64,000 nucleotides of DNA from Maritimibacter dapengensis. Lineage in GTDB: Bacteria; Pseudomonadota; Alphaproteobacteria; Rhodobacterales; Rhodobacteraceae. Where the stretch lies: the NCBI RefSeq assembly GCF_019218265.1, contig NZ_JAHUZE010000001.1:372001-436000 (forward strand), read 5' to 3'. Each line of letters opens with the position of its first letter. The first letter of the stretch is position 1. The notes beneath the pieces are model-generated. The model made no database searches. It saw nothing but the letters and a program-made list of their open reading frames with translations, and had not been told where the DNA came from. The position numbers and the translations under genes are program-made. Positions 1-64,000 of the stretch are shown here, piece by piece.

Positions 1-399
1 GCGGAGACGCCGGTTCACGTTGATTGCTGTGTGAAGACCTGCGGCAGGGGGTTCGGGCGACTCGATCGTTCCAACCGAAAACCGCCAAAACGAGTCTGTT
101 GGCGAGACTGCGACCGTGCCGGTTGAACGGCGACGGCGGGCATCGGTGGATGTTCGCCGTAATGCCGCTCATTCGGCGAAACCTCGCTCGTCTTTCACCA
201 CAACATGATGCGCGCCTGCATCAGATCGGGCCAACCGCTGGGCGGGAGGCTTCACGTCATCGCGCCGGATTTTGCACAAGTGCGCCATGGGTCGCCCCTT
301 GGACGGTGAGCAGTATTTCCGTCGAGAGGTGGCGCATCGGTCCATCGGAGCGGGTGGCCGGATTGAAGAGTAGCTCTTTCTGCTTGGAGTGAAAGATTA
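1..399. other. Leading stretch without a supported gene
   Basis: Several overlapping open frames on both strands cross this stretch. None has a recognisable protein motif, a good ribosome binding site or a convincing start. The longest plus-strand frame (24-392) opens on TTG and its translation is arginine-rich and featureless. I see no RNA gene or repeat here. The 3' part probably holds the promoter of the small membrane protein that starts at 400. Confidence 0.5.
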
Positions 400-720
400 A
401 TGAAAAATAACATGTCAGAAACTGACAGGCGCAGGCAAACCGTGGGTCGCGACAGCGACGTTTCGGGCGACGATGTGAAGCGGAGCAATAGCAAGCGCAG
501 TCAATCACAGATTATCGACAAATTGTTCGTCGTGATTCTCTTCGTCGTCGTGGGCGGGTTCGAACTTCTGCTTGGTTGGGCGGTCTATCGTGAAATCGCA
601 CAGCCTGTAGGCTACACCGGATCGTCCGTGAACCTCGTGCCGCTGATTGCACTCGGCATACTCACCTTAATTGCGGCGGCGGCGGTGTTTCCACGGAACC
701 CGGAGTTCGATCAGCGCTAG
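400..720 (+). CDS. Small hypothetical membrane protein (106 aa)
   Basis: I do not recognise a family. The first 38 residues are polar and rich in Arg, Lys, Asp and Ser. Two hydrophobic helices follow, at about residues 42-64 and 77-97, so the product is probably an inner-membrane protein with two transmembrane segments and a charged cytoplasmic N-terminus. A GGAG lies 12 bases before the chosen ATG. A second in-frame ATG four codons later is an alternative start. The gene ends 18 bases before the end of the converging nuclease-family gene. The hydrophobic pattern and GC-rich third positions support coding, but the function is unknown. Confidence 0.6.
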   Translation: MKNNMSETDRRRQTVGRDSDVSGDDVKRSNSKRSQSQIIDKLFVVILFVVVGGFELLLGWAVYREIAQPVGYTGSSVNLVPLIALGILTLIAAAAVFPRNPEFDQR

Positions 721-738
721 TGAGACCGTTCGTCCGGC

Positions 739-1656
739 TCAGGGCAATGCGATGGATGCGAGCCGCCCCTCGTGGTCCGAGCCGTGTTCGGGGCGCGCTG
801 TCATGCGCCCTGTCGCGCCAGTAGGCACGAGCACCTGGTCGATCGGCAAAGGCAGGAAGGGGCCGCCTTTTTCATAACTGGTTTGGATGGGACCAAGCGA
901 TCGGGTGCCGCTTGCCTTGCGTATCATGCGCGCGCTCCGACCCCATGGCACCATGTTGAAATCGCCGCCGATCACCACGGGCCCATCGAGGGTTTCGAGC
1001 TTGTCCGCGATGCGCAGGGCCTGGGACATCTGATCGTAGGGGAAGGGCCATTCCAAGTGTAGCGACAGGGCCCAGACATATTTTGCATCGGGCGTGATGA
1101 CCTGCACGCCGGCCAGTCCGGCCCCCTCGAGACAGAACGCCGACCCCACGATGATGGGGAGAGACGTGAGCAGCCCCACGTCCTGTCGGGGGCGGAATGG
1201 GCAGATGACCTTGGTGGGGTAGTGGTCATACATTCGGGCCATGTACTTTCGATTGTGGTCGGATACCTCCTGAAGCGTCACGATATCTGCGCCGGAAGCG
1301 ATGATGTCGTCCGCGAGCGGATAGCGCGGCCAGGCGCGCGAGAGCAGGTTTTTCTGATAGAGCGTGAGGCAGGTGTTCTTGCAGGGCGTGCCGGAAGCGA
1401 GGAAGACCGGGGCGAGGGAGCCGAACGAAACGAAGCTTCCGAGCAGGCACAGGATGGCCAAGCGTCGCGCTGACTGACGGAACAAACCGATTGCGATCGG
1501 CGCAAGCAAGGTTCCGGCGAGCGGGCGCACCACGGCAAAGGTATCGCCTGCCGCAAGAACGCCACCCAGAAACCCCAAAGCAACGACCGCAAGCAGACCC
1601 CAAGCGCTCGCTCGCACGGCAAACCGTGCTGCATCGTCAAATTTACCGTTACCCAT
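739..1656 (-). CDS. Endonuclease/exonuclease/phosphatase family protein with membrane anchor
   Basis: The protein has 305 residues. Three hydrophobic helices (about 15-37, 41-58 and 66-86) anchor it, and a catalytic domain of the EEP superfamily (DNase I, sphingomyelinase and phosphatase-like enzymes) fills the rest. Conserved positions are visible: Asn103 in YQKN, Glu130 in LQEV, His200 in SLHLE, the GGDFN block at 230-234, Asp273 in IDQV and the Asp-His pair at 294-295 in GSDHEG. All metal and catalytic residues appear present, so an active phosphodiesterase or phosphatase acting on the periplasmic side is likely. The substrate cannot be read from sequence. It stands alone on the minus strand. 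Confidence 0.85.
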   Translation of the reverse strand: MGNGKFDDAARFAVRASAWGLLAVVALGFLGGVLAAGDTFAVVRPLAGTLLAPIAIGLFRQSARRLAILCLLGSFVSFGSLAPVFLASGTPCKNTCLTLYQKNLLSRAWPRYPLADDIIASGADIVTLQEVSDHNRKYMARMYDHYPTKVICPFRPRQDVGLLTSLPIIVGSAFCLEGAGLAGVQVITPDAKYVWALSLHLEWPFPYDQMSQALRIADKLETLDGPVVIGGDFNMVPWGRSARMIRKASGTRSLGPIQTSYEKGGPFLPLPIDQVLVPTGATGRMTARPEHGSDHEGRLASIALP

Positions 1657-1958
1657 CGTAATCTGAACCTATCGACGCTTCCGGCCCGTGGGAAGTGTGC
1701 CAAGAACGATCAATCGCGCGCCACCATGACCGCGGATTGACCATACAAACTGCGCCGCGACCAAAAGTCCGCCGGTCTGTTGCCAATTTCCATGCACAGG
1801 CCGTTCATGGTGCCCGAAAGGTGTTCACTGACACTCATGACGAATGCCTCGCCTCTTGCGGGGCGACGAAAACAGATGCACCATTTGAGGAAATTCAACG
1901 GCATACATGGGCTGGGCTTTTGCCTAAGGCCTTGTGGTTGCACGTGGGGCGAGACTGA
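1657..1958. other. Divergent intergenic region, no supported gene
   Basis: The stretch separates the minus-strand EEP gene from the plus-strand ABC importer and must hold both promoters. Short open frames on both strands (for example 1710-1943 minus) have no recognisable features. I cannot place a convincing -35/-10 pair or operator here. Confidence 0.4.
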
Positions 1959-3080
1959 ATGACCAGATCCGAAGACGCCGTCTTTCTGAAACTTGACGAC
2001 GTGAAGAAAAGCTATGACCAGAAAAGCCTGGTCGTAAAAGGGTTCGATATAGCGGTCGAACAGGGGGAGTTCATCACGCTGCTCGGGCCGTCAGGGTCGG
2101 GTAAGACGACGGTGCTCATGATGCTCGCAGGGTTCGAGAGCGTCACGTCGGGCACGATCTCGATCCGGGGTAAGTCGATCAACAAGACCGCCCCCTACAA
2201 GCGCAACATCGGCATGGTGTTCCAGAACTACGCACTGTTCCCCCACATGACGGTGGCCGAAAACCTCGCCTATCCGCTGAGCGTGCGTGGCATGAGCAAG
2301 GCGGATCAGAAGGCCCGGATCGCGGAATACCTCAAGCTCGTTGAACTCGACGACTTCGGGCACAGGTATCCCGGCCAGCTCTCCGGCGGGCAGATGCAGC
2401 GCGTCGCGCTCGCGCGGGCGATGATTTTCGAGCCGACGCTGATCCTGATGGACGAGCCTTTGGGCGCGCTCGACAAGAAGCTGCGCGAGCAGATGCAATA
2501 CGAGATCACGCGGTTGCACGAAAAGCTCGGCTTCACAGTGATTTACGTGACCCATGACCAGGCCGAGGCCTTGTCGATGTCGGACCGGATTGCGGTGTTC
2601 AACGACGGGGTCGTTCAGCAATGCGCACCGCCCGCAGAGCTTTACGAGCGGCCCGTAAACGCGTTCGTGGCGGAGTTCATCGGCGAGAACAATTTCGTCG
2701 AGGGCCATGTCGAGCGCATCGAAGGTGGCCGCGCTGTCGTGTCGGTCAAGGGCGGTGGGCAGATCGTGGCGGAAGCTGCGCAAGGGTTGGAGGCCAGCGG
2801 GCGCTGTATCGTGTCGATCCGCCCCGAAAAGCTCTTCATCCACCCCACGTCGCACGACCATGACAACGAGATCGAGGCGACGTTCGTCGCGCGGATCTAT
2901 GTCGGCGATTTCATCCGTTACTATTTCCGGCTCAGCGACGGATCGGAAATCGTGGTAAAGGTTCTGAATGACCTATCCGCGCCCGAGTTCGGTGAAGGGG
3001 ACCAGGGTCGTCTTCAATGGCTCATCTCGGATAGCATCGCGTTCCCCCATGACGGGGAAATGCCGGATACGACGGGGTAA
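1959..3080 (+). CDS. potA: ABC transporter ATP-binding protein, polyamine (PotA) type
   Basis: This is the ATPase subunit of an importer of the spermidine/putrescine/opine class. The 373-residue protein shows Walker A at 43-51 (GPSGSGKTT), the signature LSGGQ at 141-145, Walker B ending in Asp165-Glu166, and the switch His199. A TOBE-type C-terminal domain (about 290-360) is typical of PotA/MalK-like subunits. It is the first gene of a four-gene set with the binding protein 43 bases downstream, then two permeases. The start ATG overlaps a GACTGAATG context with a GGGGCGAG-like ribosome site. The class is certain, but the actual substrate (polyamine, opine or another cation) is inferred from family resemblance only. 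Confidence 0.85.
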
Positions 3081-3123
3081 TCGGGGCCCCGCATATTTTC
3101 CCGACCCAACAAGGAGGCTCAAA

Positions 3124-4176
3124 ATGAAGAAAACCAATCTTTCACTGCTTGCGGGGGCATTGGTCCTCGCCGCACAGGGCGCTTCGGCCCAGGATCTGAC
3201 GGTCACGTCCTTCGGTGGCGCTTATGGCGCGGCTCAGAAGGAGCACATGATCGACCCTTACGTGGAATCGTCCGGGACCAACATCCTGTTCGAGGATTAC
3301 GGTGGCGGCGTGGCCGAGATGAAGGCGCAAAGCGAAAGCGGCAATATCCAGTGGGACGTGGTGGATATCGAAGTGATCGACCTCGAACGCGCGTGTTCGG
3401 AAGGCTATGTGGCCGTGATCGACCATTCGATCCTGCCGCCGGGCGACGATGGCACTCCGGCGTCCGAAGATTTCATCCCCGAGGCTCTGCATGAATGCGG
3501 CGTGGGCAACATCGTGTGGTCGATCATCTTCGCCCATGCAGACGACGCTTACCCGGACGGCGGCCCGACCACGATCGCGGATTTCTTCGACACCGAGGCG
3601 TTCCCTGGCAAGCGTGGACTGCGCAAGCGTCCGCAGGTGAACCTGGAATGGGCGCTTCTGGCCGATGGCGTCGCGCCGGAAGAGGTGTATGAGACCCTCG
3701 CCACCGAAGAGGGCCAGCAACGCGCCTTCGACAAGCTCGCCACGATCAAGGACGATATCGTCTGGTACGACAGCTGGTCGCAGGCCCCCGTTCTTCTGAA
3801 CGACGGTGGCGCGCAGATGGTGCAGTCGGCCAATGGCCGGATTTTCGCTGCGATCAAGGACGAAGGCGCGCCTTTCACCATGATCTGGGACAGCCACGTT
3901 TATGACCTCGATGTCTGGGCCGTGATGGAAGGCACTGAGAAGATGGACATGGCGCTCGACTTCATCAAATCCGCGACCATGACAGTTCCGCTTTCGGGGA
4001 TGCAGGACGTGGCCTATGGCCCGACCCGCAAATCCGCGCAGGCGCTTCTGCCCGAGGACGTGAAGCAGGACCTGCCGACCGCGCACCTCGACGAAGGGCT
4101 GAAGGCCGACGGCATCTTCTGGGCCGATTACGGCGAGTCACTCGGCGAGAAGTTCAACGAGTGGCTGCTTCAGTAA
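3124..4176 (+). CDS. potD: ABC transporter periplasmic substrate-binding protein (polyamine type)
   Basis: The binding protein is 350 residues long and starts with a clear Sec signal peptide (residues 1-22, cleavage after GASA). The mature part begins LTVTSFGGAYG, a motif common in PotD-like proteins. I chose this start because AAGGAGG lies seven bases upstream; the same frame stays open further upstream into the ATPase gene but has no signal peptide there. Aromatic and acidic residues (for example DIEVIDLE, IWDSHVYDLD) fit binding of a cationic ligand, which is an inference. A strong stem-loop follows the stop codon and may raise its mRNA level relative to the permeases. Confidence 0.85.
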   Translation: MKKTNLSLLAGALVLAAQGASAQDLTVTSFGGAYGAAQKEHMIDPYVESSGTNILFEDYGGGVAEMKAQSESGNIQWDVVDIEVIDLERACSEGYVAVIDHSILPPGDDGTPASEDFIPEALHECGVGNIVWSIIFAHADDAYPDGGPTTIADFFDTEAFPGKRGLRKRPQVNLEWALLADGVAPEEVYETLATEEGQQRAFDKLATIKDDIVWYDSWSQAPVLLNDGGAQMVQSANGRIFAAIKDEGAPFTMIWDSHVYDLDVWAVMEGTEKMDMALDFIKSATMTVPLSGMQDVAYGPTRKSAQALLPEDVKQDLPTAHLDEGLKADGIFWADYGESLGEKFNEWLLQ

Positions 4177-4190
4177 GCCGATAGGAAACC

Positions 4191-4216
4191 GCCCCGCGCG
4201 ATCCGTTGCGCGGGGC
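4191..4216 (+). promoter_or_regulatory. GC-rich stem-loop between binding-protein and permease genes
   Basis: A perfect 9-bp stem (GCCCCGCGC paired with GCGCGGGGC) with an 8-base loop lies 14 bases after the binding-protein stop and just before the permease ribosome site. No T-tract follows, so it is more likely an mRNA-stabilising or partial-termination hairpin than a full terminator. Such elements are known after binding-protein genes in ABC operons. Confidence 0.6.
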
Positions 4217-4233
4217 ATGTATTGGAGACTGGC

Positions 4234-5484
4234 ATGGCCGGTTCGGCACGCGACCAAAGACGACTTGCTCCCGAAGACGCGCGAAATGCGGCGCGGGAGA
4301 TCCGCGCGCAGCGTGTCCGGGCCTTTCTGTTCGTGACGCCATTGCTGGTATTCATCGGGTTCGCTTTCGTCGCGCCCATCGCCTCGATGCTGTTTCGCAG
4401 CGCCTACAATCCGACCGTGGCCGAGCTTGTTCCGGCTTCGCTGGAGGCGCTGGCGGAATGGGACGGTGAGGGGCAGCCATCCGAAGCGGTCCTGACTCAG
4501 TTCGCCGTGGACATGAAAAGGCTCGCGAACGACCGCACGTCGGGTCAGCTTGCCGAAGAGATCAACCGCAATCTGCCCGGCACGTCGAGCGTGGTGAAAT
4601 CCACGGCGCGCAACCTGCGTCGCGTCGAGGATGCGGAATTGGCCAGCAATGGCGCCGCGCTCCTCCTCGAGGCGAACGACGCCTGGGGCGAGCCGGGGAT
4701 ATGGCGCGCGCTGCGCAAGGCCGGAAAGACCTATACGACCGGGTATTACCTGACTGCGCTCGATCTTGAGATGACGCGGGACGGGTCGATCCAGCAACGC
4801 GACACGCAGATTTACCTGAAGCTCTACGGCAAAACGCTCTGGATGGCGCTCATCATCACGCTTCTGACGCTGGTGCTGGGTTATCCGCTCGCCTTCCACA
4901 TGGCGCATAGTTCGACATCGCGGGCGAATTTCCTGATGGTGTTCGTGCTGCTCCCGTTCTGGACTTCGCTTCTGGTCCGCACGACCTCGTGGATCGCCTT
5001 GTTGCAGACCAACGGCGTCGTCAACTCCGCGCTGATCGCGCTGGGCCTGACGCGCCAGCCGCACGAGATGCTTTACACGCAGTTTTCGACCGTCATCGCG
5101 ATGACGCACATTCTGCTGCCGTTCATGGTTCTGCCGCTCTATTCGGTCATGCGCGGCATCGACCCGAGCTTCATGCGCGCCGCCTTGTCGATGGGCAGCC
5201 GACCGATCCCGGCATTCCTGCGGATCTACCTGCCGATGAGCCTGCCGGGGTTGTCGGCCGGGGCGCTTCTCGTTTTCATCATTTCGGTCGGATATTACAT
5301 CACGCCCGCGCTCGTGGGTGGCACGGACGGGCAGATGATTTCGAACATCATCGCCTTCCATATGCAGCAATCGAACAACTGGGAGCTTGCGGCGGCGCTC
5401 GGGTCGCTTCTGCTGTTCCTGATCGTCGCGCTCTACTGGCTCTATGACCGTTTCATCGGGGCCGGGAACATCAAGCTGGGGTAG
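4234..5484 (+). CDS. potB: ABC transporter permease (PotB type)
   Basis: Inner-membrane permease of 416 residues. The first transmembrane helix is at about residues 28-50. A long, mostly hydrophilic insertion (about 55-195) precedes the remaining five helices, a layout seen in longer PotB-like permeases. The cytoplasmic EAA loop is visible around MRAALSMGSRPIPAFLRIYLPMSLP. The frame can also open at a TTG at 4222, but TTGGAG there is better read as the ribosome site for the ATG at 4234. It lies between the binding-protein gene and the second permease, whose start is five bases after this stop. Confidence 0.8.
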   Translation: MAGSARDQRRLAPEDARNAAREIRAQRVRAFLFVTPLLVFIGFAFVAPIASMLFRSAYNPTVAELVPASLEALAEWDGEGQPSEAVLTQFAVDMKRLANDRTSGQLAEEINRNLPGTSSVVKSTARNLRRVEDAELASNGAALLLEANDAWGEPGIWRALRKAGKTYTTGYYLTALDLEMTRDGSIQQRDTQIYLKLYGKTLWMALIITLLTLVLGYPLAFHMAHSSTSRANFLMVFVLLPFWTSLLVRTTSWIALLQTNGVVNSALIALGLTRQPHEMLYTQFSTVIAMTHILLPFMVLPLYSVMRGIDPSFMRAALSMGSRPIPAFLRIYLPMSLPGLSAGALLVFIISVGYYITPALVGGTDGQMISNIIAFHMQQSNNWELAAALGSLLLFLIVALYWLYDRFIGAGNIKLG

Positions 5485-5488
5485 GGCC

Positions 5489-6337
5489 ATGAACAAGTTC
5501 CCGGAATATTTCACGATCTGGCACATCGCGGGGCATTATGCCCTGCGGCTCATGGCCTATCTCGTGCTCGCCTTCCTGATCCTGCCGATCCTGGTCATCA
5601 TACCGCTGTCGTTCAACGCGGAGCCGTTCTTCACCTTCACGCCGGGGATGCTGTCGCTCGATCCCGACGCCTATTCGCTGCGCTGGTACAACGAGATCGT
5701 GACGGACCAGAAATGGACGCTCGCGATCCGGAACAGCTTCATCATCGGGATCGCCGCGGCACTTCTTGCGACCGTGCTCGGCACCATCGCAGCTGTCGGA
5801 TTGTCATCGCCGTGGATGCCGTTCAAACGGCTCATCACGGCGCTGCTTCTCTCGCCCATGATCGTGCCGCTGATCATCATCGCGGCGGGCATGTTCTTTT
5901 TCTACACGACGTTCGGGTTGGTCGGGACTTTTCCGGGGCTGATCATCGCCCATGCGGCGCTGGGCGTTCCTTTCGTCATCATCACCGTGACCGCGACGCT
6001 GACCGGGTTCGACAGGTCGCTTTTCAGCGCGGGGCTGAGCCTTGGCGCTTCGCCCGTGAAGGTGTTCTGGGACGTGGTGATCCCGCTCATCCGGCCCGGG
6101 GTGATCTCGGGCGGCCTGTTCGCCTTCGTCACGTCGTTCGACGAGGTCGTTCTGGTCCTCTTTCTCGCGGGGCCTGAGCAACGCACCATCCCGCGTCAGA
6201 TGTTCTCAGGCCTGAGGGAGCAGATCAATCCGACGATTCTGGCTGTCGCGACTTTGCTCGTGGCGTTGTCCATCGCGCTCCTCGTCACGCTCGAGTTCCT
6301 GCGCCGGCGATCGGAGCGATTACGCGGGGCCGAATAG
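5489..6337 (+). CDS. potC: ABC transporter permease (PotC type)
   Basis: Second membrane subunit of the same importer, 282 residues with about six transmembrane helices. The EAA loop that docks the ATPase is seen near FSAGLSLGASPVKVFWDVVIPLIRPG. The frame is open a further 15 codons upstream inside the previous gene, but the ATG at 5489, directly after the previous stop, with a GGGG-rich upstream stretch, gives the usual PotC N-terminus. It completes the ATPase/binding protein/permease/permease order. No gene for a polyamine-degrading enzyme is adjacent, so the substrate remains open. Confidence 0.8.
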   Translation: MNKFPEYFTIWHIAGHYALRLMAYLVLAFLILPILVIIPLSFNAEPFFTFTPGMLSLDPDAYSLRWYNEIVTDQKWTLAIRNSFIIGIAAALLATVLGTIAAVGLSSPWMPFKRLITALLLSPMIVPLIIIAAGMFFFYTTFGLVGTFPGLIIAHAALGVPFVIITVTATLTGFDRSLFSAGLSLGASPVKVFWDVVIPLIRPGVISGGLFAFVTSFDEVVLVLFLAGPEQRTIPRQMFSGLREQINPTILAVATLLVALSIALLVTLEFLRRRSERLRGAE

Positions 6338-6379
6338 GCGCACTTTTCATTTCCCGGTCCAGCGGGCAGGCTGTCAGTC

Positions 6380-7030
6380 ATGACTCGCCCGACGCCGATA
6401 CAATTCGACCCCGCTGAACTTGACAGCCTGCTGGCCTGTCCGTCCTGCGACGCGTTGTTGCGGGATCGGGAAGTGACGCTCGGCGAGGTGTCGCGTTGTC
6501 CGCGGTGCCACCATGCGATGGAGACGCCCCGGAGCCTTGCCATGACTCGGATCATGATGCTGGCGATGGCGGCCCTGATTTTGGTCTTCGCCGCGGTCTA
6601 TTTCCCGTTTCTGAGAATCGATGCGGAGGGGTTTTCGAGTTCGAGCACGGTGATCGAAACCATCCTCGCTTATTCCGGGAGCCGCACCGGGTTCCTCTCG
6701 TTCACGCTCGCGGCGCTGATCGTGTTCATCCCGGCGGCGCGTTTCATCGCGCTGATCTACGTGCTCGGGCCCATGGCGATCGGGTGGCATCCCGCGCCAT
6801 ATGCAGGCACCGCGTTCCGCATCGCCGGATATCTGCGACCCTGGGCCATGGCGGAAATTTTCATCGTCGGCGTCGCGGTGGCGCTGGTGAAGGTGGCAGG
6901 GCTTGCCCATGTCACGGTCGGACCGGCGTTCTGGGCACTGGTGGCGCTCGTCATCGTGACGATATTCAAGGATACCTCAATGAGCAGGGTGACGGTGTGG
7001 AAAACACTGAACGCACGCAAGATTTCCTGA
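6380..7030 (+). CDS. pqiA: PqiA-like membrane protein, N-terminal half
   Basis: Paraquat-inducible protein A family, 216 residues. A zinc-ribbon-like motif (CPSCDALL ... CPRCHHAM, residues 20-45) precedes four predicted transmembrane helices (about 55-75, 95-118, 140-165 and 170-192). In E. coli PqiA both halves are one protein; here the second half is a separate gene that overlaps this one by 34 bases. PqiA-type proteins are inner-membrane partners of MCE-domain PqiB, which bridges the periplasm in lipid trafficking. The following genes encode exactly those partners, which supports the call. Confidence 0.8.
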   Translation: MTRPTPIQFDPAELDSLLACPSCDALLRDREVTLGEVSRCPRCHHAMETPRSLAMTRIMMLAMAALILVFAAVYFPFLRIDAEGFSSSSTVIETILAYSGSRTGFLSFTLAALIVFIPAARFIALIYVLGPMAIGWHPAPYAGTAFRIAGYLRPWAMAEIFIVGVAVALVKVAGLAHVTVGPAFWALVALVIVTIFKDTSMSRVTVWKTLNARKIS

Positions 7031-7644
7031 CCGCGCACGAGGCCGGGCTGGCGGGTTGCACGATCTGCGCCCACGTTTCGCCCATCGGGACCCGCCAATG
7101 TCCGCGCTGCGGAGGGCGATTGTCGAGCCCGGATCTTGCGTCGTTGCAGCGGGTTTGGGCGTGGCTGCTGGCGGGTCTCACGGTCTACATCCCCGCAAAT
7201 ATCTATCCGATGCTGCGCACCACGACCTTTGGGCGCACCACCGACAACACCATCATCGGTGGCGTTGCCGATCTCTGGGCACATGGCGATTACATGGTCG
7301 GTCTGGTGGTGTTCGTCGCCTCTGTCGTGGTGCCGTTGTTCAAGTTCGTGGTCATCGCGTATCTGAGCTTTTCGATCATCAATCCCGTTGCGGTCGGACC
7401 GTGGCGCAGGCAGATGCTGTTCGAGATCGTCGAATTCATCGGGCGTTGGTCGATGATCGACGTATTCGTGGTGGCGATCCTCGCGTCGCTGGTACAACTT
7501 GATTTCACAGCGTCGATCAAACCCGGTATAGCGGCAGTGAGCTTCGCACTCTCGGTTGTCTTCACAATGCTCGCGGCGCTCGCATTCGATTCCCGGCTGC
7601 TTTGGATGAACGTGGGCGGGCAAGAAGTCGGGGATGAAACATGA
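6997..7644 (+). CDS. pqiA: PqiA-like membrane protein, C-terminal half
   Basis: Second PqiA-family protein, 215 residues, with its own zinc ribbon (CTICAHVSPIGTRQCPRCGG) near residues 18-37 and four hydrophobic helices. The frame is open far upstream, through the preceding gene, but that part is a shadow. The GTG at 6997 places the zinc ribbon at the expected distance from the N-terminus. Its stop overlaps the ATG of the MCE gene (ATGA), so translation is probably coupled along the operon. Together with the preceding gene it reconstitutes the two-domain PqiA architecture. The exact start is uncertain. Confidence 0.75.
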   Translation: MENTERTQDFLTAHEAGLAGCTICAHVSPIGTRQCPRCGGRLSSPDLASLQRVWAWLLAGLTVYIPANIYPMLRTTTFGRTTDNTIIGGVADLWAHGDYMVGLVVFVASVVVPLFKFVVIAYLSFSIINPVAVGPWRRQMLFEIVEFIGRWSMIDVFVVAILASLVQLDFTASIKPGIAAVSFALSVVFTMLAALAFDSRLLWMNVGGQEVGDET

Positions 7645-9746
7645 CGGAACGCACCCCATCCGATATGGAGGTGACGCAGCGCACACGCTCGGTTTTCAGG
7701 AATCTTTCGATTTTCTGGGCGATACCTTTGATCGCCTTGGGAGTGTCGCTCTTCGTGGCCTGGCAGACCTGGGCGGAACGGGGTGCGCGGATCGAGGTGA
7801 GCTTTGAGAACGCAGGCGGCATCGTGCCCGAGGAAAGCACGCTGCGGTTTCGTGACGTGACCGTGGGCGTGGTCGAGGACGTGTCCTTTTCCGAGGATTT
7901 GGATTCGATCATCGTCGGGGTGCGGGTCGACCGGGACATCGCGGAATCGCTGCCTCCCGATGCGGAGTTCTGGGTGGTGCGTCCCGAGGTGACGTCGGCC
8001 GGTATCCAGGGGCTCTCGACCGTTCTTTCGGGCGTTTACCTGCAAGTTGCGTTCGAGCCGCAGCCGGGGGCGTCCGCAAGCCTTTTCACAGGGCTCGAAG
8101 AGACGCCGCTGGTGCTGGAGGGCGATGAAGGCATACGGGTGAGCCTGCGTGCGCCGAATGCGAACCAGATCAATCCCGGCGCGCCGATATCCTTCAAGGG
8201 GATCGAAGTCGGACGGATCGAGACGCCGAGGCTGATTGACGAGAACAGTGGCGTCGTGGTCGACGCCTTCATCGAAGCTCCCTACGACGAACTGGTTACG
8301 AGCGCGACGCGGTTCTGGGTGACGTCCGGCATCTCGGTGGATGTCGGTCCGAGGGGGCTGAACTTTGCGGTCGGGTCGCTTTCGAACATCGTGCGCGGCG
8401 GGCTGGCGTTCGGCACCGTCCTGTCGGACGGTCAACCGGTGTCGGATGGCGAGATGTTCGATATCTTCGATAGCCAGGATGCCGCCCGTAGCAGCGTTTT
8501 CGCGCAGAACATCGAAAATGCGGTGGAGTTGGCCGTCGAGTTCGAGGAATCGGTCAACGGTCTTTCTGCGGGTTCGCGTGTGAATTACCGGGGTGTCACC
8601 GTCGGGAACGTTTCGACGATCGCGGCCTATGTTGTGGACAGTGGCGGAACACCGGACGTGCGACTGCGCGCGAACCTGTCGATCGACCCGGCCCGGATCG
8701 GGCTCGACCCGGAATCCACCGAAACTGCCGTGTATGATTTCTTCCTCGCCAAGGCGGCCGAGGGACTGCGGGCGCAGTTGGGGTGGCAAAGCCTGTTCAG
8801 CCAGACGCTGGTGGTCAATCTGGTCGAAGCGCCCGACGCTCCTCCCGGGACGCTGACATTCCCGGACGAAGGCGCGCCGGTCCTTCCGACGATCGAAAGC
8901 GACCTGCCGGATGTCGGGGCGACCGCCGAGGGCCTTCTAGCCCGGATCGACGCTCTTCCGGTCGAGGAGCTGATCGAGCAGGTGATCGCCACGCTCGCCT
9001 CGGTCGAGACTTTTGCGGCGGACGACGATCTGCGCGAGGCGCCGGGGGCGTTCGTTTCGCTCATGGATGATGCACGCGGCATCGTGTCGAGCGAGGGGGC
9101 GCAGGCGCTTCCGGGTGCTCTCAGGGATGCCGTCAACGAATTGACTGCGATCACGGAGCAATTGCGTAGCGCCGATGCGGTGGCGCGCGTGATGACCACG
9201 CTCGAAGGGGTCGAAACGGCGGCGGTGGAGGTTGCGGCTTTCGGCGAAGACATGGGCGGGGCGGCCGAAGAGCTGACCGCGCTTCTGAACGACCTGCAGA
9301 CCCTGACGGAAAAGGCCAATGCGCTTGAAGTCGAGGAATTCCTCGTATCGGCGCGCACGTTCCTGGACGAGGCGGACAGCCTGTTGTCGTCGCCGGATAC
9401 CCAGGCAATTCCCGAGACTCTGAATTCGGCGCTGGACGAGGCAAGGGGCGCGCTCAACGATCTGCGCGAGGGCGGGCTGGTCGACAACGCGAACGCCGCG
9501 ATGGCGTCCGCAAATGACGCGGCGGGGGCCATCGAGGATGCGGCGGGTCGGCTACCGGAACTCGCCGACCGGATCGACCGGGTCGTGCGCGAGGCCGAGC
9601 GTGTGGTCGCGAGCTATGGCGGTGATAGCAACTTCAACCGCGAAACGGTCGCCTCGCTGCGCGAGGTACGCGCGGCGGCGGAGGCCCTGTCGAAACTCGC
9701 CCGCGCCATCGAGCGCAATCCAAATTCACTCTTGTTCGGACGGTAA
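7641..9746 (+). CDS. pqiB: PqiB-like MCE-domain protein
   Basis: The 701-residue protein has one N-terminal transmembrane helix (about 24-46) and three MCE/MlaD-type repeats, recognisable by LRFRDVTVGVVEDV, ISFKGIEVGRIE and VNYRGVTVGNVSTI. A long helical C-terminal region (from about 430) is rich in Ala, Glu and Leu. In E. coli PqiB such stacked MCE rings and a C-terminal helical needle form a hydrophobic channel across the periplasm for lipids. The usual PqiB is shorter (about 550 aa); the extra length here lies in the C-terminal helical part. It overlaps the previous gene by four bases and the lipoprotein gene by one. Confidence 0.85.
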   Translation: MTERTPSDMEVTQRTRSVFRNLSIFWAIPLIALGVSLFVAWQTWAERGARIEVSFENAGGIVPEESTLRFRDVTVGVVEDVSFSEDLDSIIVGVRVDRDIAESLPPDAEFWVVRPEVTSAGIQGLSTVLSGVYLQVAFEPQPGASASLFTGLEETPLVLEGDEGIRVSLRAPNANQINPGAPISFKGIEVGRIETPRLIDENSGVVVDAFIEAPYDELVTSATRFWVTSGISVDVGPRGLNFAVGSLSNIVRGGLAFGTVLSDGQPVSDGEMFDIFDSQDAARSSVFAQNIENAVELAVEFEESVNGLSAGSRVNYRGVTVGNVSTIAAYVVDSGGTPDVRLRANLSIDPARIGLDPESTETAVYDFFLAKAAEGLRAQLGWQSLFSQTLVVNLVEAPDAPPGTLTFPDEGAPVLPTIESDLPDVGATAEGLLARIDALPVEELIEQVIATLASVETFAADDDLREAPGAFVSLMDDARGIVSSEGAQALPGALRDAVNELTAITEQLRSADAVARVMTTLEGVETAAVEVAAFGEDMGGAAEELTALLNDLQTLTEKANALEVEEFLVSARTFLDEADSLLSSPDTQAIPETLNSALDEARGALNDLREGGLVDNANAAMASANDAAGAIEDAAGRLPELADRIDRVVREAERVVASYGGDSNFNRETVASLREVRAAAEALSKLARAIERNPNSLLFGR

Positions 9747-10309
9747 TGATGCTGCGACTGACCCCTCTTTTGTTTCTCGTTCTTGCGGCCTGTGGTGGCA
9801 ACGAAGCCCGATTTCTCGTGGACAGCGCGGCGCCCGCGACCGTCGGGCAGATCGGGGTCAGGCTCGGGACGTTGGAAGTGCGGGACGTGTCGTTGCCGGC
9901 CTATGCCGAGGAAAGCCAGATTTTGATCGAGGATGACACCGGGGCCCTGCAACCGATCAAGAATGCGGTGTGGGCGGATGACCCGGTGCGGTCGATGACG
10001 CTGTCGCTGGCCGACACGATCGACCGGCAGTCCAACGCGACGGCAGCGGCGGAACCCTGGCCGCTGGAAAGCGACCCGCATGCGGCCGTGCATGTGCGTG
10101 TCTCGGAAATGGTCGCGCGGGCGGACGGGAACTTCCACCTGACCGGGCAGTTCGCGATTTCGTCCTATGACCGGATCGTGCGGGAGCGGATCGAGCGGTT
10201 CGACATCACCGTTCCGCTTGCCGATACTTCGCCGGGACGGATTGCGGACGCGACCGGGGCAGCGACCAACAGGCTCGCCGTCGAGATCATGCAAAGCCTT
10301 TCGCGTTAG
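9746..10309 (+). CDS. pqiC: PqiC-like outer-membrane lipoprotein
   Basis: A lipoprotein of 187 residues. The N-terminus (MMLRLTPLLFLVLAAC) is a lipoprotein signal peptide with the lipobox LAAC and modified Cys16. The rest fits the ABC-type transport auxiliary lipoprotein / PqiC (DUF330) family, which docks MCE needles at the outer membrane. The start codon shares a base with the pqiB stop (TAATG), so the two are translationally coupled. It is the last gene of the pqi-type operon; no obvious terminator follows. Confidence 0.8.
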   Translation: MMLRLTPLLFLVLAACGGNEARFLVDSAAPATVGQIGVRLGTLEVRDVSLPAYAEESQILIEDDTGALQPIKNAVWADDPVRSMTLSLADTIDRQSNATAAAEPWPLESDPHAAVHVRVSEMVARADGNFHLTGQFAISSYDRIVRERIERFDITVPLADTSPGRIADATGAATNRLAVEIMQSLSR

Positions 10310-10890
10310 ATTCAAAACCCCTGATCCGAGATCCGAGGAAAGCGTGATTTGTGCAAATCTCGGTGATCAGCGAATGCCATTTCCTAGATTTTAGGTTCGG
10401 ATTTTTGAACTCCTTCGTGCGTCTGGTGAGCCTGTGATGGTTCCGGCATGCGCCACGGTCTCCCGTGCCGCGTGACTGCCCTTGTGACGTACCATTTCGT
10501 TAAAAATTGTGGCGGCTATCGGAAGCGATCGGTCGTTTGGGTTAGGACGTCACGCGCCCGCGTTCCACGGCGGTGATCGTCTGCGTTGTTATCAGTGAAT
10601 ACCCGCAGGACGGGTAGACCATTGTCGGATTCGCAAAAAACGAATCACCAGCGAAAACACCAGAAAAACTGCTGTAATGTAACGGATAGTACACGAAATC
10701 AGGGGTCAGCCGGGTATCGAAAGTTGGCAATAGGTATGGTTAACCTACCCTTTTCGCGTGTGTTGCGTGTTTAAAATAACCCACAACGCGCTGTCACGCG
10801 AAATTGCAAAACCATGTCAGTCATACGCCACATTTCTGCCCCACTTAGACGTCCCACTGGTTAACAACGAAATGCGATAGGGATCACGAG
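10310..10890. other. Long gene-free gap before the phosphorelay
   Basis: No convincing gene is present. Short frames such as 10542-10730 (minus) and 10586-10774 (plus) lack recognisable motifs. The second half is visibly richer in A and T than the surrounding genes. A small inverted repeat GATTCG/CGAATC with a 7-base A-rich spacer sits at 10628-10646. The stretch most likely contains the promoter region of the response-regulator gene at 10891, though I cannot name a binding site. Confidence 0.45.
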
Positions 10891-11853
10891 ATGAGATTGC
10901 TGGCAGTTGATGATGACCCGATCATTCTGGATCTTCTCAACGAAATCATCCGTTCGACGACGAGCTACGAAGTGGCGGTCGCTTCGAACGCACAAGAAGC
11001 ACTCGACCTGATCGACCGGGGTGCTGGGGAGACGTTCGACTGTTTCCTGCTGGATATCCAGATGCCTGGGATGAGCGGGATCGAGCTTTGCCGCGAAATC
11101 CGGACCCGGCAGGAATACCGGTTCGCGCCCATCCTCATGCTGACGGCCATGGCCGAGAAACACTACGTGGACGGCGCCTATTCGGCAGGTGCGAACGACT
11201 ACATCACGAAACCTTTCGAAGTGACCGAGATCAACCGTCGCCTGACGCTTGCCCAAACACGCGCGACGCAACTCCGCGAAGAAGCGGCCCGGGCGCTTCA
11301 GAGCGATACGCCCGAGCGTTACGGGATCCTGGAGCGGATCCACATCTTCGACGTCGACAACGTCGTCGATTACGTGGCGATGGAAAACTACCTGCCGTCG
11401 CTCCCGAAACATTCCCTGCTTGGGTCTGCCGCGCTCGGCATTCAGATCCGCGGCATCGAGGACATCCACGAAAACACGAGCGGCTTCGAGTTCGCCGGTG
11501 TGATCGAGGACGTGGCAGAAGCGATTTCCGACAGCCTTCGCGATTTCCAGTGCCTGATCTCCTATGCCGGGAACGGCACGTTCGTGACCGTGATCGAGAA
11601 CCAGAGCCTGCCGGCGCGGCACGTTCTTGCAGATAACGTGAACCTGCGGCTCCAGAAGCTCGGGACGCATCTTTCGCTGCCCGGACAGCGCCCTGTCCGC
11701 GTGATCTGCGGCGATCTCGTGCGGCTTATGCACCCGACCACGGAACGTATCCAGGAAGCCCTGTTTCAGGCGACGGCAAGCGCGTTGCAGGTCGCAAACG
11801 ACACCGAACGCAACCTCGAGAAGTTCTGGTTCATGGGGCAGGTCGCACAATGA
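10891..11853 (+). CDS. Response regulator with degenerate GGDEF-like output domain
   Basis: Residues 1-120 form a complete receiver domain: acidic pocket Asp7-Asp9, phosphoacceptor Asp55 in LLDIQMPGMSG, Thr85 and Lys107 before Pro. Residues about 165-315 have no annotated motif, but the order of blocks resembles a GGDEF domain: a strand like the DIDHFK segment (QIRGIEDIHE), an A-E-A-I-S helix, then SYAGNGTFVTVIE where the catalytic GGDEF hairpin should be, and a C-terminal ALFQATASALQVAN helix like ADxALYxAK. Because GNGTF (227-231) replaces GG(D/E)EF, diguanylate cyclase activity is unlikely. It overlaps the Hpt gene by four bases. Confidence 0.75.
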   Translation: MRLLAVDDDPIILDLLNEIIRSTTSYEVAVASNAQEALDLIDRGAGETFDCFLLDIQMPGMSGIELCREIRTRQEYRFAPILMLTAMAEKHYVDGAYSAGANDYITKPFEVTEINRRLTLAQTRATQLREEAARALQSDTPERYGILERIHIFDVDNVVDYVAMENYLPSLPKHSLLGSAALGIQIRGIEDIHENTSGFEFAGVIEDVAEAISDSLRDFQCLISYAGNGTFVTVIENQSLPARHVLADNVNLRLQKLGTHLSLPGQRPVRVICGDLVRLMHPTTERIQEALFQATASALQVANDTERNLEKFWFMGQVAQ

Positions 11854-12221
11854 GCTCGACGATAGACGATGCGATCGGTCGCGTGCGCGGCAGATTCCTC
11901 GACCTCCTGCGCGAACGTCTGGTCGTGATTCAATCCTGCATGAGCGCGCGCTCCAGCGATCCGGCGGAATTGGAACAGGCGCTCTTCGTGGTTCACAAGG
12001 TTGCCGGAAGCGCCGGCACCCTGGGGTTGCCGAACCTCGGAGAAGTTGCGCGCACCTGTGAAGAGCAATTGCTCAGAGACCTGCACGCCGGCGGGACGAT
12101 TTCGGGCATGGGGTTTGCGTACCTCGAACGGTTCGTGGACTTCTCGCACTCGGTGCTGGAAGCCTATTCCGTCCCGGCCGCGCCATTGCAGGCGGTTCCC
12201 CGGGCGGCCTTCGGTCGATAA
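11850..12221 (+). CDS. Hpt-domain phosphotransfer protein
   Basis: A 123-residue, all-helical protein with the histidine phosphotransfer motif VVHKVAGSAGTLG; the phospho-accepting His is residue 49. Hpt proteins pass a phosphoryl group between two receiver Asp residues in multistep relays. The ATG overlaps the preceding response-regulator stop (ATGA), and the histidine kinase starts 28 bases downstream, so all three are probably one transcription unit. The protein carries no other domain. Function as the relay's shuttle is inferred from the domain and neighbours. Confidence 0.8.
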   Translation: MSSTIDDAIGRVRGRFLDLLRERLVVIQSCMSARSSDPAELEQALFVVHKVAGSAGTLGLPNLGEVARTCEEQLLRDLHAGGTISGMGFAYLERFVDFSHSVLEAYSVPAAPLQAVPRAAFGR

Positions 12222-12249
12222 TCAACGCTTGGGGGCAGTCGGGCGAAAT

Positions 12250-14775
12250 ATGAACGTGTGGAAAGGGGCATTGGGGTCGATACGACGCGGTGGCGGGATC
12301 GCCCGGCGCAGTGCGTTGTCCACCCAGGTGGGGGCCGCGCTCGCGCTATGGTTTCTGGCCGCCTCGTTGATGATCCTGTTTCTGGGCCGAGTGATCCTGG
12401 ACGCCGAGAATGCACGCGCGGAGCAGGAGTTCCGTGCGCTTGCGGAAGCGAACCTGAGCGCCATCGAAGACCGTATGAAACGCTACGACGCGGCGTTGCG
12501 CGGGCTGGCCGGGCTCGTAGCGCAGAGCGGCCCTCTGTCGAAAACGGAATATGAGGCCTATGCCGATGCCCTGATTTCGGCCGGTGCGCTTCCGGGCGCC
12601 AGCGGTCTGGGGTTCATCGAACCGGTCGCGCGTGATGATCTTGACGCATATGTCGCCCAAGCGCGGCGTGACGGGTTGCCGGATTTCCGGATCAAGTCCG
12701 CGAGTGCACGCGACGAATCCTTCGTAATCCGACATATCGAGCCTTTGTCAGAAAACGCCGAGGCACTGGGCCTCGATATCGCATTCGAACCGCGCCGGCG
12801 GCTTGCGGCAATGCGTGCGCGTGCAAGCGGTCTTACAACGTTGTCGCCCGCGATCGTGCTCGTTCAGGATGACAGCAAGGTGCCGGGGTTCGTGCTGTTC
12901 CATCCCGTGGACGAAGGCGCTCGTGGTGTCGGTGTCGACGGCGACGGTGATGACGGTTTCAAAGGTTGGGTCTTCATGCCCTTCGTCAGTTCGCACGCGC
13001 TTTCGGACCTGTCGCGTCGGCATAACCACCTGCTCGATGTCAGCGTTTTCGACAATGACGAGGCGCATCCCGACACGCTTGTCTTCACGACTGTCGACGA
13101 AGGCTCCTCGGTTGAGCCGCAATTTTCCCATAGTGCCTCCCTGCGGCTGTACGGACAGACCTGGCACCTGCGCTGGAACAGCCGTCCTGCCTTCGACAGC
13201 CGTCAGAATTCCGCGACCGAAGCGATGATCTTCCTGGCCGCGATCATCCTCGTGCTGACGCCGATTACCGCCCTTGGCGTGCTTGTCGTGCGCAAGCAGC
13301 GACTGAGCGAATTGGTCGCGAAGCGCACCAAGGAATTGCTGACGCAATCTTCTCTGACGGCCTCGCTTCTGGAAGACGAAAGCCTTTTCGTGTTCGTTTT
13401 CGACGAAGATGGAAAATGTCTTCTGACCAACGGTGGTGCCGATATGGTGCTGGACCGGCCCATGATCAGGAACAACCGAGACGCGTTTTTCCGGAAGTTG
13501 CGGCATGCGACGACGCCCGGTTCGCGCCACGTCTTCCGTTTCGACTGGAACGGTGAAGGCGAAACACGCGTCTTGTCGGCGTCGCGCCACGATTGGGTGA
13601 ATTCGGCAGGTAAGCACCGGATGACGTTCGTGTCTCAGGACATCACCAACGAATTCGAGGCAATCCAGAAGTCGATCGACGCCGAGAAACGTTTGAACCT
13701 GGCTTTGGGCGTATCCGAAGTGGGGGTCTTCGAGCTCAATCTCGAGACCGGCGAGTCCATCGTGTCGGACGTCTGGAAGAAGATCATGCGGTATTCGGAT
13801 GATGCAGGCTTCACGAATTATCAGCGCTACTTCAAGGACCGGGTCGTGCCGGAAGACCTCGAACTTCTGCATCAGAACGACAAAGCATGCATTCTGGGCG
13901 AAACGGACAGGTCCACCACTGAATTCCGTGTGTATCTCGGCGGGCGGACCTATTGGATGCGTTCCGAGGCAATCGTGTCTGAAAGATCACCCGATGGTCG
14001 GGCATTGCGGTTGATCGGGACACAGGTCGACATCACCGAGCGCAAACGGCTGGAAACGGCCATGAGCGATTTCATCGCGACGGTGAGTCACGAGCTTCGC
14101 ACCCCGATCACGTCGGTCAAGGGCGCGGTCCAGTTGCTGGCGCACAAGCTTTCCCCGGAGGACAAGTTGTCCAACAAGAAGCTCATCGACATCGCGCTTT
14201 CGAATGTCGATCAGTTGATCCTGCTCGTGAACGACATCCTCGACTTCGAGCAGGTTCAAAGCAACCGGATGGATTTCGGCACGTCGACAGTATCGGTTTC
14301 CGCCCTTCTCAATGAAGCGCAACTCAATCTCACCCCCTATGCCGCATCTACCGATGCGCGCCTGAGGTTGGATTTGCCGTCGTGCGACGTGAGCGTGAAC
14401 GCGGATTGGTCGCGTCTGTTGCAGGTCGTCACCAACCTGGTTTCGAACGCCTGCAAATTCTCGCCCGCCGACACCGAGGTCGTCATCGGTTTCGAGGTCG
14501 AGAAAGACACCTGCCGGATTTTCGTGCGCGATCATGGCCCGGGTATCCCGCCCGATTTCGAGGCCGACCTTTTCGAGCCGTTTGCGCAGGCCGACCGGAG
14601 CGACAGCCGCGAACACGGCGGCACGGGTCTTGGGCTGGCGATTTCCCAGCGCTTCGTGGAACGGATGGATGGACAGATCGGCTACAGGAGGTTGGGCGAC
14701 CGGACGAGCGAATTCTGGATTTCCTTCCCAGTCGCGGCCATCGAAACGCCCGAACCCGCCCGAGAACTCGCATAG
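12250..14775 (+). CDS. CHASE/PAS sensor histidine kinase
   Basis: Membrane sensor kinase of 841 residues. A first transmembrane helix (about 30-55) and a second (about 320-342) enclose a periplasmic CHASE-type domain, recognisable by GLDIAFEPRRR and the GFVLFHPV strand. Two PAS-like regions follow (about 370-475 and 480-600). The HisKA domain has the phospho-accepting His614 in TVSHELRTP, and the ATPase domain has the N box NLVSNACKF, DHGPGIP and GGTGLGLAIS. No receiver is fused, so the phosphate must go to a separate receiver. I chose the ATG at 12250 over the longer open frame because that extension lies inside the Hpt gene. Confidence 0.85.
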   Translation: MNVWKGALGSIRRGGGIARRSALSTQVGAALALWFLAASLMILFLGRVILDAENARAEQEFRALAEANLSAIEDRMKRYDAALRGLAGLVAQSGPLSKTEYEAYADALISAGALPGASGLGFIEPVARDDLDAYVAQARRDGLPDFRIKSASARDESFVIRHIEPLSENAEALGLDIAFEPRRRLAAMRARASGLTTLSPAIVLVQDDSKVPGFVLFHPVDEGARGVGVDGDGDDGFKGWVFMPFVSSHALSDLSRRHNHLLDVSVFDNDEAHPDTLVFTTVDEGSSVEPQFSHSASLRLYGQTWHLRWNSRPAFDSRQNSATEAMIFLAAIILVLTPITALGVLVVRKQRLSELVAKRTKELLTQSSLTASLLEDESLFVFVFDEDGKCLLTNGGADMVLDRPMIRNNRDAFFRKLRHATTPGSRHVFRFDWNGEGETRVLSASRHDWVNSAGKHRMTFVSQDITNEFEAIQKSIDAEKRLNLALGVSEVGVFELNLETGESIVSDVWKKIMRYSDDAGFTNYQRYFKDRVVPEDLELLHQNDKACILGETDRSTTEFRVYLGGRTYWMRSEAIVSERSPDGRALRLIGTQVDITERKRLETAMSDFIATVSHELRTPITSVKGAVQLLAHKLSPEDKLSNKKLIDIALSNVDQLILLVNDILDFEQVQSNRMDFGTSTVSVSALLNEAQLNLTPYAASTDARLRLDLPSCDVSVNADWSRLLQVVTNLVSNACKFSPADTEVVIGFEVEKDTCRIFVRDHGPGIPPDFEADLFEPFAQADRSDSREHGGTGLGLAISQRFVERMDGQIGYRRLGDRTSEFWISFPVAAIETPEPARELA

Positions 14776-15210
14776 GAAAAATGAGAAACTGTCAGAGCGT
14801 CACCATAAAGTCCAAGTTTAATCAACACTTCGACCTCTGAACCAGATAGTATATTTGTCAGGGCATCCGTTACCTGGCAACCCCGGCACGAACGTAGTGA
14901 GTATTATGATTACGAGACTCTTGAAAAGATGGACACCAGACGCGCACGGGTTGGCTTCGAGCAAAATTGGTTTCCTGTTGAATACCCGCACGCAGGGTTT
15001 GAGCACCGCGCTCATGTCTGCGGCGAATGCCGGACAGGCCAGGAAAATATCCCGATCCTGGCACAAAGCGCGTACCATTCTGTTGGCGTGCAAGGTCATC
15101 AAAGTTCCGATTTTCAGGGACATGACGGCGCAGATTTGCGCAATTAACGAATTCCGATGCGGTCAGGCCGGGTCGGGTGACGAAAATCATTTTATTCGCG
15201 GACAAGTATT
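14776..15210. other. Gap between kinase and single-domain receiver, no supported gene
   Basis: Several frames of 70-120 codons run through this stretch on both strands (for example 14855-15217 plus, 14929-15147 plus and 14818-15123 minus), but none has a recognisable motif or a good ribosome site, and they contradict one another. Base composition is less GC-rich than in the genes around it. The 3' part should contain the promoter and leader of the receiver gene at 15211. Confidence 0.4.
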
Positions 15211-15612
15211 ATGCTGACCAGACTCCTTCACCTTGACGACGATCCTGACATTCTTGAGATCGGGCGCATTTCGCTTGAAATCGGAGGCGCGTTCGATCTC
15301 GTGCAATGCACCAATGGACCAGATGCCGTTCGACTTGCCGAAACCTTCCGCCCGGACGTTCTGTTGCTCGATTACATGCTTCCCGGCATGAGCGGCACGC
15401 AGGTTTATGATGCCATTCGCCGTATCGACGGGCTTGAGTACGCGCCGGTCATTTTCATGACCGCACGGGTTCAGTCCGCCGAGGTCGATATGCTTCTGGC
15501 GACCGGTGCGGCCGGCGTGATTTCAAAACCTTTCGATCCGGTCAACCTCGGCAGCAAGATCATTGAGATTCTTGCCTCTGTCGATCTGCCCGAGAAACGA
15601 CTGCGCGCCTGA
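15211..15612 (+). CDS. Single-domain response regulator (CheY-like)
   Basis: The 133 residues consist of one receiver domain: acidic Asp9-Asp11, phosphoacceptor Asp54 in LLDYMLPGMSG, Thr84 and Lys106 before Pro-Phe. No output domain is present. Given the upstream kinase without a receiver and the separate Hpt protein, this could be the intermediate receiver of a kinase-receiver-Hpt-receiver relay; this is inference from composition, since other kinases elsewhere could use it. The ribosome site is weak (GGA nine bases upstream). Confidence 0.8.
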   Translation: MLTRLLHLDDDPDILEIGRISLEIGGAFDLVQCTNGPDAVRLAETFRPDVLLLDYMLPGMSGTQVYDAIRRIDGLEYAPVIFMTARVQSAEVDMLLATGAAGVISKPFDPVNLGSKIIEILASVDLPEKRLRA

Positions 15613-15811
15613 TCCTTGCGAGCATCGGGTCTTCTGCGACGCGCCAATCGGATGGGTCGCGGGGGGCTTCGGCAAAGCGGAAAAAAGGCCCGCCACCCTG
15701 AAGCGACGAGCCCGCGTAATTGAAATGGTCCGTTGCCGGACAATCTTGGTCTAGCGTCCCGGTGTGTCTCCCAGATGGCGGAAATGCGTAAAACTTGAAG
15801 AAAATGAAAGG

Positions 15812-15863
15812 CCGGGGCTTCGTTTAGGACACATTCGTCGATCGGACCTGTGTCGCGCCCCGG
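15812..15863 (-). terminator. Candidate terminator of the ectoine hydrolase gene
   Basis: Read on the minus strand after the doeA stop, CCGGGGC pairs with GCCCCGG across a loop that itself holds a GACACA/TGTGTC stem, followed by CCTTTCATTTTC. The two-stage hairpin and the T-rich tail suggest a terminator, but the loop is long. Confidence 0.4.
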
Positions 15864-15875
15864 AACCTTGATTCT

Positions 15876-17060
15876 TCAGGGTTTCACGAAAAGCTGGCGT
15901 TCGACGTTACAAAGCGGCTCGGCCGGCCCGGTCTCTTTTATGAGGATCGTTTCGGTCGTCTCGAGCCCCCAGTCGTCCATCCACAGGCCCGGCATGAAGT
16001 GGAAGGTCATGCCGGGTTCCAGAACCGTTTCGTCGAAGGCGCGGATCGACACCGTGTGCTCGCCCCAGTCGGGCGGATAGGACAGGCCGACTGCATAGCC
16101 GGCGCGGTTCGGTCGTTCGATTCCGACCTTGAGCAATTCCACATCGAGCGCCCGCGCGATGTCGCAGGCGCGCATTCCCGCTTGTGCGACCTCGATCCCC
16201 GCGTTCAGGCCCTCGGTCAGTGCCTTTGACGCATCGGACATGTGCTTCGGGGGTTTGCCGAAAAAGATCGTTCGGCTGAGCGGGGCGTGATAGCGGCGGT
16301 AGCAGCCCGACTGCTCGATAAATGTCGCCTCGCCCTTCTTGAGCGCTTCGCCATTCCACGTCAGATGCGGTGCCGAGGCATCCGCGCCCGACGGCAGGAG
16401 CGGCACGATCGCGGGGTAATCGCCCCAGCTATCATCCTCGCCATGCACGGAGGTCTTGAAAAGCTCGCCCACAAGCTCGTGCTTCAACATCCCCGGTTCA
16501 GCGATCTCCACGGCCTTCTCGATCACGAGTTCCGAGATCCTTGCGGCCCGGCGCATGAAGGCCAGTTCCTCGTCCGACTTGCGCAGACGGACCCAGTTCA
16601 CGAGCGTGGACGCATCGACGAGTTCCGCATCCGGCAGTCCTTCGGCAAGCACCGCGAAAGCCTTGGCCGTGAAGAAATACGTCTCCATTTCCATCCCGAC
16701 GCGCTTGTCACCGAAATCCATGATGCGAAGGTGGCTGGCGAGGTCTTCCATCGGGTGGATGTCGGGCGCCTGGATATAGCGGTCGGCGTAGAAAATGATC
16801 TCGTCATCCTCCATCCAGACCGTGCGACGTGCGCCGTTGGCATCCTGAAGCCGTCCCCACCAGATCGGCTTTCCTTCCATTGGGAGGATCACGCCCTGGT
16901 GCACGTAGAACGACCAGCCGTCATATCCAGTCAGATAGTTCATGTTCGACGGGTTGGTGACGAACAGCACGTCGATGCCGACCTCTTCCATCGCTTTTCG
17001 GGTCAGCGCGATACGGCGGTCGAATTCGGCCTGCGTGAAATGGGCGTTCTCGATTGGCAT
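15876..17060 (-). CDS. doeA: Ectoine hydrolase DoeA (M24 peptidase family; EutD)
   Basis: The protein has 394 residues, the usual length of DoeA/EutD, and belongs to the Xaa-Pro aminopeptidase/creatinase (M24) fold. It opens the ectoine ring to N-acetyl-2,4-diaminobutyrate in the cytoplasm. The N-terminal creatinase-like domain carries FVTNPSNMNYLTGYDGWSFYVHQ; the C-terminal domain has the HLTWNGEALKKG and HFMPGLW regions typical of the family. The frame is open 122 codons further upstream, but the ATG at 17060 has GGAGA eight bases before it and gives the family N-terminus. It is divergent from eutB with a 117-bp gap that must contain both promoters. Confidence 0.85.
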   Translation of the reverse strand: MPIENAHFTQAEFDRRIALTRKAMEEVGIDVLFVTNPSNMNYLTGYDGWSFYVHQGVILPMEGKPIWWGRLQDANGARRTVWMEDDEIIFYADRYIQAPDIHPMEDLASHLRIMDFGDKRVGMEMETYFFTAKAFAVLAEGLPDAELVDASTLVNWVRLRKSDEELAFMRRAARISELVIEKAVEIAEPGMLKHELVGELFKTSVHGEDDSWGDYPAIVPLLPSGADASAPHLTWNGEALKKGEATFIEQSGCYRRYHAPLSRTIFFGKPPKHMSDASKALTEGLNAGIEVAQAGMRACDIARALDVELLKVGIERPNRAGYAVGLSYPPDWGEHTVSIRAFDETVLEPGMTFHFMPGLWMDDWGLETTETILIKETGPAEPLCNVERQLFVKP

Positions 17061-17177
17061 TGTGTCTCCGGTTCTGGGTGGGGCAGGTGACGGAACCACG
17101 CTCCGTGAAAAATCGCGTCGGATCAATGGCCTTTTCATGGGGTGGCCTCGGGAAGCATATGATGTTGAAGTGATCGC

Positions 17178-18197
17178 ATGAGTGATTTTCCCGACCTGCC
17201 CGTGTCGATTGCCGACATCCGTGAGGCCGCCCGAACCATCGCGGGTGCGGCGGATGGGACGCCTTTGGTGCCCTCCGCATTCATGGAGGAGGTGACAGGG
17301 CATCCCTACTGGATGAAGCTGGAAATCGGGCAGGCAACGGGGGCCTTCAAGCTGCGCGGCGCGACGAACGCGATCCGGCGTGTGGGCGACGTGCCGGGCG
17401 TGGTGTGCTGTTCCACGGGCAACCACGGTCGCGCAGTCGCCTTCGCCGCGAACGAGGCCGGCATCCCCGCTGTGGTCTGCATGTCTGAACTGGTGCCGGA
17501 GGCCAAGGTCGCGCGTATCCGCGCCATGGGTGCGGAGGTGGTGATCGAGGGGCAGTCACAAGACGACGCTCAGAAAGCCGCGGATCGCATGGTCGAGACC
17601 CGAGGGCTGGTGGAAGTGCCGCCCTTCGATCACCCGGACGTAATCGCAGGGCAGGGGACCATCGGGCTGGAGATGCTCGAAGCGCGGCCGGGGCTTTCGA
17701 CCCTCATCATCCCGCTCTCGGGTGGCGGGCTTGCCGCAGGGGTCGCTGTCGCTGCCAAGGCGCTCGACCCTGACATACGGATCATCGGTGTGACGATGGA
17801 GAACGGCGCGGCGATGGACGCCTCGATCCGTGCAGGACGACCCGTCGAGGTTCGGGAGGTCGCCTCGCTCGCAGACAGTCTGGGCGGGGGCATCGGGCTT
17901 TCCAATCGCTACAGCTTTCCGATCTGCCGCGACCTGTTGGATGAGATCGTTCTGGTCACGGAGGAAGAGATCCGCGACGGGATGCAGGCGCTTTTCTTCG
18001 AAGACGCACTGGTGGCGGAGGGGGCGAGCGCAGTGGCTCATGCCGCAATTCTCGCAGGAAAGATAACGGTGGGCGGCCCCACTGGAACGATCATCACCGG
18101 GCGCAACCTCGACACGTCGGCCTTCATGCGCATCATGGCGGGCGAGGATGTTGCGCTGGGAGAGGCGACACTGAAAGGGAAGGCCTATGGCACATGA
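17178..18197 (+). CDS. eutB: Hydroxyectoine utilization dehydratase EutB
   Basis: PLP-dependent enzyme of the threonine dehydratase/serine racemase fold, 339 residues. The PLP-binding lysine is Lys58 in GAFKLRGATNA and the phosphate-binding glycine loop is SGGGL at 181-185. In ectoine/hydroxyectoine clusters this family member is proposed to act on the hydroxylated intermediate derived from hydroxyectoine. On its own it would be called a threonine dehydratase; the assignment as EutB rests on its neighbours doeA, eutC, asnC, ssd and the aminotransferase. It overlaps eutC by 11 bases. Confidence 0.8.
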   Translation: MSDFPDLPVSIADIREAARTIAGAADGTPLVPSAFMEEVTGHPYWMKLEIGQATGAFKLRGATNAIRRVGDVPGVVCCSTGNHGRAVAFAANEAGIPAVVCMSELVPEAKVARIRAMGAEVVIEGQSQDDAQKAADRMVETRGLVEVPPFDHPDVIAGQGTIGLEMLEARPGLSTLIIPLSGGGLAAGVAVAAKALDPDIRIIGVTMENGAAMDASIRAGRPVEVREVASLADSLGGGIGLSNRYSFPICRDLLDEIVLVTEEEIRDGMQALFFEDALVAEGASAVAHAAILAGKITVGGPTGTIITGRNLDTSAFMRIMAGEDVALGEATLKGKAYGT

Positions 18198-19164
18198 TAT
18201 CCGTATCGTGACGGAAGCCGAATTGCGCAGCGCTTTGACACTCGACCTGTCGATCGTGGACGTAGTGGAGCAGGCGTTCGCCAAGCTTGCCGAGGGCGGG
18301 GTGGTCATGCCGCCGATCCTGTCGATGGAGCTGGCGGAGGCCAACGGCGAGGTGGACGTGAAGACCGCCTATATCCCCGGCTTCGACGGTTTCGCGATCA
18401 AGGTCAGCCCCGGGTTTTTCGATAATCCCAAGCTGGGCTTGCCGAGCCTCAACGGCCTGATGATCCTGTTCTCCGCCAAGACCGGTCTGGTCGAGGCCGT
18501 GTTTCTGGACAATGGCTATCTCACTGATCTGCGAACGGCGGCGGCGGGGGCGGTGGCCGCACGGCACCTCGCGCCCGAGCGGGTCGAAGTCGCGGGCGTC
18601 ATCGGCACCGGCGTGCAGGCGCGGCTCCAGATGCAGGCGGCGCATCTGGTGCGGCCCTTCGAGCGCGTGCTGGTTCATGGTCGCAACCCTGATCATGCCA
18701 AGGCCTGCGCCGCCGATCTGCGTGAAAGCCTCGGTGTCGCCGCCGAGGTGACGAGCGGCGAGGATCTGGTGGCGCGGTCGCAGCTCGTTGTGACCACCAC
18801 CCCCGCGAAAGAGCCTGTGCTCATGGCCGACTGGCTGCATCCGGGACTGCATATCACTGCGATGGGATCGGACCAGTCGGGGAAGAATGAGATCGAGCCA
18901 GCCGCGCTTGTCGCGGCTGACCTGTATGTCTGCGACCGGGTGAGCCAATGCGAAGTGTCGGGTGAACTCGAAGCGGCGCGTGCAGCGGGGCAGATGGCCG
19001 GCACGCCGCCCGAACTGGGGTCGATCATTGCTGGCGGGCCGGGGCGGATGTCGCAGGATCAGGTCACGATTTGCGATCTCACCGGGACCGGGGCGCAGGA
19101 CACGGCGATTGCGAGCCACGTGATCAAGGTATTGGGCGATGCGGGAACGGTGATACAGACGTAA
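18187..19164 (+). CDS. eutC: Ectoine utilization protein EutC (ornithine cyclodeaminase family)
   Basis: The 325-residue protein belongs to the ornithine cyclodeaminase/mu-crystallin family. It shows the substrate-binding KTAYIPGFDGFAIKVSPGFF region, the LTDLRTAAAGAVAARHLA helix, and a Rossmann dinucleotide site GVIGTGVQARLQM. In ectoine clusters EutC is thought to act with EutB in converting hydroxyectoine-derived intermediates. Its start lies inside the end of eutB with AAGGG just upstream, and the regulator gene begins one base after its stop, so the genes form one tight operon. Confidence 0.8.
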   Translation: MAHDIRIVTEAELRSALTLDLSIVDVVEQAFAKLAEGGVVMPPILSMELAEANGEVDVKTAYIPGFDGFAIKVSPGFFDNPKLGLPSLNGLMILFSAKTGLVEAVFLDNGYLTDLRTAAAGAVAARHLAPERVEVAGVIGTGVQARLQMQAAHLVRPFERVLVHGRNPDHAKACAADLRESLGVAAEVTSGEDLVARSQLVVTTTPAKEPVLMADWLHPGLHITAMGSDQSGKNEIEPAALVAADLYVCDRVSQCEVSGELEAARAAGQMAGTPPELGSIIAGGPGRMSQDQVTICDLTGTGAQDTAIASHVIKVLGDAGTVIQT

Positions 19165-19165
19165 C

Positions 19166-19657
19166 ATGACGCCGCTCGACAAAACCGACCTCGCCATCCT
19201 CGCGACCCTTGCCCGTGACGGGCGCATCACCAAGGCCGCGCTCGCGGATGCCGTGGGCCTGTCTCCCACGCCATGCTGGAACCGGCTCAAGCGCTTGGAG
19301 AAAGCGGGAGTTATCGAGGGGTATGGCGCGCGGTTCGACCTGCGAAAGCTCGGGCCTTCGGTCACAGTGTTCGTAGCGGTCGAATTGGCCGATCACACAT
19401 CGGCCACCTTTCGCATCTTCGAGGATGCGATCACAAGGTATGATGAGGTGACAGCGTGTTGGGCGCTCGGAGGCGGGTTCGACTATCTCTGTCAGGTGGT
19501 GACAGTGGATATCGACGCCTATCAACGGCTCATGGATGCGATGCTGGACGCCCGGATCGGGGTAGCGCGGTATTTCACATATATCGTGACGAAACCGGTC
19601 AAGGGGCCGGGTGTGCCGCCGATCCACCTGATCGCAGGAGAGGATTCCTCTCTTTAG
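19166..19657 (+). CDS. asnC: Lrp/AsnC-family regulator of the ectoine cluster (DoeX type)
   Basis: A transcriptional regulator of 163 residues. The N-terminal winged helix-turn-helix (about 5-60) reads LDKTDLAILATLARDGRITKAALADAVGLS and the C-terminal ligand-binding domain (RAM) spans about 65-150. AsnC/DoeX proteins are regularly encoded in ectoine catabolic clusters and are believed to respond to pathway intermediates. It directly follows eutC. Two palindromes lie in the 102-bp gap after it, before ssd, and are candidate binding sites for this protein or another regulator. Confidence 0.85.
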   Translation: MTPLDKTDLAILATLARDGRITKAALADAVGLSPTPCWNRLKRLEKAGVIEGYGARFDLRKLGPSVTVFVAVELADHTSATFRIFEDAITRYDEVTACWALGGGFDYLCQVVTVDIDAYQRLMDAMLDARIGVARYFTYIVTKPVKGPGVPPIHLIAGEDSSL

Positions 19658-19690
19658 GTGCGCTTCTTTGTGTCAAATCCTCTCCGCAAA

Positions 19691-19706
19691 AGACCAAACT
19701 TGGTCT
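19691..19706. promoter_or_regulatory. Inverted repeat AGACCAA-AC-TTGGTCT before ssd
   Basis: A perfect 7-bp inverted repeat with a 2-bp spacer in the gap between asnC and the aldehyde dehydrogenase gene. The spacer is too short for a stable RNA hairpin loop, so a dimeric protein-binding site is the more likely role. The regulator is unknown; the neighbouring AsnC protein is a candidate. Confidence 0.45.
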
Positions 19707-19724
19707 CGACCCCTCTCTGATCCG

Positions 19725-19743
19725 CGCATGATGACATCATGCG
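19725..19743. promoter_or_regulatory. Perfect 19-bp palindrome before ssd
   Basis: CGCATGATGACATCATGCG is a perfect 9+1+9 palindrome ending 16 bases before the chosen ssd start. With a single-base centre it cannot form a good RNA loop, so it is probably a DNA operator for a dimeric regulator, perhaps the AsnC protein encoded just upstream. It lies between the 16-bp palindrome (centres about 35 bp apart) and the ribosome site. Confidence 0.55.
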
Positions 19744-19759
19744 AACAGGAGAGACCCAA

Positions 19760-21235
19760 ATGCTCGACACGACGATTCCCGCGAAAGTGGACATTTCCGA
19801 CCAGCGACTGATCCGCAGCTTCGCCTATGTGAACGGCAAATGGCGCGCGGCGCGGGACGGGGCGACCTTCAACGTGACGGACCCCTCGACCGGGGCACGG
19901 CTGGGTGAGGTCGCGAAGCTCACGGCTGAGGACAGCCGCGACGCGGTCGATGCGGCGCAGGCGGCTTTCGCGGACTGGTCCTATGCCCTGCCGCAGGAGC
20001 GCGCGGCAATCCTACACAAGTGGTTCGACCTGATGATCGAACACAAGGAGGATCTGGCCCGTATCATGGTGCTGGAGCAGGGCAAGCCGATTTCCGAAGC
20101 CCGCGGCGAGATCGACTATGCCGCGTCCTTCGTCGAGTTCTACGCAGAAGAAGCCAAGCGCCCGAACATCGAAGGCGTGACCAGCCATCTGCATGACGCA
20201 GAGGTCGAGCTCTGGCTTGAGCCCGTCGGTGTCGTCGCGCTCATCACGCCTTGGAATTTCCCGTCCGCGATGCTGACGCGCAAGGCCGCTGCCGCGCTCG
20301 CCGCAGGCTGCACCATCGTCGCCCATCCGAGCCACGAGACGCCCTATTCGGCGCTGGCGCTCGCCGAGCTTGCCGAACGCGCCGGCGTGCCGGCTGGGGT
20401 GTTCAACGTGGTCACAGGCGAAGCGCCAACCATCGTGGAGCCCTGGACAGCCGACAAACGCGTCCGCGCTCTGTCTTTCACCGGTTCGACCGAGATCGGG
20501 CGGCTGCTCTACCGACAATCCGCCGATACGGTGAAGAAACTGGTGCTCGAGTTGGGCGGACATGCGCCGGTGATCGTGTTCAAGGGGTCGGACCTCGACG
20601 AGGCGGTGGACGAAACGATGAAGGCGAAATGGGCGACGTCCGGTCAGGATTGCCTTGGAGCCAACCGCATTTACGTGGAGCGCGCGATCTATGAAGAGTT
20701 CTGCCAGCTTTTCACCGAGGCGACCGAAAAGCTCACCATCGGGCGCGGCATGGACGACCCGGACATCGGCCCGCTCATGAACGAACGTGCCGTTGCCAAG
20801 CAGGAAGAGCACGTGGCCGATGCCGTGGCGAAAGGGGCCAAGGTGCTGACCGGCGGCAAACGACTGGACAATGGCGACCTCTTCTATGCGCCGACGGTGT
20901 TGGCGGACGTGCCCGACGACGCGGCGATCATGCGCGAAGAGACGTTCGGGCCGGTCGCGGCGATCACGCCGTTCGACAGCGAAGACGAGGTGGTGGCCCG
21001 CGCCAACGACACGGAATACGGGCTGGTCGCCTATGTCCATTCGATGGACCCGCGCCGCATCTACCGCCTGAGCCGCGCTCTGCAATATGGCATGGTTGCG
21101 GTGAACCGGACAAAGGTGACCGGCGCGCCGATCCCGTTCGGCGGCACCAAGCAATCCGGGCTGGGCCGAGAAGGGGCGCGGCGCGGGATGGAAGAATTCA
21201 TGGAAATCAAATACGTCTGCCGCGATTGGGCGTAA
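19760..21235 (+). CDS. ssd: Aldehyde dehydrogenase of the ectoine cluster (succinate/aspartate semialdehyde dehydrogenase)
   Basis: NAD(P)-dependent aldehyde dehydrogenase of 491 residues, called Ssd in roseobacters and DoeC in Halomonas, where it oxidises the semialdehyde made from diaminobutyrate. Catalytic residues are present: Asn166 in TPWNFP, Glu264 in LELGG and Cys298 in SGQDCLGANR. Unusually, the cofactor-binding motif that normally reads KPxxxTP is HPSHETP, so the Lys that contacts the adenosine ribose is His189. CAGGAGAG six bases upstream supports the ATG at 19760 over one at 19739 inside the palindrome. Confidence 0.8.
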   Translation: MLDTTIPAKVDISDQRLIRSFAYVNGKWRAARDGATFNVTDPSTGARLGEVAKLTAEDSRDAVDAAQAAFADWSYALPQERAAILHKWFDLMIEHKEDLARIMVLEQGKPISEARGEIDYAASFVEFYAEEAKRPNIEGVTSHLHDAEVELWLEPVGVVALITPWNFPSAMLTRKAAAALAAGCTIVAHPSHETPYSALALAELAERAGVPAGVFNVVTGEAPTIVEPWTADKRVRALSFTGSTEIGRLLYRQSADTVKKLVLELGGHAPVIVFKGSDLDEAVDETMKAKWATSGQDCLGANRIYVERAIYEEFCQLFTEATEKLTIGRGMDDPDIGPLMNERAVAKQEEHVADAVAKGAKVLTGGKRLDNGDLFYAPTVLADVPDDAAIMREETFGPVAAITPFDSEDEVVARANDTEYGLVAYVHSMDPRRIYRLSRALQYGMVAVNRTKVTGAPIPFGGTKQSGLGREGARRGMEEFMEIKYVCRDWA

Positions 21236-21320
21236 CCGAAATCATCAGTTGGCTTCGATGCGGAGCTGACCGGAAACCGCCGGGGCCGCGCGGGATCACC
21301 AGAGATACGACAAAGGAAAT

Positions 21321-22694
21321 ATGATGCTGAAGAACGATCAACTCGACGCCTGGGACCGCGAGAATTTCTTTCACCCTTCGACCCACCTGGGCCAGTTCGC
21401 GCGGGGCGAAGCGCCGAACCGGGTCATCAAGACCGGCGAAGGCTGCCATATCACTGACCGCGACGGGACACGGCTGCTGGATGCGTTCGCAGGGTTGTAC
21501 TGCGTCAACGTGGGCTACGGGCGTCAGGAAATTGCCGAGGCCATCGCGGAGCAGGCCAAGGAGCTGGCTTACTACCACGCCTATGTCGGGCATGGCACCG
21601 AAGCCTCGATCACTCTATCCAAGATGATCCTCGACCGCGCGCCGGACCACATGTCCAAGGTTTATTTTGGGCTGTCAGGGTCGGATGCCAATGAAACGAA
21701 CATCAAGCTCGTCTGGTATTACAACAATATCCTGGGCCGCCCCGAGAAGAAGAAGATCATCTCGCGTTGGCGGGGCTATCACGGTTCGGGGTTGATGACC
21801 GGGTCGCTGACCGGGCTGGAGCTGTTTCACAAAAAGTTCGATCTACCGCTGAGCCAGGTCATCCACACCGAGGCACCCTATTACTTCCGCCGACCGGACA
21901 CCGCCATGTCCGAAGCGGATTTCGTGGCGCATTGCGCGGCAGAGCTGGAGAACCTGATCGAAGAGGAAGGCGCCGACACCATCGCAGCCTTCATCGGTGA
22001 GCCCGCGCTCGGCACCGGCGGGTTGGTCCCGCCGCCAGAAGGGTATTGGGATGCGATCCAGAAGGTTCTGGAGAAACACGACATCCTGCTCATCGCGGAT
22101 GAGGTGGTGACGGGGTTCGGGCGTCTCGGGTCCATGTTCGGGTCCGAGCATTACGGGCTGAAACCCGATCTCATCACCATCGCAAAAGGGCTGACCTCGG
22201 CCTATGCGCCGCTGTCCGGGTCAATCGTGTCGGACAAGATGTGGAAAGTGCTGGAGCAAGGGACGGATGAGAACGGCCCCATCGGTCACGGCTGGACCTA
22301 TTCCGCGCACCCGATCGGGGCGGCGGCGGGCGTAGCCAACCTCAAGCTGATCGACGATCTGAACCTGATCGAGAATGCAGGCAAGACGGGGGCTTACTTC
22401 AAGAAGGCGCTCGAAGCTGCCGTGGGCGACCATGCCAAGGTCGGTGATGTGCGCGGAGAAGGGCTGCTTTGCGCCGTCGAATTCGTCGCGGATCGCGACG
22501 ACCGCACCTTTTTCGATGCCAGCGAAAAGGTCGGGCCATCGGTGGCCGCCGCGCTGCTTGAAGAAGGCATCATCGGGCGCGCCATGCCGCAGGGCGACAT
22601 CATCGGTTTCGCACCGCCTTTCTGCATCACCGAAGCCGAGGCGGACGAGGTCGCAATCAAGCTCGCGAAAGCCGTGGGCAAGGTGCTTGGGTGA
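21321..22694 (+). CDS. doeD: Class III aminotransferase of the ectoine cluster (DoeD-like)
   Basis: PLP-dependent aminotransferase of 457 residues. The cofactor-binding segment LLIADEVVTGFGRLG and the Schiff-base lysine in LITIAKGLTSAYAPL are visible, along with the GSDANETNIKL phosphate-binding region. In ectoine clusters this enzyme (DoeD, or atf in roseobacters) moves the amino group of 2,4-diaminobutyrate to give aspartate semialdehyde. AAAGGAAAT precedes the start. It lies 85 bases after ssd and is followed by a strong hairpin, so it closes the operon. Sequence alone would also allow a beta-alanine or pyruvate aminotransferase. Confidence 0.75.
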   Translation: MMLKNDQLDAWDRENFFHPSTHLGQFARGEAPNRVIKTGEGCHITDRDGTRLLDAFAGLYCVNVGYGRQEIAEAIAEQAKELAYYHAYVGHGTEASITLSKMILDRAPDHMSKVYFGLSGSDANETNIKLVWYYNNILGRPEKKKIISRWRGYHGSGLMTGSLTGLELFHKKFDLPLSQVIHTEAPYYFRRPDTAMSEADFVAHCAAELENLIEEEGADTIAAFIGEPALGTGGLVPPPEGYWDAIQKVLEKHDILLIADEVVTGFGRLGSMFGSEHYGLKPDLITIAKGLTSAYAPLSGSIVSDKMWKVLEQGTDENGPIGHGWTYSAHPIGAAAGVANLKLIDDLNLIENAGKTGAYFKKALEAAVGDHAKVGDVRGEGLLCAVEFVADRDDRTFFDASEKVGPSVAAALLEEGIIGRAMPQGDIIGFAPPFCITEAEADEVAIKLAKAVGKVLG

Positions 22695-22704
22695 CTTCGG
22701 AGCC

Positions 22705-22732
22705 GGGTCGGGCTTGAAATCCGGCCCGACCC
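22705..22732 (+). terminator. Hairpin after the ectoine operon
   Basis: GGGTCGGGC pairs perfectly with GCCCGACCC over a 10-base loop, 11 bases after the aminotransferase stop. No run of T follows directly, so it is either a weak intrinsic terminator or an mRNA 3' end stabiliser. Confidence 0.55.
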
Positions 22733-22862
22733 GCCCCATATTTGGGTCAGCAGGACAGACCTAATCCCGCCCAAAATCAGCGGTTTACCTTGCGCGCGGA
22801 CGTGCGAGGGGCCACAAGGGCGCGGTATGTCCCTTGGCGAGACCCAGGATGGGGGAGTTCTC

Positions 22863-23915
22863 ATGCTCGATTTTCGGACGATGCGGCACGAACTGGCGGA
22901 AGTGTACGATCTTGCGCCGAACGAAGACTTGGCCGAGTCGATGCGCGACATCCATGAAAAGATGGACCGCGTGGTGCCCTGGCCCGACTTCGTGAAGGCC
23001 GCGCCTTACATTGCCGCGATCAACAAGCTGAAGGTCGAGAAAGACGCGGTCATTCTCGCCCACAACTACATGACGCCCGATATCTATCACGGCGTCGCCG
23101 ATTTCATGGGCGACTCGCTTCAACTCGCGATCAAGGCGACCGAGGTCGAGGCGCAGACGATCGTGCAATGCGGCGTACATTTCATGGCCGAGACGTCGAA
23201 GATCCTGAACCCGCAGAAAACCGTCCTGATCCCGGATATCGAAGCAGGCTGTTCCCTTGCCGATTCGATCAAGGCGTCGGGTATCGAACAAATGCGGGCG
23301 CAATATCCCGGTGCACCGGTCGTCACCTATGTGAACACGACCGCGGAAGAAAAAGCCGCCTCGGATATCTGCTGCACGTCGTCCAACGCGGCCGCAATCG
23401 TGCGGGCGTTGCCGGAAGACACCATCATCATGGCACCGGACCAATACCTTGCGCAGAACGTGGCGCGCGAAGTGCCGGAAAAGACCATCGTGTGGTGGGA
23501 AGGATCCTGCGTCGTGCACGAACGCTTCACCGCTCAGGATCTGCGCGATTACAAGGAATGGAACCCGGGTACTGCGATCATCGCCCACCCGGAATGTCCG
23601 CCGGACGTTGTCGACGAGGCCGATTTCTCGGGTTCGACCAGCGGCATCATCAAGTACGTGATGGACAACAAGCCCAAACAGGCACTGCTCGTCACCGAGT
23701 GCTCCATGGCGTCGAACATTTCCGACGAGGTGCCGGAAGTCGATTTCGTCGGCCCCTGCAACATGTGCCCCTACATGAAGAAGATCACGCTGGAGAAGAT
23801 CCTTTGGTCGCTGCATTCCGGCGAGACCGAGGTCCATGTCGATCCGGAATTGGGCAAAAAGGCCCGCGTCGCGGTCGAGCGCATGATCGACCTTTCGAAC
23901 AAGCTGGGTATCTAA
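22863..23915 (+). CDS. nadA: Quinolinate synthase NadA
   Basis: NadA condenses iminoaspartate with dihydroxyacetone phosphate to quinolinate using a [4Fe-4S] cluster. The 350-residue product matches the family length. Candidate cluster cysteines are in VQCGVHFMAET, SDICCTSSNA and GPCNMCPYMKK; HNYMTPDIYH is the N-terminal substrate motif. The frame opens 12 codons earlier (22827), but GGGGGAG five bases before the ATG at 22863 favours this start. It heads the nadA-nadB-nadC operon. Confidence 0.9.
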   Translation: MLDFRTMRHELAEVYDLAPNEDLAESMRDIHEKMDRVVPWPDFVKAAPYIAAINKLKVEKDAVILAHNYMTPDIYHGVADFMGDSLQLAIKATEVEAQTIVQCGVHFMAETSKILNPQKTVLIPDIEAGCSLADSIKASGIEQMRAQYPGAPVVTYVNTTAEEKAASDICCTSSNAAAIVRALPEDTIIMAPDQYLAQNVAREVPEKTIVWWEGSCVVHERFTAQDLRDYKEWNPGTAIIAHPECPPDVVDEADFSGSTSGIIKYVMDNKPKQALLVTECSMASNISDEVPEVDFVGPCNMCPYMKKITLEKILWSLHSGETEVHVDPELGKKARVAVERMIDLSNKLGI

Positions 23916-23925
23916 GGCCTGTGTG

Positions 23926-25479
23926 ATGAAAACCGACCGGATCGTCATTGTCGGCGCGGGTATGGGCGCGCTTTTCGCTGCCCTGTCTCTCGCTCCTCGT
24001 CCCGTCCTAATGATCTCGCCCGAAAGCCTGGGTGAAGGCGCGTCAAGCGCCTGGGCGCAGGGTGGTGTCGCGGCGGCGATGGCAAAAACCGACAGCCCCT
24101 CAGCTCATGCTGCCGACACGGTGACGGCGGGGGCCGGCACTGTCGACCTCGACGTTGCGCGGATGGTGACGGCGGATGCTGCACAATACATCCTCGACCT
24201 CACCGATCTTGGGACCCCCTTCGACCGCGACGCAAATGGCGATTATGTCATGAGCCGCGAGGCTGCGCATTCGGCGGCACGAGTGGTGCGGGTGCAGGGC
24301 GATCAGGCCGGGCGACAGATCATGGAAACCCTGATTGCAAAGGTGCATGCCACGCCTTCGGTGCAGGTGATCGAGGGTGCGCTGGCGACCGGGCTGGAAA
24401 CGGAAGCGGGCCGCGTCACGGGCGTGTGGGTGCGCCGGGCCGGGCCGACCTCGGCCAAGGTGGTGATCGAAGCACCTGCCGTGCTGCTGGCTGGAGGGGG
24501 GTCGGGCGGTCTGTTCGCCCATACCACCAATCCGCCGCGCATCCGCGGCCAGGTCATTGGCCTTGCTGCGCGGGCCGGCGCGGTGATCGGGGACCCGGAA
24601 TTCGTTCAGTTTCACCCCACCGCAATCGATATGGGCGAAGACCCGATGCCGCTCGCCACTGAAGCGCTGCGGGGCGAGGGCGCGGTGCTGATCGACAAGA
24701 ACGGCAAACGGTTCATGCTGGATGAGCATCCGGACGCAGAGCTGGCACCACGCGATATCGTCGCCCGCGCAATCTTCAAGCAAACGCAGGCAGGCATGCG
24801 GCCGATGCTGGATACCCGCGCCGCCCTTGGAGACGAGGTGCTGACGCGCTTTCCGGCGGTGGCCGAAGCCTGCGCGCGCGCCGGGTTCGACCCGGTGGCA
24901 AACCCGATCCCGGTCGCGGTCGCGGCGCATTATCACATGGGCGGCGTAGATACCGACGCGCATGGCCGCGCATCGCTCGACCGGCTTTGGGTCTGCGGCG
25001 AAGCCTCGTCCACCGGACTGCATGGGGCGAACCGATTGGCGTCGAACGGGTTGCTCGAGGCCCTGGTCTACGCGCGCAAGGCGGCCGAGGACATCGCCCG
25101 CGCGCTTGGCCCCTCGGCCGAGGCACCGGAGATCGGGATAGATTGGCCGGATGGCGGCGACCCGGTAGACGAGTTGGCCGTGCAGCGCATGCGCGACACC
25201 ATGACCGCGCATGTCGGCGTGCGGCGCAATGCCGAGGGTTTGCGCAAGGCGCTCAAAGTCATCGCCGAAATCGAAGCGGATGCCGAAACCGAGACGATGC
25301 TGAACATGACCGCGACCGCAACGCTTATCGCTGCGGCGGCGTTGATGCGGGAGGAAAGCCGGGGCGGGCATTATCGCGATGATTTTCCGCAGGCCGATCC
25401 GGAACAGGCCAATCGAACCAAGATCACGCTGGCAGAGGCGCGCGCGATCCGTGACGCAGCCGTGGAGCAGATGGCATGA
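23926..25479 (+). CDS. nadB: L-aspartate oxidase NadB
   Basis: FAD enzyme that oxidises L-aspartate to iminoaspartate, the substrate of NadA. The 517-residue protein has the dinucleotide-binding GAGMGALFAAL at the N-terminus, SAWAQGGVAAA for the FAD histidine-loop region, [18 protein letters not shown], and HYHMGGVDTD with GEASSTGLHGANRLASNGLLE near the C-terminus, all diagnostic of the succinate dehydrogenase/NadB family. It starts ten bases after nadA; a GTG one codon earlier is an alternative. Its stop overlaps the nadC start (ATGA). Confidence 0.9.
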   Translation: MKTDRIVIVGAGMGALFAALSLAPRPVLMISPESLGEGASSAWAQGGVAAAMAKTDSPSAHAADTVTAGAGTVDLDVARMVTADAAQYILDLTDLGTPFDRDANGDYVMSREAAHSAARVVRVQGDQAGRQIMETLIAKVHATPSVQVIEGALATGLETEAGRVTGVWVRRAGPTSAKVVIEAPAVLLAGGGSGGLFAHTTNPPRIRGQVIGLAARAGAVIGDPEFVQFHPTAIDMGEDPMPLATEALRGEGAVLIDKNGKRFMLDEHPDAELAPRDIVARAIFKQTQAGMRPMLDTRAALGDEVLTRFPAVAEACARAGFDPVANPIPVAVAAHYHMGGVDTDAHGRASLDRLWVCGEASSTGLHGANRLASNGLLEALVYARKAAEDIARALGPSAEAPEIGIDWPDGGDPVDELAVQRMRDTMTAHVGVRRNAEGLRKALKVIAEIEADAETETMLNMTATATLIAAAALMREESRGGHYRDDFPQADPEQANRTKITLAEARAIRDAAVEQMA

Positions 25480-26324
25480 GCTACGCGACCCTTCCCGATC
25501 TGGTGCTCGAACCAATGGTGCGCGCGGCATTGATGGAAGATCTCGGCACCTATGGCGATGTGACGACCCGTGCGGTCATTCCGCCCGAGACGGTTTACGA
25601 TGCGGCGATCAACGCACGTGAACCGGGCGTCGTGTCAGGCATGCAGATCGCGGAGATCGCGTTTCGTCTGGTCGATCCGAGCCTCGAGGTTGAGACGCTG
25701 GTCCACGACGGAAGCGTCATCGCCCCCGGCGACACGCTGATGAAGATCAAGGGCCGCGCCGCGTCGATCCTGTCAGGCGAGCGTGTCGCGTTGAACTTCG
25801 CGGGCCGGCTGTCAGGGATTGCCACCAAGACCGCCGGTTTCGTGGCCGAAACCAAGGGCACCCATACCCGCGTGACCTGCACCCGGAAGACCACGCCGGG
25901 TCTGCGTATCGTCGAGAAACAGGCCGTGCTTCATGGCGGCGGCTTTAACCACCGATACTCGTTATCGGACGCGATCCTGATCAAGGACAACCATATTGCC
26001 GCTGCCGGAGGTGTCCGCGCGGTTCTTGAGGCGTCCAAAGCCGTTGCGAGCCACATGATGAAAGTGGAGATCGAGGTCGACACGCTCGAACAATTGGACG
26101 AGGTGCTCGGCGTGGGCGGTGCCGACGTGGTCCTGCTCGACAACATGGACACGCCGACTTTGGCCAAGGCGGTCAGCATGGCCCAAGGGCGTGTCGTGCT
26201 GGAAGCGTCAGGCAACATGAAGCTCGAACGTATCGCGGAGGTGGCGGCGACGGGGGTGGATTACATCTCATCCGGGGCGCTCACCCATTCCGCACAGACG
26301 CTCGACCTCGGCCTCGATTTCTGA
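25476..26324 (+). CDS. nadC: Nicotinate-nucleotide pyrophosphorylase NadC
   Basis: NadC converts quinolinate and PRPP to nicotinate mononucleotide, the third step of de novo NAD synthesis. The 282-residue protein shows the substrate-binding segments ALMEDLGTYGDVTTRA, SGERVALNFAGRLSGIAT, TCTRKTTPGLRIVEKQAV with the PRPP-binding Arg and Lys residues, HRYSLSDAILIKDNH, and EVEVDTLEQ-like and LLDNM motifs. Translational coupling to nadB is suggested by the four-base overlap. No terminator was recognised in the following 225 bases. Confidence 0.92.
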   Translation: MSYATLPDLVLEPMVRAALMEDLGTYGDVTTRAVIPPETVYDAAINAREPGVVSGMQIAEIAFRLVDPSLEVETLVHDGSVIAPGDTLMKIKGRAASILSGERVALNFAGRLSGIATKTAGFVAETKGTHTRVTCTRKTTPGLRIVEKQAVLHGGGFNHRYSLSDAILIKDNHIAAAGGVRAVLEASKAVASHMMKVEIEVDTLEQLDEVLGVGGADVVLLDNMDTPTLAKAVSMAQGRVVLEASGNMKLERIAEVAATGVDYISSGALTHSAQTLDLGLDF

Positions 26325-26549
26325 ACGGAAATCCTTCACAGGTTCGGTCACTCTGCTCGTGGGTCTGCCTATGAACAACTCACTTCGCGGGGGTTCGGTA
26401 CGCCAGGATCCGGCCAAGCGCGGCTGTGCGTCGTTCCCATCAGCGGGGACTTATACAATTCCGTGACTTCCGGCATTTCCGGTGGTTCTTTCCAAGGCTG
26501 CTCGTTACGTTTCTCAAAAGGTGAAACGCGAACCTGGGGGTCGCGAAGT

Positions 26550-28364
26550 ATGGGTTTTGGAGTACAGGGAAATCGCCACTTGCCACGCGTTCTTGCGGTC
26601 GTGGCTGTCATGTTGGCGCATCCCGCAATGGCGCTCGACGAGCTGCAATTCAACGTCACGGGCGACGATCGTGCGATCGAGAAAGAGCTTGAAGGGGCTT
26701 CGCTTCTCGTTGCCGCCGAGGCTGAAGGGCGCACAAATTCACGCGACCTGATCGCGGCCGCGCGTGCCGAATACGAACGTCTCGTAAATGCGCTTTACGG
26801 CTTGGGGTATTACGGCCCCGTGGTCCGGGTGAACGTCGACGGGCGAGAGGCGGCGAACATCCCGACCTACCGTATTCCACGCGACATCCGCCGCATCACG
26901 GTCAATGTCGACCCGGGCCGGCAGTTCGTCTTTGGCGAGGCCCGCGTCGTTCCACTCCCGCGTGGTGCAGAGCCGACCGACGGCTTCGAACGCGGAGAAC
27001 CTGCACGGGCCACCGTTATCCGGAATGCCGCGGCGGATGGGGTCGAGGCATGGCGAAACCGGGGACGTGCGAAAGCCGAGGTCTCGGACCAGAGCCTCGT
27101 TGCGGACCACGCCACGGGTACGATGAACGCACGGATCGGTCTTGCGCCGGGTCCGGTGGTCAGGTTGGGCACGCTGCGACAGGTGACGCCGTCTTATGTG
27201 CGGGCCACACGCATCCAGCGCATCGCGGGCCTTCCGACGGGCGAGGTGTTCTCACCCGAGGCGCTCGACCGTTCTGCGGAGCGTCTGCGCCGAACCGGCG
27301 CTTTCGCGTCGGTGGTATTGCGCGAAGGACCGCTGAAGCCCGACGGGACGATGGATATCGAATTGGCGATCGACGACATGAAGCCCCGCCGTTTCGGCTT
27401 CGGGGCCGAAGTCTCGTCGCTCGAGGGGGCCGGGCTGTCGGCGTTCTGGATGCATCGAAACCTTCTGGGCGGTGCCGAGCGGTTTCGGGTCGACGGCGCG
27501 GTTTCCGGGCTGACCCCGAACCTTGGCAATCTCGATGTGGAGGTGGGGGCGCGGCTCGACATTCCGGCCGCATTCGGAACCGATACGGATGCGTATGTCA
27601 TGGCCGAAGCTGCCTACCTGCGGGAACCGACCTTCTCGGCCTACCAGGGCGAGGCGGGCGTGGGTGTCCATCGGTATTTCACCGATGATCTCGAAGGCGA
27701 AATCGGGTTTGGCTACATGTGGTCGCGGGTCACGGACAGTCAGGGCACACGCACCTTTTCGATCCTGAAGCTGCCAGCGTCTGTGACCTTCGACAGGCGC
27801 GACGATCCGCTCGATGCCACCCGCGGTTACTATATCGGCGCGGAGCTGGAGCCTCACTACGACCTCAACGCCGGGCCGGGTGTCTGGGGCATGTTGGACG
27901 GGCGTGTGTATACCAGCTTCGGCGAAGACGACGTGGTCACACTCGCAGCCCGGTTCCAGATCGGCACCGTGGTCGGCCAGCCCGCAACCTCGACGCACCC
28001 GGAATACCTGTTTTACTCCGGTGGTGGTGGCACGGTCCGCGGACAACCCTATCAATCGCTCGCCTTCCCGGCGGGGGGCGGCGACCGGATTGGTGGCCAG
28101 GCCTTCGTGGGTGCGCAATTCGAAGTCCGATACGATGCGACCGACAAGATCGGGCTCGTCGGGTTCTTCGATGTCGGGTATCTCGGGGCGAGCGGGTTCT
28201 TCGACCCGGTGAACACCTGGCATTCGGGCGCGGGTGTGGGTGTTCGCTATGACACCGGCCTTGGTCCCATCCGCTTCGATGTGGGGCTTCCGGTCACCAA
28301 CGGTCCGGGTGGAAGCCTGCTCAATCGTGTTCAGCTCTATATCGGAATCGGTCAAAGCTTCTGA
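26550..28364 (+). CDS. tamA: TamA-like outer-membrane assembly protein
   Basis: BamA/TamA-family protein of the Omp85 type, 604 residues. A signal peptide (about 1-28, ending AMA) precedes POTRA domains (about 30-265) and a 16-strand-type C-terminal barrel ending in the outer-membrane terminal Phe (GQSF). The loop motif is GGGGTVRGQPYQS, equivalent to the VRG(F/Y) lid lock. The frame opens further upstream at 26463, but the ATG at 26550 gives the signal peptide directly. Its stop shares a base with the tamB start (TGATG). TamA works with TamB in inserting outer-membrane proteins or moving lipids to the outer membrane. Confidence 0.85.
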   Translation: MGFGVQGNRHLPRVLAVVAVMLAHPAMALDELQFNVTGDDRAIEKELEGASLLVAAEAEGRTNSRDLIAAARAEYERLVNALYGLGYYGPVVRVNVDGREAANIPTYRIPRDIRRITVNVDPGRQFVFGEARVVPLPRGAEPTDGFERGEPARATVIRNAAADGVEAWRNRGRAKAEVSDQSLVADHATGTMNARIGLAPGPVVRLGTLRQVTPSYVRATRIQRIAGLPTGEVFSPEALDRSAERLRRTGAFASVVLREGPLKPDGTMDIELAIDDMKPRRFGFGAEVSSLEGAGLSAFWMHRNLLGGAERFRVDGAVSGLTPNLGNLDVEVGARLDIPAAFGTDTDAYVMAEAAYLREPTFSAYQGEAGVGVHRYFTDDLEGEIGFGYMWSRVTDSQGTRTFSILKLPASVTFDRRDDPLDATRGYYIGAELEPHYDLNAGPGVWGMLDGRVYTSFGEDDVVTLAARFQIGTVVGQPATSTHPEYLFYSGGGGTVRGQPYQSLAFPAGGGDRIGGQAFVGAQFEVRYDATDKIGLVGFFDVGYLGASGFFDPVNTWHSGAGVGVRYDTGLGPIRFDVGLPVTNGPGGSLLNRVQLYIGIGQSF

Positions 28365-31300
28365 TGCGTTTCGTCATTGCTCTTCTCGCCCTTGTCGCCA
28401 TCGCCCTGCCTGCCACAGCGCAGGATACCCCTTCGGAGGAAGAGGATAAGTCCCGGCTGGAATCCTGGCTTCAGGACACGCTATCGGGCGCCGGGCGCGA
28501 TGTTACCGTCACCGGGTTTCGCGGGGCGCTATCGTCGGAAGCGACCATGCAACGGCTTGAGATCGCCGACGATGACGGGATCTGGTTGACGCTGACGGAT
28601 ATCACGCTGGACTGGACCAGGTCGGCGGTGCTCGACCGGCGGATCGAGATCAACCGTTTGACCGCGGCCGAAATTGAATTGGCGCGCCTTCCTGGAGGGG
28701 ACGATGAAGCGGCGCCCGTCCCGGAGACGGAAGCGTCCGATTTCACGTTGCCGGAATTACCTGTCGCGATCCGTATCGGTGAGATTTCGACCGAGAGCCT
28801 CAAACTGGGAGCGCCGGTCCTTGGCGAAGAGGTCGAGATGAGGCTCGACGGATCGGCGGCGCTCGCAAATGGCGAAGGAAGTGCAGATTTCGGTCTGACC
28901 CGGATCGACGGCAAGGACGGTGCGTTCACGTTGTCGGGGTCGTTCTCGAACGAGACGGAACTGCTCGACCTTGACCTTGTCCTGTCCGAGGGGGAGGGCG
29001 GTATCGCCGCGACCGTTCTGGGGCTTCCGGGCGCACCGGCCATCGACCTCGTCGTGGAAGGCAGCGACCCGATCAGTGACTTCATGGCCAATATCGTGCT
29101 GTCCACGGACGGGGAAGACCGGCTTGCGGGGCAGGTCGAGCTTGCAGTGGATCGTCCTGAGACGGAGACCGAGCAAACCGGATCGCAGATGCAGCTCACG
29201 GCGAATATCGCGGGTGATCTGAGGCCGCTCTTCGAAGAGGACTACCAGCGGTTCTTTGGGGGAGAATCCTTGCTCCACCTCGAAGCCGCGCGGTTCCCGA
29301 ACGGTGCCATTCAGGTCGGCGACCTGTTCCTGCGCACCGATGCGCTCGAACTTCGAGGGAACGCGGCGCTCAATGCCGAGGGCTGGCCGGAGAACGCGGA
29401 TATCACCGGCACGCTCGCCAGCGCGGACGGGACGCCGGTGGTTCTTCCGGTGTCTGGTCCGAGGTCGACCCTGGCACGGGCCGAGATTTCGTTCGACTAC
29501 GACACGCTGCGAGATTCTGGGTGGACCGCGAATGTCGCTGCCAGCGATTTCGTGCGTGACGGGACGCGTGTCGGCGAAGTGACGTTGTCGGGCGCGGGAA
29601 CGCTCGAGCCCGGCGGTGGGGATACGCCCCCAAGCGTCGACGGACGCATCACCATGCAGGCGACGGATCTGAAGCCGCGTGAAGCTGCCCTCGCGCAAGC
29701 CATCGGGCCGGCACTTTCGGGTGGATTTGCCTTCTCGCGTGGTAGCGGCACACCGCTTCAGATCAGCGACCTTGCCTTGTCCGGGGCCGACTACGGGCTG
29801 ACCGGTGCCATTACGCTGGACACCGTCGTGGAACAGCTCGATCTTCTGGCCGATCTGGACCTGAACCTGTCGGCAGAAAACCTTGCCCGTTTCGCGGACC
29901 TCGCCGGGCAGGACATCGCGGGCGCGGCGGATGTGAGCATCACGGGCAATGTTGCGGTGCCGGGTGGTCCCTTCGACATCGAGATTGACGGAACGACGCA
30001 GGATTTCGACCTTGGCATCGACCGGATCGACGGCCTGTTTTCGGGGCAGAACCGTATTTTCGTGGCGGCGGAACGCGATGAAACCGGCACGACCATTCGG
30101 GAAGCTCGGCTGACCGGGGCCGGCGTTACGGCGATCGCCTCGGGCACACTGGCCAGCGATGCAAGCCGGATCGCATTGGACCTTGATCTCCCGGACGGCA
30201 CCCGACTGGACCCGCAATTGGTCGGTGCCGTGACCGCTGACATCACGGCGGTTTCCGCGGCGGGAGACTGGACCGTGGACGGGACGGCGACCGGCCCCGG
30301 TGGTCTGACTGCACGGTTTGACGGGACCGCACAATCGACGGATGACGGGTTCGGTCCGGTCACGGCACAGGTCGTCGCCGCAGCCGAAAGCTTTGCGCCA
30401 TACTCCGGGCTTGCAGGTCGCTCGCTCGCGGGGGGTGGTGACGTAACGGCGCGCGTCGCAGGCGATCTGCGCTCGGAAGCCCTGACGCTTTCGCTCGATG
30501 CCGAAACCCGCAACCTCAGCCTTGCACTTGGCAATCTGGATCAGCTTCTTCGTGGGACCGCCAACGTTGCGTTGACCGCACGGCGCGACGAGGACGGAAC
30601 GCTTTTTGTCGACAACCTCGATCTCTCCACGCCGGTTGTCACGGCGACCGCGACGGGGAGCGGTTCCGGCGACCAGAGCGAAGTGCAGTTCGACGCGCGC
30701 CTCGCCGACATTGGTATCTTCGTTCCAAACCTCGGAGGCGCGTTTTCCGCAGGCGGCACGGCGATCTTGACCGGCGAGGACTACCGCATCGACATAAGCG
30801 GGAGCGGACCTGCGGGGCTGAGCGTGAACGTCGACGGGACTGTCGCGGGCGACGCGTCACGTGCGAACCTCTCACTGAATGGGGACATGCCGCTTGCACT
30901 TGCCAATGGGTTCATATCCGGCGCTGAACTCTCGGGTCGTGCGGCATTCGATCTGGCTTTGAACGGTCCACTTGAGCTCGGATCGCTGTCGGGCCGCGTG
31001 ACGACCTCGACTCTAAGAGCGGCGGTGCCCTCTGCGGCGGTCGCTCTGGGCCCGGTTCAGGCGAACGTCACCCTCGGAAACGGTCAGGCGCGGATCGAGG
31101 CGGCGGGCGCCGTTTCATCGGGCGGGCGTGTCGAAGTCGCGGGGCCGGTCGGGCTTTCCCGCGGTTATGACGCCGGACTGACGATCCGGCTGGACAATGT
31201 CGGGCTGACCGATCCGTCTCTCTACGACACGCAGGTGAATGGACAATTGACGGTTCAGGGCCCGCTCACAGGCGGCGCGCGTATCGCTGGCACGTTGAAC

Positions 31301-32155
31301 ACCGGTCTCGTGGAAATCCGCATCCCGAGTTCGGGCTTTGCCTTCAATGGCAATGTCGACGGACTGGTTCATGTCAACGAACCTCGTGCCGTGCGCGCCA
31401 CTCGTGGCTTTGCGAACAAGGTCGAAACGGGCGGCAGAACGGGTGGTGGGGCAGGTGTGGCTTATCCGCTCGACATCGTCATCAACGCGCCCAACCAGGT
31501 CTTCATCCGGGGACGCGGGCTTGACGCTGAACTGGGCGGGAGCCTCGTGATAGGCGGGACCACGGCGAATGTCGTGCCGCAGGGCGGGCTGAGCCTGATC
31601 CGCGGCCGGCTGGACCTGCTCGGCAATCGGCTCGACCTGACGGAGGCGAGTGCAACGCTGCAAGGCGATTTCGATCCCTTCATCCAGGTCGCGGCGGTGA
31701 CCAATGTCGAGGACGTGTCCATTCGGATCGCAATTGACGGACCGGCCAGCAACCCGGAAGTGTCGTTCACGTCATCGCCCGATCTGCCCGAGGACGAAAT
31801 TCTCGCGCGGCTGGTGTTCGGGAGGTCGGTTGCAGAAATCTCGCCGCTTCAGGCCCTTCGTCTCGCCAATGGCGTCGCGACCCTCTCCGGGCGTTCCGGT
31901 GGCGGTGTGATGGGCAACATCCGTGGTGGTCTGGGGCTTGCGGATCTGGACGTCGCGTCGGACGAAGAGGGTAATCTCGGTGTGACGGCCGGCGCCTATA
32001 TCTCTGACAACATCTATACCGGGGTTCAGGTCGGAGCAGACGGGCAAGCCGAGGTGACGATCAACCTCGATGTGACAGACAACCTGACGGCGCGCGGCTC
32101 CGTCGGCACGGATGGAAACACGTCACTCGGGATTTATTTCGAACGGGATTACTGA
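28364..32155 (+). CDS. tamB: TamB-like translocation and assembly module protein
   Basis: A very long periplasm-spanning protein of 1263 residues, within the usual size of TamB. The N-terminal hydrophobic segment (1-18) acts as a signal anchor; the middle is repetitive beta-rich sequence as in AsmA/TamB bridge proteins. The C-terminal DUF490 domain has the signatures GGLSLIRGRLDLLGNRLDL, DPFIQVAA and PEVSFTSSPDLPEDEILARLVFGRS, and ends with Tyr as a strand. Coupling to tamA by a shared base, plus this domain, makes the call strong. Its last seven bases overlap the converging LuxR-type gene. Confidence 0.9.
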   Translation: MRFVIALLALVAIALPATAQDTPSEEEDKSRLESWLQDTLSGAGRDVTVTGFRGALSSEATMQRLEIADDDGIWLTLTDITLDWTRSAVLDRRIEINRLTAAEIELARLPGGDDEAAPVPETEASDFTLPELPVAIRIGEISTESLKLGAPVLGEEVEMRLDGSAALANGEGSADFGLTRIDGKDGAFTLSGSFSNETELLDLDLVLSEGEGGIAATVLGLPGAPAIDLVVEGSDPISDFMANIVLSTDGEDRLAGQVELAVDRPETETEQTGSQMQLTANIAGDLRPLFEEDYQRFFGGESLLHLEAARFPNGAIQVGDLFLRTDALELRGNAALNAEGWPENADITGTLASADGTPVVLPVSGPRSTLARAEISFDYDTLRDSGWTANVAASDFVRDGTRVGEVTLSGAGTLEPGGGDTPPSVDGRITMQATDLKPREAALAQAIGPALSGGFAFSRGSGTPLQISDLALSGADYGLTGAITLDTVVEQLDLLADLDLNLSAENLARFADLAGQDIAGAADVSITGNVAVPGGPFDIEIDGTTQDFDLGIDRIDGLFSGQNRIFVAAERDETGTTIREARLTGAGVTAIASGTLASDASRIALDLDLPDGTRLDPQLVGAVTADITAVSAAGDWTVDGTATGPGGLTARFDGTAQSTDDGFGPVTAQVVAAAESFAPYSGLAGRSLAGGGDVTARVAGDLRSEALTLSLDAETRNLSLALGNLDQLLRGTANVALTARRDEDGTLFVDNLDLSTPVVTATATGSGSGDQSEVQFDARLADIGIFVPNLGGAFSAGGTAILTGEDYRIDISGSGPAGLSVNVDGTVAGDASRANLSLNGDMPLALANGFISGAELSGRAAFDLALNGPLELGSLSGRVTTSTLRAAVPSAAVALGPVQANVTLGNGQARIEAAGAVSSGGRVEVAGPVGLSRGYDAGLTIRLDNVGLTDPSLYDTQVNGQLTVQGPLTGGARIAGTLNTGLVEIRIPSSGFAFNGNVDGLVHVNEPRAVRATRGFANKVETGGRTGGGAGVAYPLDIVINAPNQVFIRGRGLDAELGGSLVIGGTTANVVPQGGLSLIRGRLDLLGNRLDLTEASATLQGDFDPFIQVAAVTNVEDVSIRIAIDGPASNPEVSFTSSPDLPEDEILARLVFGRSVAEISPLQALRLANGVATLSGRSGGGVMGNIRGGLGLADLDVASDEEGNLGVTAGAYISDNIYTGVQVGADGQAEVTINLDVTDNLTARGSVGTDGNTSLGIYFERDY

Positions 32156-32799
32156 CGACCCGCAGGGAACGAGCTTTCGTCGCACACGACGAGACCCCGA
32201 TCCCGTGCGAGCATTGCCGCATGGGTCCGATTGCGCGCCTCGAGTTTGCGGATGATCCCGCGCACATGCATCTTCACGGTCACTTCCTTGATACGGAAGC
32301 CATGTGCGATTTCCTTGTTCTGAAGCCCGCAGCAGATACCATGAAGCACCTGAAGTTCCCGGACCGAAAGCTTCTCTCTTGGAAGCTCGGTGCGCCCCTC
32401 GTCGTTCGTCTCGATGGCTGAAACGGTCATGCCTTCGTCGACCAGTTTGAGGAGTTCGCGAAGCTGATCTGTTGTAACGCTTCGGGAGACACTGGCTGCG
32501 GCACCCGCGGCGACAAGTTGCTCGGCGTGGCGAACGCCGCCTGTCTGGTCGAGCAAGGCGAAGATCCGTGTGCCGGGTGCCATTCTCGCCAGAGTCGCCA
32601 ATTCCGTCGCGACCTTCAGGTGTTCGATGAGGCCGCAGTCCACGACGATGACCTTGATCTCGCCGTTGCTCTGCCCGAGCTTCGCGCCGAGCTCGCGCAT
32701 ATGCGACACGGGTTCAGTTTCGCACCAACCCAGACTCTGCACCGCTTCGTTGACCAGATCGAGGACCGCCTCGTCCTGGGTCGCCGCGTAAACTTTCAC
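32149..32799 (-). CDS. LuxR-family regulator with degenerate receiver domain
   Basis: The 216-residue protein has a receiver-like N-terminal domain (about 1-120) and a LuxR/NarL-type helix-turn-helix (about 141-206: LSVRELQVLHGICCGLQNKEIAHGFRIKEVTVKMHVRGIIRKL). The receiver keeps Asp54 in VIVVDCG but the usual Lys before Pro is missing (SRS at 105-107) and the N-terminal acidic pair is replaced by QDE, so it is probably not controlled by ordinary phosphorylation. It converges on tamB with a seven-base overlap. The target genes are unknown. Confidence 0.75.
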   Translation of the reverse strand: MKVYAATQDEAVLDLVNEAVQSLGWCETEPVSHMRELGAKLGQSNGEIKVIVVDCGLIEHLKVATELATLARMAPGTRIFALLDQTGGVRHAEQLVAAGAAASVSRSVTTDQLRELLKLVDEGMTVSAIETNDEGRTELPREKLSVRELQVLHGICCGLQNKEIAHGFRIKEVTVKMHVRGIIRKLEARNRTHAAMLARDRGLVVCDESSFPAGRQ

Positions 32800-33008
32800 A
32801 ATTCGCCCCTTTAACCTTCGCTGACTGCAATACTGTCCGCGTGGTCTGTCAGGAATGGCATAGGTTCATTGTCGCAACCACCTATCAAAAAGGATAGAGA
32901 ACGCCTCAAAACCGAAGCGTTTCCAATATGTAAGGGAAAGTTCGGCGACCTCGTCGGGGCAGCTTCTGCACAATTGTATACGTGTTGCAAAATGCGACGC
33001 AACGAAAG

Positions 33009-33024
33009 GTAAGGTTTTCCTTAC
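33009..33024 (-). terminator. Small hairpin after the HupE/UreJ gene
   Basis: GTAAGG and CCTTAC pair perfectly over a 4-base loop, 35 bases beyond the stop of the minus-strand HupE gene. On that strand it is followed by CTTTCGTT, so it could be a weak terminator. The stem is short. Confidence 0.3.
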
Positions 33025-33058
33025 TGTTCCAATCGAATCGCTTTGTGATGACGGGAAG

Positions 33059-34237
33059 TCAGAGAATCACTCGTTCGACGGCCCACCAGGCGCCCATAAG
33101 GCCGATCATGGCGGAGGCCGGAATCACGACACGCGTACGATACCAGGGTTTGTTGCCAAACCAGATCGACACGGTCAAGAAACCTAAGAGGATGACCGTG
33201 AGTTGGCCCAGTTCGACCCCGATATTGAACGCGATGAGGCTGGCGATGAAATGCGCCGGGGACAATCCGATCTCGCCGAGCACGGACGCAAACCCGAGAC
33301 CATGCAGCAACCCGAACGCGAACACGACGGCAATTCGCAGGCGGCTCAGCTGTGGCCTGAGAATGTTCTCGATCGCAACGAAGGCAATCGAGGCGGCGAT
33401 CAGGGGTTCCACCACGGCGCTCGGAACCGAGACGATGCCAAGTGTCGCGAGCGCAAGTGTGAGGGTGTGGGCCACGGTGAAGGACGTGACCTGAAAAAAG
33501 AGCGGTTTCAGGTGTCGTGAGAAGAAGAAGAGCCCCAGAACGAAAAGAATATGGTCAAGCCCCTTTGGGAGGATATGGGTGAAACCCAGCCATATGTAAT
33601 TGCCAAAACTTCGCAGTCCGCCGACCACGGCGGTGCCATCACGCGGCATCGGTTCGGACACCTGACCGGGGCCGAGAAAGGCGGAATAGGGGTCCTGTCC
33701 CTCGGCAAGGCCGTCTACGCTCTGGCGCAGGATCATCGGCCCGAAACGCGAGGCCCAGCCGACCGTGACGTCCGTCCCGTCGTCTGGCAGCGCGGCAGAA
33801 ACGACGATCTGCGTCTGGCGCGGAAGGTCGTCGGCCATCGCACCGGCGGTCGAGACGGACGTGAGCGCAGGGTCCAGCGCGGTCTCACCAGCTTGCAGGT
33901 CGAGCCCTTGTGAGAGTTTCGGCCAGGCATTGCGGAATCGCTCTTCGAACTCGGTGGGGCTGAGCGCGCGCAATCGGTCATAGGCATCAGCCAGCGGCGA
34001 ATTGTTGGTATCGGTGATCGCGGCGAGATCCACGCCGGCCACCATCGCTTCGCCCTGGACGATCATGGTCAGGCGAAGGCGGTCTGGCCCGACCTCGGCA
34101 TCGACGATCGCAGGCGACATTTCGTGCGCGTGGGCCGCACCTGCGCATATCACAATGAGGACAGCCAGGATTGTGGCACTTGACCTTGCAGCCGCACGCG
34201 CCAGTGTGAGCACCCGACCAGAAACAGGACCTGCCAT
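33059..34237 (-). CDS. HupE/UreJ family membrane protein
   Basis: About 392 residues. A signal-like hydrophobic segment (about 20-37, ending AHAHEMSP) is followed by a periplasmic domain of about 150 residues and then six to seven transmembrane helices with GFTHILPKGLDHILFVLGLF, FTVAHTLTLALA and FGLLHGLGFA. His-rich membrane motifs of this kind are typical of HupE/UreJ nickel or cobalt permease-like proteins. The start is uncertain: the frame opens upstream to 34354, ATGs exist at 34267 and 34237, and no ribosome site is strong. I chose 34237 because it gives the shortest N-terminus before the signal peptide; it overlaps the start of the divergent DUF4198 gene. Confidence 0.7.
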   Translation of the reverse strand: MAGPVSGRVLTLARAAARSSATILAVLIVICAGAAHAHEMSPAIVDAEVGPDRLRLTMIVQGEAMVAGVDLAAITDTNNSPLADAYDRLRALSPTEFEERFRNAWPKLSQGLDLQAGETALDPALTSVSTAGAMADDLPRQTQIVVSAALPDDGTDVTVGWASRFGPMILRQSVDGLAEGQDPYSAFLGPGQVSEPMPRDGTAVVGGLRSFGNYIWLGFTHILPKGLDHILFVLGLFFFSRHLKPLFFQVTSFTVAHTLTLALATLGIVSVPSAVVEPLIAASIAFVAIENILRPQLSRLRIAVVFAFGLLHGLGFASVLGEIGLSPAHFIASLIAFNIGVELGQLTVILLGFLTVSIWFGNKPWYRTRVVIPASAMIGLMGAWWAVERVIL

Positions 34238-35045
34238 GCGCCGACCGCTTTTCGCCTCGCTGATCATATCCTGCCTTACCCTCGCCCGGGCGGTATTCGC
34301 CCATGAATTCTGGATCGACCCCGTCGCCTTCGAAGTCGCGCCTGACTCACCCATCGTGGCCGAACTTCGAGTCGGGCAGGATTTCGCGGGCGCACGCCAG
34401 AGCTATTTTCCCGCTCGGTTCGAGCGGTTCGAGGTAAGGATGGGCGATCGTATCCGCGAAGTCGAGGGGCGGTTGGGCGACCTGCCCGCAATGGATATGG
34501 TGGTAGAGGGCGAAGGGCTTGCCGTCATCGTCCATGAAACGCGCGGGGACAGCCTTCAGTACCGTGAACGCGCCTTGTTCGAGCAATTCGTGACGCACAA
34601 GGATCTGGGAGACGTGCTTGCACGGCACGCGGCGCGCGGCTTGCCCGAACTGGCGTTTCGGGAAGCTTACACGCGCTATGCCAAGTCCCTGGTCGCCGTA
34701 GGCACTGGCAAGGGATCAGATGCGCGTGTCGGGTTGAAGATTGAAGTGGTGGCGGGTGGGAACCCGTATACCGACGACCTTTCAGGCGGCATGCCGGTGC
34801 AGGTGTTCTACCTCGATGCCCCACGCCGCGATGCGCAGATCGAAGTCTTCGACCGCGCGCCGGACGGCAATGTCGAAAGCCTGACGCTCAGGACCGATCA
34901 GGAAGGCCGCGCGTCGGTGCCGGTTACGCCGGGCCATACGTATCTTGTGGACAGCGTCGTGATGGAGAACACCGGAAACGACGACCCGGACGCCGGCCCT
35001 GTCTGGCATTCGGCCTGGGCAAGCCTCACGTTCCGGGTGCCGTGA
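34236..35045 (+). CDS. DUF4198-family periplasmic protein
   Basis: The protein has 269 residues with a signal peptide (1-22) whose mature end starts HEFWIDP, a signature of DUF4198 (NikM-like) proteins, periplasmic components associated with cobalt or nickel uptake. The rest is beta-rich, with a carboxypeptidase-regulatory-like fold suggested by TDQEGRASVPVTPGHTYLV. ACAGGA six bases upstream supports the start. It is divergent from the HupE/UreJ protein gene, and the two start codons share bases (CATG), so a joint role in metal handling is inferred. Its 3' end overlaps the converging arylesterase by 20 bases. Confidence 0.7.
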   Translation: MRRPLFASLIISCLTLARAVFAHEFWIDPVAFEVAPDSPIVAELRVGQDFAGARQSYFPARFERFEVRMGDRIREVEGRLGDLPAMDMVVEGEGLAVIVHETRGDSLQYRERALFEQFVTHKDLGDVLARHAARGLPELAFREAYTRYAKSLVAVGTGKGSDARVGLKIEVVAGGNPYTDDLSGGMPVQVFYLDAPRRDAQIEVFDRAPDGNVESLTLRTDQEGRASVPVTPGHTYLVDSVVMENTGNDDPDAGPVWHSAWASLTFRVP

Positions 35046-35724
35046 CCTGGTCCAAAAGGTCGAGCACCTTTGGCCCCATCGCCTCGATGTTGAGCGCGAC
35101 GCCTTGGGCGTTCGGATGGATGCCGTCGGACTGAAACGCGCTGGTGCGGTCGATCTGGCCCTCTGCCATCGCGTCGGCCATGCCCTGAAAGATATAGGGA
35201 TGGAACACGACACCATAGGTCTCGGCGACCTCCGGGTAGATAGCGTTGAACCTCTCGGAATACTCCGCACCGAAATTGCTTGTGGCACGGTAGCCGACGA
35301 GCATCACCGGGATGTCGCGGGCCTGAATACGCGACACGATCTCATCGAGGTTCGCTGCGACCTCGTCCAAAGGCAGACCACGCAGGAGGTCGTTGCCGCC
35401 GGTCGCCAGCAGAACCGCATCGACATCGTCGCCAATCGTCCAGTCGAGCCGTCTCAACCCGCCCGCCGTCGTTTCGCCGGAAACACCGCCGTTGATGACT
35501 TCGACGTCGCGGCCTTGCGCGTCGAGCCAGCGGTCAAGTTGCGGCACGAACCCGTCTCCGTTCGCCAGCCCGTATCCCTGCACGAGAGAGTCGCCAAATG
35601 CCATTAATTTGATCGGTTCGGCCTGTAGCGGCAGCGCAAGGAAAGGGAATATCAACAAAGACTTGGATATCGTCCGCCGCGACCCATATGCCCAAGAGAC
35701 GATTTTGCGAAAGGCCTGCTTCAT
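35026..35724 (-). CDS. tesA: Arylesterase / lysophospholipase, TesA-like SGNH hydrolase
   Basis: SGNH (GDSL) hydrolase of 232 residues. The signal peptide (about 1-35, ending LPLQA) sends it to the periplasm. Block I is FGDSLVQGYG with the nucleophile Ser, block II is NGGVSGETT, block III is ATGGNDLLRG, and the catalytic Asp-His are in SDGIHPNAQG. In E. coli tesA is likewise divergent from ybbA-ybbP, the same arrangement as here. The chosen start shares bases with the start of the ABC ATPase gene. A shorter N-terminus is possible because the ribosome site is weak. Confidence 0.85.
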   Translation of the reverse strand: MKQAFRKIVSWAYGSRRTISKSLLIFPFLALPLQAEPIKLMAFGDSLVQGYGLANGDGFVPQLDRWLDAQGRDVEVINGGVSGETTAGGLRRLDWTIGDDVDAVLLATGGNDLLRGLPLDEVAANLDEIVSRIQARDIPVMLVGYRATSNFGAEYSERFNAIYPEVAETYGVVFHPYIFQGMADAMAEGQIDRTSAFQSDGIHPNAQGVALNIEAMGPKVLDLLDQVTAPGT

Positions 35725-36391
35725 GACCGACCCCGTCCTGCGACTGACCGACGTGTCGCTCTCCCTGATGGGCAATGCCGGCCCGGTCGATATCCTTCGC
35801 GGGATCACCATGGATGTAGAACGCGGGGAAACGCTTGGGCTCACGGGGCCGTCGGGTTCGGGCAAGTCTTCGCTCCTCATGCTCATGGGCGGGTTGGAGC
35901 GCGCGACGGGCGGGACCGTGACGGCGCTTGGCCAGGACCTCGGACCGCTCGACGAAGATGCGCTCGCCCGGTTTCGTCGCAAACATATGGGGGTGGTGTT
36001 CCAGTCTTTCCACCTCATTCCAACCATGACGGCGTTGGAAAACGTGGCGACCCCGCTGGAACTGGCGGGTGCGCCGGACGCGTTCGAGAGGGCGGCAGAG
36101 GAGCTGGCTTCGGTCGGGCTGGATCACCGAACCGATCATTACCCCGCGCAGATGTCTGGCGGAGAGCAGCAGCGCACGGCGCTGGCACGCGCGGCGGTGA
36201 CGCGCCCCGAGATCCTGTTGGCGGATGAGCCGACCGGGAACCTCGACGGCACCACCGGCGCGGCGATCATGGACCTCCTGTTCGGCCTGCGCGACCGCCA
36301 CGGCGCGACGCTCGTGCTCGTTACCCATGCCGAGGACCTGGCGGAACGCTGTGACCGGGTTCTGGGCCTCCATGACGGGGCTCTGGCATGA
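35723..36391 (+). CDS. ybbA: ABC transporter ATP-binding protein, YbbA type
   Basis: ATPase of the MacB/LolD/FtsE class, 222 residues. Walker A is GPSGSGKSS, the signature MSGGEQQRTALARA, Walker B ILLADEPTGNLD and the switch His in VTHAEDLAERC. AAAGG lies nine bases before the ATG. The stop overlaps the permease start (ATGA). YbbA/YbbP-like pairs are mechanotransmission-type ABC systems at the inner membrane; the cargo is not known. The divergent TesA-like esterase suggests a link to acylated or lipid substrates, which is speculation. Confidence 0.85.
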   Translation: MTDPVLRLTDVSLSLMGNAGPVDILRGITMDVERGETLGLTGPSGSGKSSLLMLMGGLERATGGTVTALGQDLGPLDEDALARFRRKHMGVVFQSFHLIPTMTALENVATPLELAGAPDAFERAAEELASVGLDHRTDHYPAQMSGGEQQRTALARAAVTRPEILLADEPTGNLDGTTGAAIMDLLFGLRDRHGATLVLVTHAEDLAERCDRVLGLHDGALA

Positions 36392-38916
36392 GCGATATCG
36401 CCGTTGCCGCCCGTATCGCGCGCCGGGAATTGCGCGGCGGGGTGAAGGGTTTTCGCGTTTTTCTCGCCTGTCTCGCCTTGGGCGTCGCAGCAATCGCGGC
36501 GGTCGGATCGGTGCGTGAGGCGATCCAGGCGGGCATTTCGGATCAGGGCGCCGTTCTGCTCGGCGGGGATGCCTCTGTCGAATTGACCTACCGTCGCGCC
36601 GACCCGGCCGATGTCGAATACCTCCGAACCGTCGCGGACGAGGTTGGCGAGGTCATCGACTTTCGGTCCATGGCCCGCGTTCCGGGAACGGACGATCAGG
36701 GTTTGACTCAAGTGAAAGCGGTGGACGGCGCCTGGCCCCTATACGGTGCGCCCGAACTCGACCCCGACATCGACATCGCGGCCGCGCTGGCACCCGACGG
36801 CGACATCCCCGGTGCGGTCATGGCTCCGCTTCTGGCCGAGAGGCTGCAACTTGAGATCGGCGACAGCTTCACGCTCGGTACGCAGGAGTTTCGCCTCGCC
36901 GCGCGACTGGTAAGCGCGCCTGACGACGCAGCAGGCGGTTTCGACTTTGGCCCGCCGACCATCGTCCATATCGACGACCTTGCGACGTCGGGCCTGATCA
37001 ACGAGGGCACCTTGTTCAACAGCGAATACCGCCTGAGGACCGCACCGGGAACCGATCTGGACGCCCTGCGACAACAGGTCATGGCGCGAATGGAAGGCAG
37101 CGCCCCACGTTGGCGCGATGCGCGAAACGGCGCACCGGGCATCAGCGAATTCGTGGACAGGCTGGCATCGTTTCTCGTGCTGGTCGGGCTCGCGGGCCTC
37201 GCGGTGGGCGGGGTCGGCATCTCGGCGGCGGTTCGCGCCTATCTCGACGAGAAAACCGAAGTGATCGCGACGTTGAAGACGCTGGGAGCAGGGCGGAGCG
37301 TGATTTTTCTGACCTACGCGCTCCAGATCGGGATGTTGACTGTCGTTGGCATCGCGCTGGGCCTGATCATCGGCGGCCTCATCCCCGTGGTCTTCGGCCC
37401 ACTCATCAGCGCGGCGCTCCCGATTCCCGCACGGTTGACCTTTTCGCCCGAACCTATGGCCGAAGCCGCGCTCTACGGTGCACTCGCTGCGGCCATTTTC
37501 ACGCTCTGGCCGCTGGCCAAGACCGAAGAGGTCCGTGCCGCCGCGCTGTTTCGAGGGCGGGGCGCGCCCGAAGGCTATCCGCGGCCTGTCTATATCCTCA
37601 TCACCGCACTTGGCCTCGCGCTTCTGATCGGTGCTGCGGCGCTTTTTTCCGACATGGCCCGGATTGCGCTCTGGTCCGCCTTCGGCATTTTCTTTGCCTT
37701 CCTGCTGCTCGTGCTGGCGGGCCGCGCCGTGCGTGCCTTGTCTCGCGGGCTTGCAAAGCGGCCCTTCCTGCGTGGCCGTCCCATGCTACGTATGGCTTTC
37801 GCCTCGGTCGGCGGACCAGGCAATGAGGCATCAAGCGTGGTTTTGTCGCTTGGCCTCGGGCTTTCGGTGTTGGCCGCCGTGGGTCAGGTCGACAACAATC
37901 TGCGCGGCTCTATCGCGCGCGAATTGCCCGACATCGCGCCAAGCTTTTTCGTCGTGGACATCCAGCCTGACCAGATCGACGCGGTGCGCGATCGTGTCAC
38001 GACCGACACAGGGGTCAGCCGGATGGACGCGGCCCCGATGCTGCGCGGCATGATCACCGAGATAAACGGTCGCCCTGCACGTGACGTCGCGGGGGACCAT
38101 TGGGTGGTCGAAGGTGATCGGGGGGTGACCTATTCCGAAGAGATGCCGGACAGGTCACGCTTGACCGCAGGCGAATGGTGGCCAGCGGATTACGACGGCG
38201 AACCGCTCATCAGCTTCGTGGCGGAGGAGGCGGGCGAAATTGGCCTTTCGGTCGGCGATACCATGACCGTGAACATCCTGGGCCGTGACATCACCGCGCG
38301 CGTCGCATCCCTGCGCGACGTGAACTTCTCATCCGCCGGGATGAATTTCACAATCGCGATGAACCCCTCGGCGCTCGCCGGTGCGCCGCATAGCTGGCTT
38401 GCCACGATCTATGCCGAGGAAGAGGCGGAGGCTGCCCTCCTGCGTGACATCTCCCGTACCTATCCGAACATCACCATGATTTCCGTGCGCGACGCGATCG
38501 GGCGGGCGACGGAGCTTCTGGGAACCATCGCGGCGGCGATCACATATGGTGCGCTCATCACGCTGGTTACGGGCGCTGTGGTGCTGATCGGTGCGGCACT
38601 GGCCGGCGAACGTGCGCGGACATATGAGGCCGCGGTGTTGAAGACGCTCGGCGCGCCGCGTGCACGCATCCTTGCCAATTTCGCCCTACGCTCGGTGATC
38701 CTCGGTGCCGCCGCCGGGGTCGTCGCCGTGTTCGCGGGGGGTATGGCAGGATGGGCCGTATCGACGTTCGTGATGGACACGGGCTTCGTGTTCGAGCCGG
38801 TCTCGGCCATCGCCATTGTCACTGGGGGCGTGGTCGTCACGCTCCTGACCGGCCTCGCGTTCGCGTGGCGTCCCCTCTCGGCCCGGCCGGCGCAGGTGCT
38901 CCGGGCGCGGGAATGA
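36388..38916 (+). CDS. ybbP: ABC transporter permease, YbbP/FtsX-like
   Basis: The 842-residue protein has an N-terminal transmembrane helix, a large periplasmic domain (about 50-245), then two FtsX-like membrane blocks (about 255-420 with LVGLAGLAVGGVGISAAVRAYLDEKTEVIATLKTLG, and 700-835), separated by a second periplasmic domain. This double-FtsX layout is typical of YbbP. It forms a transporter with the preceding ATPase, overlapping it by four bases. It ends six bases before the end of the converging glycosyltransferase gene. Confidence 0.8.
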   Translation: MSDIAVAARIARRELRGGVKGFRVFLACLALGVAAIAAVGSVREAIQAGISDQGAVLLGGDASVELTYRRADPADVEYLRTVADEVGEVIDFRSMARVPGTDDQGLTQVKAVDGAWPLYGAPELDPDIDIAAALAPDGDIPGAVMAPLLAERLQLEIGDSFTLGTQEFRLAARLVSAPDDAAGGFDFGPPTIVHIDDLATSGLINEGTLFNSEYRLRTAPGTDLDALRQQVMARMEGSAPRWRDARNGAPGISEFVDRLASFLVLVGLAGLAVGGVGISAAVRAYLDEKTEVIATLKTLGAGRSVIFLTYALQIGMLTVVGIALGLIIGGLIPVVFGPLISAALPIPARLTFSPEPMAEAALYGALAAAIFTLWPLAKTEEVRAAALFRGRGAPEGYPRPVYILITALGLALLIGAAALFSDMARIALWSAFGIFFAFLLLVLAGRAVRALSRGLAKRPFLRGRPMLRMAFASVGGPGNEASSVVLSLGLGLSVLAAVGQVDNNLRGSIARELPDIAPSFFVVDIQPDQIDAVRDRVTTDTGVSRMDAAPMLRGMITEINGRPARDVAGDHWVVEGDRGVTYSEEMPDRSRLTAGEWWPADYDGEPLISFVAEEAGEIGLSVGDTMTVNILGRDITARVASLRDVNFSSAGMNFTIAMNPSALAGAPHSWLATIYAEEEAEAALLRDISRTYPNITMISVRDAIGRATELLGTIAAAITYGALITLVTGAVVLIGAALAGERARTYEAAVLKTLGAPRARILANFALRSVILGAAAGVVAVFAGGMAGWAVSTFVMDTGFVFEPVSAIAIVTGGVVVTLLTGLAFAWRPLSARPAQVLRARE

Positions 38917-38922
38917 CCGGTC

Positions 38923-40035
38923 TCAACGCTTTTGCGATTGGTTCGTGTAGGCTTTGATCCAATGCAGATCGGTCTTCTTGTAGGCCAGCGGCATCCCACG
39001 GATCATGTCACGCCGAACGATCTGATGCGGCAATGCGATGGACCTGTCATCCGCCTTTGAGGCAGTCAATACCTCACGCGTCAACATCGCCGGCCCGGCG
39101 AGGGCGAGTGGATGGCCATTGGGGTCACGCGAAATGTTTGCATAGGCCGTGTCGAGCGCATTGGCGATCACAGGCGTTCCCGGTCGCGCCCCGATAAGCA
39201 TGTTGCTGATCGTCGGCATAGCCCGGTCGGTTCGCTGGTAATAGAAATCCCGTCCCGCCAACTGGCGGAGACGCCGCTCCGCCACGGGTCCCGCTCCAAG
39301 GTCGGCATCGACATAGACGCCACCATTCTGGAAAAGCCGGGCGAGACGGAACAGGTCGGCTTTCACGGCGGGCAATGGGATCGTGTCCCAAACCGCTTTG
39401 CTGTCGGCACCAAGAACGTCGGCCACGATGCTGCGCGCCTCATCTTCTTCGAAGAGCCGATAGCGATCAGACCCCACCAGATCGCGCCATTCTCGGGTCA
39501 GCGCAGCGACGTCGTCGGGAATGTCGCGGTCCCAGAACTGGAACAAGTCCGGCAGGACGGCGCCTTCCGGCATCGCCGGGTCGAATAGATGGTCGTGGAG
39601 GAATAGCCAGCCGGTGAAATCGGCCGGCTCGGTCTCTCGCTGCGAGAGTTTGTCGATCCGGTTGCGTAACCGGTCCGAACGGTCCGCGTCCCGGCCGTTG
39701 AAAATTCGGTACGCGACGTCGGCCTGCCGGCTCAGGTCCGGGCGGTAGTGACGCGCGAACGACCCTTGGCCGCTAAGGTCCGGCACGAAGTCACGATAGG
39801 TTTTGTAGAAAGCCGCAATTCTGCTTCGGTCGGGACAATCCTGGTCGGCCAGCCTGTCGAGGTTCGAAAACAGCGCGTCGTGGTGAAACCGTTTGCTCGT
39901 GGACATCCGGCGATCAAGCGCCGCGCGCGACCATGTCCGACCCTGGAAATAATCCAACGCGCTCAGCGGCGTCAGTGCGACGGCTTCGAGGAGCCCGATT
40001 TTTCTGGCCACGGCAATGACCGCACGTTTCAACAT
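38923..40035 (-). CDS. Glycosyltransferase, GT32 (OCH1/capsule) type
   Basis: A predicted cytoplasmic glycosyltransferase of 370 residues. The GT32-type core is visible in LFQFWDRDIPDDVAALTREW, YRLFEEDEARSIV, VKADLFRLARLFQNGGVYVDADLGAG (with the DxD metal-binding motif) and the following PTISNMLIGARPGTPVIANAL. The N-terminal 130 residues are not recognised. The frame opens 72 codons further upstream, but the ATG at 40035 avoids reading through the sdh terminator. It stands alone; the sugar and acceptor are unknown, with exopolysaccharide or capsule synthesis as the likely role. Confidence 0.7.
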   Translation of the reverse strand: MLKRAVIAVARKIGLLEAVALTPLSALDYFQGRTWSRAALDRRMSTSKRFHHDALFSNLDRLADQDCPDRSRIAAFYKTYRDFVPDLSGQGSFARHYRPDLSRQADVAYRIFNGRDADRSDRLRNRIDKLSQRETEPADFTGWLFLHDHLFDPAMPEGAVLPDLFQFWDRDIPDDVAALTREWRDLVGSDRYRLFEEDEARSIVADVLGADSKAVWDTIPLPAVKADLFRLARLFQNGGVYVDADLGAGPVAERRLRQLAGRDFYYQRTDRAMPTISNMLIGARPGTPVIANALDTAYANISRDPNGHPLALAGPAMLTREVLTASKADDRSIALPHQIVRRDMIRGMPLAYKKTDLHWIKAYTNQSQKR

Positions 40036-40113
40036 GTCTGGACCCTGCCTGAGACGCTGATCGCGGGTAAATACCAATCGCCTCACCCTGTCAAACCGAC
40101 GAACCGACACATG

Positions 40114-40145
40114 ACGAAGCCCCACCATTCCGGGCGGGGCTTCGT
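40114..40145 (-). terminator. Hairpin terminator of the sdh operon
   Basis: ACGAAGCCCC pairs perfectly with GGGGCTTCGT over a 12-base loop, 21 bases beyond the sdhB stop on the minus strand. A clear T-tract is absent, so termination strength is uncertain, but position and 10-bp stem fit the end of the sdh transcript. Confidence 0.6.
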
Positions 40146-40166
40146 GCAACGCGCGCGGTCGTCGGA

Positions 40167-40946
40167 TCAGATCGTGCGCTGCACCATCATCTTCTTGACC
40201 TCGGCAATCGCCTTGGCCGGGTTCAGACCCTTGGGACAGGTCTGCGCGCAATTCATGATCGTGTGGCAGCGATAAAGCTTGAACGGGTCCTCGAGGTCGT
40301 CGAGCCGTTCGCCGGTCGCTTCGTCACGAGAGTCGATGATCCAGCGGTAGGCGTGAAGAAGCGCGGCAGGGCCGAGATACCGATCTGCGTTCCACCAGTA
40401 GCTCGGGCAGGAAGCCGAGCAGGATGCGCACATCACGCATTCGTAAAGGCCATCGAGCTTCTTGCGGTCCTCGATCGACTGCTTCCACTCTTTCGCAGGC
40501 GCATTGGTCTTGGTTTCAAGCCACGGCATGATCGACGCGTGCTGGGCGTAGAAATGCGTGAGATCCGGGATCAGATCCTTCACCACGGGCATGTGAGGCA
40601 GCGGATAGATTTTCACGTCGCCCTGGATTTCGTCCATGCCGAAGATGCACGCGAGGTGGTTCTGACCGTCGATGTTCATCGCGCAGGAGCCGCAGATGCC
40701 TTCGCGACAGGAGCGGCGGAAGGTGAGCGTGGGGTCGATCTCGTTCTTGATCTTGATCAGCGCGTCCAGAACCATCGGGCCACACTTGTCCATGTCGAGA
40801 AAGTAGGTGTCGACACGCGGGTTCTCACCATCGTCCGGCGACCAGCGATAGATCATGAACTTGCGCACATTGGTCGCGCCCTCGGGCTTCGGCCATGTCT
40901 TGCCCGTGCGAATTTTGGAGTTCTTGGGAAGGGTCAGCTGGACCAT
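40167..40946 (-). CDS. sdhB: Succinate dehydrogenase iron-sulfur subunit SdhB
   Basis: The 259-residue subunit carries three iron-sulfur clusters that pass electrons from SdhA to quinone. The [2Fe-2S] cysteines are Cys80, Cys85, Cys88 and Cys100; the C-terminal ferredoxin part has [16 protein letters not shown] and [14 protein letters not shown] for the [4Fe-4S] and [3Fe-4S] clusters. AGGAGG eight bases before the ATG fixes the start, though the frame stays open upstream. It is the last gene of sdhC-sdhD-sdhA-orf-sdhB on the minus strand. Confidence 0.95.
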
Positions 40947-41106
40947 CGGTCGCCTCCTGTTGGCTTGTGTGAGACACGCGAAAGCGCCCCACAGGCTGTT
41001 GCGTGGGGTCTCGTCGCACCAATGCAAAGGCGCGCGCTCGCGGATTGTGTCCGCGAGGCGAGGTTTTCTTCGCTGTCGCGGCCGCCTGGGCAGACCGCAG
41101 TTGCGA

Positions 41107-41427
41107 TCAGCCTTGCGGCTGCTGCTGGACCGACGTGTCGCAGGCGCGCAGACCATCCTGGTCGGCGACATTGCGGATCACGCTCTCCCGCTCCTCGCTG
41201 GAGCCGGCTGCGTTGAAGTAGTCGATTTCGGTAGTCGTCATACGCGCCGTAACGCAGACCGCGAATTCCTCGCGCTCCGATTCCGCGAGGAACTGTTTCG
41301 AATCCAGTTCCGCGAGGAAAGTTGCCTTGGCTTCGGCACGATCCGCTTCCGGCTCGGACGAGTCGTAGGCGAGGGCCGGCGCGCTCAGGGCGAGCAGCGC
41401 GAGGGGAAGAATGATGACACGTTTCAT
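41107..41427 (-). CDS. Small secreted protein encoded between sdhA and sdhB
   Basis: The 106-residue product starts with a clear Sec signal peptide ([20 protein letters not shown], 1-20). The mature part is acidic, with two cysteines (in [10 protein letters not shown] and GLRACDTS) that could form a disulfide. No family is recognised. GAGGA seven bases upstream supports this start rather than the longer open frame. It lies within the sdh operon, so co-expression with complex II is expected; whether it helps assembly or maturation of the complex is unknown. Confidence 0.65.
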
Positions 41428-41712
41428 GTCTTGACGTCCTCGTTTCATACGCGGACCTGACAGGAGTGAAACGACCGTGCCCGTCAATCCCTCGACGACG
41501 GGTTTGTAACAGGTCGCCGTTCCGACCCAAGCAGCAGGCCGAAACGTGCGCGGCGACCGCCGCGTCGGTCCACCGCACCCCACGAGGCCCCGTCATGGAG
41601 CCCCGCAACATAGGGGTATTGCAGCAGAATACGGCGGAAATTGCCTTCAAACGTGGCTTTTCCGAGACCTGTGGACCAGCGCACCCTGGGGTATGTCCGA
41701 GGACATTGCGCA

Positions 41713-43518
41713 TCAGAACGTGCGGGCCTTCGGTGCAATCTTCTTCAACGCGATGCCGCCTGCATCTTCGGTCGTCAGCGGGTCGAGGATCACCGGGCGA
41801 TAGCTCAACGCCACCTTGTTGCCTTCGACACGTGCGATGGTGTGCTTGCGCCATTCGTCGTCGTCGCGCGAGGAATGATCCTCGGACGCATGCGCGCCCC
41901 GGCTTTCCTTACGCGCTTCGGCGCCGGTGATGGTGGCAAGCGCGTTGGGCATGAGGTTCGTCAGTTCCAGCGTTTCCATCAGGTCCGAGTTCCACACGAG
42001 GCTGCGGTCGGTCACTTTGAGATGGTCCAGCTTGGCGGCGATGTCGGTCATTTTGGCGACGCCGGCTTTGAGGGTTTCGTCAGTGCGGAACACCGCTGCG
42101 TCTTCCTGCATCGTGCGTTGCATTTCTAGGCGAAGATCGGCGGTGGGCGTGCCACCGCTGGCGTTGCGCAGACCGTCGAACCGCTCGAGAGCCTTGTCGA
42201 TTTCCGAAACACGCGGCGTCGGCACGGAACTGTTGCGGTCGACCACGTCGCCCGCGCGGATGGCGGCGGCCCGGCCGAACACGACAAGGTCGATCAGCGA
42301 GTTGGACCCGAGCCGGTTCGCACCATGAACACTCGCGCAGCCAGCTTCGCCCACTGCCATGAGCCCCGGCACGACTGCATTTGGATCGTCCTTGGTCGGG
42401 TTCAGAACCTCACCGTAATAGTTGGTCGGGATACCGCCCATGTTGTAATGCACGGTCGGCAGAACCGGGATCGGTTCCTTCGTGACGTCCACGCCTGCAA
42501 AGATCTTTGCGCTTTCCGAAATGCCCGGAAGCCGTTCGGCGAGCGCTTCGGCAGGCAGGTGGCTGAGGTTCAGGTGGATGTGGTCGCCGTTCTCGCCCAC
42601 ACCACGGCCCTCGCGGATTTCCATGGTCATCGAGCGGGACACGTAGTCGCGCGGGGCGAGGTCTTTGTATTGGGGCGCGTAACGCTCCATGAACCGTTCG
42701 CCTTCGGAATTGGTGAGATACCCACCTTCGCCGCGTGCGCCTTCGGTGATAAGGCAGCCGGAGCCATAGATACCGGTCGGGTGGAACTGGACGAACTCCA
42801 TGTCCTGAAGCGGCAGGCCGGCCCGCGCCACCATACCGCCACCGTCGCCGGTGCAGGTGTGGGCGGAGGTCGCCGAGAAATAGGCGCGGCCATATCCGCC
42901 GGTGGCCAGCACGACCATCTTGGCAGCGAAAACGTGCATCGTGCCGTCATCGAGCTTCCAGCACAGAACGCCTTCACACTTGCCGTCCTCCGACATGAGA
43001 AGGTCGATAGCGAAATACTCGATATAGAACTCTGCGTTGTTCTTGAGCGACTGGCCGTAAAGCGTGTGCAGGATCGCGTGGCCGGTCCGGTCGGCGGCGG
43101 CGCAGGTGCGCTGCACCGCGGGGCCCTCACCGAACTCGGTCGTGTGGCCGCCAAAGGGCCGCTGGTAGATTTTGCCTTCTTCGGTGCGCGAAAACGGCAC
43201 GCCGTAATGCTCGAGCTCATAAACGGCGGCGGGCGCTTCGCGGGCGAGGTATTCCATCGCATCCGTGTCGCCGAGCCAGTCGGAGCCCTTCACGGTGTCA
43301 TACATGTGCCACTGCCAGTTATCCGGACCCATGTTCGACAGCGAGGCGGCGATTCCGCCTTGTGCGGCGACCGTGTGCGAGCGCGTCGGAAACACTTTGG
43401 TCACACAGGCGGTCTTCAGCCCCTGTTCGGCCATACCCAATGTGGCACGCAGGCCAGCACCGCCAGCACCCACGACAACAACGTCATATTCGTGCGTTTC
43501 GTATTCGTATTCAGCCAT
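41713..43518 (-). CDS. sdhA: Succinate dehydrogenase flavoprotein subunit SdhA
   Basis: Catalytic FAD subunit of complex II, 601 residues, oxidising succinate to fumarate. Visible signatures are the N-terminal dinucleotide site [28 protein letters not shown] with the His that binds FAD covalently, [23 protein letters not shown] with the catalytic Arg region, [10 protein letters not shown], and [27 protein letters not shown]. It starts 12 bases after the sdhD stop. The 285 bases between it and the small secreted protein gene belong to the operon's interior and hold nothing else I can identify. Confidence 0.96.
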
Positions 43519-43530
43519 GTCTTATGTCCT

Positions 43531-43908
43531 TCAGGCGCCCAGCGAGATGCGGATCACGGCGTAGGCGCCGATCAGTGCGAACAATGTCGAAAGCAGCCGC
43601 ATGGCGATGATGAGGATCATCCCGAGCCGGCCATGCACATAGTCTTCGATCACCACTTGCACGCCCTGAAAAAAGTGCAGGGACACGGTCACGAAAAAGG
43701 CGATCGCGATGACGGCGTTGACCGGATGGGCATAAGCCGCCCGGACTTCTTCATACCCGTCACCCAGATTGTATGCGAAGGGCAGGACGAAAAGCGGCAC
43801 CAGAAAGAGAAGCGCGATGGCGCTCAGCCTTTGTTCCCAGAAATGCCCGGTGCCTTGTTTGGCCGAACCCAGGCCTTCGACGCGTTTGCGGTCGGTCAGA
43901 AATCTCAT
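43531..43908 (-). CDS. sdhD: Succinate dehydrogenase membrane anchor SdhD
   Basis: Membrane anchor subunit of 125 residues with three predicted helices (about 28-46, 62-83 and 94-122). His78 in LHFFQGVQVVIEDY and the Asp89-Tyr90 pair match the haem and quinone-binding region of SdhD. TTGGAGG five bases before the ATG sets the start; a TTG four codons earlier is part of that ribosome site. It begins one base after the sdhC stop. Confidence 0.88.
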   Translation of the reverse strand: MRFLTDRKRVEGLGSAKQGTGHFWEQRLSAIALLFLVPLFVLPFAYNLGDGYEEVRAAYAHPVNAVIAIAFFVTVSLHFFQGVQVVIEDYVHGRLGMILIIAMRLLSTLFALIGAYAVIRISLGA

Positions 43909-43909
43909 C

Positions 43910-44302
43910 TTAGCCTCCAATCGCGATCCAGAGTGTGATGATCGTCATCACGACCATGAAGGCCAGTCCGATCATCGCGGACCGGTTCGAAGCCTTCTGC
44001 CCCAGGTGGCTGCCCGTGTCCCAGACGAGGTGCCGCACACCGTTGGCGAAGTGCAGCCAAAGCGCGACGGTCGACAGGGTGAAAACCAGTATTCCGAACC
44101 ATGATGTCAGAACGGCGCTCGCCGTCTCGAAGTATTCCGGTCCGGTCGCGAGTGCGAGGAAATACCAGACGATGAGGATGGCCGCGAAAGCCAGCGCGAC
44201 GCCCGTGATGCGGTGCAGGATCGAAAGCTTGGCATTCAGGGGGAGGCGATAGACTTGAAGATGCGGCGACAGCGGACGCGTTTCGTTGCTGACGTTGGCC
44301 AT
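43910..44302 (-). CDS. sdhC: Succinate dehydrogenase cytochrome b556 subunit SdhC
   Basis: Membrane subunit of 130 residues with three helices (about 30-52, 62-86 and 108-128). Diagnostic motifs are RPLSPHLQVYRL, SILHRITGVAL (quinone site) and HFANGVRHLVWD, in which His84 is the expected haem ligand. It is the first gene of the sdh operon. Its upstream region contains two copies of a TGTGATCACA-type palindrome shared with the sucC promoter region, plus an inverted repeat closer to the gene. Confidence 0.92.
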   Translation of the reverse strand: MANVSNETRPLSPHLQVYRLPLNAKLSILHRITGVALAFAAILIVWYFLALATGPEYFETASAVLTSWFGILVFTLSTVALWLHFANGVRHLVWDTGSHLGQKASNRSAMIGLAFMVVMTIITLWIAIGG

Positions 44303-44393
44303 GGCTCTTCCTTCGTAGCTATTGGCGGTTGCGGCATACCAATACGCATATCGTGGCGAGAGTCACGTGGGGATTGGACAAAAAGCGGTGCGG

Positions 44394-44412
44394 TGAACGC
44401 TAACGGCGTTCA
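44394..44412. promoter_or_regulatory. Inverted repeat TGAACGC-TAACG-GCGTTCA upstream of sdhC
   Basis: A perfect 7-bp inverted repeat with a 5-base spacer, 92 to 110 bases before the sdhC start. It could be a leader hairpin in the sdh mRNA or an operator. It lies between the tandem palindromes and the gene. Confidence 0.35.
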
Positions 44413-44423
44413 AAAATCCATCT

Positions 44424-44454
44424 TGTGATCACATTTTGCGGGCTAGTGATCACA
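44424..44454. promoter_or_regulatory. Tandem TGTGATCACA palindromes upstream of sdhC
   Basis: The first copy, TGTGATCACA, lies at 44424-44433 and the second, AGTGATCACA (one mismatch at the edge), at 44445-44454. Their centres are exactly 21 bp apart, two helical turns. A partial copy TGTGATCT sits at 44463. The same palindrome pair with the same spacing lies before sucC. Two dimers of one regulator could bind side by side. The protein is not identified. Confidence 0.7.
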
Positions 44455-44478
44455 AAAATTCCTGTGATCTGGGCATTC

Positions 44479-45279
44479 CTATCTCAATTCCCGCGCCCGC
44501 GATGCCAGATCGTTCGCAAGCTCGGTGCAAATCTGGATTTCCGCGTAATCCGGGTCGTAATAGGCGTTGGATTGGCCACAGGGGATAACGCTCACGTTGA
44601 TCGTTGCCGGAAGCTGTATCGTTGCGTTCACCTCGTCCACGACACTGGTCACGAACCGGGCGAGATGGCTTTCGGGTTCAGCCACCCAATCCATGCGCAG
44701 GCTATTACCCGGCGTGCTCGTTGCATGAGCGTCAAGCACGATGCCCCAGGCACGGGCCGTCTGTTCGTATTCGTCTTTACAGGTTTCGACCCGCTCTTCC
44801 GGTAGCGACGAAAGCTGGAGAATATCGCGACGTGTGTCCGGACCGGAGCCGTAAACCATGCATGAGAAGTTGTAGTAGCGTTGCAGGTCCGGGCCATGCA
44901 CGTCCCACAGGTCGAGATCGCCGACGGTCTGGCCAGAGCGGTCGGCGAACCAAAGGTAATTCGCTGCAATCAAGGGAGCCATCTGCATGATCTCGCCATC
45001 GCTGTGAAGCCGGTTCATCATCACCACCGCGAACATGTCGGCGGCATATTCCTCCGGCCCGTAAATCGGGAGGTCGATGGCGTCGATCAGCGCGTGGGCG
45101 AGTTCATGATACAGCGTTTCGGCAACGTTCGCTTCGACATAGGACAGGACCGGATCGCGCCGTGCGGCGTCCTGTTGGGTCGGCGGTATTCGAGCGCGCG
45201 TGTACGTGTCCTTCGACGACTGCCCCACAGCGGGCAGGGCGAAAGCGAGGCTCAGAAGGATCGCAGAGGTCGCGCGCAT
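44479..45279 (-). CDS. DUF4344-family putative metallopeptidase
   Basis: The 266-residue protein has a signal peptide (1-20, ending AVGQ) and the zinc-binding motif HELAH at 58-62, with Glu77 in EEYAAD as a possible third ligand. This fits DUF4344 putative metallopeptidases, periplasmic proteins of unknown substrate. Four cysteines in the C-terminal part may form disulfides. It follows mch by seven bases and is the last gene of the mcl2-nnrU-DUF1737-mch operon, although nothing in the sequence ties it to that pathway. Confidence 0.75.
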   Translation of the reverse strand: MRATSAILLSLAFALPAVGQSSKDTYTRARIPPTQQDAARRDPVLSYVEANVAETLYHELAHALIDAIDLPIYGPEEYAADMFAVVMMNRLHSDGEIMQMAPLIAANYLWFADRSGQTVGDLDLWDVHGPDLQRYYNFSCMVYGSGPDTRRDILQLSSLPEERVETCKDEYEQTARAWGIVLDAHATSTPGNSLRMDWVAEPESHLARFVTSVVDEVNATIQLPATINVSVIPCGQSNAYYDPDYAEIQICTELANDLASRARELR

Positions 45280-45286
45280 GGCGCAA

Positions 45287-46321
45287 TCAAGTCGGCATGA
45301 GCGCCCAGTAGTCAAGGTCGAGCAGCACGTGAGACAGGTATTTGCCGTTCTCACCCTTCAGCGCAAAGTCGTAATGCGCGTCCTTCGTGGCCACGAGCCG
45401 CAGTCGCACCGCACCAACGCCGGGCGCATCCGTCTGGGCCTTGTCCAGCACCTCGGACCACGCGCGCACCGTGTCACCGGCAAAGCAGGGATTGGCATGG
45501 GCGCCCCCGTTCAGCCCCACGATCATCTGCGCATTTGCAAGCCCGTTGAAGGACAATGCGCGCGCCATCGAAATCACATGGCCGCCGTAGATCAGCCTCT
45601 TGCCGTCTTCGCGGTTCGTCGCGTCGAAATGCACTTTGGCGGTGTTCTGCCACAGCCGCGTCGCCGACATGTGCTCGGCTTCCTCGATGGTCACACCGTC
45701 CACGTGGTCGATCTTCTCGCCGATCTCATAGTCGCCCCAACGATGCCGCTCGCCCGCGAGCGTGAAATCGTATTGCCCGAAATCCAGGCCTTCGGGGATC
45801 ACAAGGTCCGACGCCTCGAGCGCCGGCTTCAGTTCGGGGATCAGCGTGTCCGCAGCGTCGGCGTCGAGCCGGTTTTTGCGCACCATGACCCAGCGGATGT
45901 AATCGAGCACCGGTTCGTCATGCTGGTTGTAGCCGGTCGTCTGCACCCAGACCACGCCGGACTTGCCGTTGGAATTCTCTTTCAGTCCGATCACTTTGGA
46001 CTCCGAGCGCAGCGTGTCGCCCGGCCAGACAGGTTTCAGCCACCGGCCCTCGGCATAGCCCAAGTTCGCGACCGCGTTCAGCGACACGTCCGGAACGGTC
46101 TTGCCGAAGACGACGTGAAACGCCGCGAGGTCGTCGATCGGTGCCGCGTCCAGCCCACAGGTCTGAGCGAACGCATCCGAGGAATACAGTGCATGACGGG
46201 CCGGGTAGAGCGCGTGATACAGTGCGCGTTCGCCCCCCGACACCGTGCGCGGCACGGCGTGCCGGATCACTTCTCCGATGCGGTAATCTTCGAAGAAGCG
46301 GCCCGAATTGGTCTTGGTCAC
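45287..46321 (-). CDS. mch: Mesaconyl-CoA hydratase (MaoC family)
   Basis: Two-domain MaoC-type hydratase of 344 residues. In Rhodobacter this enzyme hydrates mesaconyl-C1-CoA to methylmalyl-CoA in the ethylmalonyl-CoA pathway for acetate assimilation. The start GRFFEDYRIGEVIRHAVPRTVSGGERALYHALYPARHALYSS and the second-domain segments DYEIGEKIDHVDGVTIEEAEHMSATRLWQNTAKVHFDA fit the family. The start is a GTG, with GGGAGAG nine bases upstream inside the end of the DUF1737 gene. The malyl-CoA lyase homologue in the same operon supports the call. Confidence 0.85.
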   Translation of the reverse strand: MTKTNSGRFFEDYRIGEVIRHAVPRTVSGGERALYHALYPARHALYSSDAFAQTCGLDAAPIDDLAAFHVVFGKTVPDVSLNAVANLGYAEGRWLKPVWPGDTLRSESKVIGLKENSNGKSGVVWVQTTGYNQHDEPVLDYIRWVMVRKNRLDADAADTLIPELKPALEASDLVIPEGLDFGQYDFTLAGERHRWGDYEIGEKIDHVDGVTIEEAEHMSATRLWQNTAKVHFDATNREDGKRLIYGGHVISMARALSFNGLANAQMIVGLNGGAHANPCFAGDTVRAWSEVLDKAQTDAPGVGAVRLRLVATKDAHYDFALKGENGKYLSHVLLDLDYWALMPT

Positions 46322-46322
46322 C

Positions 46323-46526
46323 TTAATGCTCTCCCAGCTTGATGTCGGGGTGGTATTCGCCCGGCGCGTCCTTGGTCACGGCCTGCCCGCAACGCATCAC
46401 GCCATTGGCTGCGTCGAAGGCATATGTCGGCGAGCCGTGCAGCGACCAGCCCTTGTTCAGGGCTTGCGTGACCTTGTGGCAGAACTCGGACGTGTCGTCG
46501 GCCGAGAGGAAACGATAGAGTTTCAT
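46323..46526 (-). CDS. DUF1737-family small protein
   Basis: A 67-residue protein of the DUF1737 type: MKLYRFLSADDTSEFCHKVTQALNKGWSLHGSPTYAFD is the family signature. These small soluble proteins have no established role. It lies between nnrU and mch, nine bases after the former, so it is co-transcribed with the ethylmalonyl-CoA genes. Its reading frame ends inside the ribosome-binding region of mch. Confidence 0.75.
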   Translation of the reverse strand: MKLYRFLSADDTSEFCHKVTQALNKGWSLHGSPTYAFDAANGVMRCGQAVTKDAPGEYHPDIKLGEH

Positions 46527-46535
46527 GGCTGCTCC

Positions 46536-47081
46536 TTATCCGAAGGCCGGGTAGCCGAACCAGTAATGCGCCCAGGCAATCAGGCCGAAGACCACGATCG
46601 CGCCGACGATCGCGCCGATCTCCTTGCCGACCGGGAAGGGCCCCGTCGATTTCTCAGGCTTGGCCTGCTTGTTGATCAGGATGACCTCGACCACGGCCCA
46701 GGCCAGAAGACCGCCAAAGAGGACAAAAGACGGGATATCGCCGTTCACGAGGATATGTGCCAGCGCCCATGTCTTAATGCCGGTCAGTTGCGGGTGTCGG
46801 ATCTTGGAGGTGATCCAGGTTTTCATGCCCGAGGCGGCGAACAGGTAAACGGCCAACAGGTTCAGGATGTTGTTGATCCCCACCGTCGCCGGGTGGCGGC
46901 CCCAAAGCACAGCGCCGTCCGCCATACGGTAGCCGATCACCATCAGCACGACACCGGCGACCACGCCGAGTGCAACCATACCCTTCGCGGCGTCTCCCAT
47001 ATCCGCGCGTTTGGCCGGGGCAATACGTTTGAACAGATGCGCGGCTGACCAGAGCAGCACGCCGATGATGAGAACGATCAT
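46536..47081 (-). CDS. nnrU: NnrU-like membrane protein
   Basis: Integral membrane protein of 181 residues with about five helices (about 1-15, 34-52, 68-85, 108-130 and 150-172) and the family segment RHPQLTGIKTWALAHILVNGD. NnrU was named from denitrification clusters, and homologues occur without denitrification genes, as here. It starts three bases after the malyl-CoA lyase homologue stop. Why it is in this operon is not clear from sequence. Confidence 0.8.
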   Translation of the reverse strand: MIVLIIGVLLWSAAHLFKRIAPAKRADMGDAAKGMVALGVVAGVVLMVIGYRMADGAVLWGRHPATVGINNILNLLAVYLFAASGMKTWITSKIRHPQLTGIKTWALAHILVNGDIPSFVLFGGLLAWAVVEVILINKQAKPEKSTGPFPVGKEIGAIVGAIVVFGLIAWAHYWFGYPAFG

Positions 47082-47084
47082 GGC

Positions 47085-47939
47085 TTATCCTTCCAGATTG
47101 GCGATGGCCTCCGCTTTCGCAAGCAGCGCCTTCGCCGTCACGATATGCAGATTCTCCACGATCTTTCCATCCACGACCGCAACGCCCTGACCCGAGGCCT
47201 CGACCGCGTCGAAGGCTTCGATCTGGCGGCGCGCGAGGTCGATGTCGGCCTTTGAGGGTGCGAATACTTCGTTGGTGATGTCGATCTGGGCAGGGTGGAT
47301 CAACGTCTTGCCGTCAAAGCCGAGGTCGCGGCCCTGTCCGCATTCGAAACGCAGGCCGTCGTCATCCTTGAAGGCATTGTAAACCCCATCGACGATGCAG
47401 GCGCCTGCGGAGCGTGCGGCGATGAGCGACATCTGAAGCGCGGTCTGGATTTCCGGGCGACCTGCCGAGACACGGCACCCGAGCTCCTTCACAAGGTCGT
47501 TGGTCCCCATGACGATGCCTGCGAGCCGCGGATGCCCCGCGATTTCGCGCGCGTTCAACACGCCTTCCGGCGTTTCCATCATGGCCCAGAGCGGCACGTC
47601 GGGGATCATCTGGGCGAGCGTTTCAAGGTCATAGGCGGAATTGACCTTGGGAAGCAGCAGGGCGTCGATGTCTGCACCATCCATGGCTTCGACGTCCTGA
47701 CGACCCCAGACCGTGTCGAACCCATTGATCCGCACGATCTTCATCCGTTCGCCATAGCCCCCCTTGTCGAGCTCAGCGCGAAGCGTGGCGCGGGCCGCAT
47801 CCTTGGCGTCCGGCGTGACCGCGTCCTCGAGGTCGAAGATGATCGCGTCGGCGGCGAGCCCGCGGGCCTTGTCCAACGCCCGTTCTTTCGAGCCGGGAAT
47901 GTAGAGGACGGAGCGAACGGGGCGCGTCGATTGGGTCAT
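47085..47939 (-). CDS. mcl2: CoA-ester lyase homologue, probable (3S)-malyl-CoA thioesterase (Mcl2)
   Basis: The 284-residue protein belongs to the HpcH/HpaI aldolase/CitE superfamily. RSVLYIPGSKERALDKARGL, AIIFDLEDAVTPDAKDAAR, MMETPEGVLNAREIA and TLIHPAQIDITNEVFAPS are its catalytic and CoA-binding blocks. Rhodobacter has a longer malyl-CoA lyase (Mcl1) and a shorter malyl-CoA thioesterase (Mcl2) that is encoded near mch; length and neighbourhood favour Mcl2 here, but a lyase cannot be excluded. AAGGGAAG upstream supports the start. It is the first gene of the minus-strand operon. Confidence 0.75.
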   Translation of the reverse strand: MTQSTRPVRSVLYIPGSKERALDKARGLAADAIIFDLEDAVTPDAKDAARATLRAELDKGGYGERMKIVRINGFDTVWGRQDVEAMDGADIDALLLPKVNSAYDLETLAQMIPDVPLWAMMETPEGVLNAREIAGHPRLAGIVMGTNDLVKELGCRVSAGRPEIQTALQMSLIAARSAGACIVDGVYNAFKDDDGLRFECGQGRDLGFDGKTLIHPAQIDITNEVFAPSKADIDLARRQIEAFDAVEASGQGVAVVDGKIVENLHIVTAKALLAKAEAIANLEG

Positions 47940-48236
47940 GATTCTTCCCTTTGGTAATATTGTTGCGTGAAGGAACAACGCTGCGCACGAAATGGCAACC
48001 CAAAATGCGCCGCAGTGCAGAAACGGTTATTGTGAACTTTCCGCCGAACGGCGCGTTAACCATACGTAAGGAAACCTTCGAGCAAAGTTTCCCTACAGGC
48101 CGGGCGTCTGGTGCCCAATGATGGCGCACCATCGCAACCGATTGTTCGGAGCGTGGACGGGAACCGCACGGCATGACCCTGGGTCCACCGCTGGGGAGCC
48201 GGTGACGCGGTCGGACCCGACCGAAAGGACGAACCC

Positions 48237-48551
48237 ATGAACCGGACGACCAAGACCTTCTGCGCGGCTCTCTGCGCGCTCGCCGCCACCGGCGGCACCG
48301 CTTCGGCCCAATCCCACAATTGCGCACCGCGCGACGATGTCGTCGGTCGCCTGTCGGAACAATTCGGAGAGGCGCGGCAATCCATCGGTATGACCAGCGG
48401 CAATCGTGTGGTCGAGATGTATGCTTCGCCCGATACCGGCACATGGACGATCACCATGACCTTGCCCACAGGCATCACATGCATCATCGGTGCTGGGCAG
48501 GCCTGGGAGCGTCTGGACGAAGAAGCGACGCCTGCCGGCCAGCCCATCTGA
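48237..48551 (+). CDS. Small secreted protein of unknown function
   Basis: The 104-residue product has a signal peptide (MNRTTKTFCAALCALAATGGTASA, cleavage about 24). Two cysteines remain in the mature chain (HNCAPR and ITCIIG) and could pair. No family is recognised. GAAAGGAC lies seven to nine bases before the ATG. It is divergent from mcl2 across 297 bp and ends three bases before the converging TauE-type exporter gene. Confidence 0.65.
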   Translation: MNRTTKTFCAALCALAATGGTASAQSHNCAPRDDVVGRLSEQFGEARQSIGMTSGNRVVEMYASPDTGTWTITMTLPTGITCIIGAGQAWERLDEEATPAGQPI

Positions 48552-48554
48552 CGC

Positions 48555-49307
48555 CTAGGTCAAAGCATCCCAGATCAGCTTAGTCCCGGTCGCGATCAGA
48601 AGCGCGTAGGTGATCGCGAAATAGACCCGCTCGGGCATGACATCATGCAGCTTCACGCCCAGCCAGACGCCGAACACGGCGACCGGGATCAGCATGACAT
48701 CCGCCTTGATCGTCTGCCACGAGAAGATGCCGAGGAAGACATAAGGCACGAACTTCATCAGGTTGATCGCCCAGAACATCAGAACCGTCGTCGCCTGATA
48801 GGTCGTCTTGTCGATCTGGCGCGACAACAGGAACACCGCGGCCGGCGGCCCGCCGGCGTGGCTGACAAAGGATGTGAAGCCGCCGATCGCGCCCGCGATC
48901 CCGCCACCGAATTGACCCATAGGTGCTCTTGCTGGCCGCAACACGCCTATTTTCCGGGCAAGCTGGAACAGGACGAACCCGATCGCGACCGCGCCGATCA
49001 GGAGCCGAAACAGGTCCGGGTCGGCCCAGCGATAGAGCAGCGCGCCCAGCAGAACGCCGGGCGCAGCGCCAAGGATAAACACCCACGCCGCCGGTCCGTC
49101 CCATTTCTTCCAATAGGGTTTCAGCGCCGTCACATCCATCAGCATCAGGAGAGGCAACATCAGGCCAATCGCCTGACCAGGCTCGAGAATCAGAGCCAGC
49201 AGAGGGGTCGCCGCGAATGCTGCGCCCGACCCGAAACCGCCCTTCGAGACGCCCGCGAAAATGACGGCCGGGATCGCGATGGCGAAGAATGCCAGGTCAA
49301 TTTCCAC
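48555..49307 (-). CDS. TauE/SafE-family (DUF81) membrane permease
   Basis: A sulfite/anion exporter family protein of 250 residues with about eight hydrophobic helices in two repeats, each beginning with a Gly-rich loop (SKGGFGSGAAFAATPLLAL and GGIAGAIGGFTSFVSHAGGPPAAVFLL). The start is GTG. The family exports sulfite, sulfoacetate and other small anions, but the substrate here is unknown because no sulfur-metabolism gene lies next to it. Confidence 0.8.
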   Translation of the reverse strand: MEIDLAFFAIAIPAVIFAGVSKGGFGSGAAFAATPLLALILEPGQAIGLMLPLLMLMDVTALKPYWKKWDGPAAWVFILGAAPGVLLGALLYRWADPDLFRLLIGAVAIGFVLFQLARKIGVLRPARAPMGQFGGGIAGAIGGFTSFVSHAGGPPAAVFLLSRQIDKTTYQATTVLMFWAINLMKFVPYVFLGIFSWQTIKADVMLIPVAVFGVWLGVKLHDVMPERVYFAITYALLIATGTKLIWDALT

Positions 49308-49445
49308 GCTGTCTCTCGCCCCCGAAGTGTCTGAACGCCTTGACCTTTAGCGGTATCATTCATTGCTGCAACCGCAAAATGCGCCCGTCCCGGCCCTTGA
49401 TCACCGCTCTTATCGGGTCTAGGCAGCGATCCAGTGAAAACCTGA

Positions 49446-50423
<978 letters not shown>

Positions 50424-50443
50424 GCCCTTACCACGGTAAACAC

Positions 50444-51493
50444 TCATGCAGGGGTCGGATCGCTTCCGGCCCCTGTTTCGTCCAGCCCGGCGAAAAGCGT
50501 CGCATACCTCGCCATCACCTCGGGCTCGCGCGAAGCAAGCGCCCGGTCGAACGCGGCAGGAGACAGATCGACGTCGATCCCGAGCCCTTGCAAGGCGGGG
50601 CGAGGGTCGAACGGTGTCTCGCTGAGCAACCCGAGGGCGTTGAGCGCGTCGATCTGGTTCGGCCCGAGCTTCTTCACACCATCGTAGAACATCGCCACGC
50701 GCTGGGGTGCTTCGGCGTTGGCCTTCAGGAACATGATCTGGCGATGTCGGAATGACCCGTCAGGCCCCTGCGGGTTCATGAAGTGAGCCTGATCCACCCG
50801 CCTTAGCATCTTCATGACGTAATGCCTCCGCGTGAGCCCGTCGAAATGCAGCAGGGCATCGTCGAGTTTGACCTCGCTCTCGAGCACGGTGCCTCCGGGT
50901 ACGTCGCGTGCGTCGTGGATGTCATGGCGGAAACGCGGGCCCGCACGGAGCATGACCTTTCCCACGAGATGACCGGACAGGCCATAGCCTAGAAATTTCG
51001 CCCACCGCCCGAAATACCGTTCGCCGTGCTTCCAGTAGTCCCAGTCGCGGCGGCGGAAGACACCGTCGAAAATATGCGCCGACATCGTGTCACGGCGTTC
51101 TGCTCGCTCCATGACGCGAAGCCGGATCACATGCGTTTCCGGGTCCACGTCCCTGATCGCCGCCCCTATCTGTGCACCATCCGTGACGAACTCGTCCGCA
51201 TCGGAATGCAGCAGCCAGGTGACGGCCGATCGGGCGCGCGCATGTTCGGCATTCTGTATCTGTCGTCCGGTCTGGCGGTTGCGCCGATTGCCACCATGCG
51301 CGCGTTGCCAGTAGGCGGGGTCGCAGGTCGTGACGTGGACGCCGGGAAGTGATGCGACGACCGCCTCGGCCTCGGGGTTCGGGCGGTCGAAATAGAGATG
51401 TATTTCTGACGCGCCTTGCGCCAGATGCCAGCCGGCGAAGGCGATGATGAGCGGTGCAGGTTCGTCCACGGTCGCGACGATCCCCCAGCTCAT
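50444..51493 (-). CDS. Glycosyltransferase family 2/92-like protein
   Basis: The 349-residue protein opens with MSWGIVATVDEPAPLIIAFAGWHLAQGA, a strand-helix start common to glycosyltransferases with the Glyco_tranf_2_4 domain, and has the metal-binding DADEF motif in WLLHSDADEFVT (about residue 100). A conserved LLHFDGLTRRHYVMKML segment lies near residue 220. Its start overlaps the end of the upstream paralogue (ATGA), and the two are likely co-translated. The sugar and acceptor are unknown; surface polysaccharide decoration is probable. Confidence 0.75.
   Translation of the reverse strand: MSWGIVATVDEPAPLIIAFAGWHLAQGASEIHLYFDRPNPEAEAVVASLPGVHVTTCDPAYWQRAHGGNRRNRQTGRQIQNAEHARARSAVTWLLHSDADEFVTDGAQIGAAIRDVDPETHVIRLRVMERAERRDTMSAHIFDGVFRRRDWDYWKHGERYFGRWAKFLGYGLSGHLVGKVMLRAGPRFRHDIHDARDVPGGTVLESEVKLDDALLHFDGLTRRHYVMKMLRRVDQAHFMNPQGPDGSFRHRQIMFLKANAEAPQRVAMFYDGVKKLGPNQIDALNALGLLSETPFDPRPALQGLGIDVDLSPAAFDRALASREPEVMARYATLFAGLDETGAGSDPTPA
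50449..50478 (+). terminator. Terminator of mdh, inside the converging gene
   Basis: CAGGGGTCGGA pairs with TCCGGCCCCTG (11 pairs, one of them G-U) over the 5-base loop TCGCT and is followed by TTT. It starts 26 bases after the mdh stop and lies within the last codons of the minus-strand glycosyltransferase gene. Confidence 0.65.
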
Positions 51494-52551
51494 GTTCCCA
51501 CCCTTCGCTTCGCGCGGCGTTTCTGGCGGACGATGGCCTGCGACCGCAACGACAATTCCCGCGCATGCAAACGGTCGAAGCCCGCCGCCGAAAAATCCAT
51601 ATCGAGGTGTGGCGCGATCTTCGCGACGGCGCCGGCGATATCGATGTCGGGTTCGTAAAGCAGACCGGCGTCAGCCAAAGCCCGTGCCTGTTGATGATCG
51701 AGCCGATAGAGCGCCTCGTGAACTCTGACGGCCGCACGCTCCGGGTCCGGTGCACGAAGTATCGCGCCGATCGTCGCCATGCGTTCGCGGTTCAGAAGCT
51801 CGTTCATGGCCGCGCCCTGTGCTGCGTATCGCAGGTTCTTGAGCGCCCAGTGGCGGGGCGTGATCCCGTCGAAATGGAGTATCCGGGCCGACTCAGCCGT
51901 TTTCGAGGGCCTCGGAACGCCGCCTTCCGTATCGCGTAACTTGTGTATGGCTAGGAAACCCTTACCTCTTCGCGCCATGGCTTTTCCGGCAGAATAGCCC
52001 CCCAGGCCGGCAGACAGCGCCTTCGACCGCTGTCCGTATACGGAATGAGCGAGATCGTGCCGCCCGGTCATAGGCCCGCGAAAAACGCCCTCGAACATGT
52101 CGTCACCATAAGTGTCGAGCCAGCAGCGTTCAATGTTGGGAATGTGCAACCAGTCCGCCGCATCGGTCACCTGCGCAAGTTCGTCTCCCAAAGGTTGTGG
52201 GAGCCACAGGAATTCATCCGCGTCCACATGCAGGAGCCAATCCGACCGGCTTTGCTCGAATACGTAATTAGCGTTTAAGGTCTGACGCTTAGTCTGCGTT
52301 CTTGGGGGTGACCTGTAGCCGAACTGGGCCCAGTGGCCGGCATCGCACAGCGTGACCTCCACGCCCGGAATCTCCTGCGCAACGCGCGCTGCCGGGTCAT
52401 CGGGCAGATCGAAAAACAGGTGGACTTTCTGTGCGCCTTGGGCCAGGTGATGGCATGCAAATGCAACCACTAATTGTGCCGGTTCACGAAGCGTGGAAAC
52501 GACGCTCCATTGCGGCTCGCGACCCGCGTCTGATGGAATGGGCTGCTCCAA
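51490..52551 (-). CDS. Glycosyltransferase family 2/92-like protein (paralogue)
   Basis: Same architecture as its neighbour: WSVVSTLREPAQLVVAFACHHLAQGA at the N-terminus, DADEF in WLLHVDADEFLW, and ILHFDGITPRHWALKNL. The start is unclear. The frame opens to 52671, with ATGs at 52671 and 52647, but alignment to the neighbouring paralogue puts the natural N-terminus near the TTG at 52551 (about 353 residues), which also leaves room for the promoter of the divergent TetR gene. Tandem duplication is likely. It overlaps the downstream paralogue by four bases. Confidence 0.7.
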   Translation of the reverse strand: MEQPIPSDAGREPQWSVVSTLREPAQLVVAFACHHLAQGAQKVHLFFDLPDDPAARVAQEIPGVEVTLCDAGHWAQFGYRSPPRTQTKRQTLNANYVFEQSRSDWLLHVDADEFLWLPQPLGDELAQVTDAADWLHIPNIERCWLDTYGDDMFEGVFRGPMTGRHDLAHSVYGQRSKALSAGLGGYSAGKAMARRGKGFLAIHKLRDTEGGVPRPSKTAESARILHFDGITPRHWALKNLRYAAQGAAMNELLNRERMATIGAILRAPDPERAAVRVHEALYRLDHQQARALADAGLLYEPDIDIAGAVAKIAPHLDMDFSAAGFDRLHARELSLRSQAIVRQKRRAKRRVGT

Positions 52552-52673
52552 GATGAGACACTTGCAATCAAAAAGTTGCGGCACCCTAGGGCGGTTTAGT
52601 ATGCTGTGTCCACAAGCCGTGCTGGGCGCGACGCGGCAGAACGCCATGAGTTGGCACGAGAAAAGGGACAAAC

Positions 52674-53243
52674 ATGACGGTCAAGCGCAGGGCAGACTTC
52701 GCAGAAAATAGAATTCGCATCCTGGATGCGGCACATGAAATCTTCGTCGAGGAAGGTGTGGGCGCACCTCTCGATGCCATAGCCAAAAGGGCGGGCATCG
52801 GTCGCGCGACGTTTTTCCGACATTTTCCCGACCGTCGTGCTCTGATCAATGAAATGCTCGATCTCTTTCTGGTCAAACTCGAAGCCACCGCTTCGGAAAC
52901 GCCAGCCCGGGGACAGGCCCTTTTCGGCTTGGTGCGTCACTTCTTCGACGCCATGATCGCGCATGCGCCGATCGCCGACTACCTTCGCTCGCAAAGCCGC
53001 GAGGATCCGGCTCTGCTCGATGCGATCGACAGATTCAACGCCCTTCTGAAGCCGCATGTGTCTCGGGCAATCGACGAGGGCCTCGTCGGCCCAGAACTTC
53101 GCACCAACGACATCGTCATATCGGCGGTGATGCTTTCGGCGGCCGCCACGACACCGAATATCGGTCCGGAGGGTCGCAGACGCGCGTATGAGGTGGTTTT
53201 TGCCGGTCTGAGACAGACCGAGCGTGCCCACGCCATAGCCTGA
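52674..53243 (+). CDS. TetR/AcrR-family transcriptional regulator
   Basis: The 189-residue protein has a TetR-type helix-turn-helix at about 28-62 (APLDAIAKRAGIGRATFFRHFPDRRALINEML) and an all-helical ligand domain behind it. The start has AAAGGGAC ahead of it. It is divergent from the two glycosyltransferases and lies upstream of sucC. It could regulate either itself or the glycosyltransferases; its ligand is unknown. Whether it binds the TGTGATCACA pair downstream of its own gene is an open question. Confidence 0.85.
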   Translation: MTVKRRADFAENRIRILDAAHEIFVEEGVGAPLDAIAKRAGIGRATFFRHFPDRRALINEMLDLFLVKLEATASETPARGQALFGLVRHFFDAMIAHAPIADYLRSQSREDPALLDAIDRFNALLKPHVSRAIDEGLVGPELRTNDIVISAVMLSAAATTPNIGPEGRRRAYEVVFAGLRQTERAHAIA

Positions 53244-53297
53244 CATCAGGCTCCAAAAACGAATCCGGCCCCGCGGCGTCACGTCGTGGGGTCTTTT

Positions 53298-53328
53298 TGT
53301 GATCACACCATTTCTGCTTGTGATCACA
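53298..53328. promoter_or_regulatory. Tandem TGTGATCACA palindromes upstream of sucC
   Basis: Two perfect copies of TGTGATCACA, at 53298-53307 and 53319-53328, have centres exactly 21 bp apart and lie 107 to 137 bases before the sucC start. In gene orientation both this region and the sdhC region begin with TTTTTGTGATCAC. The zero-spacer palindrome differs from CRP (TGTGA-N6-TCACA) and FNR sites. The regulator is unidentified. Confidence 0.7.
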
Positions 53329-53434
53329 GAGGCGGCAAATATCGCGCTAATTGGCGACCATTCACAGAAATCCGTTTAAACCTGCCCTCACATGTGCAAC
53401 GTGCCATGCGAACGCAACCAGATGGGACGAGTTC

Positions 53435-54628
53435 ATGAACATCCATGAATATCAGGCGAAGGCGCTCCTTCGTGAATACGGTGCCCCGGTCTCCGATGGC
53501 CGTGTCGTGACGAAAGCCGACGAAGCCAAATCGAAGGCGGGCGAAATGGACGGGCCGCTCTGGGTCGTCAAGGCGCAGATCCACGCAGGCGGTCGCGGCA
53601 AGGGCTCCTTCAAGGAAGAGAGCGCGGGCGAAAAAGGCGGTGTCCGTCTTGCCAAGTCGGTCGAAGAGGCCGCCGAAGAAGCCAAGAAGATGCTCGGTCG
53701 CACGCTGGTGACGCATCAGACCGGCCCGGCGGGCAAACAAGTCAACCGCATCTATCTCGAAGACGGCTCGGACATCGAGCGCGAGCTTTACCTCGCGCTG
53801 CTCGTCGACCGCGTGACATCGCGCGTGTCCTTCGTCTGCTCCACCGAAGGCGGGATGGACATCGAGGAAGTCGCAGCCTCCACGCCCGAGAAAATCCTCT
53901 CCTTCTCCGTCGACCCCGCGACCGGCTACCAGCCGTTCCACGGGCGCCGCATCGCGTTCTCGCTCGGTCTCGAAGGACAGCAGATCAAGCAATGCGTGAA
54001 ACTGATGGGTCAGCTCTACCAAGCCTTCATCGAGAAGGACATGGAGATGCTGGAGATCAACCCGCTGATCGTCACCGACGAAGGCAACCTCAAGGTGCTC
54101 GACGCCAAGCTGGGCTTCGACGGCAACGCGCTCTATCGCCAGCCCGACATCGCCAACCTCCGTGACGAGACCGAAGAAGACCCGAAAGAGCTCGAGGCGT
54201 CGAAATACGACCTGAACTACATCGCGCTCGACGGTGAAATCGGCTGCATGGTGAACGGCGCGGGCCTCGCCATGGCGACGATGGACATCATCAAGCTCTA
54301 CGGCGCCGAACCGGCCAACTTCCTCGACGTCGGCGGTGGCGCCACGAAAGAGAAAGTGACCGAGGCGTTCAAGATCATCACCTCCGACAAGAACGTCAAA
54401 GGCATCCTCGTGAACATCTTCGGCGGCATCATGCGGTGCGACGTCATTGCCGAAGGCGTGGTCGCAGCAGTCAAGGAAGTCGGGCTTCAAGTGCCGCTCG
54501 TCGTTCGTCTGGAAGGCACCAATGTCGAAAAGGGCAAGGAGATCATCAATACCTCCGGCCTGAACGTCATCGCGGCCGACAATCTGTCGGACGGTGCCGA
54601 GAAAATCGTGAAAGCGGTGAAAGGGTAA
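53435..54628 (+). CDS. sucC: Succinyl-CoA synthetase beta subunit
   Basis: ATP/GDP-forming succinyl-CoA ligase beta chain, 397 residues as expected. [22 protein letters not shown] is the family N-terminus; the ATP-grasp region has [15 protein letters not shown], and the C-terminal part has [13 protein letters not shown] and [15 protein letters not shown]. The frame is open 28 codons further upstream without family sequence. It heads the suc operon, but its partner sucD is separated from it by a sulfotransferase-like gene. Confidence 0.95.
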
Positions 54629-54726
54629 GTCCCGATGCCGCTGGCACATCCGCGCAATTGCACAGCCTGCCCGGTTTTCGGACCGGTCGGGTCGTGCATG
54701 CGACCAATGGGAGGTGAAGGCCTCTC

Positions 54727-55476
54727 ATGGTGATGACGTTGCCTGTCCACGAACTCGTTTATGTGGCGGTGCCGCTCTGTGCGAGCACATCCGCCAAGGC
54801 CTCCATGTATGGGCTGATGATCCAGCACAACTACGAGGGTTTGAAACGGTCGGGCGAACCGATCCCGATGCATGTGCATTACCCCTATCGCGCCCTGCGC
54901 CCGACGGATTACGGCACGATGGACGACCCCTTCGTCTTCACCGTCATTCGTGATCCGCTCGAGCGTTTCCTGTCGCTCTGGTCCTACAAGGTGATGACCG
55001 AGAAGCGCATCGTCACGGCCAATACCAAACGCCGCAAGGATCGCCACGGTTTGCTGCGCGGTGCGGTGATCGACATCGTGAAACTCGACAAGTTGCCGAC
55101 GGCGACACCCTCGCTCGAGCAATTCGTGATGGAGTTCGACGCGTATTCGGCACGTTACGGGTTTCTCGACCAACTCATGCGTCCTGTCAGCGAGTTTCTG
55201 GGCGACGACCTTTCGGTCTATCACGAGATCTACACGATGGACCGCATCCCCGAGTTGGAAGCGACCATTCGTGAACGGACGGGCGTGGCGGAATACTACA
55301 TCCCAAAGGTCAAGGCGACATCGGCCGAACACCAAGTCTCGCCCGACGATCTTTCCGACCGGGCCTTCGACAGTCTGATGGAACGGCTGGAACCGCATTA
55401 CGCGGAGATGCCCGACCATTTCTCGCGACCGGATCGCGCTTCCCGCGCCGGCACCCATACGAAGAAGGCGAGCTGA
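54727..55476 (+). CDS. Sulfotransferase-like protein inserted between sucC and sucD
   Basis: The 249-residue protein resembles the carbohydrate sulfotransferase (Sulfotransfer_2) group. The 3'-phosphate-binding motif FTVIRDPLERFLSLWSYKV is clear; the 5'-phosphosulfate loop is PLCASTSAKASMYG, less canonical than the usual PKxGST. If active it would move sulfate from PAPS to a sugar or small molecule, but the weak loop leaves this open. GGAGGTGAAGG precedes the ATG. It sits 98 bases after sucC and 59 before sucD in the same orientation, so it is expressed with TCA genes. Confidence 0.65.
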   Translation: MVMTLPVHELVYVAVPLCASTSAKASMYGLMIQHNYEGLKRSGEPIPMHVHYPYRALRPTDYGTMDDPFVFTVIRDPLERFLSLWSYKVMTEKRIVTANTKRRKDRHGLLRGAVIDIVKLDKLPTATPSLEQFVMEFDAYSARYGFLDQLMRPVSEFLGDDLSVYHEIYTMDRIPELEATIRERTGVAEYYIPKVKATSAEHQVSPDDLSDRAFDSLMERLEPHYAEMPDHFSRPDRASRAGTHTKKAS

Positions 55477-55535
55477 CATGACACAGCGCCGCCTTGCACC
55501 CAATCTGAACGAAAAGTCCCAAGAAGGAGGCCCGC

Positions 55536-56420
55536 ATGGCCATTCTCGTTGATGAAAACACCAAGGTGATCTGCCAGGGCTTCACCGGCTCGCAGGGCAC
55601 GTTCCACTCCGAACAGGCCATCGCCTATGGCACGAAAATGGTTGGCGGCGTGACCCCCGGCAAAGGCGGTCAGACGCATCTCGACCTGCCGGTGTTCGAT
55701 AGCGTCCACGAAGCCAAGGCCAAGACCGAAGCGAACGCATCGGTCATCTACGTTCCGCCGCCCTTCGCGGCAGATTCGATCCTCGAAGCCATCGACGCCG
55801 AGATGGAGCTGATCGTGTGCATCACCGAAGGCATCCCGGTCCTCGACATGATGAAGGTCAAGCGCGCGCTGATCGACAGCAAATCGCGCCTGATCGGGCC
55901 GAACTGTCCGGGCGTCATCACGCCGGACGCCTGCAAGATCGGCATCATGCCGGGCCACATCCACAAGCGTGGTTCGGTCGGGGTCGTGTCGCGCTCCGGT
56001 ACGCTCACCTACGAAGCGGTGAAGCAGACCGCCGACATCGGGCTGGGCCAGTCGACCGCCGTGGGCATCGGCGGCGACCCGATCAAGGGAACCGAGCATA
56101 TCGACGTGCTCGACATGTTCCTGGACGACGATGAGACGCAGTCGATCATCATGATCGGTGAAATCGGCGGCACTGCCGAAGAAGAAGCCGCCGAGTTCCT
56201 TGCCGAACAGCGCAAGAAAGGCCGGTGGAAGCCGGTCGCAGGCTTCATCGCCGGGCGCACCGCCCCTCCGGGCCGCCGCATGGGCCACGCTGGCGCAATC
56301 GTGTCTGGCGGTCAGGGCGATGCCGAGTCCAAGATCGAGGCCATGAAATCGGCCGGTATCGTGGTGGCGGACAGCCCCGCGACGCTGGGCGAAGCGGTGC
56401 AGGAAGCCATCGCGAAGTAA
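55536..56420 (+). CDS. sucD: Succinyl-CoA synthetase alpha subunit
   Basis: The alpha chain has 294 residues and carries the phosphohistidine: [17 protein letters not shown] contains the active-site His. CoA-binding and family signatures are [53 protein letters not shown] and [18 protein letters not shown] is six bases before the ATG. With SucC it makes succinate and ATP from succinyl-CoA. Confidence 0.95.
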
Positions 56421-56481
56421 CAGATCGCGTGCGGGGCGGTATCCTCCGCCCTGCGCGAAACCCCATCTTTCAGGTGACGTC

Positions 56482-59469
56482 ATGACGGACCAAAGCCCTA
56501 ACGACCAGTTCCACGCCTCTTCTTTCATGCAGGGGCAAAACGCCGAATATCTCGAACAGCTCTATGCGCAATATGCCAATGACCCGAACGCGGTCGACGC
56601 AGCGTGGCAGGAGTTCTTTCGTGCCCTTGGCGATACCGAGGTCGAGGTCAAACGCGAGGCGCAAGGTCCGTCCTGGATGCGCACCGACTGGCCGCCGCAG
56701 CCCGATGACGAACTGACCCATGCGCTCGATGGCATGTGGCCCGCCGAACGCCCGTCAGTGTCTGAAGCCGATCCCAAGGACCTTGCGAAAAAGATCGCGG
56801 ACAAGGCGAACAACAAGCAGGTCGAGATTTCCGAAGACGCGATCAAACGCGCCGTGCTGGACTCGGTGCGTGCGCTCATGATTATTCGGGCCTATCGCAT
56901 CCGGGGTCACCTGATCGCCGACATCGACCCGCTCGGTATGCGCGACAAGACGCCCCATCCGGAACTCGACCCGAAAAGCTACGGGTTTACCGAAGCCGAC
57001 ATGGACCGCCCGATCTTCATCGACAAGGTGCTGGGGCTCGACGTCGCTTCGATGCGTCAGATCATCGAGATCGTCCAGCGCACGTATTGCGGTACGTTTG
57101 CGCTGCAATACATGCATATTTCCGACCCGGAGGAATCCGGCTGGCTCAAGGAGCGGATCGAGGGCTTCGGCAAGGAGATCACCTTTACCCGCGAAGGCCG
57201 CCGCGCCATTCTGAACAAGTTGGTCGAGGCCGAGGGCTTCGAGAAGTTCCTCCATGTCAAATACATGGGCACCAAGCGGTTCGGCCTGGACGGGGGCGAA
57301 GCGCTCATCCCGGCGATGGAGCAGATCATCAAGCGCGGCGGTAGTCTCGGCGCGAAAGAGATCGTCGTGGGTATGCCTCACCGTGGTCGTTTGAACATCC
57401 TCGCCAACGTCATGGCGAAACCCTATCGCGCGATTTTCAACGAGTTTCAGGGCGGGTCGTTCAAACCCGAAGACGTGGACGGGTCGGGGGACGTGAAATA
57501 CCACCTCGGCGCGTCCAGCGACCGGGAATTCGACGGCAACAATGTGCACCTGTCCCTGACCGCGAACCCCTCGCACCTCGAGGCGGTGAATCCCGTGGTA
57601 CTGGGCAAATGCCGGGCCAAGAGCCAGCAGCTGGGCGACGAGGACCACACGCAGGTCATCCCGATCCTGCTCCATGGTGACGCGGCCTTCGCCGGTCAGG
57701 GGGTCGTGGCCGAATGTTTCCAGCTTTCGGGCATTCGCGGCCACCGCACCGGCGGCACCATGCATATCGTGGTGAACAACCAGATCGGCTTCACCACCGC
57801 GCCGCATTTCTCGCGCACCTCGCCTTATCCGACGGACATCGCGCTGATGGTCGAGGCGCCGATCTTCCACGTGAACGGAGACGATCCCGAGGCCGTGGTC
57901 CATGCCGCCAAGGTCGCGACGGAATTCCGCCAGAAATTCCACAAGGACGTGGTCATCGACATCTTCTGCTACCGCCGCTTCGGTCACAACGAAGGCGACG
58001 AGCCGATGTTCACAAACCCGGAGATGTACAAACAGATCAAGACCCACAAGACGACGCTTCAGCTCTACACCGAGCGGCTCGTGCAGGACGGTCTGATTCC
58101 GGAAGGCGAAATCGAAGACATGAAGGCGGCGTTTCAGTCGCACCTCAACGAGGAATTCGAGAGCGGCAAGGAATACAAGCCGAACAAGGCCGACTGGCTC
58201 GATGGCCGCTGGTCTCACCTGGACAAGCAGGGAGAGGATTACCAGCGCGGCGAAACCGCTATTTCCAAGAAGGCGCTGGAAGAGGTCGGCAAGGCGCTGA
58301 CCACCGCGCCGGAAGGTCTTGTGACGCACAAGACCGTCGGGCGGCTCCTCGAAAGCAAGGCCAAGATGTTCAAGAGCGGCAAGGGCTTTGACTGGGCCAC
58401 CGCGGAAGCGATCGCGTTCGGCTCACTTCTGACCGAGGGCTACCCGGTCCGGCTCGCCGGGCAGGATTCCACGCGCGGCACGTTTTCGCAGCGCCATTCC
58501 GGGATTGTCGATCAGAACACCGAGGAACGCTATTACCCGCTGAACAACATCAAGGCGGGTCAGGCGCGGTATGAAGTCATCGACTCGATGCTTTCGGAAT
58601 ACGCGGTGCTCGGTTTCGAATACGGCTTTTCGCTTGCCGAGCCGAACGCGCTCACGTTGTGGGAAGCACAGTTCGGCGACTTCGCAAACGGCGCGCAGAT
58701 CATGTTCGACCAGTTCATTTCGTCCGGTGAATCGAAATGGCTCCGCATGTCCGGCCTCGTCTGCCTGCTGCCCCATGGCTACGAAGGGCAGGGGCCGGAG
58801 CACTCCTCGGCCCGCCTCGAACGGTTCCTGCAAATGTGCGGTGCCGACAACTGGATCGTGGCCAATTGCTCGACCCCGGCGAACTACTTCCACATCCTGC
58901 GGCGGCAGCTTCACCGTTCCTACCGCAAACCGCTGATCCTGATGACGCCGAAGTCGCTCTTGCGCCACAAGCTCTGCGTCTCCGATGCGGCGGATTTCAC
59001 CAAGGGTTCGTCTTTCCACCGCATCCTGTGGGACGATGCCGACCGCGAAAACGGCACGGGCCGGTCGGAAAACAAGCTGAAGGAAGACAAGAACATCAAG
59101 CGCGTCGTGATGTGCTCCGGCAAAGTCTATTACGACCTGCTCGAAGAACGCGACAACCGCGGGATCGACGATGTCTACCTTATGCGGCTCGAGCAATTCT
59201 ACCCGTTCCCGGCTCTGAGCCTCGTAAAGGAGCTTGAGAGGTTCCCGGACGCCGATGTCGTCTGGTGTCAGGAAGAACCGAAGAACCAGGGCGCCTGGAC
59301 CTTCGTCGAGCCGAACATCGAATGGGTGCTGTCGCGTATCCGCAAGGATGGCTCGCGCCCGATCTACGTGGGGCGCGCGGCCTCGGCCTCGCCGGCGACG
59401 GGCCTTGCCAGCCAGCACAAAGCACAACAACAGGCGCTCGTGAATGACGCGCTGACCATCGAAGGATAA
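56482..59469 (+). CDS. sucA: 2-oxoglutarate dehydrogenase E1 component
   Basis: Thiamine diphosphate-dependent E1 of the oxoglutarate dehydrogenase complex, 995 residues, normal length. The N-terminal segment [21 protein letters not shown]-like region, [31 protein letters not shown] and [11 protein letters not shown] (ThDP and Mg binding), [19 protein letters not shown] and [23 protein letters not shown] are all conserved. It is followed four bases later by sucB. Confidence 0.95.
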
Positions 59470-59473
59470 GATC

Positions 59474-61009
59474 ATGAGCACTGAAGTTCGTGTGCCCACG
59501 CTTGGCGAAAGCGTCACCGAAGCCACCGTCGCGACCTGGTTCAAGCAACCGGGCGACGCGGTCGAGGCCGATGAAATGCTCTGCGAGCTGGAAACCGACA
59601 AGGTGACGGTCGAAGTCCCGTCGCCGGCCGCCGGCACGATGGGCGAGCTCGTCGCGAACGAGGGTGACACGGTCGGCGTCGACGCGCTTCTCGCCACGAT
59701 CGAAGAGGGCGGCTCTGCTGGCAAGTCCGCCTCTGCCAAGAAAGAAGAGCCGAAGAAAGAAGCCAAATCCTCGGACAGCGAAGCAGATTCCGGCGGCAGC
59801 GGCGAAGAGGTGGACATCATGGTCCCCGCGCTGGGCGAAAGCGTGAGCGAGGCGACGGTCTCGACCTGGTTCAAGAAGGAAGGCGACAGTGTCGCAGCCG
59901 ACGAGATGCTGTGCGAACTCGAGACCGACAAGGTCTCTGTCGAAGTGCCTGCACCGGCGGCAGGCACGATCACCAAGATCCTCGCAGGCGAAGGCGAGAC
60001 CGTCGAAGCAGGCGGCAAGCTCGGCGTCATGACATCCGGCGGCGGCGCTGCTGCCGCGCCGAAGTCCGAAGCGAAGGAAGAGAGCGCCCCGGCCTCGTCC
60101 TCGGCCGGCGATAAAGACGTCGAAGACGCGCCTTCGGCCAAGAAGATGATGGCGGAGAAGGGCATCGACCCGTCCGACGTCCAAGGCACGGGCCGCGACG
60201 GGCGCATCATGAAAGAAGATGTGCAGGCCGCGATCTCCTCGACCAAATCCAGCTCGACCCCGGCACCTGCCGCGCAAGCGCCTCGTGCACCGGTTTCGGC
60301 AAATGACGAGGCCCGCGAAGAGCGCGTGAAGATGACGCGCCTGCGTCAGACCATCGCGCGCCGCCTGAAAGAAGCCCAGAACACCGCCGCGATGCTCACC
60401 ACCTACAACGAGGTGGACATGACCGCGGTGATGGAGCTTCGCAACGAATACAAAGACCTCTTCTTCAAGAAGCACGGCATCAAGCTCGGCTTCATGTCCT
60501 TCTTCGTGAAAGCCTGCTGCCACGCGCTGAAGGAAGTGCCGGACGTCAATGCCGAGATCGACGGCACCGACGTGATCTACAAGAATTACGTTCATATGGG
60601 CGTGGCCGTCGGCACGCCGACCGGTCTCGTCGTTCCGGTCGTGCGCGACGCCGACCAGATGAGCTTCCACGCGATCGAGGACAAGATCTCGGAACTGGGC
60701 AAGCGCGCCCGGGACGGCAAGCTGTCGATGGCCGAGATGCAGGGCGGCTCGTTCACCATCTCGAACGGCGGTGTCTATGGCTCGCTCATGTCCTCGCCGA
60801 TCCTGAACCCGCCGCAATCGGGCATCCTCGGCATGCACAAGATCCAGGACCGTCCCATGGTCGTCGATGGCGAAATCAAGATCCGCCCGATGATGTACCT
60901 GGCGCTGTCCTACGACCACCGTATCGTCGACGGCAAAGGTGCCGTGACCTTCCTCGTCCGCGTCAAGGAAGCGCTCGAGGATCCGCGTCGCTTGTTGATG
61001 GATCTGTAA
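59474..61009 (+). CDS. sucB: 2-oxoglutarate dehydrogenase E2 component with two lipoyl domains
   Basis: Dihydrolipoyl succinyltransferase, 511 residues. Two nearly identical lipoyl domains (about 1-78 and 113-188) each have the lipoylated lysine in ETDKV (Lys43 and Lys153). An acidic Ala/Ser/Lys-rich linker separates them. The E3-binding domain is at about 222-258, and the catalytic domain ends with [12 protein letters not shown] (His482, Asp486). E. coli SucB has one lipoyl domain and about 405 residues; the duplicated form is known in Rhodobacter-type bacteria. Confidence 0.94.
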
Positions 61010-61063
61010 GGTTCGGTGGGTTCGCACCCACCCTTCCGACCCGGCCAATCGGAGGCTCACTGA

Positions 61064-61456
61064 ATGTCCATCGCGCTCACGGGAATGGTCGCATTCGCCG
61101 CGCTGGTGCTCGTTCACGTCAGCGTGGACAGCTTCCTGCTCAAAGGTTCGGTGGGTAATGCCTGGACGGTGGGGCCGCGTGACAGGGACCCGGAGGCGGG
61201 GCCTTACGCGCGCCGGGCTCATCGTGCGCTTTGGAACTTTCTCGAAACCGCGCCCGCTTTTCTCGCCCTCGCCGTCGTCGCCACGCTCACCACACGTGGC
61301 GGGCTGTGGGTGACGTGGGGCGTGGCGCTCTACCTCGCGGGACGTGTCCTGTATCTGCCCGCTTATATCGCCGGAGTGCCGTGGCTGCGCACGATCATCT
61401 GGCAGGTTTCCATGATCGGCATCGTTGCCATGCTGATCGGCATCGTGACAGGGTAG
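61064..61456 (+). CDS. MAPEG-family membrane protein
   Basis: The 130-residue protein has four hydrophobic helices and the MAPEG pattern RRAHRALWNFLETAPAFLALAVVATL, with RVLYLPAYIAGVPWLRTIIW near the end. MAPEG proteins are glutathione- or eicosanoid-related membrane enzymes in eukaryotes; bacterial ones have unknown roles. GGAGG is present upstream. It lies between sucB and lpd, and a second MAPEG paralogue lies 430 bases downstream. Confidence 0.75.
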   Translation: MSIALTGMVAFAALVLVHVSVDSFLLKGSVGNAWTVGPRDRDPEAGPYARRAHRALWNFLETAPAFLALAVVATLTTRGGLWVTWGVALYLAGRVLYLPAYIAGVPWLRTIIWQVSMIGIVAMLIGIVTG

Positions 61457-61460
61457 GGTC

Positions 61461-61775
61461 ATGACCGACGATCAACACACCGACCGTTCCGGCGAAGTCC
61501 GCGCGCAGCTCGACGCGGTCGAGGCGCAATTGCCGACAACCCGCAGCATCCTGACATCCTGGGCGATCCGTGTCGCGATCGTGGCCGCGCTCATCTATGC
61601 CATCATCCAGTGGCGCGAGACCGACATGACCTGGTTCCTGCCGCTTGCCGCGATTTATGCGGCGGTTTCGCTCATCCTCGCCTTCATCATGCGCGGCGTT
61701 CAGGTGCGCAGCTTCGAGAAGCAGCGGCAGAAGATGGAGACGATGCTGAACGACATGGATCGCCACGATGATTGA
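61461..61775 (+). CDS. Small hypothetical membrane protein (104 aa)
   Basis: A 104-residue protein with a short hydrophilic N-terminus, two hydrophobic helices (about 31-47 and 54-77) and a charged, probably helical C-terminal tail (FEKQRQKMETMLNDMDRHDD). No family is recognised. It follows the first MAPEG gene by four bases and overlaps the small frame after it, so it belongs to the sucB-lpd part of the operon. Confidence 0.65.
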   Translation: MTDDQHTDRSGEVRAQLDAVEAQLPTTRSILTSWAIRVAIVAALIYAIIQWRETDMTWFLPLAAIYAAVSLILAFIMRGVQVRSFEKQRQKMETMLNDMDRHDD

Positions 61776-61893
61776 TGCACCCCACCTCGGTTCTCGTTTC
61801 TGGTCAGGCGCACCGGTGTACGGGCCGACGGCCTGTCTCGTGATCCATGCACCGAAAGAGACCGAAGTCGAAACCTGCGAGGCGTTGCAATGA
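61768..61893 (+). CDS. Possible small ORF (41 aa) linking two genes
   Basis: The ATG at 61768 opens a 41-codon frame (MIDAPHLGSRFWSGAP at the start) whose stop overlaps the ATG of the second MAPEG gene (ATGA) and whose start overlaps the end of the previous gene by eight bases. This chain of overlaps suggests translational coupling, but the peptide has no recognisable motif and no own ribosome site that I can name, so it may not be a real protein. Confidence 0.35.
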   Translation: MIDAPHLGSRFWSGAPVYGPTACLVIHAPKETEVETCEALQ

Positions 61894-62300
61894 CCCCTGA
61901 ACTCACCGCACTTGCGCTCGCAGGTCTGCTGCACATCGTCGGGTTCTCTGCATATTCGGTCATGGCCAACGTCGATGTGGGGACGGGTTACACCACCTCG
62001 CCACGCGACCGTGCACCGTCGCGCGAATTGCGGCAGGTGACGGCACGGCTCGGGCGCGCCTATGACAATTCAGCCGCCATGATCGGGCTCTTCGCGGGCG
62101 GCTGCCTTCTGGTCGTCGTGGCTGGAGCGGACAACCTTTTCACCGCGATTTTCGCCTATCTCTACGTCGCCCTGCGTGCGCTATACATCTTCGCCTATGC
62201 GCGAGGCTGGCGCCCCTGGCGGTCGTTCATCTGGCTCGGTGCGCTGACGTGCTGCGCATTGCTTTATCTGACCGCTTTGATCTTCGGGATGGCGGCATGA
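61890..62300 (+). CDS. MAPEG-family membrane protein (second paralogue)
   Basis: The 136-residue protein has four hydrophobic helices. RLGRAYDNSAAMIGLFAGGCLLVVVAG and LRALYIFAYARGWRPWRSFIWL correspond to the MAPEG core of the paralogue encoded at 61064, so the two probably arose by duplication. It is 80 bases before lpd. A role connected with the oxoglutarate dehydrogenase complex is not established. Confidence 0.7.
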   Translation: MTPELTALALAGLLHIVGFSAYSVMANVDVGTGYTTSPRDRAPSRELRQVTARLGRAYDNSAAMIGLFAGGCLLVVVAGADNLFTAIFAYLYVALRALYIFAYARGWRPWRSFIWLGALTCCALLYLTALIFGMAA

Positions 62301-62380
62301 CACGGAACCCGCGACGCATACGGCCCGGACACGAGGCACTTTCGCGCGTCGCTTTCGAATTTTTGCCAAAGGAGTAAGTC

Positions 62381-63772
62381 ATGGCAGACTATGATGTGAT
62401 CGTAATCGGCTCGGGTCCCGGCGGCTATGTCTGCGCCATCCGCTGCGCGCAACTCGGTCTCAAGACCGCCTGCGTCGAAGGCCGTGAGACGCTGGGCGGC
62501 ACCTGTCTGAATGTCGGCTGCATTCCGTCGAAGGCGCTGCTGCACGCGTCTCACATGCTGCATGAAGCCGAAGAGAACTTCACAAAGATGGGCCTCAAGG
62601 GCAAGTCGCCCTCGGTCGACTGGAAACAGATGCTCGCCTACAAGGACGACGTCATCGGCCAGAACACCAAGGGCATCGAATTCCTGTTCAAGAAGAACAA
62701 GGTCGATTGGCTCAAGGGTTGGGGCAAGATCACCGGCAAGGGCGAGGTTCAGGTCGGCGACGACACGTACAAGGCCAAGAATATCGTCATTGCCACGGGG
62801 TCGGAGGTTTCCACGCTTCCGGGCGTCGAGGTCAACAATGCCGGCGGCGTTGTCGTGGACAGCACCGGCGCGCTCGCGCTTCCGAAGGTGCCGAAAAAGA
62901 TGGTGGTGATCGGAGCGGGCGTGATCGGGCTTGAGATGGGGTCGGTCTATGCCCGTCTCGGGACCGAGGTGACGGTCGTGGAATATCTCGATCACATCAC
63001 CCCCGGCATGGATGCCGAAGTCAGCCGGGCATTCCAGAAACTCCTGAAAAAGCAGGGGCTAAACTTCATTCTCGGCGCGGCGGTCCAGGGCGTGGAAGAG
63101 CTGAAGACCAAGGCGAAAGTGACTTACAGGCTCAAGAAAGACGACAGCGAAGAAGTGCTGGACGCCGATGTTGTCCTCGTCGCGACAGGCCGGCGCGCCT
63201 TTACTGACGGGCTGGGGCTATCGGAGGTCGGTGTAGAGGTCACGGACCGCGGCGTGGTCGAAGTCGATCACTGGAAAACCAATGTCGACGGCATCTGGGC
63301 CATTGGCGATGCCACTCCGGGCCCGATGCTTGCGCACAAGGCCGAGGACGAAGGCATGGCCGCCGCCGAAGCCATCGCTGGGCAGGCGGGCCACGTGAAT
63401 TACGACGTGATCCCGAGCGTGATCTACACCGCGCCCGAAGTCGCTGCGGTTGGCAAGACCGAGGAACAGCTCAAAGACGAAGGCCGCGACTACAAAGTCG
63501 GCAAGTTCAGCTTCATGGGCAACGGGCGCGCCAAGGCCGTGTTCGAGGCGGACGGCTTCGTGAAAATCCTTGCGGACAAGAAAACCGACCGCATCCTCGG
63601 CGTTCACATTATCGGCCCTTCGGCGGGCGATCTGATCCACGAAGCCTGTGTCGCGATGGAATTCGGTGCGGCGGCCGAAGACCTCGCGCGAACCTGCCAC
63701 GCGCATCCCACGTTCTCCGAAGCCGTGCGCGAAGCCGCGCTGGCCTGCGGAGACGGTCCGATCCATAGCTGA
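62381..63772 (+). CDS. lpd: Dihydrolipoyl dehydrogenase (E3)
   Basis: FAD enzyme of 463 residues that reoxidises the lipoyl groups of SucB. The FAD site is [21 protein letters not shown], the redox disulfide is Cys42-Cys47 in [16 protein letters not shown], the NAD site is [19 protein letters not shown] and the catalytic His-Glu pair is in [23 protein letters not shown] precedes the start. It ends the suc operon and is followed by a strong terminator. Confidence 0.95.
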
Positions 63773-63798
63773 CGCTCCGTCGTCGATACGAAAACGTC

Positions 63799-63826
63799 AA
63801 AGGCCGGGGCAGGACCCCGGCCTTTT
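63799..63826 (+). terminator. Rho-independent terminator after lpd
   Basis: AAAGGCCGGGG pairs perfectly with CCCCGGCCTTT over a 5-base loop (CAGGA), and the stem runs into TTTT. It lies 27 bases after the lpd stop and ends the suc operon. The A and T flanks make it potentially bidirectional, so it could also serve a minus-strand gene entering from the right. Confidence 0.85.
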
Positions 63827-63884
63827 GCTGCATGGGGGCATGCAGCGTCGGAGGAGGCAGGACATTGCCCTCCGATGGTCACTT

Positions 63885-64000
63885 TCAGGTCGTCGAAGAC
63901 ACGCCAACGACGAGCTGTGCGACATGCCGGTCGCTCTCTTCCCGTATTGCTGCGTATCCGCCATCCCCCACATTGCGCGCGATACGGTCCGACGCGTTCA
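63885..64000 (-). CDS. Possible 3' end of a minus-strand gene, cut by the window edge
   Basis: Read on the minus strand from the edge, a frame of 37 codons (NASDRIARNVGDGGYAAIREE at its start, ending VSSTT) runs to a TGA at 63885. Third positions are mostly G or C, as in the neighbouring genes, and the bidirectional-looking terminator lies just beyond. The fragment is too short to identify and may not be a gene. Confidence 0.3.
   Translation of the reverse strand, partial: NASDRIARNVGDGGYAAIREESDRHVAQLVVGVSSTT

Follow-up and report, generated by a model that had tools for sequence, protein, structure and literature searches.

Imam et al. are said to have found in 2015 that AkgR of R. sphaeroides activates TCA genes directly. 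In the available text of PMC6365646, AkgR is called a transcriptional activator and GTGATCAC is its published motif, while the available part of PMC4344238 presents RSP_0981, a protein of the GntR family, as the predicted regulator of RSP_0967-6 (succinyl-CoA synthetase), RSP_0974-6 (sdh) and RSP_0965-62 (2-oxoglutarate dehydrogenase). The same part of PMC4344238 describes CceR (RSP_1663), a LacI-family regulator of central carbon metabolism and a protein separate from AkgR, with the predicted motif GTT N6 AAC and with sdh and mdh among its predicted targets. A second regulator of the AkgR family with the same palindrome is PS417_07240, the GntR-like regulator of a deoxyribonate cluster in Pseudomonas, which differs in that its site lies at -47 to -40 of its own cluster, in that it serves another pathway and in that it is 32% identical to AkgR (available text of PMC6365646). 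The regulator, its motif and its targets are already known, and the layout across a whole family that we describe here is a refinement.

We analysed a stretch of 64 kb from another genus (the window), which shares with the AkgR regulon of R. sphaeroides the regulator family, GTGATCAC, the sdh and suc targets and two 21-bp pairs of sites. A string search over the whole window returned exactly four copies of GTGATCAC, starting at 44425, 44446, 53299 and 53320, all of which fall into two pairs, one before sdhC and the other before sucC. The sdhC pair consists of a promoter-proximal putative AkgR operator with the exact TGTGATCACA (44424..44433), assigned by its sequence and its conservation in the family, and a distal one with AGTGATCACA (44445..44454), a copy with an edge mismatch whose centre is 21 bp away. 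The sucC pair consists of a distal (53298..53307) and a proximal (53319..53328) putative operator, both exact TGTGATCACA, with the same centre-to-centre spacing of 21 bp; none of the four is assigned to a strand. In gene orientation both pairs read TTTTTGTGATCAC, and the near 8-mer is separated from the start codon by 122 bp at sdhC and by 107 bp at sucC. These measurements bear out the earlier note, which had placed the motif twice at sucC and twice, with one edge mismatch, at sdhC, with centres exactly 21 bp apart in both regions, the same beginning in gene orientation, a distance of about 110-150 bases to the first start codon and no other copy in the window.

The sdh operon lies on the minus strand and starts with sdhC (43910..44302; TIGR02970), followed by sdhD (43531-43920), sdhA (41713-43518), an open reading frame with no Pfam match (41107-41583) and sdhB (40167-40946). 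The second target operon, on the plus strand, starts with sucC (53435..54628, ATG at 53435; NF001913); sucD (55536-56420), sucA (56482-59469) and sucB (59474-61009) lie downstream of it. The names of sdhD, sdhA and sdhB come from sequence recognition and not from a family search, and those of sucD, sucA and sucB likewise from sequence recognition. Beyond the window end the suc genes are followed by lpd, and then by akgR on the opposite strand.

A lone GTGATCAC is not rare (shuffle mean 1.5, with four copies reached in 5 of 100 shuffles), and the signal therefore lies in the pairing. By arithmetic from the shuffle mean, about 0.002 pairs are expected per genome at one fixed spacing; the 3.96-Mb genome contains two exact 21-bp pairs, and its next best match has two mismatches. 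The reversed control pattern had no match in the whole genome even with three mismatches, although this control is lenient because it contains CTAG, a word that is rare in many bacteria. A single TGTGATCACA is found between zapE and folC (G000:C1:150539), where a four-genome alignment suggests that it falls within a conserved reading frame of the opposite strand. An Rfam search of five loci gave no match up to an E-value of 0.1.

The TGTGA and TCACA halves of the palindrome resemble the half-site of CRP, which is TGTGA/TCACA, and could in principle be bound by a CRP/FNR-type protein. The half-sites are separated by a spacer of 6 bp in CRP sites and of 4 bp in FNR sites, whereas here they abut, as the earlier note had remarked in finding this spacer missing, and a CRP/FNR-type protein is for practical purposes ruled out.

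The akgR orthologue of this genome (G000:C1:436668-437351) starts 668 bases past the window end and encodes a GntR domain (PF00392) and an FCD domain (PF07729). Across 149 genomes of the family we profiled two proteins, the AkgR orthologue and the TetR-family neighbour of sucC. Orthologues of AkgR (E-value of at most 7e-55, identity of at least 47%) are set apart by a gap from weaker matches (E-value of at least 6e-49); the cut-off of 1e-54 was chosen after the list had been seen. Pair (spacer 2-30 bp) and orthologue are concordant in 143/149 genomes by a hand tally, 130 having both and 13 neither (G011, G015, G021, G024, G028, G036, G055, G061, G066, G090, G108, G109, G116). A pair without a detected orthologue occurs in G026, G103 and G121, and an orthologue without a pair in G047, G129 and G154; four of these six genomes are rated 73-91% complete, G047 and G121 100%. 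The co-occurrence has a Fisher p of 1.8e-13, a value that ignores the kinship of the genomes.

One candidate regulator of the pairs is the product of a TetR-family gene (52674-53243) that lies immediately upstream of sucC, with 54 bases between its end and the sucC pair. However, a relative of this protein (E-value of at most 1e-15) is present in 1/149 family genomes, which is the own genome only, compared to pairs in 133/149, and this refutes the TetR neighbour as a general regulator. Five more genomes of the genus carry the gene next to sucC, with 67-82% identity, and it looks like a genus-level feature; that it encodes the regulator of the pairs is extremely improbable.

Could the pairs be bound by another GntR/FCD paralogue instead of AkgR? 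The genome has 13 GntR-domain matches, 11 of them above the Pfam cut-off, and in G384, from another family, a 21-bp pair precedes the gene of a GntR/FCD protein that is 31% identical to AkgR. Together with the same palindrome reported for the 32% relative of AkgR (available text of PMC6365646), this pair indicates that the motif is common to the subfamily. Nevertheless, it is the akgR orthologue that is closely co-present and co-absent with the pair, that adjoins the target operons and that has its own site, and binding by a different paralogue is very unlikely. An orthologue of RSP_0981, GTGATCAC operators, their placement at sdh and suc and the co-occurrence of orthologue and pairs, as belong to an AkgR regulon, are all found here. 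The pairs are very probably operators of AkgR, a GntR/FCD protein, which would activate sdh and suc from them. The proposal of the earlier note that one regulator serves both TCA operons fits this evidence; the note had left that regulator without a name, which is very probably AkgR, given the motif and the sdh and suc targets published for it (available parts of PMC6365646 and PMC4344238).

The comparison with R. sphaeroides was made through genome G058, which we identify as R. sphaeroides via a published ChIP-site sequence of this species, found in G058 at C4:2222951 and within the peak chr1 2222600-2223600 (available part of PMC4344238). Its gene order, which is lpd, sucB, sucA, sucD, sucC, mdh, then sdhC, sdhD, sdhA, sdhB, is consistent with the locus tags RSP_0962 to RSP_0981, and pairs are present before sucC and before sdhC. 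The AkgR orthologue of G058 follows sdhB on the opposite strand and is 74% identical to the AkgR of our genome; against named genomes, the closest to it among the best 80 loci is Cereibacter ovatus with 94%. The two loci differ in that akgR lies beyond lpd here and beside sdhB there, and in that akgR carries a promoter-near site here, whereas there is no site upstream of akgR in G058.

The earlier note had asked for conservation in relatives, and the pairs are indeed conserved. Exactly two pairs are present in 8/8 genomes of the genus searched, the own genome among them, and their 13-bp spacers are unlike, which indicates that the sites and their spacing are kept and the intervening DNA is not. 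In the family, with one genome per genus and any spacer of 2-30 bp, a pair is found in 133/149 genomes, and the reversed control in none of the 149. A sample of the order, which falls wholly within the same family, has a pair in 120/121 genomes and a control match in one genome. A sample of the class has a pair (spacers 11-14) in 3/189 genomes outside the family, namely G270, G384 and G427, of which G270 and G384 belong to the same genus. Among the family matches listed, the spacer is 13 bp in 64 of 75 places and 12 bp in four (hand count), and the seven others are 10, 10, 16, 19, 19, 23 and 23 bp. No query gene lies alongside L027, L032 and L033 (spacers 19, 10 and 23) or L228 (G143, 23-bp spacer); we dropped the idea that centres 31 bp apart are a functional three-turn version, since the places with a 23-bp spacer have no query genes alongside.

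Exact pairs with centres 20 or 21 bp apart, the only spacings counted here, occur 203 times among 343 loci, and 198/203 of these occurrences precede sdhC or sucC, corresponding to 88 and 96 distinct promoters, respectively. The loci were mostly chosen for having a pair, and these counts, like those of the promoter blocks below, are not a measure of prevalence. The centre spacing is 21 bp in 77/88 sdhC and 89/96 sucC promoters and 20 bp in the rest. The other test set by the earlier note, on random occurrence far from promoters, did not refute it either, as the pairs recur at these two genes. The occurrences outside the sdhC/sucC assignment are at L142, L143, L230, L280 and L322; the pair at L230 (G049) precedes a fumarase gene (Lyase_1 and FumaraseC_C), which encodes another TCA step. 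In four named sucC loci that lack a pair, no more than 110 bp upstream of the gene are available, which makes these loci uninformative.

How are the pairs placed relative to the promoters? Conservation points to a putative sdhC promoter, GTGACT-16 bp-TATTGG, at 44339..44366 on the minus strand, whose counterpart in relatives reads CGTGACac..TAttaA and in which the first base of GTGACT lies 62 bp from the centre of the proximal operator; a scan of 44250-44500 for generic sigma-70 promoters gave no match. At sucC, a putative promoter block on the plus strand (53372..53405, ends approximate) is conserved in relatives as CgtTT..tGTGCcAt.aC and lies at a distance of about 48 bp from the centre of the proximal operator. 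For the 82/88 sdhC and 71/96 sucC promoters that entered the phasing counts (6 and 25 without a significant block were left out), the distance from the proximal centre to the block is 50-53 (4), 60-64 (69), 71-74 (8) and 83 bp (1) at sdhC, with nothing between, and 37-38 (12), 47-49 (56), 60, 69 and 99 bp (one each) at sucC. The sucC value of 69 (L195) is artefactual, because a third site that has one mismatch stands closer to the promoter there, and the value of 99 is far from any mode. A string search for [CG]GTGAC[AT] at sdhC matched 75/88 promoters, at about 51-55, 61-65, 72-75 and 84 bp.

The distance from pair to promoter thus changes mostly by whole turns of the DNA. When the shifted cases were placed at random 20,000 times, no placement was phased as well to 10.5 bp in either operon; a period of 11 fits best for sdhC (0.80 vs 0.76 at 10.5) and one of 10 for sucC (0.92 vs 0.91). 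On the SdhC tree 13 changes are needed for the 13 shifted promoters of sdhC, and on the SucC tree 13 changes for the 15 of sucC; although both trees are quick and rough, being built from short proteins, the number of changes is close to that of the shifted promoters, and most shifts therefore appear to be independent. As a control, the distance from promoter to ATG shows no phase in sdhC (R 0.10 vs 0.87). In sucC this control gives R 0.51 because most distances are nearly equal, and its outliers are without phase (mean cosine -0.01 vs 0.91). A rotational and not translational constraint is what is predicted for an upstream activator that directly contacts RNA polymerase, and supports a face-dependent contact; the proposal of the earlier note that two dimers lie on one DNA face is well supported by the spacing data. 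Based on the putative promoters, the usual numbering would place the centre of the proximal sdhC dimer near -96. Class I activators bound upstream, CRP for example, likewise allow the distance to the promoter to change by whole helical turns; the present case shares with them an activator site with whole-turn distance changes and differs in the protein family, the double site and the phase.

Alternatively, the pairs could be sites from which AkgR represses sdh and suc, since many FCD-type GntR proteins are repressors and the akgR site sits at its own promoter. Against this, the pairs lie upstream of the promoter blocks and not over them (37-83 bp from the proximal centre, one at 99), they keep phase with the blocks, and AkgR is a transcriptional activator according to the available text of PMC6365646. 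Repression at sdh and suc is unlikely.

A palindrome that fits the predicted CceR motif (available part of PMC4344238) is enriched beside the AkgR pairs. In the window, GTGAACGCTAAC (44393..44404, no strand), a putative CceR-like site with two mismatches to GTTAGCGCTAAC, is the only match to GTTAGCGCTAAC within two mismatches. The palindrome GTTAGCGCTAAC was picked by eye from the promoter alignment; within three mismatches it occurs beside the pair in 61/184 promoters with 62 matches, where shuffles gave 9.8 on average and 14 at most, and ranks first in count among 180 palindromes from the permuted half-site. At the same stringency it is also enriched before mdh (5/14 vs 0.7) and not before sucD (0/20), sucA (3/24 vs 1.8), lpd (0/35), akgR (1/49) or sdhB (0/7). 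The strict motif [AGT]GTT N6-8 AAC[ACT] is barely enriched (8/88 and 7/96 loci vs 5.1 and 5.0 in shuffles). The positions of GTTAGCGCTAAC look periodic. Among control palindromes with at least eight downstream matches the median R is 0.56, and 3/60 other palindromes have a higher downstream phasing; upstream, GTTAGCGCTAAC is first of 19. Because the periodicity is not clearly beyond the controls, we claim the enrichment and not the phasing.

The start of akgR in our genome reads TTTTGTGATCACAAAGAGCCATG, with TGTGATCACA 7 bases before the start codon. After removal of akgR regions with less than 60% identity, less than 230 bits or less than 120 bp of upstream sequence, exact GTGATCAC is found in 34/107 distinct akgR upstream regions, with 0.3 expected. 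In the 33 regions that also contain TTGAC, the start of the site follows it at 17-20 bases, and in 26 of them at exactly 18. With the site placed after a -35-like element and before the start codon, AkgR may repress its own gene in part of the family. Autorepression would not be general, given that 73/107 regions are without the exact site (six of the 73 have a match with one mismatch).

From the observed sites, their spacing and conservation, the co-occurrence with the orthologue and the rotational constraint, we infer paired dimers, a contact with polymerase and autorepression. Two AkgR dimers would bind neighbouring sites on the same DNA face, with two helical turns between them. At sdhC they would stand about 60 bp and at sucC 48 bp upstream of the conserved block of the promoter, and they would activate sdh and suc by touching RNA polymerase from that face. 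AkgR would also repress its own gene from the single site next to the akgR promoter, both in this genus and in roughly one in three of the akgR genes studied. We thus propose a rotational grammar at sdh and suc in most genera of the family, in which tandem AkgR dimers, RNA polymerase and perhaps a CceR-like operator would share one face at any number of turns, with single-site autorepression of akgR in part of the family; we see the arguments for and against this full scheme as evenly balanced. In the literature searched, to which the primary 2015 AkgR paper does not belong, we found no tandem layout, whole-turn rule or single akgR site; AkgR is only cited, or not named, in the available text of PMC4419725, PMC11323563, PMC5507952, PMC8557541, PMC5343134 and PMC7471390.

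The analysis puts a named regulator, very probably AkgR, in the place of an unnamed one, and would carry the AkgR regulon beyond its one model species into most of the family's sampled genera. It also provides a quantitative rule, namely a 21-bp pair at a whole-turn distance to the promoter. To our knowledge, activation by FCD-type GntR proteins is little studied; if the proposal is true, a protein of this type would act as a face-dependent tandem activator.

The sucC surroundings in the window differ from the usual arrangement in that sucC and sucD are split by a sulfotransferase-family open reading frame on the same strand (54727-55476; PF03567, E 2.7e-11). Also adjoining sucC is a TetR-family gene (52674-53243) that is shared, at 67-82% identity, with five further genomes of the genus, while a search of the 148 other family genomes gave no match to it at E<=1e-15. 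Four of the loci analysed carry triple rather than paired tandem sites upstream of sucC, in 21-bp steps: L241 (G142:C8:374318-374367), L173, L182 and L195, the third site of the last having one mismatch.

The CceR-like palindrome GTTAGCGCTAAC, matched in the window at 44393-44404, is enriched next to the AkgR pairs in the sdhC and sucC promoters of relatives. Its positions in these promoters show apparent helical phasing, yet this is not clearly above controls.

In at least five of the eight genus genomes, a lone TTTTTGTGATCAC lies about 110 bp upstream of clpB, immediately 5' of a heat-shock sigma-32-like block, CTTGCGAG..CCCCAT (G000:C4:26422 in the organism's own genome, locus L111; also L350, L369, L370 and L371). 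Through this single site AkgR may be connected with a heat-shock promoter; alternatively, the site may be a piece of another conserved element.

In one genome (G049, contig C16, locus L230), a class II fumarase gene is preceded by a 21-bp AkgR-type pair, and the presumed AkgR regulon seems to have gained a further TCA gene there. Outside the family, a 21-bp pair precedes a GntR/FCD gene of genome G384 (L142) whose product is 31% identical to AkgR, which suggests that tandem sites are also used by this distant AkgR relative.
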